Source of the DNA: a virus | Direction: 5' to 3' (one strand) | DNA length: 39,042 bases | Virus record (IMG/VR): IMGVR_UViG_3300005537_000018 | Location: 1-39,042 of that record | Shown: one piece after another, positions 1 to 39,042 of the stretch | Position numbering within the stretch: the stretch's first letter is position 1 | Layout of the letters: the number at the start of each line of letters is the position of its first letter | The notes under the pieces: model-generated | The model's input: the letters and a program-made list of their open reading frames with translations, nothing else | Database searches by the model: none | Told to the model about the DNA's origin: nothing | Translations under genes and position numbers: made by a program

Positions 1-120
1 CCGTTGATGTTCCTGAATGCTGATTTCGGCTGGTTTACAGCGAGGCCCTTGAAGGCATTGGCGGTCGGCATTTTAGCAAACCGTTGCCTTCAGCCACTCG
101 GCCACGTCACCTTGTTGAAA
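1..120. repeat. Left copy of the 120-bp terminal direct repeat
   Basis: These 120 bp are identical, base for base, to the last 120 bp of the window. Both copies stop exactly at the window edges and both include the same non-tRNA sequence and the same TTTACA site. That pattern fits overlap at the ends of a circular assembly better than a prophage's attL and attR, whose identity would normally be limited to the short core. A genuine direct terminal repeat of a virion genome cannot be excluded from sequence alone. Confidence 0.95.
71..111 (-). other. 5' half of tRNA-Ser(GCU), presumed integration core
   Basis: Read on the minus strand from 111, the sequence gives an acceptor 5' strand GGTGACG, the dinucleotide TG, a serine-type D arm GCCGAGTGGCTGAAGGC, and an anticodon arm with loop TTGCTAA, whose anticodon GCT reads serine AGC/AGU codons. 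Tertiary identity stops just past the anticodon: the next bases are AATGCCG instead of the ACCGT-type strand needed to close the stem, and no variable arm, T arm or 3' acceptor strand follows. It is therefore a tRNA fragment and not a working gene. Phages that integrate in tRNA genes usually carry the 3' half, so a 5' half is unusual. Confidence 0.85.
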
Positions 121-235
121 CCCTTGCAGTTTCCCGCCGGCCTCAATTCCCAGTTTACAGCCGGTTTACAATCGGCCTCCGCAGGGACCGCGGTATCTAG
201 CCGACCGTGGCCCGGGCGCCTAGCGAAGCGAGCAC

Positions 236-268
236 AAAAAAAGCGCCCCAGGCGCGAGCCCGGGGCGC
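236..268 (-). terminator. Rho-independent terminator ending the leftward late operon
   Basis: On the minus strand a GCGCCCC/GGGGCGC stem (arms 262-268 and 243-249) is followed by a run of seven T (A at 236-242 on the plus strand). It lies 31 bp past the stop codon of the last leftward gene. This is the natural end of the long leftward transcription unit and shields attP and the integrase region from read-through. Confidence 0.8.
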
Positions 269-299
269 AGTCGGTGGGGTCCTAAGGGAGGAGAGGCGG

Positions 300-668
300 T
301 CAGCCCGTGGCGGCTTCCCGCTCAGGCTCGGCCGCCGCGGCCAGCTGGTCGCGCAGCGAGAAGCCCATCAGGGGCCACGCCTGGCGCACGGCGTCTTCGT
401 AGGCGAAGACCTCGCCCTTCTCCTGGTCGAAGTTCTCCGGGCTGGCCGGGGCCGACTTCCCGACGATGGTGAAGCCGTTCTTCATGGTCAGGAAGCAGAG
501 CGTGAGCAGCGTCAGCGGCTCGGGCGCCGTGTGGCCGGCCGCGGCGATCGCCGCGCCGGCGTTGACGAAGACCTTGTGGCCGATCGCGCCCTCGATGTCC
601 GCGAGGGACACCCGCGGCGCGGTCGCCCGGGCGGCCGAGTAGTCGTCTGTGGCTTTGAGCGAGTTCAT
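300..668 (-). CDS. Gp49-like family phage protein
   Basis: The 122-residue product matches my recollection of the phage Gp49-like family (PF13876). The recognisable part is the C-terminal two thirds: a 'CFLTMKNGFTIVGKSA' stretch, then a 'NFDQEKGEVFAYEDA' stretch, then 'MGFSLRDQL'. The family is small, soluble and widespread in phages, with no established biochemical role. I chose the ATG at 666-668 because the conserved region begins shortly afterwards and the longer reading frame upstream has no family support. It is the last gene before the terminator at 236-268 and sits downstream of the lysis block. Confidence 0.8.
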   Translation of the reverse strand: MNSLKATDDYSAARATAPRVSLADIEGAIGHKVFVNAGAAIAAAGHTAPEPLTLLTLCFLTMKNGFTIVGKSAPASPENFDQEKGEVFAYEDAVRQAWPLMGFSLRDQLAAAAEPEREAATG

Positions 669-721
669 GGTGGCGTCTCCGGTTGCGCAACGGCGCGACC
701 ATGGCGCCTCCGCGAGTCGGA

Positions 722-1153
722 TCAGCTGCCCCAGCCTATTTCGCCGCCGGCGCGAACGCCCTCGAAGATCTCCACGCGGTCGACCTCGCCGATGCCGGTG
801 GCCGCCATCGCGTCGTCGAGCACCTTGTCGGCCTGCGCGCGCGTGTAACCGCCGGGCTTGGTGATCCCGCAGGACCCGTCCGACGTGATGCCCGTCCCCT
901 TGGTGGCGTAGAGGAAGTCGTGGACCACGGCCGCCTTGGCCCAAGGGCCGTCCGGCGGCAGCAGATTCCAGGCGCCGCGCGGGATCGAGGCGAGGTCGGT
1001 GATGAAGCCGATCGGCACGCTGATCTTGTACGCCCCGTCGTCGTAGACGAGCGGCGCGTCTACCGCCCAAAGAGAACGGCCGCCCCGGGTCAGGGGGCGG
1101 CCGCTGGCGTCTTCGGCGAGCTCCAGGCGCAAGCGCCCCTCGAACTTACCCAT
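722..1153 (-). CDS. DUF1353 domain protein
   Basis: The 143-residue product carries the DUF1353 signature: 'FITDLASIPR' at about residues 50-59 and 'HDFLY' at about 78-82. DUF1353 proteins are common in tailed phages and prophages, often near lysis or tail genes, and have no proven function. The conserved Asp and His-Asp residues suggest a small metal-binding hydrolase fold, but that is inference. No signal peptide is visible. The ATG at 1151-1153 precedes the conserved core; the longer upstream reading frame overlaps the preceding gene and is not supported. It follows the membrane-protein candidate at 1159 by a few bases in the same operon. Confidence 0.75.
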   Translation of the reverse strand: MGKFEGRLRLELAEDASGRPLTRGGRSLWAVDAPLVYDDGAYKISVPIGFITDLASIPRGAWNLLPPDGPWAKAAVVHDFLYATKGTGITSDGSCGITKPGGYTRAQADKVLDDAMAATGIGEVDRVEIFEGVRAGGEIGWGS

Positions 1154-1158
1154 CCGGA

Positions 1159-1482
1159 TTAGTGGATGAATGCCCCGAGGATCATCTGCGCCAGGCCAAG
1201 GCCCAGGCCGACCTCGGTCTGCGTCTTCGAGCTCGCGCGGCTCACCGCGAAGATCGCCGGCTCGGCCTGCATCAGGCCGGCCAGGATGCTGGTGATGACG
1301 CTGGGCGCCGCCGAGGCCGGCACGTCCGGGTGGGCCTGCACCGTCTGAATGACGCTGTTGACCACGGCCTGGGAGTCGATCGGCGCGGCTGCGGCCGCAG
1401 CCGCCTGGTCGCCGCCGGCGGTCTTCATCGGCGCGTCGGCCACGGCGGCAGGCGGAGCCGCCGCTTGGGGGGTATCGGTCAT
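1159..1482 (-). CDS. Ala-rich small protein with hydrophobic C terminus, possible holin
   Basis: I do not recognise the family. From the ATG at 1480-1482 the product has 107 residues: an Ala/Pro-rich low-complexity N-terminal third, a central helical stretch, and a C-terminal hydrophobic segment 'GLGLGLAQMILGAFI' that could insert in the membrane. Its place directly after the lysozyme gene makes holin a reasonable guess, but only one membrane segment is clear. An AAGGA Shine-Dalgarno lies 8 bases before this ATG. The frame also stays open to a GTG at 1567-1569 that overlaps the lysozyme stop as GTGA. Use of that start would add 29 residues including a second hydrophobic stretch, so both starts are possible. 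Confidence 0.6.
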   Translation of the reverse strand: MTDTPQAAAPPAAVADAPMKTAGGDQAAAAAAAPIDSQAVVNSVIQTVQAHPDVPASAAPSVITSILAGLMQAEPAIFAVSRASSKTQTEVGLGLGLAQMILGAFIH

Positions 1483-1565
1483 TTGGGAATTCCTTCGGAG
1501 CGCTTGGGTGATGTGAAGGACCGCAGCGGCCGCGCTCGCGAGCCACTGGGCGATAGGCGGAAAGG

Positions 1566-1976
1566 TCACGCGTGGACGCCGGCGAGCTCAGCGCCAGCCA
1601 CGTACTCGGTGTCCGGATAGGGCTGGACGCCCTCCTCGTGGCGGACGAGCGCCTTCATGACCGCGACCAGGCGCGCCAGGACGTGCAGCTCGACCAGCTG
1701 GTCGGGGCCGAGGCCGACGTCGTGCGCGACGTCGGCGACGTAGGCCTCGGTGTCGTTCTCCGACGGCGGCGCCCAGCGGCTGACGATCTTGCGGACCGTG
1801 TTGAAGCCGGCCGCCTGATAGTTCAGCAGGATCTTGGCGATCGCCCGGATCCCGTAGGCCGCCGAGACGAAGGTCACGAAGTCAGGATCCGGCTGCGCCG
1901 GCGCTTCGCCCTGCCAGAGCGTGCGCGACTTGCGGATGTTGCCCGGGTTGTTGTTGCGGATCCCGCGCGCGGTCAC
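1566..1976 (-). CDS. Phage P5-type lytic enzyme, probable endolysin
   Basis: The 136-residue product begins with 'GIRNNNPGNIR' (from residue 5), the hallmark of the group annotated as PRD1 'structural protein P5'-like lytic proteins in many proteobacterial prophages. It continues with 'FVTFVSAAYGIRA' and 'WAPPSENDTEAYV', also typical of that group. Members are thought to be peptidoglycan-cleaving lysozyme or transglycosylase-like enzymes. There is no signal peptide, so export would need the neighbouring membrane proteins. The GTG start at 1974-1976 overlaps the stop of the upstream membrane protein gene as GTGA, indicating translational coupling. The longer open frame upstream has poor composition and is not supported. 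Confidence 0.8.
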   Translation of the reverse strand: MTARGIRNNNPGNIRKSRTLWQGEAPAQPDPDFVTFVSAAYGIRAIAKILLNYQAAGFNTVRKIVSRWAPPSENDTEAYVADVAHDVGLGPDQLVELHVLARLVAVMKALVRHEEGVQPYPDTEYVAGAELAGVHA

Positions 1977-2221
1977 GGGCGCGCCTCGATGCGCTCGAGC
2001 GACTTCTCGATGCGGGCGCTGCGCTCCTCCAGGACCTGGATGGAGCCCGCCGGCAGCTCGGCCTCGAGCGCGGTGACGCGCCGGTCCAGCGCGGACGCGA
2101 ACCACACGGCGGCGCCCAGCTGGGCGAGCACCGCCAGGATCACCCCGATCTTCTCCCAATTCGGGCGCGAAGGATCTTCAGGCGACCGCATGGCCGCCCG
2201 CTCCGCAGTCACGGCGCTCAT
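1973..2221 (-). CDS. Small membrane protein with coiled-coil tail (holin or spanin candidate)
   Basis: The 82-residue product has a short charged N terminus, one clear transmembrane segment at about residues 25-46 ('IGVILAVLAQLGAAVWFASAL'-type, split here by description), and an amphipathic C-terminal helix rich in Glu, Arg and Leu. This is the layout of phage XhlA-like membrane proteins or inner-membrane spanins. It lies immediately upstream of the lysozyme candidate and overlaps its start by four bases, which supports a lysis role. I chose the ATG at 2219-2221; an upstream extension in the same frame has shadow-like composition. Which lysis function it serves cannot be decided from sequence. 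Confidence 0.7.
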   Translation of the reverse strand: MSAVTAERAAMRSPEDPSRPNWEKIGVILAVLAQLGAAVWFASALDRRVTALEAELPAGSIQVLEERSARIEKSLERIEARP

Positions 2222-2263
2222 TTCAGGTCTTCTCTCGTTGGGGTTGTTGTGGGAGGCTTGGCT

Positions 2264-2629
2264 ATGAGCCGCCTTCTGGTCTCGGCGCGAAGCGCCATGG
2301 TGGTCGCCATTGCGACCGTCGGCAGCGCCGCCGCTGAACCTCAAACCGCGCCTATGGGCCGGTGCGAGGTTCAGGCCCTCGAGCGCTCCTTAGGCATCAA
2401 ATGGGACCCGACCCAGGGGCCGCTGTGCGTTCCGCCGGTTGGGTCTAAAACCGTTCCATCCGAAAACGCGGCGACCGTTGGCCTAGACAAGGTCTGGGGT
2501 GTCCCGCCTCCCGAGCGGCGCCCAGTCGGCGCCATCTATGCCACCCCGATTGGGCTGCTGCTTTGGACCGGCGCCGGCTGGACTCACTGGCACCCAGCAA
2601 ACGAACCTCGACCGAAGCCTGCTAGCTAG
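2264..2629 (+). CDS. Exported hypothetical protein on the opposite strand (moron candidate)
   Basis: The 121-residue product starts with a convincing signal peptide: 'MSRLL', a hydrophobic stretch 'AMVVAIATVGSAAA', then mature sequence with two cysteines at about 34 and 56 of the precursor. I do not recognise the family. The ATG at 2264 is preceded by GGGAGG at 2251-2256 with 7-base spacing; a GTG at 2249 lies upstream of that ribosome site and is less likely. The gene faces against the late operon and diverges from the membrane-protein gene at 1973. Base composition is less G+C rich than its neighbours. These are signs of a moron, a gene expressed independently of the lytic programme. Confidence 0.65.
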   Translation: MSRLLVSARSAMVVAIATVGSAAAEPQTAPMGRCEVQALERSLGIKWDPTQGPLCVPPVGSKTVPSENAATVGLDKVWGVPPPERRPVGAIYATPIGLLLWTGAGWTHWHPANEPRPKPAS

Positions 2630-2668
2630 CGGAGCTCGCTCACTCTTCGCGGCAACGCTCTTAGCGCC

Positions 2669-2674
2669 TATATT
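2669..2674 (+). promoter_or_regulatory. Possible -10 element TATATT before the small membrane protein gene
   Basis: TATATT lies 28 bp before the ATG of the gene at 2702, inside an unusually A+T-rich 40 bp for this genome. The sequence about 17 bp upstream (TTCGCG) is a weak -35 match. This is only a candidate promoter for the plus-strand moron pair. Confidence 0.3.
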
Positions 2675-2701
2675 AGGCTCGACAACGCTGGACGCTGATC
2701 C

Positions 2702-2923
2702 ATGAGCTTCTTCTGGCCCACCCGACTTAACCAATTTCCGGGCCCGCTCGCTTACCTGGGCAGGTTCGTCCACTGGGCATCGATCATCTTCGCCATCGTC
2801 ATTGGAATGGCCCTGTGCAACGTCGGCCGCTTCGACCCAGGCGGCCTTATCCTCGCCATTCCGGTCGGCTTGGTTATCACCCTGATTGGCCGCTTCTTTC
2901 GCCGCGTCCTGGCCTGGGAATAG
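2702..2923 (+). CDS. Small two-helix membrane protein (moron candidate)
   Basis: The 73-residue product has two hydrophobic segments at about residues 27-43 and 49-63, separated by a short 'GRFDPGG' turn, and ends with a basic stretch 'GRFFRRVLAWE'. It looks like a small inner-membrane hairpin protein. I recognise no family. It is co-oriented with the exported protein gene at 2264, 72 bp downstream of it, and ends three bases before the convergent stop of the transglycosylase gene. Its lower G+C content and orientation opposite to the late genes suggest acquisition as a lysogeny gene, for example in superinfection exclusion, but that role is inference. Confidence 0.6.
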   Translation: MSFFWPTRLNQFPGPLAYLGRFVHWASIIFAIVIGMALCNVGRFDPGGLILAIPVGLVITLIGRFFRRVLAWE

Positions 2924-2926
2924 CCG

Positions 2927-5900
2927 CTAGGGAGTTCCCTGCGCCAAGCTGATCGCCGCGGCGTTGCGGGCCGCGCGCTGCGACGCCGTGGCCCCAGCGC
3001 CGATCAAGCCCCGCGCGACCGGCCGCTGAGCGAACGGCAGCTGGCCGTTCTTCAGATTCAGCTTCGCCAGGACCTGCGCGAGTTCAGCGGGCGCGCCGCC
3101 CAGCATTGCGCCGGCTTCGGTGCGCCCTTGGGCCGTCAGTCCGGGCGTGGGCGTCGCAGCGCGCCAGCCCTTGCCGACCAGGTGGCTAACCCCGGCCAGG
3201 AAGGCGCGGTGCGGCTGGTAGGCATAGCGGATGGTCTGGGCCGCCAGCTCGGCCGCCGGCGACGCCCCATCCTGGACGGCCGACTCTGCGCCCACGGCCC
3301 CGGTTTTGGCGTTCGCCTTCGGGCCCCAGTAGTCCTCGAAGGCCTTCATCCTGGTCTGGGTCTGCATTTCCGCCGACAGGGCGGAAGCCTTTCGCGCGCC
3401 GAGCAGCATCTGCAGCTTGGACTGCACGCGGCGCACCTTGAAGAGGTTGAGCAGGCGGTTCGGCTGGCCTTGGGCGCCCATCACCATGTCGTTGGAGAGC
3501 TTCGCCAGGCCGACCTTCATGTAGCGCCGCTGGGCCGGGGTCAGGTCGCTCAGGTGCTGTTGGAAGTCCCGCTCAGACACCCGGTTATCGAAGACTTTCG
3601 CCGCGTCCCTTGAGGCCTGTTGTGCGCTCAGATAGTCGCCTGACGTGTCCAGCGCCTGCCGGTACTTTGGATTGAGCCGCGCGACCTCATCGACGAGGTC
3701 GGCGCGGGTCTGATTGACCAGGCGCGCCTGGTCGGTCCACTCGAGCTTGCCCGTGAAGTACGGCTTCAGCTGATCGTCGAGCGCGCGCTTCATGTAGTCC
3801 CAGGCCTGCGTCTTCGGCGCCATCTGGAACGCCGGCTCGGTCGTGGGTTGCGGGCGCCCGACGTAGTCGTCGGGATGCGGGACATCGGCGGAATCTCCGC
3901 CGCGATAGGCGCGCTCTTCGGCGGCGTTGACGGCATTGAAACGGTCAAGGGCCGCCGGGTCGGCCGAGCGGGCGTAGAGCGCGCGGCCGCGCAGCTCGTC
4001 GCCCATCGCATCATAGAGCGCATTCGTCGGCGGCGCGGCCTCGGCACCGGGGAAATACCCGGCCTCCCACGCCTTCTGAGCAACATCGTCGGGAGCATTC
4101 ACCCCGGTCAGCTTGGCCTGGAACGGCTTGCCAACGTGCCATTGGTCGCCGCCCATGGCGGAAACCTCGCCGCCATCATCGGCGATGCCGCCAGTGTCGG
4201 CGATGAACTTCAGCAGCGACGGGCCTTGCGACGGCGCCCGGGCAGGCCCGCGCGGCGGGGCAAAGCCAACCGGCGCCGCCTCAGCCTCTGCCGCCGGCGG
4301 CGGATAGGACGCCCACTGCTCGGGATCCTCGACGAAAGCCATGCCGAGACCGTTTGGGTCGACATTCTCTTCGCCCATGAGCCGGCGCGCATCTTTGGCC
4401 GCGTCTACCATCGACGGCCTGGTCGCCAGCTTTTCGAGCGCCGGGCTCCAGATCGGCTCGTCGGTGAACGCCTCCTGGTAGGCCGGGTCAGCATCAGCAC
4501 GACCGCGCTCGACCATCTTCTCGACAGAGCCTTGGGCGTCCTGGGGTGAAACCCCGACCGCATCCGAGACCGCGTCCAGCAGCTGGCCGCCGCGGCTCAT
4601 CTGGCGTTCGCCAATGGTGTTACCGAGGGCTTCGCCAGCGGCGTCATCCCGCAAGGCCACCGTGCCCAGCGCCTGCTCGCCGCGCTTGCCCAGCGCCTCG
4701 CCGGCTGTCAGGCGAGGATCCGCCGCCCCCAGCTGGTCGACCGTCATGCCCGTGGGCAGCTTGCTCGCGGCGTAGCGTGCGGCCGCCAGTTGGTCAGGAT
4801 CGAGCGCACCGGCGGGATCCAACCCGGAATCGAAGTCGCGCGCAAAGCCCGCGAGACGCCCGGCGCCATGGAGTATCCGGCCCATGCCAGCGCCGCCAGC
4901 CGCGCCTTCGGCCATCTGTTCCCAGAGCGGCTTATCCGAAGCCCCGGAAGTTAGGGTCGCGGCCTCGGCACCGCCGATCGCGTCGCGGGCCACGGCAGAC
5001 CCGGTGCGAAGCGCCAGGCCGCCGGCTCCGGACGCGCCCACGCCGGCACGGCCGGCCAGGAAGTCCAGCGCCGGCTGCATCAAGCTCGGAGCCTTCGACG
5101 CGGCAAGATTGAGGCCCGACTCGGTCACGCCCATCAGCGGAAGCGACCCGAGAACCTGGCCCGTGAAGCGCCCGGCCATGGCACCCACGTCGCCCTGGTG
5201 ATTGGCGTCGTAGACTTGGCGCTGCGCATCGAGCGCGGCCGAGATGTCGGAGTCGGCGTGCCCCGGGTAGAGCTTCAGGATCGAGTTGGGGATGTCGCCG
5301 ACGCCGGCCCAAAGGCCATGGCCAAAGCCAGGATCCACCTCTTCGGCACCAGGCGTGCGCACCAAGTGCCCGCTGGTGGCATCGATGTAGTACTGGCCCG
5401 GCGAGAACTTGTCGGTCGCATTGCGCTGCACGAAGGGCGACGTCAGCGACCCTGCATCGCCTGTCCCGTCGATGATCCCCGCCTTCATCAGCGTGCGCAG
5501 CGAGCCCACCTGGTTGGCGCCAACGGGCGCGCCGGTGTCGCCGAAGACGATCTGGCCGTTGACGACCTTGACGGTCGGCGGTGCGCCGGCCGCCGGCGGC
5601 GGCGCTTGGCCCGGATCCGGCGTGGGAGTGTCGGCGAAGATACCATCACTGGGCTGCGGCTGCGCTGGAGCTTGGGGCGCCGCGCCGGCCTGAGCATCGA
5701 AGATGCCGTCAGAGACTGGCGGAGGGGGCGCCATCGCCTTCTGCACATAGGCCTGGGTCTCAGGGTAGGGCGGCACGGTGTTGCCATGCGCCATCACCGC
5801 GCCCGGGCCCGCGTTGTAGGCCGCGGCCGCCAGGACCGGGTCCTTGAAGGTGTCCAGCTGCTGCTTGTAGTAGCTGACGCCGCCCTTGATGTTCTGCGGC

Positions 5901-6097
5901 AGGTCCATGGGATCCACACCCAGGTCCTTCGCTGTGCCATCCATCAGCTGGAAGACGCCCTTCGCGCCTTTCGGCGAGACGGCCGACATGTCCGGCGAGC
6001 CCTCGGCCCGCCAGATGCCCAGTGGGCCGGAAGGGTCGACTCCTTGCGCTTGGGCCTCGGCGGCGATCAGCGCCGGAATGTTGACGCCATCGGTCAT
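2927..6097 (-). CDS. Internal virion protein with N-terminal lytic transglycosylase domain
   Basis: The 1056-residue product starts with a lytic transglycosylase (SLT) domain over about residues 5-120: 'IWRAEGS' with the probable catalytic Glu32, 'AKGVFQLM' at 45-52 and '[10 protein letters not shown]' at 92-101. The remainder is long, helix-rich and Pro/Ala-rich, with no other domain I can name. In T7-like podoviruses the corresponding protein (gp16) is ejected with the DNA and opens peptidoglycan. Here it is the last and largest of three consecutive virion proteins, as in those phages. Its ATG overlaps the stop of the gene at 6094 as ATGA. The late position and great length support a structural and ejection role. 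Confidence 0.85.
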
Positions 6098-7695
6098 TTC
6101 GGGCTCGCCTTGGGGTCGAAGCCGGGAATGCCGGCGTAGACCGGGTGCTTCGCGATCCAGCCGTTCAGGCGCTGCTGGAAACTCTGGCCGTTGGCGTCAG
6201 GCGCGTCGATCCGGCCGTAGAGCTGGTTCCACTTATAGGCCTGCTGGGCCACGTCAGCCCCCCGCTGCTGGAGAGCTGTATAGGCCTGGACCAGCCGGTC
6301 ACGGCCGGCCGCGTTCTGGCCCAGCCCCGGCACCGCGTTGGTGAATTGCTGCATCTCGAAGTTGGTGACGCGCGGGAACATGTTCGCCCCGGTGTCGGGG
6401 TTCTTCATGAGCTCCATGGTCATCTGCGCCTGCAGGGCCTTGGCCGCCTGAGCGTTGGTCTGCGTGTTTCCCATGATGTGGACGCCGAGCGAATTCGCGG
6501 CGCTCAGCATGTCCAAGGCCTGGGGTGCGTACTTGCCGCCCTCGTAGCCCTTGAGAAGATTGCCCATGGCCTGGATGCGCGCGATCGTGCCTGGAGCCGC
6601 AGCGCCCGCCTTTTGCAGGGCGTTGTAATTCTCCGCCGCCGCGGCGGAGAGCCCCTTCTTGTACTCAGCATCGGCCGGAGACTGCGAGGTGCCAGGACGG
6701 GCCGTGGGAACCGCCCCAGCGGCCGGAGACGCCGGCGTGGGCCCTGTGGGGGCAGCCGCCGCCGGCGCGCCGACCTGGGGCACGTCCTTGCCCAGCATCA
6801 GGCTGGAGGAGCCGTCCAGGTTCGGCACCGTTTGGTAGGTGCCCATCGAACGGCCCATCGCCTCGGCCTGCGCCGCCGCCTGCACGGCCGCCACCGCGCC
6901 GCCCATCGGGATCACGCCGCCCTTCCCGTCCGGAATCGTGCCGGCGGGGAGCTGCGGCACGAACGAGGGCGCGCCAGGCCCGTTGGGGTCGATGTTGAAG
7001 CCGTTCACCACCTGGTGGTTGGGGACATAGCCCGGAGCGTCCGGCGCAGTCGGATCAACCAGGCGGCCGTTGACGTATTCCGGGTTCGAGACCTTGGCGC
7101 CCAGCGCGCCAGTCAGCTTGTTGATCACCTGGGTGCCCGGCCGCGCAGTGTCGAACTGCGGCTGCGTCGCCTTGAGGACGTCGATAAGCGGCTTGGGGTC
7201 GATGCCCAACATCGGGCCGGCCAGGGCCAGCTGGGCCGCGCGCGGATCGTTGATCGAGGTCAGCGGGCCCGTCCCGGGCGCAAGCGTCGGCGGCTGGTAG
7301 GTGTAGGGCGCGGCGGCCGCGGCCGCCGGCGGCGGCGCGACGCTGGCCGCCGATTGCCTCAGCGCGCCAGTGAGATCGTCGAGGGACGTGGGCGCCGGCG
7401 CTGAGCTCGGGTTCGCGGCGTCGGCCACGCTGGGCGCGGAGACGCTGGGATCGGGGCCCGGGTTGTAGGTCGGCTGGGCGCCCATCAGCCCACGGATCAT
7501 GCCCAGCGAGTTCTGGTACATCTGGCGCTGGGCCAGCAGGTTGCGGGTCGCAAGCACTGCGTCGCCATCGCCGCCGCGCAGGCTGTTGCCTGTGTCGTGC
7601 AACATCGCACCGAACATCATCATCTTGTCCGCGCCGCTCATTTGCGACGGGTCGAATCGCGCGGTTGGCGCGCTCGCGCCGATCATTCCAGGCAT
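6094..7695 (-). CDS. Probable internal virion protein
   Basis: The 533-residue product is rich in Ala, Pro, Gly and Gln. It has a helical N terminus ('[19 protein letters not shown]'), a long low-complexity middle and a helical C terminus ('[21 protein letters not shown]'). I recognise no catalytic motif. Its place between the S74-domain protein and the transglycosylase protein corresponds to the gp14/gp15-type internal core proteins of podoviruses. It probably forms part of the ejected channel. The gene begins two bases after the S74 gene ends and overlaps the next gene by four bases, so the three are very likely translated together. Confidence 0.65.
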
Positions 7696-7697
7696 GT

Positions 7698-8798
7698 TCA
7701 GAGCTTCCCGTAGTCGACCATCAGGTAGCCGCTGGGGTGGGTGACCACGGCCCAGGGCTTGGCCTTCAGCACCTCCTGCGCGATCAGGCCTGCGTGCAGC
7801 ACCGGGCTCCAGAGGTAGCGATAGAGGTAGACGCCAAGGCCATCACGCTCGCCGATCTTCACGACGTCGCGCTTCAGGCGCTCGTCGCTGAACGCAAGGC
7901 CCATGGCCCCAAGGCCCGAGGCCAGCGACCCGCCGGCGGAAATCAGCGACCCCAGCGAACCCATCGGGTCGGTCGTGGTGGTGCTCGACGTGCCGGTCGA
8001 GTTCGAGGTGCCGTTCGCCGTCGTCCCGTGGAAGAGGCCGGTCGGCAGGCCGGCCCACATGCTGTCCAGCGCGCCGGCGGTGGCCAGCGGCGCGCTCGCA
8101 TGCGCCTGGGCCAGGGCCTGCAGGATCTGGCCAATCGACGACTGAGTGTCGATGTTGGTGTTCTCGGCGACGTTCTGGCCCGCGGCATTGGCGGTGAGCC
8201 CCTGCCCGGCGGCGAGCGTGTCGGCCGCCGACTCCTGCTGGCCGGCCTGGGCGCGGTTGGCGTCGTCATTGGCGAGGCCAGCGCCGGCCGTGAAGGCCTG
8301 GTCGCGAAGGCCGGCGTCGAGGCTTGCCCGCCCGCGGTCGATGTTGTCGTTGGAGATCGCGGTCTGGATCGCGCCGCCCGAGCCCCCGAAGGTATCGTCG
8401 TTCGCCAGCGACAGCTGGTTTTGGGCGCGGGTGTAGCCGGCGTTCTTGTCGTAGTCCGCGAGCGAGGTGTTCACCACGTCGTCGGTGTAGGGGTTCATGT
8501 AGCTCTGCAGGTTCGGCAGCAGGCTGTTTGGGCCTACCGCGTTGGGCCCCACGCTCGAGAGGTCGCTGGCGCCGGTCGCGAAGGCGGCCGGCGTGGTCAG
8601 GCCAGCAGCCCCGGCCGCGGCCGTCGTCTGCAGCGGATCTGCGCCGGCGACGAAGCTCGACGGGTCGGCATTCCCAAGGTTGGTCAGCGTCGTGCCCAGG
8701 CCTTGGACCCCGCTGGTCACCCAGTCCGGATTGGTCGGCGTCTGGGTAAGGTTCGTCGCGGTGTTCTGCGTGGTGTTGGTCTTTGAGCTCTTGCTCAT
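7698..8798 (-). CDS. Virion protein with C-terminal S74 (intramolecular chaperone) domain
   Basis: The 366-residue product has a Thr/Asn/Ala-rich repetitive body and ends with a Peptidase S74-type domain at about residues 303-366: 'FSDERLKRDVVKIG', 'GVYLYRYLW' and 'GLIAQEVLKAKPWAV'. In tail spikes and fibres this domain assists trimerisation and cuts itself off with a Ser-Lys dyad; a Ser and a Lys are both present in 'SDERLK'. In this gene order the protein lies next to internal virion proteins and away from the tail fibre genes, so it may be an ejection or tail-tip protein. Its start overlaps the upstream stop as ATGA. Confidence 0.75.
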   Translation of the reverse strand: MSKSSKTNTTQNTATNLTQTPTNPDWVTSGVQGLGTTLTNLGNADPSSFVAGADPLQTTAAAGAAGLTTPAAFATGASDLSSVGPNAVGPNSLLPNLQSYMNPYTDDVVNTSLADYDKNAGYTRAQNQLSLANDDTFGGSGGAIQTAISNDNIDRGRASLDAGLRDQAFTAGAGLANDDANRAQAGQQESAADTLAAGQGLTANAAGQNVAENTNIDTQSSIGQILQALAQAHASAPLATAGALDSMWAGLPTGLFHGTTANGTSNSTGTSSTTTTDPMGSLGSLISAGGSLASGLGAMGLAFSDERLKRDVVKIGERDGLGVYLYRYLWSPVLHAGLIAQEVLKAKPWAVVTHPSGYLMVDYGKL

Positions 8799-9163
8799 CG
8801 GAGCGCCTTCCAGAGTTCGCCGTCGCGCAGCTCGAACCCGTGGCGCAGCAGCGCGCGGCTCCAGCCTCTGCGGCCATTGATCGTCGCGAAGTCGGCGCCC
8901 ATGACGCGGCCCCAGGCCGCGACGCCGAAGTGCATGGCGATGAGTTCGCGAAGGTCACCGCCTCCGAGCAGCACGTGGAGCCGGCGGACGTCGCCGTTCT
9001 CCAGCTGGGTGACCATGGCTGACCGTTCGCCGCGCCAGAGCTGCGCCAGGCCGGAGCTGACGCGCCCGAAAACGATGTCCTCGCTGAGATCGCCAACCGC
9101 GATGGCGGGCACGAGCCAGCGCCTGCAGAGCAGCCATTCGTCGACCAGGTGCGGGACCATCAA
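8795..9163 (-). CDS. Small virion-module protein, weakly GNAT-like
   Basis: The 122-residue product has a C-terminal pattern 'NGRRGWSRALLRHGFELRDGELWKALR' (here quoted in outline: NGRRGW, LLRHGFE, ELWKAL) reminiscent of the last part of GNAT folds. Podoviruses often carry a small GNAT-like protein at this point, between the tail hub and internal virion genes (the T7 gp13 position). The acetyl-CoA binding motif is not clear, so no enzymatic activity can be claimed. The ATG overlaps the stop of the tail hub gene by four bases and its own stop overlaps the next ATG, consistent with coupled translation. Confidence 0.55.
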   Translation of the reverse strand: MMVPHLVDEWLLCRRWLVPAIAVGDLSEDIVFGRVSSGLAQLWRGERSAMVTQLENGDVRRLHVLLGGGDLRELIAMHFGVAAWGRVMGADFATINGRRGWSRALLRHGFELRDGELWKALR

Positions 9164-10974
9164 CCGCGGCGGCCGCGCTGCTTACCTTCGACCGAGATCC
9201 GGCCGATCCGGGCGAAGCTCGGAGCCGAGAAGCCCTGGAACGTGAACTGGGCGAAGCGGCCCTCGGCCTTGAAGTCGAAGAGGCTCTGGCCGGGCGCGAC
9301 CGCGAACGGCCCATAGGTGGTGATCGGCCCTTGCGGATAGAGCTGGGTCGGGACCGTGACGTTGACCGGGCCGACCTGGTCGGCGCCGCCGAGGTCAGGC
9401 CAGAGCTCGCGGATCAGGATCGCCTTGTTGGGATCGAGCGAGAGCAGCGACGTCGTCGCCAGCCACGCCAGCGGCGCGCCGTCGGCCGAGTTTCCGGCCT
9501 CGTGGAAGTAGACGTGGCCGTCGATCGTCGTCCCGATCGGGAAGAGCGCCGGCTCGGCATCGAACATCGCCGTGCGCGCCGGCAGCACGCCCATGAGCGG
9601 GCGGCCACGGTACCAGGAGCCGAGATCCTCGCCGGCGTAGGCGAATGCGATGTAGCGGGAGTTGTCCAGGCCATCGCGCTTGTCGGGATAGTCCCAGCGC
9701 ACCTCGGTGTATTCGGCGTTGGTCGACGCCATGACCTTGTCCGCCTGGGCGGGCGAGAGGTTGTTCTTGAAGTCGTTGCGGATCGGGCAGTCGATCGGCA
9801 TCACCGCGCCGCCCAGCGAGTAGCTGTGGAACTGGCGGTCGGCGCTCATCCAGAAGGCTGTGGAATCCGCCACAGCCGCCGCGTTGGGCCCGATCAGGCC
9901 GCAGCGGTCGCCGATCTTGTCGAAGCTCCAGACCTGGCCGACCTGGCCGATGTAGGTCCCGAGGAAAAGCGCTGTGCTGGTCCACACCAGGACATAGCGG
10001 CCGATCACCTTGCCGCCGACGATCCGGCCACCGCCCGGAAGGATGTACTCCCGCGCCGTCGAGCTCGACGTCGCCGCCGTCGCCCAGGTCGTCTCATCGC
10101 CGAGCGCACAATGGCGGATGCAGAGCGGGTTGTAGGTCCCGTTCTCCTGGGTACAGCCCAGCGCCATGACGAAGCGCTGCGGCGTGACCAGGATCTGAGC
10201 GACTTGGGTCGGCGCAGCGGTCAGCGCGACGGCGCGGGTCGCGAGCACGTTTGACCACTCATAGATGCCGCCATTGCGGGGCGACGCGAGCAGCTTCTGT
10301 CCCCATGCCGCCAGCGACCAGGTGCGCGCGAAATAGTCGCCCGTCGAGGGCGAACCCCAGCCGCCGACGCCGAAGCCGCCGGTCCCGAAGCCGATCGAGC
10401 CCGTGCCGTCCTGCGCGCCCGCCGGCAGCACCGTCTGCGGCACCACCACGATCGTGGATCCGCCGCCGCCCGCGACCGTCGAGGTCGCGGGCGCGGTGAA
10501 CACATACGACCAGGTGTTGGCGTCGATCACCGTGATGACGAAGGGACCGCCGTTTGGCGTGATGCCGCCGATCGCCGCGGCGTTGGCGACGATCACCGAG
10601 ATCCCGTTCGCGTAGCCGTGGGCCGCATGGCTCACCGTCACCACGGCCGAGGCGTTGGTGACGCTCAGCGGATTGGAGCCAAGCAGCGCCTGCGGGCCAA
10701 AGGGCGTGATGTCGGCCAGCACGCCGCCCTGGAAGAGCTGCAGGTTGGTGTGGGTCCCGAAAGCGACGTCCTGGACGCCGGTGTTCTCGGTCCAGGCCAG
10801 CACCGCCCGGCAGACGCCGGTCAGCAGGGCCGTCGTCAGGCTCTCCCACCCGCCGATCGTCTGCGGCCGCTTCTCCCGGAAGCGCATGTTGCAGATGTCC
10901 GACCAGGCGGGCGACGCCGAATAGGTGGTGTCGTCCGAGTTGAGGCCCGGAGGGATGTCGAACTGAATATCCAA
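9160..10974 (-). CDS. Tail hub / DNA stabilisation-type protein
   Basis: The 604-residue product resembles the P22 gp10-type 'packaged DNA stabilisation' or tail hub proteins of podoviruses. It opens with 'FDIPPGLNSDDT', followed by 'NMRFREKRPQTIGGWES', a common N-terminal arrangement in this group. It has propeller-like beta repeats throughout and ends 'ARIGRISVEGKQRGRRG', similar to the family's C terminus. Such proteins close the portal vertex and bind tail needle or fibres. The frame starts with TTG at 10972-10974, since no ATG precedes the conserved N-terminal motif; no clear Shine-Dalgarno is visible. Recognition is by pattern, so the exact family is moderately certain. Confidence 0.65.
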   Translation of the reverse strand: MDIQFDIPPGLNSDDTTYSASPAWSDICNMRFREKRPQTIGGWESLTTALLTGVCRAVLAWTENTGVQDVAFGTHTNLQLFQGGVLADITPFGPQALLGSNPLSVTNASAVVTVSHAAHGYANGISVIVANAAAIGGITPNGGPFVITVIDANTWSYVFTAPATSTVAGGGGSTIVVVPQTVLPAGAQDGTGSIGFGTGGFGVGGWGSPSTGDYFARTWSLAAWGQKLLASPRNGGIYEWSNVLATRAVALTAAPTQVAQILVTPQRFVMALGCTQENGTYNPLCIRHCALGDETTWATAATSSSTAREYILPGGGRIVGGKVIGRYVLVWTSTALFLGTYIGQVGQVWSFDKIGDRCGLIGPNAAAVADSTAFWMSADRQFHSYSLGGAVMPIDCPIRNDFKNNLSPAQADKVMASTNAEYTEVRWDYPDKRDGLDNSRYIAFAYAGEDLGSWYRGRPLMGVLPARTAMFDAEPALFPIGTTIDGHVYFHEAGNSADGAPLAWLATTSLLSLDPNKAILIRELWPDLGGADQVGPVNVTVPTQLYPQGPITTYGPFAVAPGQSLFDFKAEGRFAQFTFQGFSAPSFARIGRISVEGKQRGRRG

Positions 10975-10986
10975 GGAAATCGGACG

Positions 10987-11409
10987 CTAGGGCGCCTGGT
11001 TGGCGAGGATCTGCGCCGCGCGGCCGCCGGCGATCAGCCCGGCGGTCTGCAGGGCCTCGACGCCGGCGATGGTGTTCGCGTCATCGAGATGCACGGCCGG
11101 CACGTGGTTGAGCATGTTGAGCCAGTCGGCGATCGCCATGCTGGCCTGCCCGGCCGTCAGGATCGCGATCCGCTCGGCCGATGTGAACAGCAGCAAGAAC
11201 TCATAGCTGCTGAGGATCACCGACGGCGGGGGCGGCGGCGCGGGCTCAATCGGCAGATAGCCCTTGCCGACGAACTGCTCCGGCGTGGGGTCCAGCGCCT
11301 GGTCCAGGTCGGCCAGGCTCTCATCGGCCAGGCCGACGAGCTCGGCCGGCAGCGGGGCCGGATCGCCCACGTGCGAGCCGTCGGAGACGTTGATCTCTTG
11401 ATAGTCCAT
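10987..11409 (-). CDS. Tail-module hypothetical protein
   Basis: The 140-residue product has a Pro-rich centre ('EPAPPPPPSV') and a helical C-terminal half ('FLLLFTSAERIAILTAG', 'WLNMLNHVPAVHLDD', 'GVEALQTAGLIAGGRAAQIL'). The second half resembles small proteins found next to phage tail fibre genes, but I cannot name the family. The ATG at 11407-11409 shares its A with the stop TGA of the adhesin gene upstream. A longer open frame continues further upstream in the same frame but lies on top of the adhesin gene and is discarded. Confidence 0.6.
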   Translation of the reverse strand: MDYQEINVSDGSHVGDPAPLPAELVGLADESLADLDQALDPTPEQFVGKGYLPIEPAPPPPPSVILSSYEFLLLFTSAERIAILTAGQASMAIADWLNMLNHVPAVHLDDANTIAGVEALQTAGLIAGGRAAQILANQAP

Positions 11410-12041
11410 CAGGGCCTCATGAACACAGCCAGCACAAGGCCGGCACCAAAGACGCCGCCGGCGCTTTCCGCGCCGCCGCCCCCCGTTCCGGGTACAGAGG
11501 AGCCTCCGCCGTCGCCTCCGCGGTAGGGAAGGTTCGCAGGCGCGCCTGCGCCGCCCGAACCGAGCGCAACAGGACCTCCAAGGCCCCCTCCCGTTCCAAG
11601 CCCAGGGTTTCCGACGTGTGAACCGGTAAGGCCTCCGGTCGACCCTGCTAGATTCACGTCCCCGCCGCTTGCCACGCCGGGGGAACCGCCCCCGTTGGCG
11701 GCCTTGCCAGCCGTGACGACCGTGCCATCCGGGAAGGTAAGGACGGTGTCCCCAGAAAGAGGAACGACGATCGAGACCTTCGATGCCGGCGTCAGGAATT
11801 TGGTGATCTCTGCGTAGGCCCCGGACGATCCGGCGACGGTGCCATTCGAGCCGGTCCCCCCGGCGCCCCACGTCACGAACTTCCAGTACCCGGACGTGGG
11901 CGGGCTGAAGGTGTAAGCGGCGGCCGCGGCCGGAAAGCTGAACGGCTGCTGCAGGTTCGCCTGGCCGAAACGGCCGGCGATCTGATGCTGCGCGATGTTC
12001 GGCCGGCGCTGGATGCCCTGCGCGGCGATCGACTTCGTCAT
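11409..12041 (-). CDS. Glycine-rich tail adhesin-like protein
   Basis: The 210-residue product has a short conserved N terminus ('AAQGIQRRPNIAQHQIAGRFG'-like, given in outline), then a beta-rich start 'WKFVTWGAGGTGSNG', then a long glycine-rich region from about residue 95 to 200 with clusters such as 'GGGLGGP' and 'GTGGGGA'. Glycine-rich blocks of this kind form polyglycine-II bundles in receptor-binding adhesins of tailed phages. Its place next to the tail fibre gene supports a receptor-binding role. It starts at the ATG immediately after the upstream TAG (TAGATG). Homology is inferred from composition, not from a specific motif. Confidence 0.6.
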   Translation of the reverse strand: MTKSIAAQGIQRRPNIAQHQIAGRFGQANLQQPFSFPAAAAAYTFSPPTSGYWKFVTWGAGGTGSNGTVAGSSGAYAEITKFLTPASKVSIVVPLSGDTVLTFPDGTVVTAGKAANGGGSPGVASGGDVNLAGSTGGLTGSHVGNPGLGTGGGLGGPVALGSGGAGAPANLPYRGGDGGGSSVPGTGGGGAESAGGVFGAGLVLAVFMRP

Positions 12042-12452
12042 CTAGAGGTCTTCGCCAGTGACATCGAGGATGACGCCGCCGGCGAGCGCAACGCCGATCC
12101 CCCAGTAGAGGCTATCGCCGGGCGCGAGGCGCAGGCCTTGGGTCTCGGTGTAGCCGAGATCCGTCGGCGCGACGGCGGTGATCTGGTTGACGGTGGCGGC
12201 GGCCATCAGCGCGTCGTTGATGAAGTTGAGCGTCACGCCGTTGTCGGGCGACCGGTAAAGCTGGATCTGAGTGGCGGTGACGGTCGCCCTGGCCTTGGCC
12301 TTGACGCTGTAAACGACTGAACCGTTGGTCCCGGCGGCGAAGGCCAGGACCGAGTTGGTTGCGTCATTGAGCGTGACCTTGGCGGCGGTCGCGACCGACG
12401 ACTTGGAGCGCAGGCCCTGCGCGGAGACAATGGCGTTTGGGGACGTGGACAT
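12042..12452 (-). CDS. Putative small virion/tail protein
   Basis: The 136-residue product is beta-rich, with alternating small hydrophobic residues such as 'SVVYSVKAKARATVTATQIQL' (outlined) and 'GDSLYWGIGVALAGGVILDV'. It resembles a decoration or fibre-associated protein, but I do not recognise the family. The ATG at 12450-12452 has an AGGAG site six bases upstream. An ATG at 12477-12479 in the same frame would add nine residues but would place that ribosome site inside the gene. It lies between the tail fibre and adhesin genes, which suggests a role in the tail or host contact. Confidence 0.55.
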   Translation of the reverse strand: MSTSPNAIVSAQGLRSKSSVATAAKVTLNDATNSVLAFAAGTNGSVVYSVKAKARATVTATQIQLYRSPDNGVTLNFINDALMAAATVNQITAVAPTDLGYTETQGLRLAPGDSLYWGIGVALAGGVILDVTGEDL

Positions 12453-12556
12453 AGAGCGCTCCTGGGAGGAGACCGGCATGCGGTCGCGCGCCCCTGCAGG
12501 GCGGCGTCATGGCGGCGTTGTCAGAGGGTTGGCGGGAGCTCGAGCGCGCGACGGCG

Positions 12557-13195
12557 CTAGAAGGAGACCGCCATAGCGATCATGAAGCCCTTGAGGGCCG
12601 CGAGATCGGTGAGGTCGGTGCTGGCGACCTGGCCCCAGAGGGCGTTGGCTCCGTTGGACTTCAGGAACCACCCGATGGTGCCCGCGCCCTGGCCGGGCAG
12701 GATTCCGGCGTTGGCGGTGAAGGCCAGCGCGTCGGCATAGGCCTTGGTGGCCGCGTCGTTCGGATTGATGGGCGCGCCGAGATTGGTGAGCGTGCGGCCG
12801 CCGAAGTTGGAGCCCTGGACCCGGTTCACATTGGCCGCGTCGCACGAGATCCGCGCGAACTCGCCGGGATCCAGCGCCACGGTCGCGCCGGCGCCCGTGG
12901 TCAGCGTCAGCGCCGCGGCGCAGCTGTTCAGGACGTCATAGGACTTGGAGGCGCTCGGGATGGTCACGGTGAACGGCCCGGCGCCGGTGAACTTCACCAT
13001 CGCCGCGCGCGCCTGGTCGTCGGCCGCATTGGCCGTGGTCAGCGCATAGTTGCCGGTGAGCGCGATCGTCTCGAAGCCGGCGATCGCGAAGTCGACGTGG
13101 TTCATGACCACGTTCAGCTTGTCGCCCCAGGTGTTGACGTTCTCGCCGTCGAACTGGAGCTCGAAGCGCAGAGAAGAGGACCAGGAGGAAGGCAT
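12557..13195 (-). CDS. Tail fibre protein
   Basis: The 212-residue product has an N-terminal beta-rich domain ('LRFELQFDGENVNTWGDKL'), a central beta-rich stretch, and near residue 160 the sequence 'TLTNLGAPINPNDAATKAYADA'-type motif (outlined: NLGAP, DAATKAYADA). That motif is typical of repeated segments in phage tail fibres. The likely role is host recognition, attached to the tail hub. The ATG at 13193-13195 overlaps the upstream stop as TGATG; a longer frame upstream overlaps the neighbour and is not used. It is short compared with classical fibres, so the receptor tip may be supplied by the next two gene products. Confidence 0.7.
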   Translation of the reverse strand: MPSSWSSSLRFELQFDGENVNTWGDKLNVVMNHVDFAIAGFETIALTGNYALTTANAADDQARAAMVKFTGAGPFTVTIPSASKSYDVLNSCAAALTLTTGAGATVALDPGEFARISCDAANVNRVQGSNFGGRTLTNLGAPINPNDAATKAYADALAFTANAGILPGQGAGTIGWFLKSNGANALWGQVASTDLTDLAALKGFMIAMAVSF

Positions 13196-13446
13196 CAGAC
13201 GATCGTCGCTCCTGTGTCGGCGCGGTACCAATGGACGCCGTCCGACCAGACGGCTGTCTTCAGGTCCGTGGCGAAGGCGAAGGTGCTTCCCGAAGCCTTG
13301 GCCGACGTCGCGTTCAGCGCGGCCGAGGTGGTCAGGAAGGTGGGAATGAAGCCCTGTGGGGCCTCGAAGGCGCTCAGGCGCGCGTCCAGCTGGGTGAGGA
13401 ACAGCGCGAGCTCAGGCGGCAGGCCCGCAGCCGGGACAGCGCCCAC
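13195..13446 (-). CDS. Small tail-module protein
   Basis: The 83-residue product has a helical N-terminal half ('PPELALFLTQLDARLSAFE') and a C-terminal half 'TFAFATDLKTAVWSDGVHWYRADTG' (outlined) of the kind seen at ends of fibre-associated proteins. I cannot name a family. It starts with GTG overlapping the TAG of the adaptor gene and ends as TGATG with the tail fibre gene, so it is translated as part of a chain. Confidence 0.55.
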   Translation of the reverse strand: MGAVPAAGLPPELALFLTQLDARLSAFEAPQGFIPTFLTTSAALNATSAKASGSTFAFATDLKTAVWSDGVHWYRADTGATIV

Positions 13447-14069
13447 TAGACGACGGCGCCGCCGGCGGAGCCGACGAGAGGCCCGCGCAGAGCGTCCTTG
13501 GCCTCTTCGTCATTGATCGAGGACAGCAGAGCTCCGAACTGGCCGCCGTAGCGGTCGGTGTTGTTGTCGTCTTCCAGGAAGCGGAAGAGCGCCTCGAGCG
13601 CGCCGTAGAGGTAGAGGAAAGGATACTTGGCCAGCACCACGTTGGTGTCGCCGGCGTTCACCAGTGGCGTCGGGGCTTGGTAGTACAGCATCTGCCCCGT
13701 CCACGTGCCCGAGAAGAGCGGCGCGAAGGCCAGGGTCGATGTGCCTTCCACAGAGAAGGCGGTGGGCCGATCGGTGGGCGTCAGCTCCATGGTCATGTCG
13801 ACCAGCTCACCCGAGTCCTTCAGCTGCAGCCGGTGTCGCGGACTGCCGTCGATGTAGAACCGCTTGGCGGCCAGGAAACCGGTCGGCGCCGCGACGGTCT
13901 CGGCGTTGATGATCACCGGAGAGCGTGCGTAGAGCACAGGCGCGCGAAGCTTTCGGCAGATCTCCTGGTGGCCCCAGGCGATGAAGTCGGGGATCTGGGC
14001 CGAGAGGCTGGTCTTGGTCGACCAGTCGCTGATCGCCTGCTCAAGGCCGGCCAGGTTCGCGAGGCTCAA
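13446..14069 (-). CDS. Head-tail adaptor protein (SU10-type)
   Basis: The 207-residue product fits the SU10-like phage adaptor family that joins the portal to the tail. It has an N-terminal helical part 'LEQAISDWSTKTSLSAQIPDFI' (outlined), a core 'QEICRKLRAPVLY', a beta-rich middle 'LVDMTMELTPTDRPTAFSVEG', and a C-terminal helix 'PFLYLYGALEALFRFLEDD'. The combination of an acidic C-terminal helical region with 'YPFLYLYGALE' is characteristic in my recollection. It starts with TTG at 14067-14069, overlapping the upstream TGA as TTGA. Neighbours (capsid, portal and tail hub on either side) support the call. Confidence 0.75.
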   Translation of the reverse strand: MSLANLAGLEQAISDWSTKTSLSAQIPDFIAWGHQEICRKLRAPVLYARSPVIINAETVAAPTGFLAAKRFYIDGSPRHRLQLKDSGELVDMTMELTPTDRPTAFSVEGTSTLAFAPLFSGTWTGQMLYYQAPTPLVNAGDTNVVLAKYPFLYLYGALEALFRFLEDDNNTDRYGGQFGALLSSINDEEAKDALRGPLVGSAGGAVV

Positions 14070-14416
14070 CGGATCTTGCCGTTCACCAGGGCCATGTTCC
14101 CAGGCGCGGTGCGCAGGAAGCGATAGTCCGGGTCCATGAGCTTCTGCAGGAGCTTGTCGGGGTAGAGGTCAGGGCGCCAGGCGTCCCAGCCCTCCTCGTT
14201 CAGCCACTTGTCGCGGAAGATCGTCGGAATGAACGCGACCGACCTCAGCTCGCGGGTCGGCGAATAGCCGTCCGTGTCGTTGTAGGTGGCCCTGTTGGCC
14301 TCGATGATCGGCGCGATGTCCTGCACCGAGTGGATGAGGAGGCCTCCCTCCCCATCCGGCTCGGAGTAGACCTCGACGTCGCCCTCGAACTCGGGGGCGA
14401 TGAGGAGCTCTCGCAT
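14066..14416 (-). CDS. Conserved head-module protein of unknown function
   Basis: The 116-residue product has an acidic beta-rich N terminus ('APEFEGDVEVYSEPDGEGG') and an aromatic-rich C-terminal half ('FRDKWLNEEGWDAWRPDLY', 'DPDYRFLRTAPG'). I do not recognise the family, though small proteins like this are usual between the capsid and adaptor genes of SU10-like podoviruses. Its ATG overlaps the upstream stop as TGATG and its stop overlaps the TTG of the adaptor gene. Confidence 0.6.
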   Translation of the reverse strand: MRELLIAPEFEGDVEVYSEPDGEGGLLIHSVQDIAPIIEANRATYNDTDGYSPTRELRSVAFIPTIFRDKWLNEEGWDAWRPDLYPDKLLQKLMDPDYRFLRTAPGNMALVNGKIR

Positions 14417-14811
14417 CAGGCCTTGGTCGCGTCGGTCTTGGTCGCGTCGGTCTTGGGCGCGTCGGTCTTGGGCGCGTCGGTCTTGGGCGCGGCCGGCGTT
14501 TCGGCCGCCGGCGCGGGAGCCTCGACTTCCGAGCCGTCGACGATCTCGGCGAAGCCGCGCTCCTGCAGGTCCTCCGCGATCGTGCGATCGACGCCCGTCA
14601 CGATGCGCCCCTTAGGGTGCTTGGCGTGCCGGCCGGCGTTGCTCGCGCCGGTGAAGATCTTGCCGTGGCCCTTGAAGGTCACGCGGTAGTCCACCAGCAC
14701 GCCGCTGAGCTTGGGCCCGGCCACCAGGCCGTTGTCCGAGCCGTCGTACTTCTCTTCGTCGTCGTCGAAGACGTCCTGGTCGATGTCGATCGCTTTGTCG
14801 TTCGAGGCCAT
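14416..14811 (-). CDS. Head-module protein with Lys-Thr-Asp repeat tail
   Basis: The 131-residue product has an acidic N terminus ('DVFDDDEEKYDGSDNG'), a central domain ('GVLVDYRVTFKGHGKIFTG'), and a C-terminal tail of five consecutive five-residue units of the form PKTDA or TKTDA. The tail is encoded by a 15-bp tandem repeat. The function is unknown; position after the capsid gene suggests a decoration or head completion protein. I chose the ATG at 14809-14811 because GGAGGG lies four bases before it; an ATG at 14821-14823 would put that site inside the gene. It begins past the terminator that follows the capsid gene, so it may depend on read-through or its own promoter. Confidence 0.65.
   Translation of the reverse strand: MASNDKAIDIDQDVFDDDEEKYDGSDNGLVAGPKLSGVLVDYRVTFKGHGKIFTGASNAGRHAKHPKGRIVTGVDRTIAEDLQERGFAEIVDGSEVEAPAPAAETPAAPKTDAPKTDAPKTDATKTDATKA
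14421..14490. repeat. 15-bp tandem repeat encoding a pentapeptide tail
   Basis: Nearly identical 15-bp units built on the plus-strand sequence CGTCGGTCTTGGGCG (or GGTCG at the end) run for about 70 bp. On the coding (minus) strand they encode PKTDA/TKTDA. The unit length is a multiple of three, so unit gain or loss keeps the frame. Confidence 0.85.
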
Positions 14812-14881
14812 GTGGCCCTCCATAGAAAACGACCGGTCCCGAGGGGCCGGCCGCGCTGCGTTTCAGGTCGGAAATGCCCCG

Positions 14882-14912
14882 AAAAACGCCCCGGGAAATG
14901 CCCCGGGGCGTT
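14882..14912 (-). terminator. Rho-independent terminator after the capsid gene
   Basis: On the minus strand AACGCCCCGGG (14902-14912) and CCCGGGGCGTT (14885-14895) form an 11-bp perfect stem with loop GCATTT, followed by TTT. It begins 18 bp after the capsid stop codon. A terminator here would make capsid, scaffold and upstream messages more abundant than the tail genes. The T run is short once the stem is counted, so partial termination is likely. Confidence 0.8.
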
Positions 14913-14930
14913 TAGCTTGAGCGGTTCGGC

Positions 14931-15890
14931 CTACTGGATGTCGGCGACGTTGAAGTGCGCGCGCTCGTTGGCGACCTCGAGGGCGGCTTCGTGCGTCATG
15001 ATCTTGCGTTGGCTGTCGCCAGTCTTCGCCAGATCCTCCGTCTTGAAGCCATCGAGGGTGGCCACCGAGGCGTACTCCGGGTCGATCGCCAGCATGTCGC
15101 GGGTGAACGCGTAGGGGTGCGGCACCAGCATCAGCTCGCCGAAGTCGCCCACGTAGACCTCAGCCCCAGCGATGATCGTCGCCTGGTTGCGGCCCTTCAC
15201 CTCGGCGCGGATGTCCGCGATGCCGGTGAACGCCGAGAACTCCTGCTTCAGCGAGCCGCCCATCATGGCGATGGAGGGGTCGGCACCATTGCCGAAGGCG
15301 GTGTTCCAGGTGGTCTTCAGCAGGGACTCGGTGAAGGTGCGAAGCGTGCCCTGGGTGGGGGCCGCGACGACACCGCCGCCGAAGCCGCCGTTGGCGCCGG
15401 AAGGGCCGCGGGAGACGTTGGTCACCATCCAGGCCAGGAAGCCGCCGGTCTTACGCGGCGTGGTCCCGGGCGTTTCAGAGATCGAGGCCTGGGCCGAGCA
15501 GAACACAGCTTCCATGTCGCGGCGGAGCGACAGGCCCTTGATCACCTTCTGGCGGTTCACTTCCGACTTGCGGCCGGCCTTGTCGACCACCTCCTGGGTG
15601 CGCGAGACGCCCAGGGTCTTGCGGAAGATCTGGGCGTAGTTGCTGACGCGCAGCGGGGTGTTGGCCGCGTCCAGCGACGCCACGTCGTCGCCTTCATAGT
15701 TGGCGTTGGCGGCGTTCACTGCGTCGAGCTGCTCCGTCTGCCACTCGTGCAGGCGGGCCGTCGCCTTGGTCTTCTTCATCGCCGAGATCAGCGGCGTCTT
15801 CGAGGGAGAGACGCGATAGATCACGTCCTCCAGGTCCTCGCGGTTACCGGCGATGTTCATCGTCGTCGCGAGATTGGTGGGAGCAGCCAT
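14931..15890 (-). CDS. Major capsid protein, SU10-like
   Basis: The 319-residue product matches the SU10 major capsid protein group (DUF5309). Features are an N terminus 'GNREDLEDVIYRVSPSKTPL', then 'SYAQIFRKTLGVSRTQEVVDKAG'-type sequence (here 'NYAQIFRKTLGVSRTQE'), a central 'RDMEAVFCSAQAS', and a C-terminal stretch 'VYVGDFGELMLVPHPY'. It should form the HK97-fold shell. It follows the scaffold gene by two bases and the downstream terminator at 14882-14912 fits a highly expressed gene. Length is typical for the family. There is no sign of an N-terminal propeptide; the scaffold is a separate gene. Confidence 0.9.
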   Translation of the reverse strand: MAAPTNLATTMNIAGNREDLEDVIYRVSPSKTPLISAMKKTKATARLHEWQTEQLDAVNAANANYEGDDVASLDAANTPLRVSNYAQIFRKTLGVSRTQEVVDKAGRKSEVNRQKVIKGLSLRRDMEAVFCSAQASISETPGTTPRKTGGFLAWMVTNVSRGPSGANGGFGGGVVAAPTQGTLRTFTESLLKTTWNTAFGNGADPSIAMMGGSLKQEFSAFTGIADIRAEVKGRNQATIIAGAEVYVGDFGELMLVPHPYAFTRDMLAIDPEYASVATLDGFKTEDLAKTGDSQRKIMTHEAALEVANERAHFNVADIQ

Positions 15891-15892
15891 GC

Positions 15893-17005
15893 TCAGTCAT
15901 CCTGTGAATTTAGGAAGGCCACCGCGTCCTCGATCGAGCCCGTCTTGCGGAACTTCGAATCGGCCGCGGCGGCCACCTTGGCTTTGGGGTCAGTCGGCCC
16001 AGCAGCGGCGGCGCCTCGAGCGAGGGGCCGCGATACCGGCGGGACCGGCTTTGGGGCGGGGTTCGGAGCGGACTTGGCCTGCGCGCGGTCCCACAGCATC
16101 GCCTTGCGGGCGATCACCATGTCCTGCGCGGAGATGTCCCGGATGACCTCGGGGTCGTAGCCCGTGTCGACCAGGTACTTGGTGATCTCCGTTCGCCGGG
16201 CGACGCCCTCCTTGGGGTCGACCAGGTCTGGAGCAAGCTTCTCGAGCGCCTTGAACTCGCTGGCGACGTAGACCTCTCGGGCCTTCGCATCAGCGACCTT
16301 CGACGCTTCAGCGGCCTTCTGGAGCTGCCCTCGCTCAGCATCATATTGCGCGCGGGCGAGCGACATCGCCTCGGCGCCATGCTGCTGGCCATAGGCCACC
16401 CAGTCGGGGTTATCGCCCCAACGGCTGCGGAAGGTCTGTACGGCCTGCGGGAGCCAGGTCTTCACCTGTTCCGCAAACTGCTGGATCCCCGCGAGCTCCT
16501 TTTCGGCCGCCGCGCGGACCTGCGCGGCCTCTTCCTTCGCCTTGGCGGCCGCATGTTCCCGCGGACCTTCCTGGGCAAGCACGGCGGCCTGCAGGGAGGG
16601 CGGGAGCTGATCGAACTCTGCCTTGGCGTCCTGTGACCAGTACTTGGGCGCGGTGAGCGGCTCGGCGGCCGTCTCCTCGCCTTCGTTTTGTTCACCATCC
16701 TGGGTCTGGTTTTCGGCCTCGCCAGTGGCGTCTCCGGGCTTGGTCTCGCCCTCGGATTGGGTTTGCTCGCCGGCCGCCGGCGCGGCGGCCGCGGCAGGCG
16801 CGGACGCGGGCGCCGCGGCGCTCTCTTCGTCCTCGTGGGTGTCGAGTTGGGCCGTGGCCTCCTCGATCGAGAATCCACCACCCCCGCCGGTCTCATCGTC
16901 TGGCGCGTATGCGACAGCCGGGCCGCGCAGCATCGGCTGGGCGCTGGCGGACGAGAGGAACATGGCGCGCGATTGCGCGCCCGCAGCGGTGTCGCTCGGG
17001 GTCAT
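15893..17005 (-). CDS. Scaffolding protein
   Basis: The 370-residue product is acidic and highly helical. It has a low-complexity Glu/Ala/Gln-rich section at about residues 60-115, a 'YWSQDAKAEFDQLPPSLQAAVLAQE' stretch (outlined), a long coiled-coil-like middle rich in Ala, Glu and Lys, and a C-terminal helix. Composition and position immediately upstream of the capsid gene are those of podoviral scaffolds, which guide procapsid assembly and leave before DNA packaging. I saw no protease domain, so it should exit intact. It starts at the ATG at 17003-17005 with AAGGT nearby. Confidence 0.85.
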   Translation of the reverse strand: MTPSDTAAGAQSRAMFLSSASAQPMLRGPAVAYAPDDETGGGGGFSIEEATAQLDTHEDEESAAAPASAPAAAAAPAAGEQTQSEGETKPGDATGEAENQTQDGEQNEGEETAAEPLTAPKYWSQDAKAEFDQLPPSLQAAVLAQEGPREHAAAKAKEEAAQVRAAAEKELAGIQQFAEQVKTWLPQAVQTFRSRWGDNPDWVAYGQQHGAEAMSLARAQYDAERGQLQKAAEASKVADAKAREVYVASEFKALEKLAPDLVDPKEGVARRTEITKYLVDTGYDPEVIRDISAQDMVIARKAMLWDRAQAKSAPNPAPKPVPPVSRPLARGAAAAGPTDPKAKVAAAADSKFRKTGSIEDAVAFLNSQDD

Positions 17006-17035
17006 GGGTACCTTGTGGGTGGCTGGAGAGCTCGG

Positions 17036-17323
17036 CTAGGGCTGCGTGAGCCCCTCCTCCGCGATCCCATCCCGGGCCGCGAGGAGCATCGCCTCGGCGT
17101 CCTTGCCCGCTCGGATCGTGCGGAGGAAGGCAGCCTTCACGGCCGCCAGATTGTGCATCGACATGTGCAGCTTCATGACCTTGGCGTCAGCGCCGATCGG
17201 CGTCTCGCGCCAGGTCTTCAGGAGCGCGTCCTCGACGGCCTGGAAGGCCGCTTCGGTCTCGACAAGCTCAGCCTCGGCGCGACGGCCGCGGCTGACATCA
17301 TGGCGCAGATCCCGCTCGCTCAT
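17036..17323 (-). CDS. Small helical head-module protein
   Basis: The 95-residue product is nearly all helical, with charged and Ala-rich stretches ('ELVETEAAFQAVEDALLKTW', 'HMSMHNLAAVKAAFLRTI'). I do not recognise the family. The ATG at 17321-17323 overlaps the stop of the 59-residue gene upstream as ATGA; the longer open frame upstream overlaps that gene and is rejected. Its place between portal and scaffold suggests a part in head assembly. Confidence 0.65.
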   Translation of the reverse strand: MSERDLRHDVSRGRRAEAELVETEAAFQAVEDALLKTWRETPIGADAKVMKLHMSMHNLAAVKAAFLRTIRAGKDAEAMLLAARDGIAEEGLTQP

Positions 17324-17499
17324 CGCACGGCGCTCCCTTGCCGCCACGGCGACCGCCCTCGGGCCTTCAGTACGGAATCGAACACGAACCGCCTCCGGCC
17401 GAGCTGAAAGCCCCAGAACGCCGCGTCCGACAGCAGCCAATCAACCAGGCCGACGTAGCGATAGAGGCCGCCCTCATAGTCGACCACGAAGAGCCGCAT
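17320..17499 (-). CDS. 59-residue protein between portal and scaffold
   Basis: This short gene encodes 59 residues: an N terminus 'MRLFVVDYEGGLYRYVGLVD', a 'WLLSDAAFWGFQLGRRRFVF' stretch and a basic tail. Its ATG (17497-17499) shares a base with the portal stop as TGATG, and its own TGA overlaps the next ATG as ATGA. It fills the 175 bp between portal and the next gene exactly, which is strong support for a real coding region. It is aromatic-rich and looks folded, with no clear membrane segment. I do not recognise a family. Confidence 0.75.
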   Translation of the reverse strand: MRLFVVDYEGGLYRYVGLVDWLLSDAAFWGFQLGRRRFVFDSVLKARGRSPWRQGSAVR

Positions 17500-19769
17500 C
17501 AGCCCGGGCCTCCGGGAAGGTCATTGACCGCGTCCTGGACGCCGGTCGCCGTGGTGGTGCGCATGGCGAGCTCCTGGCGGCGGAGTTGCACGGTGGCCAG
17601 CATCTCCTCGCGCTGCAGCTGGATCGCCTGGGCGGCCTCCTCGCGCTTCAGCTGCAGCTCGCCCTGCACCTTCTCGCGCTGGATCTTGAGTTCGCCGGCC
17701 AGGCGCTGCTGGGCCAGCTGCATTTCGGCCGCGTTGCGGGCCTGGTCGGACTGGGCCTTGGCTGCGATCTTCGCCTGCTCGCCCTGAGCCTGCATCTGCA
17801 GCTTGGCCTGCGCGAACTCGAGCTCGGAGGCATGCTTGGCGGCCGCCAGCTGGGCCTCGCTCTGCGCCTTACCCTGCGCCAGCTGGGCGTCGGCCTGCGC
17901 CTTGACCATCTCAGGGCTGGGCTTGGGAGGAGCCGGCGGCGCGGGCGGCGCGCCTGGCGCCGGGGTCGGGTCGGTCCAGAACTGCGACGGATCCTTTTCG
18001 CCCATGGCGCGGCTGAAGGCCTTCAGGCGGTTGTAGACATTGGCCTCGGTCACGAACGGCCCCTGCAGGCCGCCTTGCATGTCGATCACCTTCTCGGTGA
18101 GCCCGAGCGCCGCGTTGGCGACATCGAGGTCCTGCCCGCGGTTCGCCGAGCCGACGCCCACGTGGACGGTGAGCGCCTGGCGCTCGTTCCACTGGTCGGG
18201 TCTCACCTGGGCCCAGCCCTGGCCGACCTTCTTGTTCAGCGGCGCGTGCTGGTCAGTCGAATGCTCGCGCAGCATCTGGTGGACGCCCAGGACCAGGTCC
18301 TTGACCCCCGTCTCGGCGATCACGCGGCAGATCATCCGAACCCGCTTCTGGGCCGCCTGGATCAGCTGCATCGCGCCGGTCGCGGTGTCATGCAGCGTGT
18401 TCGGGTTCAGCCCCTGAGCGTTGCGCACCACGCCCGAGCGGCCCTCCGCCACCGTCGACATGAACTCCAGCGCGTTGAAGACGTCGAACTGCAGCGTCCC
18501 GGCCGTCAGCGGCCGCAGCGCGTTGCCGTCCTTCGACCGCACCGGAACGTTGGGCGCGTTGTTCAGAAGGTCGGCGATCGTGAACTCGTTGGAGGCCTGC
18601 TCAGAGACCTCCATGCGCTGGTTCAGCGCGAAATAGCCCGAGTCCAGCAGCATGCGCAGGAGCACGGTCTTGATCCGCATCACCTCGTGGAGCTTGTCGT
18701 ACAGGCTCTCGCCGTTGAGGCGGTGCGCGATCAGATAGGGCGACAGCAGCCCAAACGGGATCTGGGTGACCTTCTCCTTCTGCAGGAGCTTGGTCTCTTC
18801 GGCGTCGGTCTCGATGCGCCAGATCTCGACCTTGCCGTCGTCGTCGGCGTCGACCCGCAGGAAGTGCGTGCGCACCTCGACCACGCGCAGATCGTCAAGG
18901 CCGTCCTCTGACGCCTGGTCGCTCTCGCCGGCTTCGTCGCGGGCCTGTTCCATCCCGTCGTTCTTGGTCGAATAGTGCGGAAGCGAGCGCGCCAGCGCCT
19001 TGTCGACGCCGCGCTCGATCAGGTCCTGGACGCGCGGCCGATCGCGCAGCGCGCAGTAGGCGCCGTTGCGCAGCACCACGGTGTCGGCCGCGGCCGTGAA
19101 GTCCTCGGACGGGACCGCCTTGTAGACGACGCGGCCCTTGAGCTCGGCGAACGACATCGAGATCGACCCGTCGTCGTTCTCCTGCAGAGTGCACTGGGCC
19201 CAGGGCTTCTGCTGCTGGACCATCGCGGCGATCACGCTCGCCTGCGTCTGGTCTGTCGCCTGCTGGTCGCCCAGCGGCTTGGTCTCCTCTTCCCACCACC
19301 AGTGCCAGACGCCCCGGCGGTTCACCAAGCCGTCCTGGATGGCGTCGTGGAAGGCCCTGAAGGCGTCGTTCTGGCCGAACACCACCTGGCCCACGACGTC
19401 GCTCTCCTGGCGCGCCGAGTCCTCGTCGCCCTCGCCGTCGGCATCGAAGGTGACCACGTCGTCGCCGCCGAAGAACACCTCCATGATGTCGGGCATCACG
19501 GTATCGACGGCGTCGGAGAGGGTGGAATCGATGGCCGTGGAGCGGCCCTTGATCACCTTCAGGTCGTTGACGATGCCCTGGCGGTACTCCTGGGCCTTGA
19601 TGTTGTTCTGGACCAGGATTCCGTTGTCGCCGTCTCCGAAGCCGATCGAACGCATGCGCTCGTCGCGCACCAGGCGGAGGAAGTCGGTGTCGGAATAACG
19701 CAGCTGGCCTTCGGGCACGGCTTCGCCGGCGGCTTCTTCGCCGCCCTCGGTGTCGCCTTCAACGAGCAT
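17499..19769 (-). CDS. Portal protein, P22-like
   Basis: The 756-residue product matches P22-type portal proteins in length and layout. The N terminus has 'DTDFLRLVRDERMRSIGFGD', then 'DTVMPDIMEVFFGG' and 'RRGVWHWWWEEETK'. The core contains 'IPFGLLSPYLIAHRLNGESLYDKLHEV' (outlined), a region common to this family. The last 150 residues are a long helical barrel rich in Gln, Ala and Lys ('QADAQLAQGKAQSEAQLAAAK'), like the P22 portal barrel that extends into the capsid. It forms the dodecameric DNA gate and docks terminase. The neighbours TerL, scaffold and capsid agree. Confidence 0.9.
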   Translation of the reverse strand: MLVEGDTEGGEEAAGEAVPEGQLRYSDTDFLRLVRDERMRSIGFGDGDNGILVQNNIKAQEYRQGIVNDLKVIKGRSTAIDSTLSDAVDTVMPDIMEVFFGGDDVVTFDADGEGDEDSARQESDVVGQVVFGQNDAFRAFHDAIQDGLVNRRGVWHWWWEEETKPLGDQQATDQTQASVIAAMVQQQKPWAQCTLQENDDGSISMSFAELKGRVVYKAVPSEDFTAAADTVVLRNGAYCALRDRPRVQDLIERGVDKALARSLPHYSTKNDGMEQARDEAGESDQASEDGLDDLRVVEVRTHFLRVDADDDGKVEIWRIETDAEETKLLQKEKVTQIPFGLLSPYLIAHRLNGESLYDKLHEVMRIKTVLLRMLLDSGYFALNQRMEVSEQASNEFTIADLLNNAPNVPVRSKDGNALRPLTAGTLQFDVFNALEFMSTVAEGRSGVVRNAQGLNPNTLHDTATGAMQLIQAAQKRVRMICRVIAETGVKDLVLGVHQMLREHSTDQHAPLNKKVGQGWAQVRPDQWNERQALTVHVGVGSANRGQDLDVANAALGLTEKVIDMQGGLQGPFVTEANVYNRLKAFSRAMGEKDPSQFWTDPTPAPGAPPAPPAPPKPSPEMVKAQADAQLAQGKAQSEAQLAAAKHASELEFAQAKLQMQAQGEQAKIAAKAQSDQARNAAEMQLAQQRLAGELKIQREKVQGELQLKREEAAQAIQLQREEMLATVQLRRQELAMRTTTATGVQDAVNDLPGGPG

Positions 19770-19782
19770 GCTTAGGCCAGGC

Positions 19783-20085
19783 TCACAGGTACTCGGTCAC
19801 GGTGGCGTTGCCGTTGGCCGCGCCCCAGATGCACTGCACCTGGCCGCGATAGCCCCAGATCTCGACCGTCGCCGGCGTCGTGCCCGTGGGCTGGATCGCG
19901 TAGCTGAAGTTGGTCGCCGAGGGCACACCCGGGCCCAGGAGCACGTAGAGGATCGCCGTCGAACTGTTGGCGATCGCCAGCGAGGGACCAGACGCGTCGG
20001 CCCGGCGAAGGGCGTTCGCGCCGATCAGCAGCTGAGGGGTGGCTAGGCTCGCCTTCGTGGTGGCGACGGCGTCGGTTGCGGCCAT
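19783..20085 (-). CDS. Small beta-rich virion-module protein
   Basis: The 100-residue product is beta-rich ('LAIANSSTAILYVLLGPG', 'ATVEIWGYRGQVQCIWGAA') and resembles short capsid- or portal-associated proteins found between terminase and portal. I cannot name a family. The ATG at 20083-20085 overlaps the terminase stop as ATGA, and it ends 13 bp before the portal start. Confidence 0.65.
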   Translation of the reverse strand: MAATDAVATTKASLATPQLLIGANALRRADASGPSLAIANSSTAILYVLLGPGVPSATNFSYAIQPTGTTPATVEIWGYRGQVQCIWGAANGNATVTEYL

Positions 20086-21632
20086 CAGACAACTCCAAGA
20101 TCGGGCATGACCAGCGGCTTGGCCGCGGCGCCATCGGAAACGGGCTCTGCGAACGTCAGCGCGATCGCGTCCCAAAGGTCGGGTGACGGAAGGTTTCGAG
20201 GCGGTCCCTCGATGTCTTCCTTGCTCTCCAGCACGAGCTTCTGGCTGGTGGGCTGGTAGTAGTAGCCGGGCGCCGTGGCGTCGGCCTGGATGGCGTCGTC
20301 GTCGGGAACGTCCGCGCCGCCCTCGTCCTTCAGCCAGTCGCGGCTGAGCGACCACATCTCAGCCCGCCGATTTAGCGGGCCGGCGATCTCGCGGCCGTCC
20401 TTGTCCTTTTTCGGCGGATGGATCGGCGCGGAGCCGAAATTGATCAGCCGGCAGATCCGCTTGTAGGGACCGTCCCAGCTGGTCAGGATGTCGAAGATCC
20501 CGGCGCCGCCGCCGGCGTCGATGAACATCGCCACCGGCTTGTCGCGGTCGATGATCTCCTTGAGCGTCGTGGCCGCGCGGACGTTGTCGATCTTGCCGGC
20601 GTCGCCCTCGATCTTCAGCACCTTTCGGCCGCGCCGCCAGGCGATGCCGAAACGGTCGGTCCCGTGCCGCTTGGGGTCGACGCCTATGACCAGCGGCCCG
20701 TGAGCCTGCAGGGTGGCCTTGCGGGCCCGCAGCACGTCGGCCGCCGCGATGAAACTGTCGTGGCCCGTGGTCTGGAAGGCCTCATCGGCCGTGGCCGGAT
20801 ATTCCTGCATGAACTTCAGCGGATCCCCGAGCTCGAGGATCTTGGCGCGCCGCCAGACCATCTGGCCCAGCGTCGCCCCGTGGAGCGCCTGGTACTTGGC
20901 CTCCTCCTCGTCGAGCGTGAAGCCGTCCGGAACCGGGCGGCTGTAGCCGTCCTCCCAAAGCCAGGGGACGAAGATCGCCTCGTAGTCACCGATGCCGGCG
21001 ACGGCCTGGCGCCAGCGGGTGTGGAACTCACCGCCAACACCGTTGGCCGTGCTCTCCAGGATCACCTCGGTGCCAGGCTCGAGCGGGATCGCCTGCACGA
21101 CGCCGGCGAAGTGCTCGGGCGCGTTGGGCCAGAAGGCCGCCTCGGAGCCATGCAGCAGCTGGATGGTGTCCGAGCGCCCCACAGCCTTCGTCCCGGCCGT
21201 GGCGACCGCGTAGCCGCTGTCCAGGACGTCGAACACCAGCTCCTTGGCGCTGGCGGCTCCGGTAGAGGGCCGCAGCGGTGTGTGCTGGTGGTAGCGCGAC
21301 ACCATCTTGAAGAGGTTGTCGGTGGCCTTCTGCTCGTGGGTGAGGATGAAGACCTTCAGCCCGCGATGCAGAGACGCCCGGTGATAGAACCGGCCGCCGA
21401 TATAGGTGGACGCGCCTTGCTGGCGGCCCTTCAGGATGATCGCCCGGACCCAGCCCACACGCCGGCGCTGGGCCTCGAGGCGCTCGTGGATGAAGAGCTG
21501 CGCTCGGTTGAGCTTGAACGCCCGAACCTTCCCGGACTTGGTCCGGATCTTCAGGCAGCGCGGCGCGTACTCGGTGAAGTCATTCCTCAGCCGGCGGAGC
21601 GTCTCCAGGCTCGGCTTCGTCAAGCTGGGCAA
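20085..21632 (-). CDS. terL: Terminase large subunit
   Basis: The 515-residue product packages DNA with an N-terminal ATPase and a C-terminal nuclease. Visible motifs are Walker A 'GRQQGAST' at about 69-76, a Walker B region 'TIQLLHGSEAAFW' with the acidic Glu at about 164, and the coupling motif 'ESTANG' at 193-198. The nuclease has 'VIGVDPKRHG', 'AMFIDAGGGAG' and 'DLWDAIAL', which supply the three RNase H-type Asp residues. The frame starts with TTG at 21630-21632, overlapping TerS by 53 bp; no ATG lies between that point and the conserved region. The 'GSEAAFW' Walker B form is seen in a P22-like or SU10-like terminase lineage. Confidence 0.95.
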   Translation of the reverse strand: MPSLTKPSLETLRRLRNDFTEYAPRCLKIRTKSGKVRAFKLNRAQLFIHERLEAQRRRVGWVRAIILKGRQQGASTYIGGRFYHRASLHRGLKVFILTHEQKATDNLFKMVSRYHQHTPLRPSTGAASAKELVFDVLDSGYAVATAGTKAVGRSDTIQLLHGSEAAFWPNAPEHFAGVVQAIPLEPGTEVILESTANGVGGEFHTRWRQAVAGIGDYEAIFVPWLWEDGYSRPVPDGFTLDEEEAKYQALHGATLGQMVWRRAKILELGDPLKFMQEYPATADEAFQTTGHDSFIAAADVLRARKATLQAHGPLVIGVDPKRHGTDRFGIAWRRGRKVLKIEGDAGKIDNVRAATTLKEIIDRDKPVAMFIDAGGGAGIFDILTSWDGPYKRICRLINFGSAPIHPPKKDKDGREIAGPLNRRAEMWSLSRDWLKDEGGADVPDDDAIQADATAPGYYYQPTSQKLVLESKEDIEGPPRNLPSPDLWDAIALTFAEPVSDGAAAKPLVMPDLGVV

Positions 21633-22308
21633 GGAACTCCTCGAGGCTCACATCGGTGGAGATCTTGCGCTCGACGAACATGCCCAGGTGCTGGCCGACC
21701 TTGGTCAGCGCGCCGGACTTGTCGTGCATCCGCACCTCGACGCCGTCCTTGGTGGTCTTCACCCCGGCGTAGAGCGCCTTGGCGCCCGGGCTGAGCTTGC
21801 GGGTGTCCTTGAACACCGTCAGGCCCTCACCGCGGCCGAAGCACTCCGGACAGTCGGCCGCCGGCGGCCTGGTGGCATTGAAGCCCACCCCACCGAGCTC
21901 ATCGAAGACTTCGAACTTTGCCTCGAGTGGGGTGCCGGCCGCCGCCAGGCGATGGCCCTCGAACTGCGCCAGGCGCGCCTCCCGTTGCCGGGGCGTCTCC
22001 TGGTAGCGGTGGCCTGCGCCGTGGCAGTAGCGGCAGCAGCCGACGTGATGTTCGACCAGCTCGGCCGGATCGGCCGTGGCGATCCGCCATAGCTCCATGA
22101 GCACGCCGGCGACGGAGACCTTGGCTTCTTCGGCTCCGGCCGCCTGGACCTCCGCAACCCGGGCCTGGACGCTTTCATTTGCGTTCAAGCGGGCGGCGTT
22201 GCCCCGGTTGGGCTTGTAGCCGGCCAGCTCGTAGGCCTGGTCGACCGAGGCGCCCTTCGCCCGTTCCTGGGCGAAGAGCTCGTGCCTGGTGTTCGAAAGG
22301 ACGGGCAA
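21580..22308 (-). CDS. terS: Terminase small subunit with two CxxCxGxG motifs
   Basis: The 242-residue product has an N-terminal helix-turn-helix region ('FAQERAKGASVDQAYELAGY', 'NANESVQARVAEVQ') typical of TerS DNA recognition. It then carries two DnaJ-like zinc motifs: C92-x2-C95-x-G-x-G-H and C153-x2-C156-x-G-x-G. The four cysteines could bind one zinc. Some terminase small subunits in proteobacterial phages have this insert. It recognises the packaging site and regulates TerL. The frame opens with TTG at 22306-22308 without a convincing Shine-Dalgarno. It sits directly upstream of TerL and overlaps it. Confidence 0.8.
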   Translation of the reverse strand: MPVLSNTRHELFAQERAKGASVDQAYELAGYKPNRGNAARLNANESVQARVAEVQAAGAEEAKVSVAGVLMELWRIATADPAELVEHHVGCCRYCHGAGHRYQETPRQREARLAQFEGHRLAAAGTPLEAKFEVFDELGGVGFNATRPPAADCPECFGRGEGLTVFKDTRKLSPGAKALYAGVKTTKDGVEVRMHDKSGALTKVGQHLGMFVERKISTDVSLEEFLAQLDEAEPGDAPPAEE

Positions 22309-22317
22309 TCAGCCCGC

Positions 22318-23058
22318 TTAGGCGCTCAGCTGGGCGTGGCTCGCGCCGTTCGCCGTGCAGTTGAAGGTCGCGGTCTTGCCGGCGGGGATCGAGAAGGCGA
22401 CGTTCGCGCCCGCGCCATTGATCTGCTCGCCGACCGCCGGGAAGACGTTCATGGCGGCGACGCCGGCATTGATGACCGTGATGCCGCTCATCCCGGCCTT
22501 CATGTTCATCAGGATCCCGGAGTCGGCGGCGGTCGCCACGACCGTGAAGCGGGTCAGTTGGCAGGTGATGACCTGGGCCGAGCCCTGGCCGCCGCCGGCG
22601 TGGGCCGTGAGGCCGTCCTGGCTGGTGACCGTCGGGAACTGGCCAGCGGCACCACCGCCCGGGCCGTCACAGGCCCAGGCGCCGGCCGAGGCCGCGAGGA
22701 AGATGTAGACGCCGTTGGCCGGCAGGATGATGCCTGACGCGGCCGCGACCCCGTTGATGGTGTCCGTGCCCGCGCCGTAGACCTGGATCGGGTTGTTGGT
22801 GTTGTTCCACACCATGATGTCGAGGCCGGCGCCCGCGACCGGCAGCACGACGCCGTCGCCCAAGGTCGAGTTCGCCGCGGGGGCGGTCGAGGTGTCGATC
22901 CGGTTGATCTCGTTGGCCAGCCCCGTCGCGCCCGCCTGGGTGCGCGTGGTGCCCGCGACGATGCCGATGAGGGCGCTTTCGTTGTTCAACGCGCCGACCG
23001 GCATGCTGAGGCGGCCGGCCCAGATGCCGCCCTTCGCCATTTGTCCGACAGTGGCCAT
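22318..23058 (-). CDS. Beta-rich virion protein candidate
   Basis: The 246-residue product is low in charge and rich in Ala, Gly, Thr and Val. It has beta-type segments such as 'GAGLDIMVWNNTNNPIQVYG' and a C-terminal part 'TVINAGVAAMNVFPAVGEQING'. Near the end, 'FSIPAGKTATFNCTANGASHAQLSA' (outlined) resembles the beta sandwiches of decoration or fibre proteins. It is probably structural, but I cannot assign a family. It has an AAGGA site nine bases before its ATG. Its position upstream of terminase, rather than beside the tail genes, is slightly unusual. Confidence 0.6.
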   Translation of the reverse strand: MATVGQMAKGGIWAGRLSMPVGALNNESALIGIVAGTTRTQAGATGLANEINRIDTSTAPAANSTLGDGVVLPVAGAGLDIMVWNNTNNPIQVYGAGTDTINGVAAASGIILPANGVYIFLAASAGAWACDGPGGGAAGQFPTVTSQDGLTAHAGGGQGSAQVITCQLTRFTVVATAADSGILMNMKAGMSGITVINAGVAAMNVFPAVGEQINGAGANVAFSIPAGKTATFNCTANGASHAQLSA

Positions 23059-23099
23059 TGGATAGTCCTTCCGATGTGTGGGGTCGCCGTCGCCGGCGG

Positions 23100-23327
23100 T
23101 CAGTGCAGCGAGGCTGCGTCCCGCGCGGCGATCGCCGCGGCGAACTCGACTTCTTCGACGAGAAGCGGCTCGAGGATGAAGCTCAGATAGGAGTCGGCCA
23201 CCTCGAGGATGGCGCTGGGGTCGGCGCCCTTCGCCGCGCCTTGGATCGCCCAGGTGAGCGCAAGCTGCCGCGTCTGGGCGTGGGCGAAGGCGTCGATCGC
23301 GTACCGTCGCCGAGGAGCGTCGGCCAT
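23100..23327 (-). CDS. Small helical hypothetical protein
   Basis: The 75-residue product is helical ('IDAFAHAQTRQLALTWAIQG', 'ILEVADSYLSFILEPLLVEEV'). I do not recognise a family. The ATG at 23325-23327 overlaps the stop of the 42-residue gene as TGATG, which decides the start over an in-frame upstream alternative. It lies in the run of short genes between the DUF3164 gene and the structural block. Confidence 0.6.
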   Translation of the reverse strand: MADAPRRRYAIDAFAHAQTRQLALTWAIQGAAKGADPSAILEVADSYLSFILEPLLVEEVEFAAAIAARDAASLH

Positions 23328-23455
23328 CAGGCCGCTTTCCTCATCGGAACCCGCATCGCGGCGGCTTCCTTGTCCTCGCGCAGCTGGCGGCGGATATCCG
23401 CCAGCACCTGCGTCTGCCAATCGGTGATCGGCTCTCGAACTCGCCCTGCAGCCAT
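23327..23455 (-). CDS. 42-residue basic/helical small protein
   Basis: The product is 'MAAGRVREPITDWQTQVLAD' followed by a strongly charged helix and a Met/Arg/Lys-rich end, 42 residues in total. An AGGAGG Shine-Dalgarno lies eight bases before the ATG, among the strongest in the window. Its TGA overlaps the next ATG as TGATG. These two signals support translation despite the length. The function is unknown; a small amphipathic helix such as this could be a regulator or an anti-repressor-type peptide, but nothing proves that. Confidence 0.65.
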   Translation of the reverse strand: MAAGRVREPITDWQTQVLADIRRQLREDKEAAAMRVPMRKAA

Positions 23456-23489
23456 GGGATGCGCCTCCTCGAGGAACGCTGAATCCTGG

Positions 23490-24197
23490 TTAACGCGAAT
23501 GCAACGGCAGCTTGGCCGTGGCCACGTTCAGGCTCACCTCTTCCCAAGGCGCGGCCGACGAGGCGCGCTTCGAGAAGCGGATGTAGCGGGTCGACCCGAT
23601 GACCTGGACCGCGTCGGAGATCGCCTTCATGGCGCTCGTCCAACGCTCGTCCTGGATGTCGAGCCGGCGCAGGCCCAGGAGGGCGCCGCGGTTCATCTGG
23701 CCTTCCTTGTCGGGCGTGAACGCGTTCATGACGATGGCGCGGAGCTCGGCGCGCGCGCCCTCCGTCCACTCGCCGACGCACTCCTCGACCAGGTTGCGCG
23801 CGATCTGCAGCTCAGGCCCGAACTTGATCAGGTCGGCGACCTGCACCTGGATCCGCACCAGGCCGTCGTAGGAGAACAGGCTGACGTTGCCCTTCGCCCC
23901 GCCGACCTTGGCGCCGTACTTCTCGGCGAGCAGCGCCTGCAGCTGGTCGACGTCGGAGAAGGCCTGCGCCTTGAAAGCGGCGATCTCCTCCGCCAGGCGC
24001 TCGGCCGCGGCCAGCAGCTGGCGGACCGCCTGGTCCTGCAGCTTGTGGTGCGGCTTGACGAGCTCGATCGGCACCAGAGCACCCTTGGCGTCGGGCATGT
24101 ACCGCGAGCCCGCCATCTCGACCTGGCCCGCGGGACATTGCGCGGACAATGCCTCGGCAATGTCCCGCGCCGCGCCGGAGGTGGGCATGGCGCCCAT
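23490..24197 (-). CDS. DUF3164 family protein
   Basis: The 235-residue product matches the DUF3164 family known from Mu-like and other phages. Recognisable blocks are 'SRYMPDAKGALVPIELVKP' near residue 31, 'GGAKGNVSLFSYDGLVRIQVQ' (outlined), 'CVGEWTEGARAELRAIV', 'GALLGLRRLDIQDERW' and 'IGSTRYIRFSKR'. The function is unknown, though members often lie near DNA metabolism genes in the early or middle module. The ATG at 24195-24197 overlaps the glycosyltransferase stop (TAATG); a second ATG nine bases in is possible. A 12-bp perfect inverted repeat lies inside its N-terminal coding region. Confidence 0.85.
   Translation of the reverse strand: MGAMPTSGAARDIAEALSAQCPAGQVEMAGSRYMPDAKGALVPIELVKPHHKLQDQAVRQLLAAAERLAEEIAAFKAQAFSDVDQLQALLAEKYGAKVGGAKGNVSLFSYDGLVRIQVQVADLIKFGPELQIARNLVEECVGEWTEGARAELRAIVMNAFTPDKEGQMNRGALLGLRRLDIQDERWTSAMKAISDAVQVIGSTRYIRFSKRASSAAPWEEVSLNVATAKLPLHSR
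24130..24168. repeat. 12-bp perfect inverted repeat inside the DUF3164 gene
   Basis: GCGGGACATTGC (24130-24141) and GCAATGTCCCGC (24157-24168) are perfect reverse complements, 15 bp apart. The spacer contains a further GGACAATGCC that partly matches the arms. It could be a hairpin in the message or a binding site; no T run follows, so it is not a terminator. Confidence 0.75.
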
Positions 24198-25111
24198 TAT
24201 CGGCTGTCCTCGTTGCGGGCCCGGAAGTAGCGGCGAAGTCCGTCCCGCAGGCCGTACTTGCCGTTGTCGGCGAGGCGCAGGAGGCCGTCTTCCCCCTTCA
24301 CCACGTCCGCCTCGGGGTCGTAGTTGGCGGCCTTAAGGATGTCCCAGCGGCCCCAGTAGGCGCGGTCGACCTTGTAGCCGTGGAAGTGGTGCATGATCGT
24401 GCCGGCCACGAAGCCGACGTCGCGCTTCAGCGCGGCCGCGCGATCCTGCCAGGCGTTGACCATCGCGATGTAGTTCGGGTGCAGGCCGCCGGGCATCGAC
24501 TTGTCGGCGTGGCCCAGGAGGGCCTTGGCCATGTGATCGTCGCCCGACCCGCAGATCGCGCGCTCGATCATGCCGCCCACGGCGTCCCAGGCCTCGCGAC
24601 GCCAGGCCCAGCTGTAGCCGGGGTGCATGTAGGTCCCGTAGGCGTTGCCGGGCTCCAGGCCCTGCGTGGCCAGGTAACCGAAGCCCTGGTGCAGATAGGG
24701 CGTCAGGCCCTCGCGGTTCGGGCCCATGTCCAGCACGTGGCTGAAGGGCTGGAGCACCTGGTAGTGCTGCAGGGCGTGGACCACCTCGAGCGCCCAGTCG
24801 GGCCTGGTGAACTCGACGTCGCCGTCGAGCCACATGACGTACTTCCAGTCAGGCGGCAGCGCCTCGACGGCCTTGTTGATCAGGTTCTCTTTGAGCCAGA
24901 GCTCGTGGTCGCAGCGGACCTGCAGGTGCTGCGGATCGCTGGCCTTGGTGACAGCGTAGGGGCGCTCGCCGAACGAGGCCTCGATAAACCAATGGGTCGC
25001 CGGCGAACTCGCGCAGCGGTCCATGTGCTCGCGGAACAGCCGGTCCCTGGACTGGAAGCGCACCGGGTTGGAGATGACGCTGATGACGTGGAGATCTTCG
25101 GCGCGGATCAA
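24197..25111 (-). CDS. Glycosyltransferase
   Basis: The 304-residue product looks like a GT-A fold glycosyltransferase. It has an N-terminal 'HVISVISNPVRFQSR' strand-loop and then 'WKYVMWLDGDVEFTRPDWA', where LDGDVEF supplies a DxD metal and sugar-nucleotide motif. Further on are 'GYSWAWRREAWDAVGGM' and 'GDDHMAKALLGH', typical acceptor-side segments. The target may be phage DNA bases, a virion protein, or host surface sugar; nothing distinguishes these. The frame starts with TTG at 25109-25111, preceded by GGAG with six-base spacing. There is no membrane anchor, so it should be cytoplasmic. It is transcribed just before the DUF3164 gene. Confidence 0.8.
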   Translation of the reverse strand: MIRAEDLHVISVISNPVRFQSRDRLFREHMDRCASSPATHWFIEASFGERPYAVTKASDPQHLQVRCDHELWLKENLINKAVEALPPDWKYVMWLDGDVEFTRPDWALEVVHALQHYQVLQPFSHVLDMGPNREGLTPYLHQGFGYLATQGLEPGNAYGTYMHPGYSWAWRREAWDAVGGMIERAICGSGDDHMAKALLGHADKSMPGGLHPNYIAMVNAWQDRAAALKRDVGFVAGTIMHHFHGYKVDRAYWGRWDILKAANYDPEADVVKGEDGLLRLADNGKYGLRDGLRRYFRARNEDSR

Positions 25112-25123
25112 GGCGGGCTCCGG

Positions 25124-25426
25124 TTAGGCGGCGTTTTGGGTCAGGAGCGCGCCGTTGCCCGAGGCCTCGGCGACGATCTCCGCCGGCAGGCAATAGCGGG
25201 CGGCGACGCCAAGCACCTGCGCCAGGCCCTTCACGGTGACCCGGCCACGGCCGACGTCCCGGATGAGCGCCCAGAGCGCGAAACGTTTGCGCCGGTTCAG
25301 CCGCCGATCGCCCCAGCTGGCCCGGGCCTGAGGCTTCCGCTCGACCTGCTTATCGACGAAACGCCGAACGGCCCGCAGGTACTGGCGGCTCTCGGCCGGC
25401 GCGATGATCGCGGAAGCCTGGTGCAT
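25124..25426 (-). CDS. Hypothetical basic protein, possible DNA binding
   Basis: The 100-residue product is basic in its first 60 residues ('YLRAVRRFVDKQVERKPQAR', 'DRRLNRRKRFALWALI') and contains 'VTVKGLAQVLGVAARYCLP', a stretch like a helix-turn-helix. I do not recognise a family. The ATG at 25424-25426 follows GGAGA by eight bases. It overlaps the end of the preceding 88-residue gene by 77 bp, so one of the two starts or ends may be wrong. Confidence 0.55.
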   Translation of the reverse strand: MHQASAIIAPAESRQYLRAVRRFVDKQVERKPQARASWGDRRLNRRKRFALWALIRDVGRGRVTVKGLAQVLGVAARYCLPAEIVAEASGNGALLTQNAA

Positions 25427-25616
25427 CGGCGGGTCTCCAGGTGGTTGTGTCAGTCTTCGGGCGCGCATCGCCCCGGAGCCGGCCGGCCATGCGCCGCAGC
25501 CGTCTCGCCGCCTCGTCCTTCAGGACGTGGAAGCGCTCCGGGTCGCCGTGCAGGAGCGCCAGGCGGTTGACCAGGTCGCAGATCGCGTCGGCCTCGGCCG
25601 CCTCGTCCTGGATCAC
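25350..25616 (-). CDS. Hypothetical helical protein overlapping the recombinase end
   Basis: The 88-residue product begins with an acidic helical half ('IQDEAAEADAICDLVNRLAL', 'PERFHVLKDEAARRLRRMAG') that looks folded. It ends in a basic unstructured half which runs over the next gene. The GTG at 25614-25616 overlaps the recombinase stop as GTGA, the same coupling used throughout this operon. I do not recognise a family. The long overlap with the gene at 25124 is the main doubt. Confidence 0.5.
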   Translation of the reverse strand: MIQDEAAEADAICDLVNRLALLHGDPERFHVLKDEAARRLRRMAGRLRGDARPKTDTTTWRPADAPGFRDHRAGREPPVPAGRSAFRR

Positions 25617-26590
25617 AGGCCGACCTTCCCTGCCGCGTTGCGCTTGAACCGGTTGCCGGCCTGGATGTAGCCGGCGGTCGTATCGAACTTCGAATGGCGC
25701 GCATGCGCCTGCAGCTCTTCGGGCGCCGCGCCCTTGTCGTTGGCGCTGGTGATCAGCCCGCTTCGCAGCGAGTGGCCGGCGAAGGCCGCCGGATCCAGGC
25801 CGATGCGTTCGCAGGCCGCCTTGACGACGTCGGCGATCGCCCGATCGGAGATCGCCGTCGCGCCCACATGGCCGTGCCGGTCGATCCCGCGGAAGATCGG
25901 GCCTGCCGTAATTCCGGCGGCCGAGATCCACGCCTGCAGCGCGGCGACCGCGCAAATCCGTTTGCCGAACGGGATCGCGACGACGGCGCCGCGGCCCTCC
26001 TGGTCGCCCTTCGAGCGCTCCAAGTGGATTTCGAGGCCCTGGCCTACGAATTCCGCCCGGATCCGCCCGGCTTCGGCGCCGGGCATCGTCAGGTTCGCGA
26101 GCTCGGACCGGCGCAGCGCGCCGGCGAAGCCCACCAGCAGGATCGCGCGATCGCGCTTTCCGCTCAGCGTGTCCGGCAGCTTCGCGAGCGCGCGCCGCAG
26201 GTCTTCCACCAGGAGCGCCCGCTTCTTCTTGGGCGGGCGCCCATGGGTGCGTTTGATGCCGGCCCACACCCGATCGAGATCGGGGTGGGCCGGCGGCGGC
26301 AATCCAGCGGCCTGGTGGAAGGCCGCGATCGCCGAGAGGTGCAGCGCCAGCGTGGCGACGGCCGTCGATTGGCGCGCGCGGGCTGTGAGGTACAGAGCGA
26401 CCGTGGCCGCCTCCGCCGGGAGTGGCGCGTGGCCAACGCTGGCGCACCAGCTGCAGAAGCTCCGCCAGGAGCTCCCGTAAACGCGCCTCGTCGCCGGCGA
26501 CCTGTCGGCCGCTGCGTATTCGCGGAGCGCTTCGTGCAGCTGGGGTTCAGTTACGCGGCCAGGGACCGCGACGATCGCGTTGCCAGCCAC
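25613..26590 (-). CDS. Second tyrosine recombinase (Cre/Xer-like)
   Basis: The 325-residue product has an N-terminal core-binding domain (about 15-105) with 'SPATRRVYGSSWRSFCSWC' and a C-terminal catalytic domain. Catalytic residues visible are R160 in 'GALRRSEL', a Lys in 'ERSKGDQEG' at about 194, H273 and R276 in 'HSLRSG', H299 in 'ARHSKF' and Y308 in 'TAGYIQAG'. The set is complete, so the enzyme should be active. It lacks the N-terminal arm-binding domain of lambda-type integrases, fitting a Cre or Xer-like resolvase more than an integrase. The start is GTG at 26588-26590 with GAGG seven bases upstream. A 34-bp lox-like imperfect palindrome lies 51 bp upstream. Confidence 0.85.
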   Translation of the reverse strand: MAGNAIVAVPGRVTEPQLHEALREYAAADRSPATRRVYGSSWRSFCSWCASVGHAPLPAEAATVALYLTARARQSTAVATLALHLSAIAAFHQAAGLPPPAHPDLDRVWAGIKRTHGRPPKKKRALLVEDLRRALAKLPDTLSGKRDRAILLVGFAGALRRSELANLTMPGAEAGRIRAEFVGQGLEIHLERSKGDQEGRGAVVAIPFGKRICAVAALQAWISAAGITAGPIFRGIDRHGHVGATAISDRAIADVVKAACERIGLDPAAFAGHSLRSGLITSANDKGAAPEELQAHARHSKFDTTAGYIQAGNRFKRNAAGKVGL

Positions 26591-26601
26591 ATGAATTCCT
26601 C

Positions 26602-26614
26602 GGGATTAAATCCC
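26602..26614. promoter_or_regulatory. Palindrome GGGATT-A-AATCCC before the recombinase
   Basis: The perfect 6-1-6 palindrome lies 12 bp upstream of the recombinase GTG, in the A+T-rich leader. It covers the space just before the ribosome site and could be an operator or a small hairpin controlling recombinase translation. Confidence 0.45.
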
Positions 26615-26640
26615 TATTTTAATTGGCCTAATATCCGGTC

Positions 26641-26674
26641 CTGACTTCCGAAAAGTCCCCTTGTCGGAAGTTAG
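26641..26674. promoter_or_regulatory. 34-bp lox-like imperfect palindrome, candidate recombinase target
   Basis: The left arm CTGACTTCCGAAA (26641-26653) and right arm TGTCGGAAGTTAG (26662-26674) are reverse complements at 11 of 13 positions around an 8-bp asymmetric spacer AGTCCCCT. This 13-8-13 layout and total length equal that of loxP. It also contains the last codon and stop of the gene at 26671. A site next to a Cre/Xer-like gene suggests the recombinase's own target for resolving genome multimers. An alternative is an operator for the recombinase promoter. Confidence 0.55.
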
Positions 26675-26886
26675 CCCAGCCGCGCGACCAGGGTCCGAAC
26701 CGCCTCGACCAGCGGGTTCACGTTGCACATCTCGAGGTGCTCGAACGGCACTATCATCCGGCTGCTCAGGCCGCCGGCGCGGCCGCCGATCACCCGGAAG
26801 CCGTTGGCGGCCACCTCGATGGTGACCGGGACGGCCGCCTTGGCCGCGACACGCGCGGCGTCGCGCAGCTGGTCGGCGTAGATCAC
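26671..26886 (-). CDS. Small hypothetical protein upstream of the recombinase
   Basis: The 71-residue product has a mixed alpha/beta pattern ('IYADQLRDAARVAAKAAVPV', 'IEVAANGFRVIGGR', 'VNPLVEAVRTLVARLG'). I do not recognise a family. It begins with GTG at 26884-26886, directly after the upstream gene's TAG. Its stop codon falls inside the lox-like palindrome. Confidence 0.6.
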   Translation of the reverse strand: MIYADQLRDAARVAAKAAVPVTIEVAANGFRVIGGRAGGLSSRMIVPFEHLEMCNVNPLVEAVRTLVARLG

Positions 26887-27183
26887 CTAGTGGGTGATGT
26901 TTACGGCGCGGCAGTCGACCCGCAGTTGCTCGGAGCGGCGGCCGATCTCCATGAGGAGGATCTCGATCTCCGCGAACCGGCCGTTCGGCAGGGGACGCGG
27001 CTCGGCGCCCGCGTGCGCTCCCTCGGGCTTGGGCCCGTGGTTGCGCTCGGCGAGCTCGTTGAGCTCATCCCGCGCGCAATCGAGCGTCGAGAGGATCTCG
27101 TGGCAGGTGTTGATGACCTGGCGCGTGAAGGTGTCGTCCGCCTTCACGCCGGCGACTTCGTTAGCCCCTGGGCCGTTTCGCAT
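26887..27183 (-). CDS. Hypothetical helical protein
   Basis: The 98-residue product is mostly helical and charged ('FTRQVINTCHEILSTLDCAR', 'RFAEIEILLMEIGRRSEQLR'). I cannot assign a family. The ATG at 27181-27183 has AGGAG about six bases upstream. It overlaps the end of the previous gene by 40 bp. It belongs to the short leftward block between the early promoter and the recombinase. Confidence 0.6.
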   Translation of the reverse strand: MRNGPGANEVAGVKADDTFTRQVINTCHEILSTLDCARDELNELAERNHGPKPEGAHAGAEPRPLPNGRFAEIEILLMEIGRRSEQLRVDCRAVNITH

Positions 27184-27452
27184 GGTCTCTCCTGGACCGG
27201 CTCACCGGTCGCTGCAGCCGCCGGCGGATCCGGCAGGATGGTGAGCTCGCGGTCGATGAAGACCGGACTGCGCGCCTGGCGCAGCGCCTCGAGGCCGAAG
27301 AGGCCGACGTCGGCCTTGTGGACGGCGCCGTGGTAGGCGCGGGTCCGGGCCTCGCGCCACTTGGCGGCGATGCAAGCCTTTCGCTCCGTCTCGGCCGCGG
27401 GCCCGCGCAGGAGCCGCACGCCTGCCTCGAAGGAGAGGATGTCCGCGATCAC
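27144..27452 (-). CDS. Hypothetical protein, first gene after the 24-bp palindrome
   Basis: The 102-residue product has a helical N-terminal two thirds ('ILSFEAGVRLLRGPAAETER', 'LFGLEALRQARSPVF') and a Pro/Ala-rich end. I do not recognise a family. It starts with GTG at 27450-27452 and has no strong Shine-Dalgarno. It lies about 37 bp downstream of the 24-bp palindrome and about 120 bp downstream of a TTGACG promoter candidate, so it may be the first gene of a leftward unit. Confidence 0.5.
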   Translation of the reverse strand: MIADILSFEAGVRLLRGPAAETERKACIAAKWREARTRAYHGAVHKADVGLFGLEALRQARSPVFIDRELTILPDPPAAAATGEPVQERPCETAQGLTKSPA

Positions 27453-27489
27453 ATGACGATTTCCCGGGGCCGCCCGGCGAAACGACCAA

Positions 27490-27513
27490 CGCCCCGGCCA
27501 TATGGCCGGGGCG
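27490..27513. promoter_or_regulatory. Perfect 24-bp palindrome in a leftward leader
   Basis: The two 12-bp halves CGCCCCGGCCAT and ATGGCCGGGGCG are perfect reverse complements with no spacer. It falls between the TTGACG promoter candidate (27595-27600) and the first leftward gene at 27452. As RNA it would fold into a very stable hairpin, but no T run follows on either strand. It could be an attenuator with rho, a binding site, or a processing hairpin. Confidence 0.6.
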
Positions 27514-27571
27514 CGAGCGTCGTCGTCTTCGGGGGGATTCTGTGGGGACGGAGTCCGTCGCCTGAGGATCA

Positions 27572-27600
27572 GCCTATGATCCTGTACGTCTTAACGTCAA
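27572..27600 (-). promoter_or_regulatory. Candidate leftward promoter (TTGACG, 17 bp, ATAGGC)
   Basis: On the minus strand TTGACG (plus 27595-27600) matches the alphaproteobacterial -35 consensus. After 17 bp comes ATAGGC, a weak -10. It overlaps the stop codon of the gene at 27597. Two GANTC sites (27536-27540 and 27551-27555), the CcrM methylation sequence used by GcrA, lie in the leader. The promoter is plausible but unproven. Confidence 0.4.
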
Positions 27601-27851
27601 GTTTCGGGGGCCAGCGCGTCCAGTTTGTGACCGGTGACAAACACCGGCGGCTGGGTGAGGCCGCCCCAGACCGACAGCCAGACGCGCTTGGTGCGCACGA
27701 TCTCGTCGATCTCTTCCGGCGTCAGCGACCAGCAGGAGATCAGCTGGCCGCCGATCTTGCGCAGGACCGGCAACGGCACGACCGCATCCTCGTAGCCGCC
27801 GGGCGGCCCCAGGACGAAGTTGGCTTCGCCGAACTGGACCGGGGCGCCCAT
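27597..27851 (-). CDS. Hypothetical early protein
   Basis: The 84-residue product contains 'NFVLGPPGGYEDAVVPLPVL', 'LISCWSLTPEEIDEIVRTKR' and 'VWLSVWGGLTQPPVFVTGH'. This type of small protein is frequent in early regions of alphaproteobacterial phages, but I know no function. The ATG at 27849-27851 overlaps the upstream stop as TGATG. Confidence 0.65.
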   Translation of the reverse strand: MGAPVQFGEANFVLGPPGGYEDAVVPLPVLRKIGGQLISCWSLTPEEIDEIVRTKRVWLSVWGGLTQPPVFVTGHKLDALAPET

Positions 27852-28528
27852 CAGGCGACTTCCGTTGAAGCCTTGGCGTCCTGGATCCGCCGGCGGAGCT
27901 CGTCGGTCTCGTCGTAGACCATGCGCAGGCTCTCGCAGGCCTGGCGCACCATGGCGCCTTGGGCGTTGCGGTCGCGCTCGCCCGTCACCCGCTCGACGAC
28001 GCCGCGCCAGGCGATGATGCGGCCCTCGTCGACCATCGGCGAGATCAGCGCCTCGAGGAGGCGGGCGTTGACCGGGCCGATGCCCTGGATCCCGCGGCCG
28101 GCGTCGCCCTTCAGCGCCGCGGCGATGCGCCGGCCGGCATCGACCATGGCGTTGGTGACCAGGGCCGAGGGATCGCGGCGGCCGCCGTCGATGCGCTCGA
28201 GGACCGCGCCGCGGTCGCGATCGCGGACGCCGGCGCGCAGGCACCAATCCCGGAAGAGGCGCCGTGAGGCGCGATGCTGTTCGGCGGTGAGGCCGCCGGC
28301 GGCGAGCAGCAGGTCGAAGGGGTCGGAGCGGTTGGCGGTCAGGATCTTCTCGTTGACGCCGCGCACGATCGTCACGTCGGCCGAGGTCGGCAGCTGGATG
28401 AGCTCGGCCGAGATCCGCCAGCTGGCGGGATCGCGCTCGGCGGCCCGGGCCGCGGCGCGCCCGGCCGCGTTGCGCTGCAGGATCGCGTCCGGATCCGAAG
28501 GTTTGTTTCGACCCCGACTGCGGCCCAC
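27851..28528 (-). CDS. First gene of the leftward arm, helical protein of unknown function
   Basis: The 225-residue product has a basic N terminus ('GRSRGRNKPSDPD'), a core 'DPFDLLLAAGGLTAEQHRASRRLFRDW' (outlined), and a long helical C terminus ending in a coiled coil ('SLRMVYDETDELRRRIQD'). The central part recalls alphaproteobacterial DUF6456-type regulators, but the match is weak and I do not rely on it. It opens with GTG at 28526-28528, preceded by GAGGTG with five-base spacing. As the first gene from the divergent promoter region at 28529-28645 it is expected to be early and perhaps regulatory or replicative. Confidence 0.6.
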   Translation of the reverse strand: MGRSRGRNKPSDPDAILQRNAAGRAAARAAERDPASWRISAELIQLPTSADVTIVRGVNEKILTANRSDPFDLLLAAGGLTAEQHRASRRLFRDWCLRAGVRDRDRGAVLERIDGGRRDPSALVTNAMVDAGRRIAAALKGDAGRGIQGIGPVNARLLEALISPMVDEGRIIAWRGVVERVTGERDRNAQGAMVRQACESLRMVYDETDELRRRIQDAKASTEVA

Positions 28529-28645
28529 GTTTTCACCTCAACCTGACGCCCCGGACACCCTTAGGATGCCATAGAAGCTGAGCTATGTGACCTGAGGTCG
28601 CAAAGCTCTCCCTAAGTCCTTAAAGCAACGCTAGTTTTGGCCGAC
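28529..28645. promoter_or_regulatory. Divergent promoter region between leftward and rightward early genes
   Basis: This 117-bp non-coding stretch separates the leftward gene at 28528 from the rightward gene at 28646 and must hold a start site for each. It is less G+C rich than its surroundings. An 11-bp palindrome GACCT-G-AGGTC lies at 28589-28599 and a short AGCT-G-AGCT repeat just before it. No clean -35/-10 pair stands out. Confidence 0.55.
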
Positions 28646-28975
28646 ATGCACACTTCTGCACACCTCAAGATGGTCGCCAGGACCTGGCTCGGCGCGCGCG
28701 AAACGCCGCCGCCGGCGCAGCTGCAGCGGGTCCTCGAGGAGGGGACCGAGTACCTGATGTTCACCCACGGGCGGCGCATCGCCCACACCGCCGCGCGGCG
28801 GGCGGTGCTCGAGGCCTGGTCGGAGATCGCCGCCGAGCGATGCCGGGCCTACGTCGACCTCGAGGCCTCGACGCCACAGCTGCTCGTCCTGGTCGACGAG
28901 GTGACCAAGCAGCGCCGGCTATTCCCGGTCGCCGACCTGGTGCGTATCCTCGGGCCGAGATCCGTCGCGGCCTAG
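28646..28975 (+). CDS. Hypothetical protein, rightward from the divergent region
   Basis: The 109-residue product is alpha/beta in pattern: 'LKMVARTWLGARE', 'GRRIAHTAARRAVLEAWSEI', then strands 'AYVDLEASTPQLLVLVDEV'. I do not recognise a family. The ATG at 28646 gives the protein without extra residues; a TTG nine bases upstream is possible, and neither has a clear ribosome site. Two copies of TGCACAC, 10 bp apart, form its second to sixth codons. It is alone on its strand and is followed by a 437-bp gap. Confidence 0.6.
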   Translation: MHTSAHLKMVARTWLGARETPPPAQLQRVLEEGTEYLMFTHGRRIAHTAARRAVLEAWSEIAAERCRAYVDLEASTPQLLVLVDEVTKQRRLFPVADLVRILGPRSVAA

Positions 28976-29412
28976 CGTCCGGGCGGGGTGCGGCAGTCGC
29001 CGCCGAGCCGGTGAGGGGCGCGCCGTGTTCTAGACACCGCGTCGCGTGAGTAGATCTGGCGAAGTCTGCGCGCTCCGACGCTCCGTCGCGGGCCCGGCGC
29101 GCTCGGAGCCCGTAAGACCCAGGACCTCACCCCTTCGCCTGGCGCCGCCCCATCCCTGCCCCTCCCTGAGGCCTTTCAGCCGCCACCGAGGCCCCCGCGC
29201 CTGGCTCTGAATTCGACACCTGGCCGTCGCCAGGCCCTGGGGCCGCTGTCCCACGCAAAATCGAGGCCCCGTAGAGCCTCGACCGATTTGGCCGCCCGCG
29301 CGCCGCCGGCGCGCGCCTCTAGCAAACCGACTCGTGGCCCGGGAGGGCCACTCCGCTCATCCTCACCTCTTTGAGAGACTTCATCTCGGGCCTATCCGCC
29401 CAATTCCTGGAT
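28976..29412. other. 437-bp stretch without a convincing gene
   Basis: Frames that stay open here have shadow-like composition on both strands and no ribosome site. The stretch lies between a rightward gene (ending 28975) and a leftward gene (ending 29413), so it is a convergent intergenic region. It holds the leftward terminator at 29257-29282, an inverted repeat GCTCCGA/TCGGAGC around 29070-29105, and a G+C palindrome GCGCGCC-GCC-GGCGCGC near 29299-29315. A small RNA or part of an origin is possible, but I see no specific signal. Confidence 0.6.
29257..29282 (-). terminator. Leftward rho-independent terminator
   Basis: On the minus strand TCGAGGC (29276-29282) and GCCTCGA (29261-29267) form a perfect 7-bp stem with an 8-base loop, followed by TTTT (plus AAAA at 29257-29260). 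It stands about 130 bp past the stop of the winged-helix gene at 29413. Outer bases AAATC/GATTT could also pair, which gives it some potential on the plus strand. Confidence 0.7.
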
Positions 29413-30003
29413 TCAGGAGGGGGCGACGCCGACGCTGGCTCTGAAGGCGGCCGCCCCGGGGCCTTGGACGACGCCGGCGAGGCGGCGGTCCTCGGCTTTT
29501 CGCTCAGCCCGGGCGAGATCGGACTGCCAGCGGGCCCAGGACGCCTCGTCCTGCGCATTGCGCCGCCGCCCTTCGGCCTGAGCGTTGAGCGCGTCCACCG
29601 GCGCGCGGGCCCTGGCGCGATCCTCCCGCCAGGCGTTGCGCGCGTTCCACCAGGCCATCAGCTTCGGCGGGACCTCGAAGCGGTAGAGGTTGGTGTCCTG
29701 CACCCATGGCGGGGACTCCGGCCCGTCGCCCCGCCGGCAGCGCCGCTGGACGACAAGGACGCCCAGCGCCTCCAGCTGCGCGACCGAGGCGCAGGCCGTC
29801 TGGTAGACGCGCCGCGCGTGCTTGGCGATCCAGCTGTAGGCGTGGTCGAGCCGCCCGGAGTGCCGCGGCATCAGCACGAAGAGCATGGTGCGGGCGACCT
29901 GCAGGCTGCTCGCCGTGAGCGGCGCCACCCCGCCCTTCCCGCGGTGCTCGTTGGCGTAGGTCTCGAGCAGCCGCATCAGGAAGCGGCGCTCGCCGATCGG
30001 CAT
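29413..30003 (-). CDS. Winged-helix DNA-binding protein, candidate replication initiator
   Basis: The 196-residue product has a winged helix-turn-helix over about residues 20-115: 'YSWIAKHARRVYQTACASVAQLEALGVLVVQRR' (outlined), ending 'NLYRFEVPPKL', where the last strand forms the wing. This arrangement (HTH_36-like) is common in phage replication initiators. The C-terminal third is Ala/Arg/Glu-rich and helical. The ATG at 30001-30003 is chosen because the conserved part begins directly after it; the open frame continues upstream through a region that looks non-coding. The 603-bp gap upstream may hold its promoter and perhaps the origin. A transcriptional regulator is the alternative. Confidence 0.65.
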   Translation of the reverse strand: MPIGERRFLMRLLETYANEHRGKGGVAPLTASSLQVARTMLFVLMPRHSGRLDHAYSWIAKHARRVYQTACASVAQLEALGVLVVQRRCRRGDGPESPPWVQDTNLYRFEVPPKLMAWWNARNAWREDRARARAPVDALNAQAEGRRRNAQDEASWARWQSDLARAERKAEDRRLAGVVQGPGAAAFRASVGVAPS

Positions 30004-30606
30004 CGGCCTGGTGACATGGTCCGGGTCTTCAGATGACGCGCTGCCTCGCCGGACGGGGGCTGAGCCCCGTTCGGTTCCGAGACGAGCGCGCAGGCGGTTT
30101 CGCCCTGTCCTTGCCGCGAAGGCAGGAACGGGCGCCGCGTGACTTTGTGCTGTCACGAGCGAACTCCCATATCGGGCTTTCCGTAGGACCAGCCATGACC
30201 AAGGGTTCACCATCCGTTCTTATGAGGACGGTGAGTCGCTTGGCCGACGCCCACGAGCGCAAAGCACTTGGCCCGACGCGGCAGGGCCGGTCGGGTGCGC
30301 CTACAGGCCCGCGGGGCCGCGCGACGCCCACCTCTCCGTCTGGAGAAAAGGACGGCCGCACAGCCGGAGCCGGAAGCGTGGAATGACGGTGCGGACGGGG
30401 GTCAGGTGCGAGCCCGGCCGCGATGTGGTGGGGGCTGAGAGGTCAGCTAGCGGGGCCGCGCGTTCGCTCGCGGTCCCGCGCCACCCTTGCGAGTATGGCC
30501 CGCCGGAATCGCGCCCCGGCGGTAGAATCAGACCGAATCGGGAACAGGCTTTGCCGCACTGGGGACGGCGGGGCGACGATCAGGAATCGGCGCCCAATGT
30601 TCATAG
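30004..30606. other. 603-bp stretch without a confident gene; possible origin or control region
   Basis: No frame on either strand here has the strong third-position G+C bias of the real genes. The best small candidate is a plus-strand frame 30195-30386 (63 residues, AGGA six bases before its ATG), whose codon bias is weak. Structural signals are the hairpin GGGGCT-G-AGCCCC near 30048 and a near-perfect CACCATCC/GGACGGTG inverted repeat around 30210-30235. The section 30150-30240 is A+T-richer than its surroundings. Because it is the leader of a winged-helix gene and follows a repressor gene, promoter or origin functions are likely. Confidence 0.5.
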
Positions 30607-30846
30607 CTATGGGCCGGCGGTCGCGGGTGTTGAGGCCCCGGCGCCAAGTTCTGCGGCCTCGCCGGAAAGTGTCGACGCCTGCACCAGGCCGTCGCTGAAC
30701 CGCTCAATCTTCAGCGCTAGTCGGAGCGAGGCCGAGCCCGGCTTTCGCTCTAGGCGGCTGATGTAGCTTTTCGACCGAAGACCCAGCGCCTTGGCCAGAT
30801 CTTCCTGTGAAAAGCCGCGACTTTTGCGGAACGAAACAAGGTCCAT
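30607..30846 (-). CDS. XRE-family regulator, lysogeny repressor candidate
   Basis: The 79-residue product is a short helix-turn-helix protein: 'DLVSFRKSRGFSQEDLAKALGLRSKSYISRLERK' (residues 2-35, outlined), followed by a helix and a low-complexity tail of Gly, Ala and Thr. XRE proteins of this size act as phage repressors or Cro proteins; it has no peptidase domain, so RecA-induced self-cleavage is not expected. It diverges from the regulator at 30947 across a 100-bp region with repeated GTCAAC, as expected of a switch. The start ATG lies at 30844-30846. Confidence 0.8.
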   Translation of the reverse strand: MDLVSFRKSRGFSQEDLAKALGLRSKSYISRLERKPGSASLRLALKIERFSDGLVQASTLSGEAAELGAGASTPATAGP

Positions 30847-30946
30847 GGATGGTCAACGTGCACATGGGGTGTACTTCGAGTCAACGTCCCGGAACCAGCA
30901 GTTGTGCACGCCTGCGGGAAAGACGGTGAGGGCCGACGTTCTCACC
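30847..30946. promoter_or_regulatory. Switch region between two divergent XRE-type regulators
   Basis: Three GTCAAC copies lie at 30852-30857, 30880-30885 and 30949-30954. On the minus strand the first two read GTTGAC and would supply TTGAC -35 elements for the leftward repressor. TGCAC/TGTAC motifs occur at 30859, 30870 and 30905, and a GANTC (GAGTC, 30878-30882) overlaps the second GTCAAC. The layout is that of a phage immunity operator, though which protein binds which motif is unknown. Confidence 0.6.
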
Positions 30947-31297
30947 ATGTCAACTATGGTGAACACACCCGAGCCAGACTGGCACCTCCAGGAGTGGATG
31001 GCGCTGCATGGCAAAAAACAGGGCCACCTGGTGACCGTGCTCGGCTGGCATAAGACGACGGCCCACCGGGTCTGGCACGGCCGGCAGCCCTATCGCCGGG
31101 ACATGGTCAACCAGGTCGCGTCGTGGCTTGGGATCGAACCCTACGAGCTCCTGATGCCGCCGAAGGTGGCTGAGCGGCTGCGCGAATGGCGCAAGGCCGC
31201 CTATCAGATGGTCGCGGCCGACGAGCAGAGCATCGGCTCCGCGGATCCGGCGATCGTCGAACTGCCCCGGCCCGTTCGCACTCGCAAAACGCGGTAA
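30947..31297 (+). CDS. XRE-like helix-turn-helix regulator (Cro-type position)
   Basis: The 116-residue product has 'DWHLQEWMALHGKKQGHLVT' followed by 'VLGWHKTTAHRVWHGRQPY', a helix-turn-helix over about residues 12-50, then 'MVNQVASWLGIEPYELLMPP', the usual C-terminal helix of XRE regulators. It diverges from the repressor candidate at 30607. I chose the ATG at 30947; an ATG nine bases later (30956) is possible. The remaining 40 residues are basic. Its place opposite the repressor suggests a Cro or early activator function. Confidence 0.75.
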   Translation: MSTMVNTPEPDWHLQEWMALHGKKQGHLVTVLGWHKTTAHRVWHGRQPYRRDMVNQVASWLGIEPYELLMPPKVAERLREWRKAAYQMVAADEQSIGSADPAIVELPRPVRTRKTR

Positions 31298-31542
31298 GAT
31301 TGACCGGCGGCGCCGGCGAACGCCCACATCAGCGGGTTGTACGTGTACACCCTAGGTGAGGTGCAGCTTTGTTCACGGTCACATTATGTGTACGAGTCCC
31401 CTTGACGCCCAAGTGCACACCGTGTGAACCTTGGCTGTCCACCTGGGCCGGCCGCGCTCTCAGTCTGTGAGGGCCTGAATCCCCCCCGACAGCCCCCAGG
31501 CCCTTGGTCGCCTCGGGTGGACACCCAACAAGGGAGTCCCAC
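31298..31542 (+). promoter_or_regulatory. Promoter and leader region of the rightward early operon
   Basis: This 245-bp non-coding region precedes the GapR-like gene. It has TTGACG at 31402-31407, a match to the alphaproteobacterial -35, though the -10 is poor. TGTAC/TGCAC motifs occur at 31338, 31344 (within the palindrome GTGTACAC, 31343-31350), 31389 and 31414. Three GANTC sites (31394-31398, 31477-31481 and 31534-31538) lie within 145 bp, the first just before TTGACG. These suggest control by the phage regulators and by CcrM/GcrA. Confidence 0.55.
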
Positions 31543-31812
31543 GTGGCCGACGACGCATCCGCCCACCCCGACGTGCTCAACCAGGCCGCTCAAGGCCAGC
31601 TGAAGAGCATCATCGAGCGCATCGAGCGCCTCGAGACCGAGAAGTCCGAGATCGCCGAGCAGATCAAGGAAGTCTTCGCCGAGGCGAAGGGCAACGGCTT
31701 CGACGCCAAGGTGCTGCGCAAGGTCGTGGCGATCCGCAAGAAGGACCGCGCCAAGCGCCTCGAGGAGGACGCGATCCTCGACCTCTACCTCTCGGCGATC
31801 GGGGAGATCTGA
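31543..31812 (+). CDS. gapR-like: GapR-like DUF2312 nucleoid protein
   Basis: The 89-residue product is a close match to the GapR family (DUF2312). It has a coiled-coil helix '[20 protein letters not shown]' at about 19-38, then the conserved core '[20 protein letters not shown]' at 43-62, and a basic-acidic end '[20 protein letters not shown]'. In Caulobacter GapR is a tetramer that encircles overtwisted DNA and helps replication and topology control. Length matches the host protein, so the domain is complete. The GTG at 31543 follows AGGGAG with six-base spacing and leads the operon; the longer frame upstream is rejected. It may replace or compete with host GapR on phage DNA. Confidence 0.9.
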
Positions 31813-31814
31813 GG

Positions 31815-32003
31815 GTGACATATTCTGTCACCCACGCCGGCCAACCCGTCGCCCCCGGCGACGAGATCCGCGACGCCGACGGCCGCGCCTGGCGGTTCCT
31901 CTACCTGACCCGCGATGGGCGCCTCTTCGTCACACCGCAGGGGGGCCAGACGTGCGAGCGCCACCCCGACGGCTTTCCCGCACTCCGCCTCGAGGAGGCC
32001 TGA
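31815..32003 (+). CDS. Small hypothetical protein between gapR-like and gcrA-like genes
   Basis: The 62-residue product is beta-rich ('GDEIRDADGRAWRFLYLTRD', 'GRLFVTPQGGQTCERH') and resembles a small SH3-like or barrel fold, but I name no family. It starts with GTG at 31815, two bases past the previous stop, and ends just before the gcrA-like gene. It may assist either regulator, but nothing shows this. Confidence 0.6.
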   Translation: MTYSVTHAGQPVAPGDEIRDADGRAWRFLYLTRDGRLFVTPQGGQTCERHPDGFPALRLEEA

Positions 32004-32004
32004 C

Positions 32005-32529
32005 ATGGCGAAGCGCGACGAGGAAGCCTACGCCCGCGTCAAGGAGCTCTGGCTGCAGGGCGGTCTGACCGCCTCCGAAATCGGCCAGCGGATGGGAAAA
32101 TCCCGCTCGGCCGTGCTCGGCATCGTTCACCGGATGGGCCTCAACCGCGATCCGGCCTCGGCTCAGAAGATCCCCAAGGTGCGGACCCCGCGGGCGCCCA
32201 AGGCCCCGCCGAAGCCCCGCGCCGACCATCCCCTCGCCATCGCCGGCGGCGACGCGCGCCACGCGATGAACCCGCTCGGCGCGCACGGCTTCCACAAGCC
32301 GCCCAAGCCGATCAAGGCCGATGCGCTGACGCCGACCGCCAAGCCCTGGGTCGAGCGCGGGCCGCGCCAGTGCAAGTGGCCCTTCGTGGTCCTGGACGAG
32401 ACCTTCAGCTGCTGCGCGCCGGTCAGCGGCGAGAGCCCCTACTGCGCCGACCACACCGCGATCGCCTTCACCGGGATCCCGTCCCGCAAGCAGCCCGGCA
32501 AGGGCGCCAAGATGGACGGGCGCTGGTGA
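32005..32529 (+). CDS. gcrA-like: GcrA-family cell-cycle regulator homologue
   Basis: The 174-residue product has the two conserved parts of GcrA. The N terminus holds a helix-turn-helix, 'VKELWLQGGLTASEIGQRMG' then 'KSRSAVLGIVHRMGLNR' (about 12-48). The C terminus holds the sigma70-binding and cysteine part 'RQCKWPF' at 121-127 and 'SPYCADH' at 144-150, with Cys136, Cys137, Cys147 and His150 able to bind metal. The linker is Pro/Lys-rich. Host GcrA activates promoters carrying methylated GANTC sites with RNA polymerase. The ATG at 32005 has a strong AGGAGG (31993-31998) six bases upstream. No CcrM methylase is visible in the window, so it would use host methylation. Confidence 0.9.
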   Translation: MAKRDEEAYARVKELWLQGGLTASEIGQRMGKSRSAVLGIVHRMGLNRDPASAQKIPKVRTPRAPKAPPKPRADHPLAIAGGDARHAMNPLGAHGFHKPPKPIKADALTPTAKPWVERGPRQCKWPFVVLDETFSCCAPVSGESPYCADHTAIAFTGIPSRKQPGKGAKMDGRW

Positions 32530-32780
32530 TGCCTGAGCCCGCCTCCCGCGCCGAGGCCATGCGCCGCGTCAACGACGCGCTGCCGAGCGGGCTCGCCATC
32601 GCCTTCCGCCCGCGCGGCCGCGGCGGCCGCGCCGCCAAGCCCTACCGCGTGATCATGGACGGCCGCCAGGTCTTCGAGAGCGCGTCCCTCGAGGGCGCGA
32701 TCTTCCGCGCCCAGCGCATCGGCAACGCGCGCCGCTTCACCCAGGCCCCGCTGCCCTTCCAGGAGCCGCAACATGGTTGA
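32529..32780 (+). CDS. Hypothetical basic small protein
   Basis: The 83-residue product is basic ('AFRPRGRGGRAAKPYRVIMD') with an alpha/beta core 'GRQVFESASLEGAIFRAQRI', like small phage-encoded nucleic acid-binding or AP2-type proteins, but I recognise no family. Its ATG overlaps the gcrA-like stop as TGATG, making translation dependent on that gene. Confidence 0.6.
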   Translation: MPEPASRAEAMRRVNDALPSGLAIAFRPRGRGGRAAKPYRVIMDGRQVFESASLEGAIFRAQRIGNARRFTQAPLPFQEPQHG

Positions 32781-33000
32781 GCCCATTCACCTGGCCCCGG
32801 CCGGCGTCACCCAGCCCGCGACGCCGCGCCGCCCCGCGCTTTACGCCGACTATCTCCTCGAGGAGACCCTCGAGCTCGAGGCGCGGCCGACGCCGGCGGC
32901 GTTCCCGCACCTGAGATGGGCGCGCCGCCAGCTGACGCGCTTCGTCTTCGTGGTCCTGGTGGTCGGCGTGCCGCTCGCCATTCTGTGGCGGCAGCATTGA
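32773..33000 (+). CDS. Small membrane protein with C-terminal anchor
   Basis: The 75-residue product has a soluble N-terminal part with 'YADYLLEETLELEARPTP', then a basic 'RWARRQLTR' and one transmembrane helix at about 57-72 ('FVFVVLVVGVPLAILW'). It would be anchored in the inner membrane with the bulk in the cytoplasm. It overlaps the preceding gene by eight bases and the next by four. I do not recognise it; superinfection exclusion or host takeover are possible roles. Confidence 0.6.
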   Translation: MVEPIHLAPAGVTQPATPRRPALYADYLLEETLELEARPTPAAFPHLRWARRQLTRFVFVVLVVGVPLAILWRQH

Positions 33001-33152
33001 CCAGGTCGCCGATCCTTCCCGACAGCGTGCTGCAGGTCCTGCCGCGCCGCCGGCGGACCTACAGCCGCACTAGCACCGCGCTTCGCCGCCTGGGTTGGAC
33101 CGTAGCGGCCATCCTCGCCCTCTTAGCCATCCTCGGAGGCCTCCATGGCTGA
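32997..33152 (+). CDS. 51-residue tail-anchored membrane peptide
   Basis: This short gene starts with TTG at 32997, overlapping the previous stop as TTGA. The product has a strongly basic middle ('VLPRRRRTYSRTSTALRR') and a hydrophobic end 'WTVAAILALLAILGG' at about 34-48. It shares the tail-anchored layout of the protein just upstream, so the two may work as a pair. It overlaps the XRE gene downstream by eight bases. Confidence 0.55.
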   Translation: MTRSPILPDSVLQVLPRRRRTYSRTSTALRRLGWTVAAILALLAILGGLHG

Positions 33153-33585
33153 AACCCCCGACCCGATCGACATCTATGTCGGCAACGCCATCAGGGCTCT
33201 GCGCAAGCGCGCCGACGTCAGCCAGGAGCGCCTGGCCGAGGCGATCAACCTGACCTTTCAGCAGGTCCAGAAGTACGAAAAGGGCAGCAACCGGGTCAGC
33301 GCCTCGAAGCTGGCCCGGATCGCCCGCTTCCTCAACGCGCCGATCCACGCGTTCTTCCCGCCCGACAACGACGACATGGTGACGGCGAGCCTCGGGCCCG
33401 TCGACGAGCTCGGCGCGGCCGCCGGCGGCCGCGACCTGGCCGAGGCCTTCATGCGGATCCCGCCGATCGCGCGGGCCAACCTGGTGCGGGTGGCCGAGGC
33501 CATGGCCGACGCCTTCGATTCCGAGGAGCCCGGCGCGGCCTACGTCACCGGCGGCGATGATGAGCGGCGCCACTATGTCGCTTGA
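33145..33585 (+). CDS. XRE-family transcriptional regulator
   Basis: The 146-residue product has a full helix-turn-helix at about residues 13-60: 'GNAIRALRKRADVSQERLAE', then 'TFQQVQKYEKGSNRVSASKL'. The form 'TFQQVQKYEKG.NR.SAS.L' is typical of alphaproteobacterial XRE regulators. The C-terminal half is helical ('RDLAEAFMRIPPIARANLVR') and probably dimerises. As part of the rightward operon it could shut off early genes or feed back on the switch region. The ATG at 33145 overlaps the preceding small gene. Confidence 0.85.
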   Translation: MAETPDPIDIYVGNAIRALRKRADVSQERLAEAINLTFQQVQKYEKGSNRVSASKLARIARFLNAPIHAFFPPDNDDMVTASLGPVDELGAAAGGRDLAEAFMRIPPIARANLVRVAEAMADAFDSEEPGAAYVTGGDDERRHYVA

Positions 33586-33832
33586 GCCGCACAACGAGAC
33601 CGCCAGGCGCTTCGACCCTGAGTTCCTGGCGGTCGCCGCCGCCGGCACCGCCGGCGCGACCGTGAACCTGCTCGGCCTGATGCCCGAGGGCGCGATCTTC
33701 AATCCCGTCGACGAGATCGACAGCATCGTGCTGCCCCTCGTCGAAGCCGCGGCGCTGATCCTGGAGCGGTGTCACCCGCTCAACGAGGAAGACAACCAGC
33801 TGCTCGGCGCTCTCTTGAAGTGGTTGCCTTGA
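33575..33832 (+). CDS. Hypothetical acidic helical protein
   Basis: The 85-residue product is helical and acidic ('RRFDPEFLAVAAAGTAGATV', 'IVLPLVEAAALILERCHPLN'). I do not recognise a family. I chose the ATG at 33575, which overlaps the XRE gene by 11 bases; ATGs at 33557 and 33560 in the same frame are possible but would overlap more. No strong ribosome site distinguishes them. Confidence 0.55.
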   Translation: MSLEPHNETARRFDPEFLAVAAAGTAGATVNLLGLMPEGAIFNPVDEIDSIVLPLVEAAALILERCHPLNEEDNQLLGALLKWLP

Positions 33833-33834
33833 CC

Positions 33835-34380
33835 ATGAGTGAGAAGCCGAATTCTGGTCGCGACGACTACAACGCCGCGGCGCACTTCACCCAGCTTGAG
33901 CCGGGCGAGCCCTACTTCCTGATCCGCGGCCGCGACAAGATCGGCGCGCAGGCTGTGCGGGCCTGGGCCTCGATCGCCTATGAGGCCATGGCGCCCATGG
34001 CGATCATCGAGACCGCGCTAAAGCAGGCAGACGCGATCGACGCGTGGCCGGTCAAGAAGCTCCCCGACGCCGGACACTTGTCCGACGACGTCTGCCTGCA
34101 GCTGGCCTTCGAGCTCGAGCGGCGCGCCTGGAACGCGCGGAGCGACTGCACCGACGCCAGGCTCATGCTCGCCGAAGAGCGCGCCCTCTCAGCGGCGATG
34201 GGCCGGCTTCGCCCGGTCCTCTCCGTCCTTTTCGCCGGCCTAACGAAGAACGAGGACGGCTCCTACACCTTCACCATGCCGCGCGATGACTTCGGTCTCG
34301 AGCGCGATTGGCCCCACCCCATCGAGAACCTTCGCAGGCTCTCAACCGTGCTGCGCGGATCGCAGCCTGACCCGGCCTGA
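33835..34380 (+). CDS. Conserved early phage protein of unknown function
   Basis: The 181-residue product has an N-terminal 'GEPYFLIRGRDKIGAQAVRA' then 'WASIAYEAMAPMAIIETALKQ', a combination I associate with small phage early proteins of unknown role. The second half is helical with 'LAFELERRAWNARSDCTDAR'. The ATG at 33835 begins the conserved part; the earlier in-frame region overlaps the preceding gene and is not supported. It belongs to the rightward early operon. Confidence 0.6.
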   Translation: MSEKPNSGRDDYNAAAHFTQLEPGEPYFLIRGRDKIGAQAVRAWASIAYEAMAPMAIIETALKQADAIDAWPVKKLPDAGHLSDDVCLQLAFELERRAWNARSDCTDARLMLAEERALSAAMGRLRPVLSVLFAGLTKNEDGSYTFTMPRDDFGLERDWPHPIENLRRLSTVLRGSQPDPA

Positions 34381-34393
34381 GGAGAGCGGTCAC

Positions 34394-35226
<833 letters not shown>

Positions 35227-35227
<1 letters not shown>

Positions 35228-35829
35228 TGGGAGCCTGGGGTCCCGGCGAGCTCGTTGCCGTTGGTCTCGCTGCGCCGGGACCCCAGGCTCGGCCCGCGTT
35301 CAATCCTGATCCGTTTGCGCGTGATCTCTTCGCCGAGGACGAGCCCTGGAAGGCGATCTCCCTCTGGCAACCGTGGGCGTCGCTCGTCGCCCGAGGGGTG
35401 AAGACCTACCTCACCCTCCTCAAGCCCACGGACTACCGCGGCCCGATCGCCATCCACGCCGCGCGGGTCCTCGACCTGGCCGGCTCGCCGGATCAGCTTT
35501 GCATGGCTGCGCTCGGTTCGAACTGGACCAACAGCCTGCCGCTCAGCGCCATGGTGGCTGTCGCCGACCTCGTCGACGTCCAGGAGGGCCGCGAGGTCGA
35601 GCGGCGCCTCACCCGGGCCGATCGTGCCGCCGGCAGCTACGGCCCCGGCCGCTGGGCTTGGCGCATCGAGAATGTGCGGCCGATCCGCAAGGCGATCCCG
35701 ACGCCAGGGCGGCAAGGCCTCTTCACCTGGCGCGCGCCTGAGGATCTTCACGATCGTCTCGGCGCGCCTCTCGACCAGGCCGCGCTCGCGCACCAGATCG
35801 GCTGGGGCCATTTCAGGGGCCTCAACTAA
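35227..35829 (+). CDS. ASCH-domain protein
   Basis: The 200-residue product holds an ASCH domain (PUA-like RNA-binding fold) over about residues 38-165: 'WKAISLWQPWASLVARGVKT', 'DYRGPIAIHAARVLDLAG', 'MVAVADLVDVQEG' and 'WAWRIENVRPI', ending 'GRQGLFTWRAPEDL'. Family members usually have 'ET.R' after the VKT; here the residues are 'YLTLLKPTDY', so the binding pocket may have changed. ASCH proteins bind modified or structured RNA, or act as amidohydrolases. The first 37 residues are extra and contain an 18-bp perfect inverted repeat in the DNA. The ATG at 35227 overlaps the previous stop as TGATG. Confidence 0.8.
35231..35290. repeat. 18-bp perfect inverted repeat at the start of the ASCH gene
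   Basis: GAGCCTGGGGTCCCGGCG (35231-35248) and CGCCGGGACCCCAGGCTC (35273-35290) are perfect reverse complements with a 24-bp spacer. The hairpin would begin one codon past the ASCH start and could block ribosomes or stall polymerase, or the arms may be binding sites. No T run follows. Confidence 0.85.
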
Positions 35830-36161
35830 TGGGCGCGCCTTGGACCAGCGAAGAAATCGCCTGGGCCCGGGAATGCTTCCTGGCCGGGGACACCATCGAG
35901 GAGATCGCGGAGTGGGCTTCGCGCGAGGTGCGCGACGTCGTCGGGGCGATCGGCACCGGCCGCAACCTCAGCCCCCGCAACCGCGAGATCCTCAGCCTCT
36001 ACATGTGCGGCTGCAGCTTCGGACAGATCGCCCAGGAGCGCGGCGGCAGCGCCAAGGCCGCCGCCGCGACTCTTACCCACCTCCGCCGGCAGGGCCTGCG
36101 GATCCCACACCGCAACCCGCTCATCGCCGAGGCGAAGGGCCAGAGAGGCATCGCAGCGTGA
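35829..36161 (+). CDS. Helix-turn-helix protein
   Basis: The 110-residue product has two helix-turn-helix-like parts: 'WTSEEIAWARECFLAGDTIE' with 'EIAEWASREVRDVVGAI', and 'LSPRNREILSLYMCGCSFGQ' with 'IAQERGGSAKAAAATLTHLR'. The second resembles sigma-type or LuxR-type recognition regions. It ends in a basic tail. It probably binds DNA and may regulate late genes. The ATG overlaps the ASCH stop as TAATG. Confidence 0.7.
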   Translation: MGAPWTSEEIAWARECFLAGDTIEEIAEWASREVRDVVGAIGTGRNLSPRNREILSLYMCGCSFGQIAQERGGSAKAAAATLTHLRRQGLRIPHRNPLIAEAKGQRGIAA

Positions 36162-36397
36162 AGAACAAGCTCTCCGACCTCAACGACCACCTCTTCGCCC
36201 AGTTGGAGCGCCTTTCAGAGGAAGGCCTTAGCGCCGAGCAGATCGCCCAGGAGGTGCAGCGCGCCGATGCGATCGTCCAAGTCTCCGACCAGATCGTGCG
36301 GAACGCCGACCTACAGCTGAAGGCCGTGACCGTGCTGGCGACGCATGGCGACCGGTTCCGGCAGCATCTGCCGATGCTAGAAGGCTCGCGGCCGTGA
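36158..36397 (+). CDS. Conserved phage hypothetical protein
   Basis: The 79-residue product, 'KNKLSDLNDHLFAQLERLSE' followed by an 'IAQEVQRADAIVQVSDQIV' helix, matches a pattern I recall in small phage proteins next to HNH endonucleases ('DLN.HLF..LERL', 'E..RA.AI..V...I..NA'). Its role is unknown. The GTG at 36158 overlaps the previous stop as GTGA and its stop overlaps the HNH start as GTGA. Confidence 0.7.
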   Translation: MKNKLSDLNDHLFAQLERLSEEGLSAEQIAQEVQRADAIVQVSDQIVRNADLQLKAVTVLATHGDRFRQHLPMLEGSRP

Positions 36398-37080
36398 AGG
36401 GTCTCCGGATCGCGTACACGGCGGACGAAATGGCATGGCTCGAAGCCAATCGGCAGATGCCCATCGCGGACTATCACGTCGCGTTCTGTGAGGTCTTCGG
36501 CCGAGGGAACGTCTCAGCCCAGAATCTGCATGCCCTTCGCAAGCGGAAAGGCTGGCGAACCGGGCGCACAGGCCATTTTTCCCGGGGGTCGACGCCCGCC
36601 AACAAGGGCCAGAAATGCGCGCCTGGCGTCGGCGGCCGGCACCCAAATGCTCGCGCGACGCACTTCAAGAAGGGCTTCCGAGGCGGCGTCGCTGCCAGGG
36701 TCTACAAGCCGATCGGCACCGAACGCCTCAGCAAATCAGGCTACTTGGAGCGCAAGATCAATGACGACATGCCGCTGCAGGCACGCTGGCGCGCAGTTCA
36801 TCTGATTGAGTGGGAGCGCGCGCACGGCCCGATCCCCGCCGGGCACTGCCTGAAGTGCCTCGACAACGACAAGACGAACCTCGACCCGGCGAACTGGGAG
36901 CTGATCTCCCGTGGGCTCATGCCGCGCCTGAATGGGGGCGCCAGGAAGACCCTTCCTGCCTATGACGCCGTCGCGCCTGAACTCCGGACCGCTGTGCTCA
37001 CCGCAGCCAAAATCGACTATGCAGCGCGCCAGCTTCGCAAGCGCGCTCCGGGCACCGAGACTGATGAGGCTCGCGGCTGA
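36394..37080 (+). CDS. HNH endonuclease
   Basis: The 228-residue product has an N-terminal helix-turn-helix-like region ('YTADEMAWLEANRQMPIADY', 'SAQNLHALRKRKGWRTGRTG') and a C-terminal HNH domain: 'RWRAVHLIEWERAHGPIPAG', 'HCLKCLDNDKTNLDPANWEL', where H136, H151, Asn162 and Asn167 fit the HNH metal site. Proteins of this layout in phages are homing-type or packaging-associated nucleases. It is not adjacent to terminase, so an early or selfish function is likelier than packaging. It starts with GTG at 36394. Confidence 0.8.
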   Translation: MKGLRIAYTADEMAWLEANRQMPIADYHVAFCEVFGRGNVSAQNLHALRKRKGWRTGRTGHFSRGSTPANKGQKCAPGVGGRHPNARATHFKKGFRGGVAARVYKPIGTERLSKSGYLERKINDDMPLQARWRAVHLIEWERAHGPIPAGHCLKCLDNDKTNLDPANWELISRGLMPRLNGGARKTLPAYDAVAPELRTAVLTAAKIDYAARQLRKRAPGTETDEARG

Positions 37081-37328
37081 TGGGTCTCGACCCCACGATC
37101 CGGAGAGTCGACCTTGCCAAGCGAATCCGCCGGGCGATCGACGATTTGCGCCCGCACGACGTCACTCTAGACGAGGTGCACGAGGTCCTGGCCGAACAGC
37201 TCGGGTATTCGTCGGCGGTCCTGGCCACGGAAGCTGAATTCTCGTTGTGGCTGGGCAACTTCACACGCGTGGCCATCCGCGCCTGGCGCGCAGAGCGCGA
37301 GAAGGTCATCGCTGAGGACGGCATCTGA
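37080..37328 (+). CDS. Small hypothetical early protein
   Basis: The 82-residue product is helical ('RRVDLAKRIRRAIDDLRPHD', 'TLDEVHEVLAEQLGYSSAVL'). I do not recognise a family. The ATG overlaps the HNH stop as TGATG and its stop overlaps the next ATG. Confidence 0.6.
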   Translation: MGLDPTIRRVDLAKRIRRAIDDLRPHDVTLDEVHEVLAEQLGYSSAVLATEAEFSLWLGNFTRVAIRAWRAEREKVIAEDGI

Positions 37329-37576
37329 TGACCGGCGCGCGCATCGCCAGATCCTCGACCAACGAAGGCGAGTGGGAGATGCCCTTCGAGATCGCCGTTG
37401 CCTGCTCGAGCTCAGTGATCGCCGCCCTGGTGCGCGATCGCGCCAGCAGGGGCGTCTATCCGATCGCGCCCGCCCGCGTCAGCGCCCACGGCCGCCTGCT
37501 GCTCGCCGTCGTGTCCTACGCCGAGAGCGACGTCTGCTTTCGCCTCGACGTGAAGCTGCGGGCGCTTCGGCCGTGA
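37328..37576 (+). CDS. Small hypothetical early protein
   Basis: The 82-residue product has a beta-rich C-terminal half ('HGRLLLAVVSYAESDVCFRL', 'DVKLRALRP'). The N terminus 'GEWEMPFEIAVACSSSVIAA' is unremarkable. I recognise no family. It overlaps both neighbours by four bases. Confidence 0.55.
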   Translation: MTGARIARSSTNEGEWEMPFEIAVACSSSVIAALVRDRASRGVYPIAPARVSAHGRLLLAVVSYAESDVCFRLDVKLRALRP

Positions 37577-37815
37577 GCCGCTGGCCACGCCTCATGCGCG
37601 CCCAGACCGCCGCCAGGTACCTGGACGGCCTGGACCCGATGCTCGAGCTCGGCGTCACCCCTCAGTTCCGCCGAGGCGAGCCCTACTACGACAAGGCGGA
37701 GATTGACCGCGCGCTCGACGGATCGGCGGAATCGGCTCCCCCTGGCGGCGATGATCCCGACCTCGCGCTCCATAACTGGATCGAGAGCCATGGCGCCTCT
37801 GCACGGCGTCCATAG
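37573..37815 (+). CDS. Excisionase / recombination directionality factor candidate
   Basis: The 80-residue product has 'PRLMRAQTAARYLDGLDPML', then 'FRRGEPYYDKAEIDRALDG', matching the short winged-helix 'LMRA.TAA.YL ... YD...ID.AL' pattern of MerR/AlpA-type excisionases. It ends at the integrase start with 26 bp overlap. Xis proteins are usually small and encoded next to int, so it is the best candidate for the directionality factor. Its GTG at 37573 overlaps the previous stop as GTGA. Confidence 0.7.
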   Translation: MSRWPRLMRAQTAARYLDGLDPMLELGVTPQFRRGEPYYDKAEIDRALDGSAESAPPGGDDPDLALHNWIESHGASARRP

Positions 37816-38899
37816 GGTCCGCAAGACCAACCGCAGCGGGCCGGCCGAGTATTGGTACGCCTGGCGCGGCGGCCCATGCATCCTGGCCGAGAGCGCGACC
37901 AACGCGCGGATCCTGGACCTGAAGGTCGCGGCCGCGGCCGAGGCCGCCGGCGCCAGGTACTTCGCCCTGCACGAGGCGCGGAAGGCCGCGCCCAAGGACA
38001 CGATCCTTGGGCTCGCCAAGCAGTGGCGCACCAGTCCGGAGTTCAAGCTGGGCCTATCGGCCCGCACGCAGCGGGACTATGGCCGCGCGCTGGCCACCGT
38101 CGAAGAGGATCTCGGCGACATGCCGGTCCGGGCGCTCAAGGCGGACGGTGCGCGCGCGGTGCTGCTCGCCTGGCGCAACCGCTATGCCGAGACGCCGGCG
38201 ATCGCCGACCAGGTCGCCGGCGCGCTCTCGAAGCTCCTCGCCTGGGCGCGCGACCAAGGCCTCACCTCGGCCGACCCCATGCGCGACTGGCCTTGGATCT
38301 ATCACCCTGACAGGTCGGACATCGTCTGGACCGCGCCCGAACTCGAGGCCGTCTGCGCCAAGGCCGACGCCGGCCTGCAGCTGGCCATCCTGCTCGCCGC
38401 CTATTCTGGCCTTCGCCAGTGCGACCTGGTGCGCCTGACCTGGTCGGCGATCTCACCCACCCACATCGTGCGCCGCACGTCTAAGCGGAAGCGGGTCGTG
38501 CATATCCCCATCACGCCGGCGCTTCGCCGGGTACTGGACGCCTGCAGGGCGGCCGCCGGCGACGTCAGCGACGACGAGCTGCAGCTGCGCCCCGTGCTGA
38601 TGCGCGCCGGCAAGGCCTGGACCCAGTCCAACGTCAACAAGGTCTGGCGCCTCGCCCGGGCTGCGGCCGCGAAGAAGGCGCCGTCGATCGCCGGGAAGCG
38701 CTGGCACGACCTGCGCGGAACCTATGCCACCTCGCTGCACCGCGAAGGGTACGAGGACGACGAGGTCGACCGCATCATGGGCTGGAAGAAGGGCAACTCC
38801 GAACAGACCCGCGCGGCCTATGTCGCCGGCGACGTCGTCGCCCACGCTGCGATCGCCCGCGCGGCCAGGCGTGCCGAGGCCGCCCGCCAGGCCGCCTAG
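37790..38899 (+). CDS. int: Phage integrase (tyrosine recombinase)
   Basis: The 369-residue product has an N-terminal part with beta-strand character ('EYWYAWRGGPCILAE'), a core-binding domain at about 70-165 ('SARTQRDYGRALATVEEDLG') and a catalytic domain. Catalytic residues visible are R209 in 'SGLRQCDL', a basic 'SKRKRVVHIP' containing the probable Lys, H306 and R309 in 'HDLRGTYAT', Trp332 in 'MGWKKGN' in place of the second His, and Y344 in 'AAYVAG'. This is a complete set. The ATG at 37790 precedes the domain; upstream open frame is over the excisionase. It lies directly beside attP, as in most temperate phages. Confidence 0.95.
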   Translation: MAPLHGVHRVRKTNRSGPAEYWYAWRGGPCILAESATNARILDLKVAAAAEAAGARYFALHEARKAAPKDTILGLAKQWRTSPEFKLGLSARTQRDYGRALATVEEDLGDMPVRALKADGARAVLLAWRNRYAETPAIADQVAGALSKLLAWARDQGLTSADPMRDWPWIYHPDRSDIVWTAPELEAVCAKADAGLQLAILLAAYSGLRQCDLVRLTWSAISPTHIVRRTSKRKRVVHIPITPALRRVLDACRAAAGDVSDDELQLRPVLMRAGKAWTQSNVNKVWRLARAAAAKKAPSIAGKRWHDLRGTYATSLHREGYEDDEVDRIMGWKKGNSEQTRAAYVAGDVVAHAAIARAARRAEAARQAA

Positions 38900-38900
38900 C

Positions 38901-38922
38901 GGTTTACACCGCGACAGCTAAG
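38901..38922. other. Right part of attP before the terminal repeat
   Basis: These 22 bp follow the integrase stop codon and carry one GGTTTACA copy (38901-38908), matching those at 32-39 and 163-170. On the circle they are continuous with position 1, so they belong to one arm of the attachment site. Confidence 0.65.
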
Positions 38923-39042
38923 CCGTTGATGTTCCTGAATGCTGATTTCGGCTGGTTTACAGCGAGGCCCTTGAAGGCATTGGCGGTCGGCATTTTAGCA
39001 AACCGTTGCCTTCAGCCACTCGGCCACGTCACCTTGTTGAAA
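38923..39042. repeat. Right copy of the 120-bp terminal direct repeat
   Basis: It is identical to positions 1-120, including the tRNA-Ser(GCU) 5' fragment (38993-39033 on the minus strand) and one TTTACA copy. Removing one copy gives a 38,922-bp circle. Confidence 0.95.

Follow-up and report, generated by a model that had tools for sequence, protein, structure and literature searches.

Which half of a host tRNA gene does an integrating phage carry in its attachment site and, if it is the 5' half, what drives the rebuilt tRNA? The question is raised by a viral record of 39,042 nt (hereafter the window, meaning the whole stretch of DNA analysed), in which half of a serine tRNA lies beside an integrase gene. 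The original statement that the 3' end is what most tRNA-targeting phages restore is in line with the Islander account, in which 3760 of 3919 islands have a 3' fragment and 159 a 5' fragment (PMC4383910). According to the relevant passages of a review, rebuilt tRNAs in bacteria retain the original promoter with very few exceptions; use of the 5' half, with expression via the integrase promoter, is described there for archaeal pTN3-like integrases and is seldom met in bacteria (PMC8371274). Restoration of the 5' half is documented but rare, and the window phage joins this known minority.

Attachment core and proposed mechanism

The window has an exact direct terminal repeat of 120 bp (1-120 = 38923-39042), which we read as the overlap of a circular genome of 38,922 bp. 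The features on either side of this junction are listed below.

37703-38899, plus strand: tyrosine integrase gene (int), open reading frame as listed, probable start ATG 37790 (Pfam Phage_integrase 5.8e-12, phrog_1 4.1e-29)
38901-38911, plus strand: GGTTTACACCG, putative integrase arm site from a repeat search
32-42 and 38954-38964, plus strand: GGTTTACAGCG, putative integrase arm site from a repeat search
72-111, with a copy at 38994-39033 in the terminal repeat, minus strand: attP core, 5' half of tRNA-Ser(GCU) (tRNA 1-40), 40/40 identity to Caulobacterales tRNA-Ser(GCU)
75-77, minus strand: anticodon GCU (ARAGORN places the anticodon at 35-37 of the host tRNA gene)
112-120, minus strand: TTTCAACAA, immediately 5' of the tRNA half, common to phage L003 (alignment)
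153-170, plus strand: pair of GTTTACA repeats, putative arm sites flanking the tRNA half on its 5' side
194-202, minus strand: candidate -10 GGCTAGATA, 82 bases from the tRNA (two-block model)
217-224, minus strand: candidate -35 GCTAGGCG, best site under the two-block model within 200 bases upstream
243-268, minus strand: hairpin resembling an intrinsic terminator, with T7 after it (1 found, against 0.5 expected by shuffling)

In a BLAST comparison with 72 tRNA genes from the loci examined, positions 111 to 72 were 100% identical to bases 1-40 of the tRNA-Ser(GCU) of genomes G642 and G001, and an exact match of 40 bases is far above chance expectation. The identity takes in the acceptor 5' strand, the D arm, the 5' anticodon strand, all seven bases of the loop and one further base. 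It had been placed at 71-111, of which 72-111 stands and base 71 (A in the phage and T in the host, minus strand) does not; it does stop just past the anticodon as proposed, at tRNA base 40, one base beyond the anticodon loop. Of 60 genomes sampled within one Caulobacterales family, 29 contain an exact copy of the 34-base core corresponding to tRNA 7-40. Phage L003, whose integrase is 76% identical, carries these 40 bases too, equally far from int. Aligned with the window, it has TTTCAACAA and the paired repeats TGTAAACCGGCTGTAAACTG in common, while the other flanking stretches diverge. The persistence of the same core despite differing flanks points to a kept function rather than a recent accident, and the proximity of the core to the integrase gene (it starts 94 bp past the int stop) together with the GTTTACA repeats around it makes a good attP. 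The pair at 153-170 is identical in L003, and in G642 it occurs upstream of the whole tRNA; this layout suggests that the repeats are integrase arm sites. The stretch 72-111 is very probably the core of the phage attachment site, as part of an explanation that we hold with high confidence as a whole. A viral contig (L049, 4215-4254) ends exactly at the first base of a tRNA-Ser 5' half beside int, as if cut at the tRNA.

The mechanism that we propose, and which taken with all its steps we consider well above even in probability, is the following. The integrase would recombine the attP core with the anticodon-loop region of the host tRNA-Ser(GCU) gene, strand exchange presumably taking place within the loop around 75-77. 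The phage 5' half and the host 3' half would then form an identical tRNA which, because the shared sequence is the 5' half, would receive a phage leader, so that its leader and control region would be phage DNA from 112 onward. The host promoter would keep the orphan 5' half and be aimed into the prophage, antisense to int. A host-type tRNA promoter would come from the phage, probably at 224-194, with the putative terminator at 268-243 shielding it from the minus-strand genes.

As for the rest of the genome, ARAGORN finds no tRNA gene in the whole window, which rules out a whole phage-encoded tRNA. Minus-strand structural genes at 2927-21632 (portal phrog_1216, major head phrog_1328, terminase phrog_2 and an ejection protein) suggest a podovirus-like phage. 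The structural proteins have no matches in the stretches taken from G321, G642 and G615 or in L003 and L007. A nucleotide search of 37000-39042 against phage records returned no matches, and protein searches returned 20 phage and 7 plasmid records, every one below 60% identity.

Junctions of two integrated relatives

Two sets of genomes were searched with the window integrase: 398 of one order, 12 of which had a match at E 1e-40, and 390 of one family, 14 of which had one at 1e-50. The exact phage was found in none of them, the closest integrase being 46% identical. A strict orphan-half pattern (5' half followed by AAAA) was rejected after finding 0 of 398 genomes: it is too strict, as the orphan of G642 ends in AAACC. 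In G642, which has the nearest integrase (46%), an orphan 5' half of tRNA-Ser(GCU) at 1969474-1969513 adjoins an int on the opposite strand, and the whole tRNA-Ser(GCU) lies at the other end of the element (1978250-1978339). The order is native upstream DNA, orphan half, element with int, repeats, leader and, 8.7 kb on, whole tRNA. The two copies have tRNA 1-40 and about 27 leader bases in common (94% over the match). The remaining three matches to tRNA-Ser(GCU) in this genome have 73-76% identity, and the tRNA therefore looks single-copy. As regards the empty site, the two flanks were never found together in relatives. The 8.7-kb element (L122, 9475-18250) codes for int and for resolvase-like and sensor-kinase-like proteins, named by eye, and is perhaps a satellite or a decayed prophage.

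An equivalent arrangement is found in G321 (integrase 41%), in which a 39.8-kb prophage coding for terminase and portal proteins sits at tRNA-Thr(UGU). The whole tRNA has its 5' end facing int, and its upstream DNA is the end of int, while an exact 39-base copy of tRNA 1-39 lies 39.8 kb off. The DNA upstream of this orphan resembles that upstream of the tRNA-Thr of G401, G408 and G405 and is of the promoter type native to tRNA-Thr. In relative G119 the two chromosomal flanks are separated by 1.6 kb that contains a gene, and in G402 by 2.4 kb. Downstream of the orphan (L027), a short open reading frame noted by eye starts roughly 90-105 bases past the tRNA-Thr 5' half and could be read in a lysogen from the freed host tRNA promoter.

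In both relatives the 5' half and the upstream DNA of the whole tRNA come from the element. The two junctions foreseen for the window phage, a host 5' half and promoter left joined to element DNA and, at the opposite end, a whole tRNA with element DNA upstream of it, are thus both seen in these relatives, and the window phage would presumably use the same site in its own host. If the whole scheme is true, a host tRNA, apparently single-copy in G642, comes to be transcribed under prophage control, so that lysogeny alters the control of part of the translation machinery and the end of the prophage could not be lost by simple deletion.

A candidate promoter on the element side

The phage had been predicted to supply a promoter from 112-300. 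A sigma-70 consensus scan of 1-400 found no promoters. A two-block model built from the upstream regions of 35 native tRNA genes, with the single genome G321 supplying 27, reads GCTTGCCC-N14-gGCTATagg, and its best match in the window is GCTAGGCG-N14-GGCTAGATA (224-194). The predicted region therefore does contain a host-like site, of modest score, and no match to the sigma-70 consensus. The distance of 82 bases is within the range of native tRNA-Ser(GCU) genes, 11 of 34 of which have the end of the -10 at 68-90 bases, and the native tRNA-Ser(GCU) genes of G001 and G633 have the same unusual CTAGGC-type -35 as the window candidate. In G642 the element side reads TTGCCC-N15-GCTATGG, as against TTGCCC-N15-GCTATTAG at the native gene. 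The hairpin at 243-268 separates the minus-strand genes from the candidate.

Over 200 bases, the element sides score 17.7 (G642), 15.8 (G321), 15.2 (G615), 14.9 (L053), 14.1 (L051 and L052), 13.1 (L004), 12.6 (window), 11.2 (L054) and 10.3 (L003), with 95% and 99% points of the phage background at 11.0 and 12.7. The window site is in the top 1.4% or 7.9% of that background with one or the other training set. The model became weak once native tRNA-Ser(GCU) and tRNA-Thr(UGU) regions were left out of the training: p was 0.079 for the window, 0.027 for G642 and 0.25 for the native G321 site, and the aligned site of L003 was no longer its best. Nine 5'-half elements scored above thirteen 3'-half control regions (U 101 of 117, p 0.005, uncorrected for relatedness; L052, a near-copy of L051, was left out of this comparison and of the codon test below). 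In this comparison one of the thirteen controls, L014 (14.9), scored above every phage-side site. Among four 3' ends of tRNA-Ser-type int genes, an extra control outside these counts, three were unremarkable and L003 had p 0.045. On these sequence comparisons we consider it likely, on balance, that the phage supplies a promoter for the rebuilt tRNA. By eye, the native tRNA-Ser(GCU) of L006, L141-L144 and L146 has a long leader with a GGG-loop-CCC hairpin; the G642 element side keeps such a hairpin with altered pairs, and that of L003 is different.

For the tRNA-Thr type, int lies directly upstream of the rebuilt tRNA in the same direction, and the promoter-like site falls within the last int codons. 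Across five int proteins, 93 columns have an invariant residue with four- or six-fold degenerate codons, and 13 of these use a single codon. GTT, CGG and CTA are invariant exactly at the motif, giving uniform codons in 3 of 4 motif columns versus 10 of 89 elsewhere (Fisher p 0.008, with motif columns picked after seeing the data). Only one of the 20 invariant Leu columns is uniform, the one in the motif, and it uses CTA, which makes up 19 of 215 Leu codons. Shared ancestry of the five tRNA-Thr-clade genes weakens this frozen-codon signal.

The arrangement of the tRNA-Thr type also lends itself to another explanation, in which the 5' half is likewise restored but transcripts reading through from phage genes supply the rebuilt tRNA, with no dedicated promoter, much as the archaeal pTN3-like case is described as relying on the integrase promoter (PMC8371274). 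We regard this as unlikely, given that transcription from the minus-strand genes of the window would meet a terminator-like hairpin before reaching the tRNA half, that int points away, and that G642 has a clear host-type promoter at this place. Far less probable still is that the half serves as a recognition core only, with another phage or host tRNA doing the work as in tRNA-dependent lysogeny. Such phages exist (PMC10865867), and mycobacteriophages of this kind resemble the window phage in that lysogeny needs a tRNA supply from the phage side, but they carry a full tRNA gene and a core of ~10 bp, whereas the window has no tRNA gene and a core of 40 bases; moreover, G642 and G321 both have a complete rebuilt tRNA, apparently the only copy in the case of G642. 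That the 40 bases are a passive host tRNA remnant (imprecise excision or an assembly chimera) unrelated to integration fits the absence of a lysogen of the exact phage from the genomes searched, but is most improbable in view of the identical 40 bases at the same place in the diverged phage L003 with different flanks, the repeats around the core and the other tRNA halves that other family members hold at the equivalent place.

Known systems and the choice of tRNA half

Restoration of the 5' half with a phage-supplied promoter, the reading preferred here, has several partial counterparts. Like the 5'-fragment islands of Islander, the window has a tyrosine integrase beside attP and an attP in which a tRNA gene is represented from its 5' end through the anticodon loop, that is, an anticodon-centred site; a displaced 5' fragment with a whole tRNA around the integrated copy is found in its relatives G642 and G321. 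The passages on those islands count them with no description of promoter supply, for which the window offers sequence evidence. The archaeal pTN3-like (suicidal) integrases likewise have the 5' half of a tRNA gene as attB and leave the rebuilt tRNA on element transcription signals, but their attP is inside int, which is split on integration, whereas in the window int is intact and the core lies past its stop. Islands in dusA and prfC (IMEVchUSA3, SXT) substitute their own sequence for the 5' end of the target gene and provide a new promoter (for dusA, PMC8409611, PMC4482086), which for IMEVchUSA3 is reported from a lacZ fusion (PMC8409611); unlike the identically rebuilt tRNA, these targets are protein-coding and have an altered N-terminus. 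Elements at tRNA-Gln(UUG) (G204, G356, L050) have a related integrase and an anticodon-loop site but restore the 3' half, and hence keep the native promoter. The literature searched, which took in few subscription journals, yielded no account of a Caulobacterales phage using a tRNA 5' half or of a tRNA promoter inside int. Specialists will be interested mainly in the switching of polarity within the family and in the putative gene-embedded promoter.

The 33 related integrases were labelled by the tRNA half near int or by the direction of the whole tRNA, giving 12 of the 5'-half and 21 of the 3'-half type, sorted by clade. Both junctions stand behind the label for G321 and G642 (5') and for G208, G204, G356, G234 and G023 (3'), and one end for the others. 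A tree, from which L091 (internal stop codon) was left out, needs three changes, at least two of them forced by well-supported branches, and none of 500 shuffles was as low. The tRNA-Ser clade (window, L003, L049 and G642; support 100/100) and the tRNA-Thr clade (6 rows; 98/99) are of the 5'-half type and the tRNA-Gln clade (12 rows; 98/96) of the 3'-half type, and tRNA-Thr(UGU) is used in both polarities (G321 vs G208). Some labels have particulars of their own. G615 looks 5'-type by orientation, although a second half was not found in 115 kb; in G150 a 5' half of tRNA-Gly lies beside int, with no whole tRNA-Gly in 90 kb; G174 has a weak second copy of 23 bases; the 3' label of G234 (L021) comes from its second copy (46 bases at 93%), with no tRNA match within 900 bases of int; and the tRNA-Arg(CCU) half of L054 was named by eye, the BLAST match being to 21 bases of a tRNA-Arg. 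Among 18 further viral loci, L211, L212 and L215 each contain a complete tRNA-Gly(UCC) whose 5' end is turned towards a related integrase (3233-3306, 3122-3195 and 3157-3230, respectively) and are probably further 5'-half elements; L200, L207, L209 and L216 look 3'-type, and 11 have no usable tRNA match.

A tentative reading, to which we give somewhat less than even weight, is that one alphaproteobacterial integrase family switches between tRNA halves and that each 5'-half clade evolved or captured a dedicated host-type tRNA promoter, which would lie in the gap between terminator and arm sites in the tRNA-Ser clade and in the last int codons in the tRNA-Thr clade. If this is true, int of the tRNA-Thr clade also serves as the promoter from which an essential host tRNA is expressed, and lysogens of the tRNA-Ser type would transcribe int antisense from the freed native promoter. 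With both polarities at the same kind of site, the question of why the 3' half is usually restored becomes directly testable. In five elements of the tRNA-Gln type (L015, L081, L086, L087 and L090), an open frame of 403-484 codons runs into or past the tRNA 3' half, so that int overlaps the attachment site.

Follow-up and report, generated by a model that had tools for sequence, protein, structure and literature searches.

The window analysed here, a linear contig of 39,042 nucleotides from an environmental phage, carries on its minus strand the gene for a Cre-like tyrosine recombinase of 325 amino acids (25613-26590), which begins with a GTG start at 26590 and has a GAGGA Shine-Dalgarno sequence. 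Upstream of this gene lies a 34-bp lox-like site (26641-26674, no strand assigned) with the layout CTGACTTCCGAAA-AGTCCCCT-TGTCGGAAGTTAG from 5' to 3', in which the recombinase-proximal arm CTGACTTCCGAAA (26641-26653, plus strand) and the outer arm (26662-26674, reading CTAACTTCCGACA on the minus strand) flank an 8-bp spacer that is AGTCCCCT on the plus strand and AGGGGACT in the orientation of the recombinase gene. The sequence-only reading had described a 34-bp palindrome with an asymmetric 8-bp spacer and arms matching at 11 of 13 positions, 51 bp upstream of the recombinase; we recovered the 13-8-13 arrangement, its imperfect inverted repeats and its upstream position as described, with the distance to the GTG start corrected to 50 bp. 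A small gene of 71 amino acids (26671-26886), on the same minus strand as the recombinase and without a family match, has its stop codon inside the outer arm (26671-26674). Homologues of this gene lie upstream of the recombinase in two relatives, L018 and L019, and in several relatives the common outer-arm ends CTAA, CTAG and CTGA provide stop codons at the border of the site.

The site and the recombinase are internal, with conserved phage neighbours on both sides. The small terminase gene (PF03592; 21580-22308, minus strand) is located 4.3 kb from the site, on its recombinase side. As had been claimed, the phage possesses its own separate integrase, a conventional Phage_int_M and Phage_integrase protein encoded at the far end of the contig (37703-38899, plus strand); several relatives encode conventional integrases too, often at the ends of their contigs. 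The window further contains GapR-like (31504-31812) and GcrA-like (31915-32529) genes, which resemble alphaproteobacterial cell-cycle regulators, and from these phage genes together with the Caulobacteraceae contig L098 we infer a caulobacteral host.

The recombinase combines the Pfam Phage_integrase domain with an N-terminal SAM-like domain. Its nearest genuine sequence relative in the PDB is Cre (E about 4e-9; XerD, 0.43), the best phmmer row, the repeat protein Ika8, having been rejected as a chance match. An AlphaFold2 model (pLDDT 90.7) gave Cre as the best fold match, with a Z score of 25.4 over 292 residues compared with about 18 for XerA, XerH and IntI, consistent with the anticipated two-domain fold without an arm-binding domain. 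The complete active site ascribed to the enzyme was likewise borne out, as R160, E163, K194, H273, R276, H299 and Y308 match the Cre catalytic residues, with His taking the place of the Trp of Cre at the sixth catalytic position, and the nucleophile is kept in 142 of 143 aligned relatives. Comparison shows a Cre-like enzyme with an intact active site. Against the XerC and XerD equivalog cut-offs (335 and 330 bits) the protein fails, scoring 31.9 and 27 bits. Relatives are abundant, with 3221 plasmid records (the best at about 43% identity) and 379 viral contigs, the latter through an alignment query, a single-protein query of the viral contigs having returned no relative.

The geometry of the palindrome is in itself no evidence, because the window holds two 13-8-13 palindromes at 11 of 13 matches against 2.3 expected from dinucleotide shuffles. 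This count would suit a palindrome formed by chance, or else an RNA hairpin, for example a terminator, but no terminator-like match was found at the site, RNA folding gave a z of only -1.6, and the site stands as a conserved DNA island amid diverged flanks. Its conservation in relatives refutes the chance palindrome and is the reason for which we judge the site real; chance and hairpin together retain a negligible probability.

This conservation was assessed within a supported clade of phages whose recombinase proteins are about 48-74% identical. The sequence-only reading had staked its proposal on relatives retaining the palindrome, with conserved arms and a variable spacer. Within the clade this check did not refute the proposal: the site was present in all 12 phages with intact upstream DNA, its core diverged in one (L027), and the arms are kept while the spacers partly vary (AGGGGACT, AGGGTAGT, ATATCCAT and ACGCTCAT are among them). 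Between the window and L018 the two arms are identical at 11 of 13 and 13 of 13 positions, and nucleotide homology stops at the final base of the site. Across the clade the 40-bp flanks cannot be aligned and are at chance identity; in L018 and L019 the sites are identical (34/34), the alignment ends at their edges and the flanks agree at only 9 of 40 positions, which is the chance level. The distance from site to gene ranges from 51 to 787 bp in the clade, and the interval contains a few unrelated small open reading frames (ORFs) or none. PWM scoring of the window singles out this one site (45.5, next best 8.9), which answers the earlier question of further copies there; a PWM used for the relatives was seeded in part with clade sites and is somewhat circular, L021, L022, L024, L026, L028 and L098 being outside the seed set.

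A stricter test across the whole recombinase family took 145 non-redundant loci and looked for the fixed arms CCGANA...TNTCGG, at spacings from 2 to 16, no farther than 800 bp from the gene. Enrichment was confined to spacing 8 (19 loci) and spacing 9 (25 loci), with at most 2 loci at every other spacing, and in 613 kb of DNA farther from the gene the same arms occurred once at spacing 8 and twice at spacing 9. The family consensus is approximately CTRRNKTCCGATA-A-N6/7-T-TATCGGA and its mirror, and about 70% of family loci are without a site by the strict motif. Mapped onto the recombinase tree, a quick tree with some long branches, the distribution of spacings 8 and 9 requires 4 changes compared with 14.7 when labels are shuffled, and none of 500 shuffles was as low; the spacing follows the recombinase tree, which links the site with the enzyme and not with the host or a promoter. 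Palindromes counted upstream of the gene without reference to a motif also exceeded shuffles at spacing 8, but because spacings 7 and 9 were raised as well we do not treat those counts as spacing-specific evidence, and the fixed-arm test replaced them.

An exact search of viral contigs with the core returned 50 places against 14 for the reversed control. Most of the 50 lie in records without PF00589, and other recombinases may use these copies as their sites. Viral contigs L002-L005 contain a window-like motif and lack any relative of the enzyme, and the intergenic region, used as a query against plasmid DNA, matched nothing above noise. A separate palindrome, aatagtTCCGATAA-N6-TTATCGGAaatgca, is common to viral contigs L198, L201, L202, L204, L206, L232 and L234, where PF00589 was not detected, and perhaps represents host Xer-type sites. 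In three relatives (L049 at 4923, L080 at 834 and L081 at 4873) an extra half-site, TATCGGAC, follows shortly after the palindrome and resembles the accessory motifs of TnpI-type resolution sites.

Two further relatives, L178 (2566-10363) and L180 (2106-8612), from records G027 and G037, carry 7-8 copies of TCCGATAA-N6-TTCCCGGAA, most of them at the start codons of unrelated small ORFs that share the N-terminus M-T-x-S-D-K-x-x-S-R-K; the GAT and CGG codons hardly vary among the copies, which indicates constraint at the DNA level. Such arrays, mostly at gene starts, would accord with the palindrome serving as a repressor operator, possibly of a recombinase-fold regulator such as SPbeta MrpR, a phage protein that has the tyrosine-recombinase fold and binds repeated cognate DNA elements (SPBRE) in its phage (PMC10516654). 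MrpR, however, has lost crucial catalytic residues (PMC10516654), whereas the window enzyme has the full set and its family keeps them. The site is also single-copy in the window, the choice between spacings 8 and 9 follows the recombinase tree, and a distance to the gene of 51-787 bp with genes between would be odd for autoregulation, so that we regard an operator as quite improbable.

The small genes around the site raise the question of whether it is a gene-exchange junction, at which small cassettes are acquired or swapped beside the recombinase in a natural form of cassette exchange. Different small ORFs separate site and recombinase among clade members, and gene-sized differences abut the site edge in the pairs L080/L081 and L054/L070, which are otherwise 91-97% identical. 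In some relatives (L050, L065, L067, L072 and L043) two lox-like sites with unlike spacers flank the recombinase gene, an arrangement that resembles heterospecific cassette-exchange sites. Conversely, the extra gene in L070 is bounded by no second or relict site, and a cassette insertion there was rejected; alignment ends near sites number 59 against a crude expectation of 38.6, a modest excess; and because the site and the gene ends are constrained, ordinary insertions would look alike. We therefore consider a gene-exchange junction unlikely, and it is similarly doubtful that the heterospecific site pairs or the gene-start arrays load or swap small genes by a process distinct from integrons and pdif modules.

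Some simple tyrosine integrases use short att sites, and in some relatives a single PF00589 protein is present in the record, as would be expected if the recombinase were a second integrase and the palindrome its attP for a host or another element with a similar site. Against this stand the conventional integrases of the window and of several relatives and the internal position of recombinase and site among phage genes. Moreover, a search allowing up to 1 mismatch turned up no attB-like core in any of 149 Caulobacteraceae genomes, and of five host genomes, two contained the palindrome, in both cases solely next to the recombinase. The dif-like host sites that the sequence-only reading had looked to were, given the inferred host, absent in the same search (0/149). 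Given the conventional integrase of the phage, the internal position and single copy of the site, and the lack of the core in every genome of that search, the site is probably neither an attachment site nor a host dif, and we assign the attP alternative a low probability.

The 34-bp site almost certainly belongs to the adjacent recombinase as its own target, an assignment made from sequence comparison and strongly supported by the conserved arms, the partly varying spacer, the enrichment of particular spacings and the co-variation of spacing with the tree; the Cre-like fold, the full set of catalytic residues and the separate integrase support it further. We consider it likely that, in this temperate and probably caulobacteral phage, enzyme and site form a self-contained Cre/lox-type module that would monomerise or circularise the phage DNA. 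This role is favoured with moderate confidence because of the separate integrase, the single internal site, the lack of a Caulobacteraceae copy and the parallel with P1. Two recombinase molecules would bind the 13-bp arms of a site, and a dimeric or concatemeric genome, or one with terminal redundancy spanning the site, would supply two copies of it. The paired sites would then come together in a synapse, and strand exchange in the 8-bp spacer would yield monomeric circular phage DNA, leaving integration to the separate integrase. Multimer resolution in particular is plausible; no ParA (PF13614) was found in the window or in 26 related records, which may be incomplete, and there is thus no indication of an episomal stage in which monomerising would be needed.

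A widespread Cre-like recombinase family, spanning Alphaproteobacteria, Acidobacteriota, Bacillota, Chloroflexota and Actinomycetota and not described in the literature that we searched, is thereby paired with predicted target sites. Because the distribution of the two spacer lengths, 8 and 9, follows the protein tree, target specificity and the control of spacer length become directly testable, and the family offers candidate orthogonal recombinases for genome engineering. It also raises the question of why temperate phages that have an integrase keep a second, Cre-like system.

The locus is a genuine Cre/lox-like module and a further case of an already known type of system. XerCD/dif and cer-type sites share with it short paired arms around a short centre and serve in dimer resolution, but the window has one recombinase, near-symmetric arms and scores far below the XerC/XerD cut-offs, and its site is absent from the related bacterial genomes searched. 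In the TnpS/TnpT-rst systems of Tn4651-type transposons, an inverted-repeat core upstream of the recombinase gene serves resolution (PMC7157771). The pairing of a tyrosine recombinase with an upstream inverted-repeat site is common to both, and the pADP-1 relative L011 has a divergent partner gene, whereas neither a divergent TnpT-like partner nor a transposase lies beside the window gene.

The closest parallel is Cre/loxP of P1, in which Cre circularises P1 DNA, its record naming it a cyclization recombinase. The two systems share a fold over 292 residues, the catalytic set and a 34-bp 13-8-13 site upstream of the gene, and the outer arm is identical to the loxP arm ATAACTTCGTATA at 9 of 13 positions. 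In P1, lox precedes cre by 418 bp and cra occupies the interval, much as a small gene intervenes in several relatives of the window, and lox is 4.0 kb from pac, inside pacA, a distance close to that between the window site and the small terminase gene. The differences are a protein identity of about 22-25%, another spacer, a His where Cre has Trp as its sixth catalytic residue, a terminase on the recombinase side of the site, the presence of an integrase and no ParA found among the 27 records. Cre acting at loxP resolves multimers and keeps P1 monomeric (PMC2409434). For Nigri/nox and Panto/pox, intergenic lox-like sites were predicted and shown to be active (PMC4957104). Those sites are active, while the window site is predicted and belongs to an environmental phage with its own integrase; the criteria of prediction are nonetheless identical, namely a 34-bp intergenic site with at most 2 arm mismatches and an adjoining recombinase gene.
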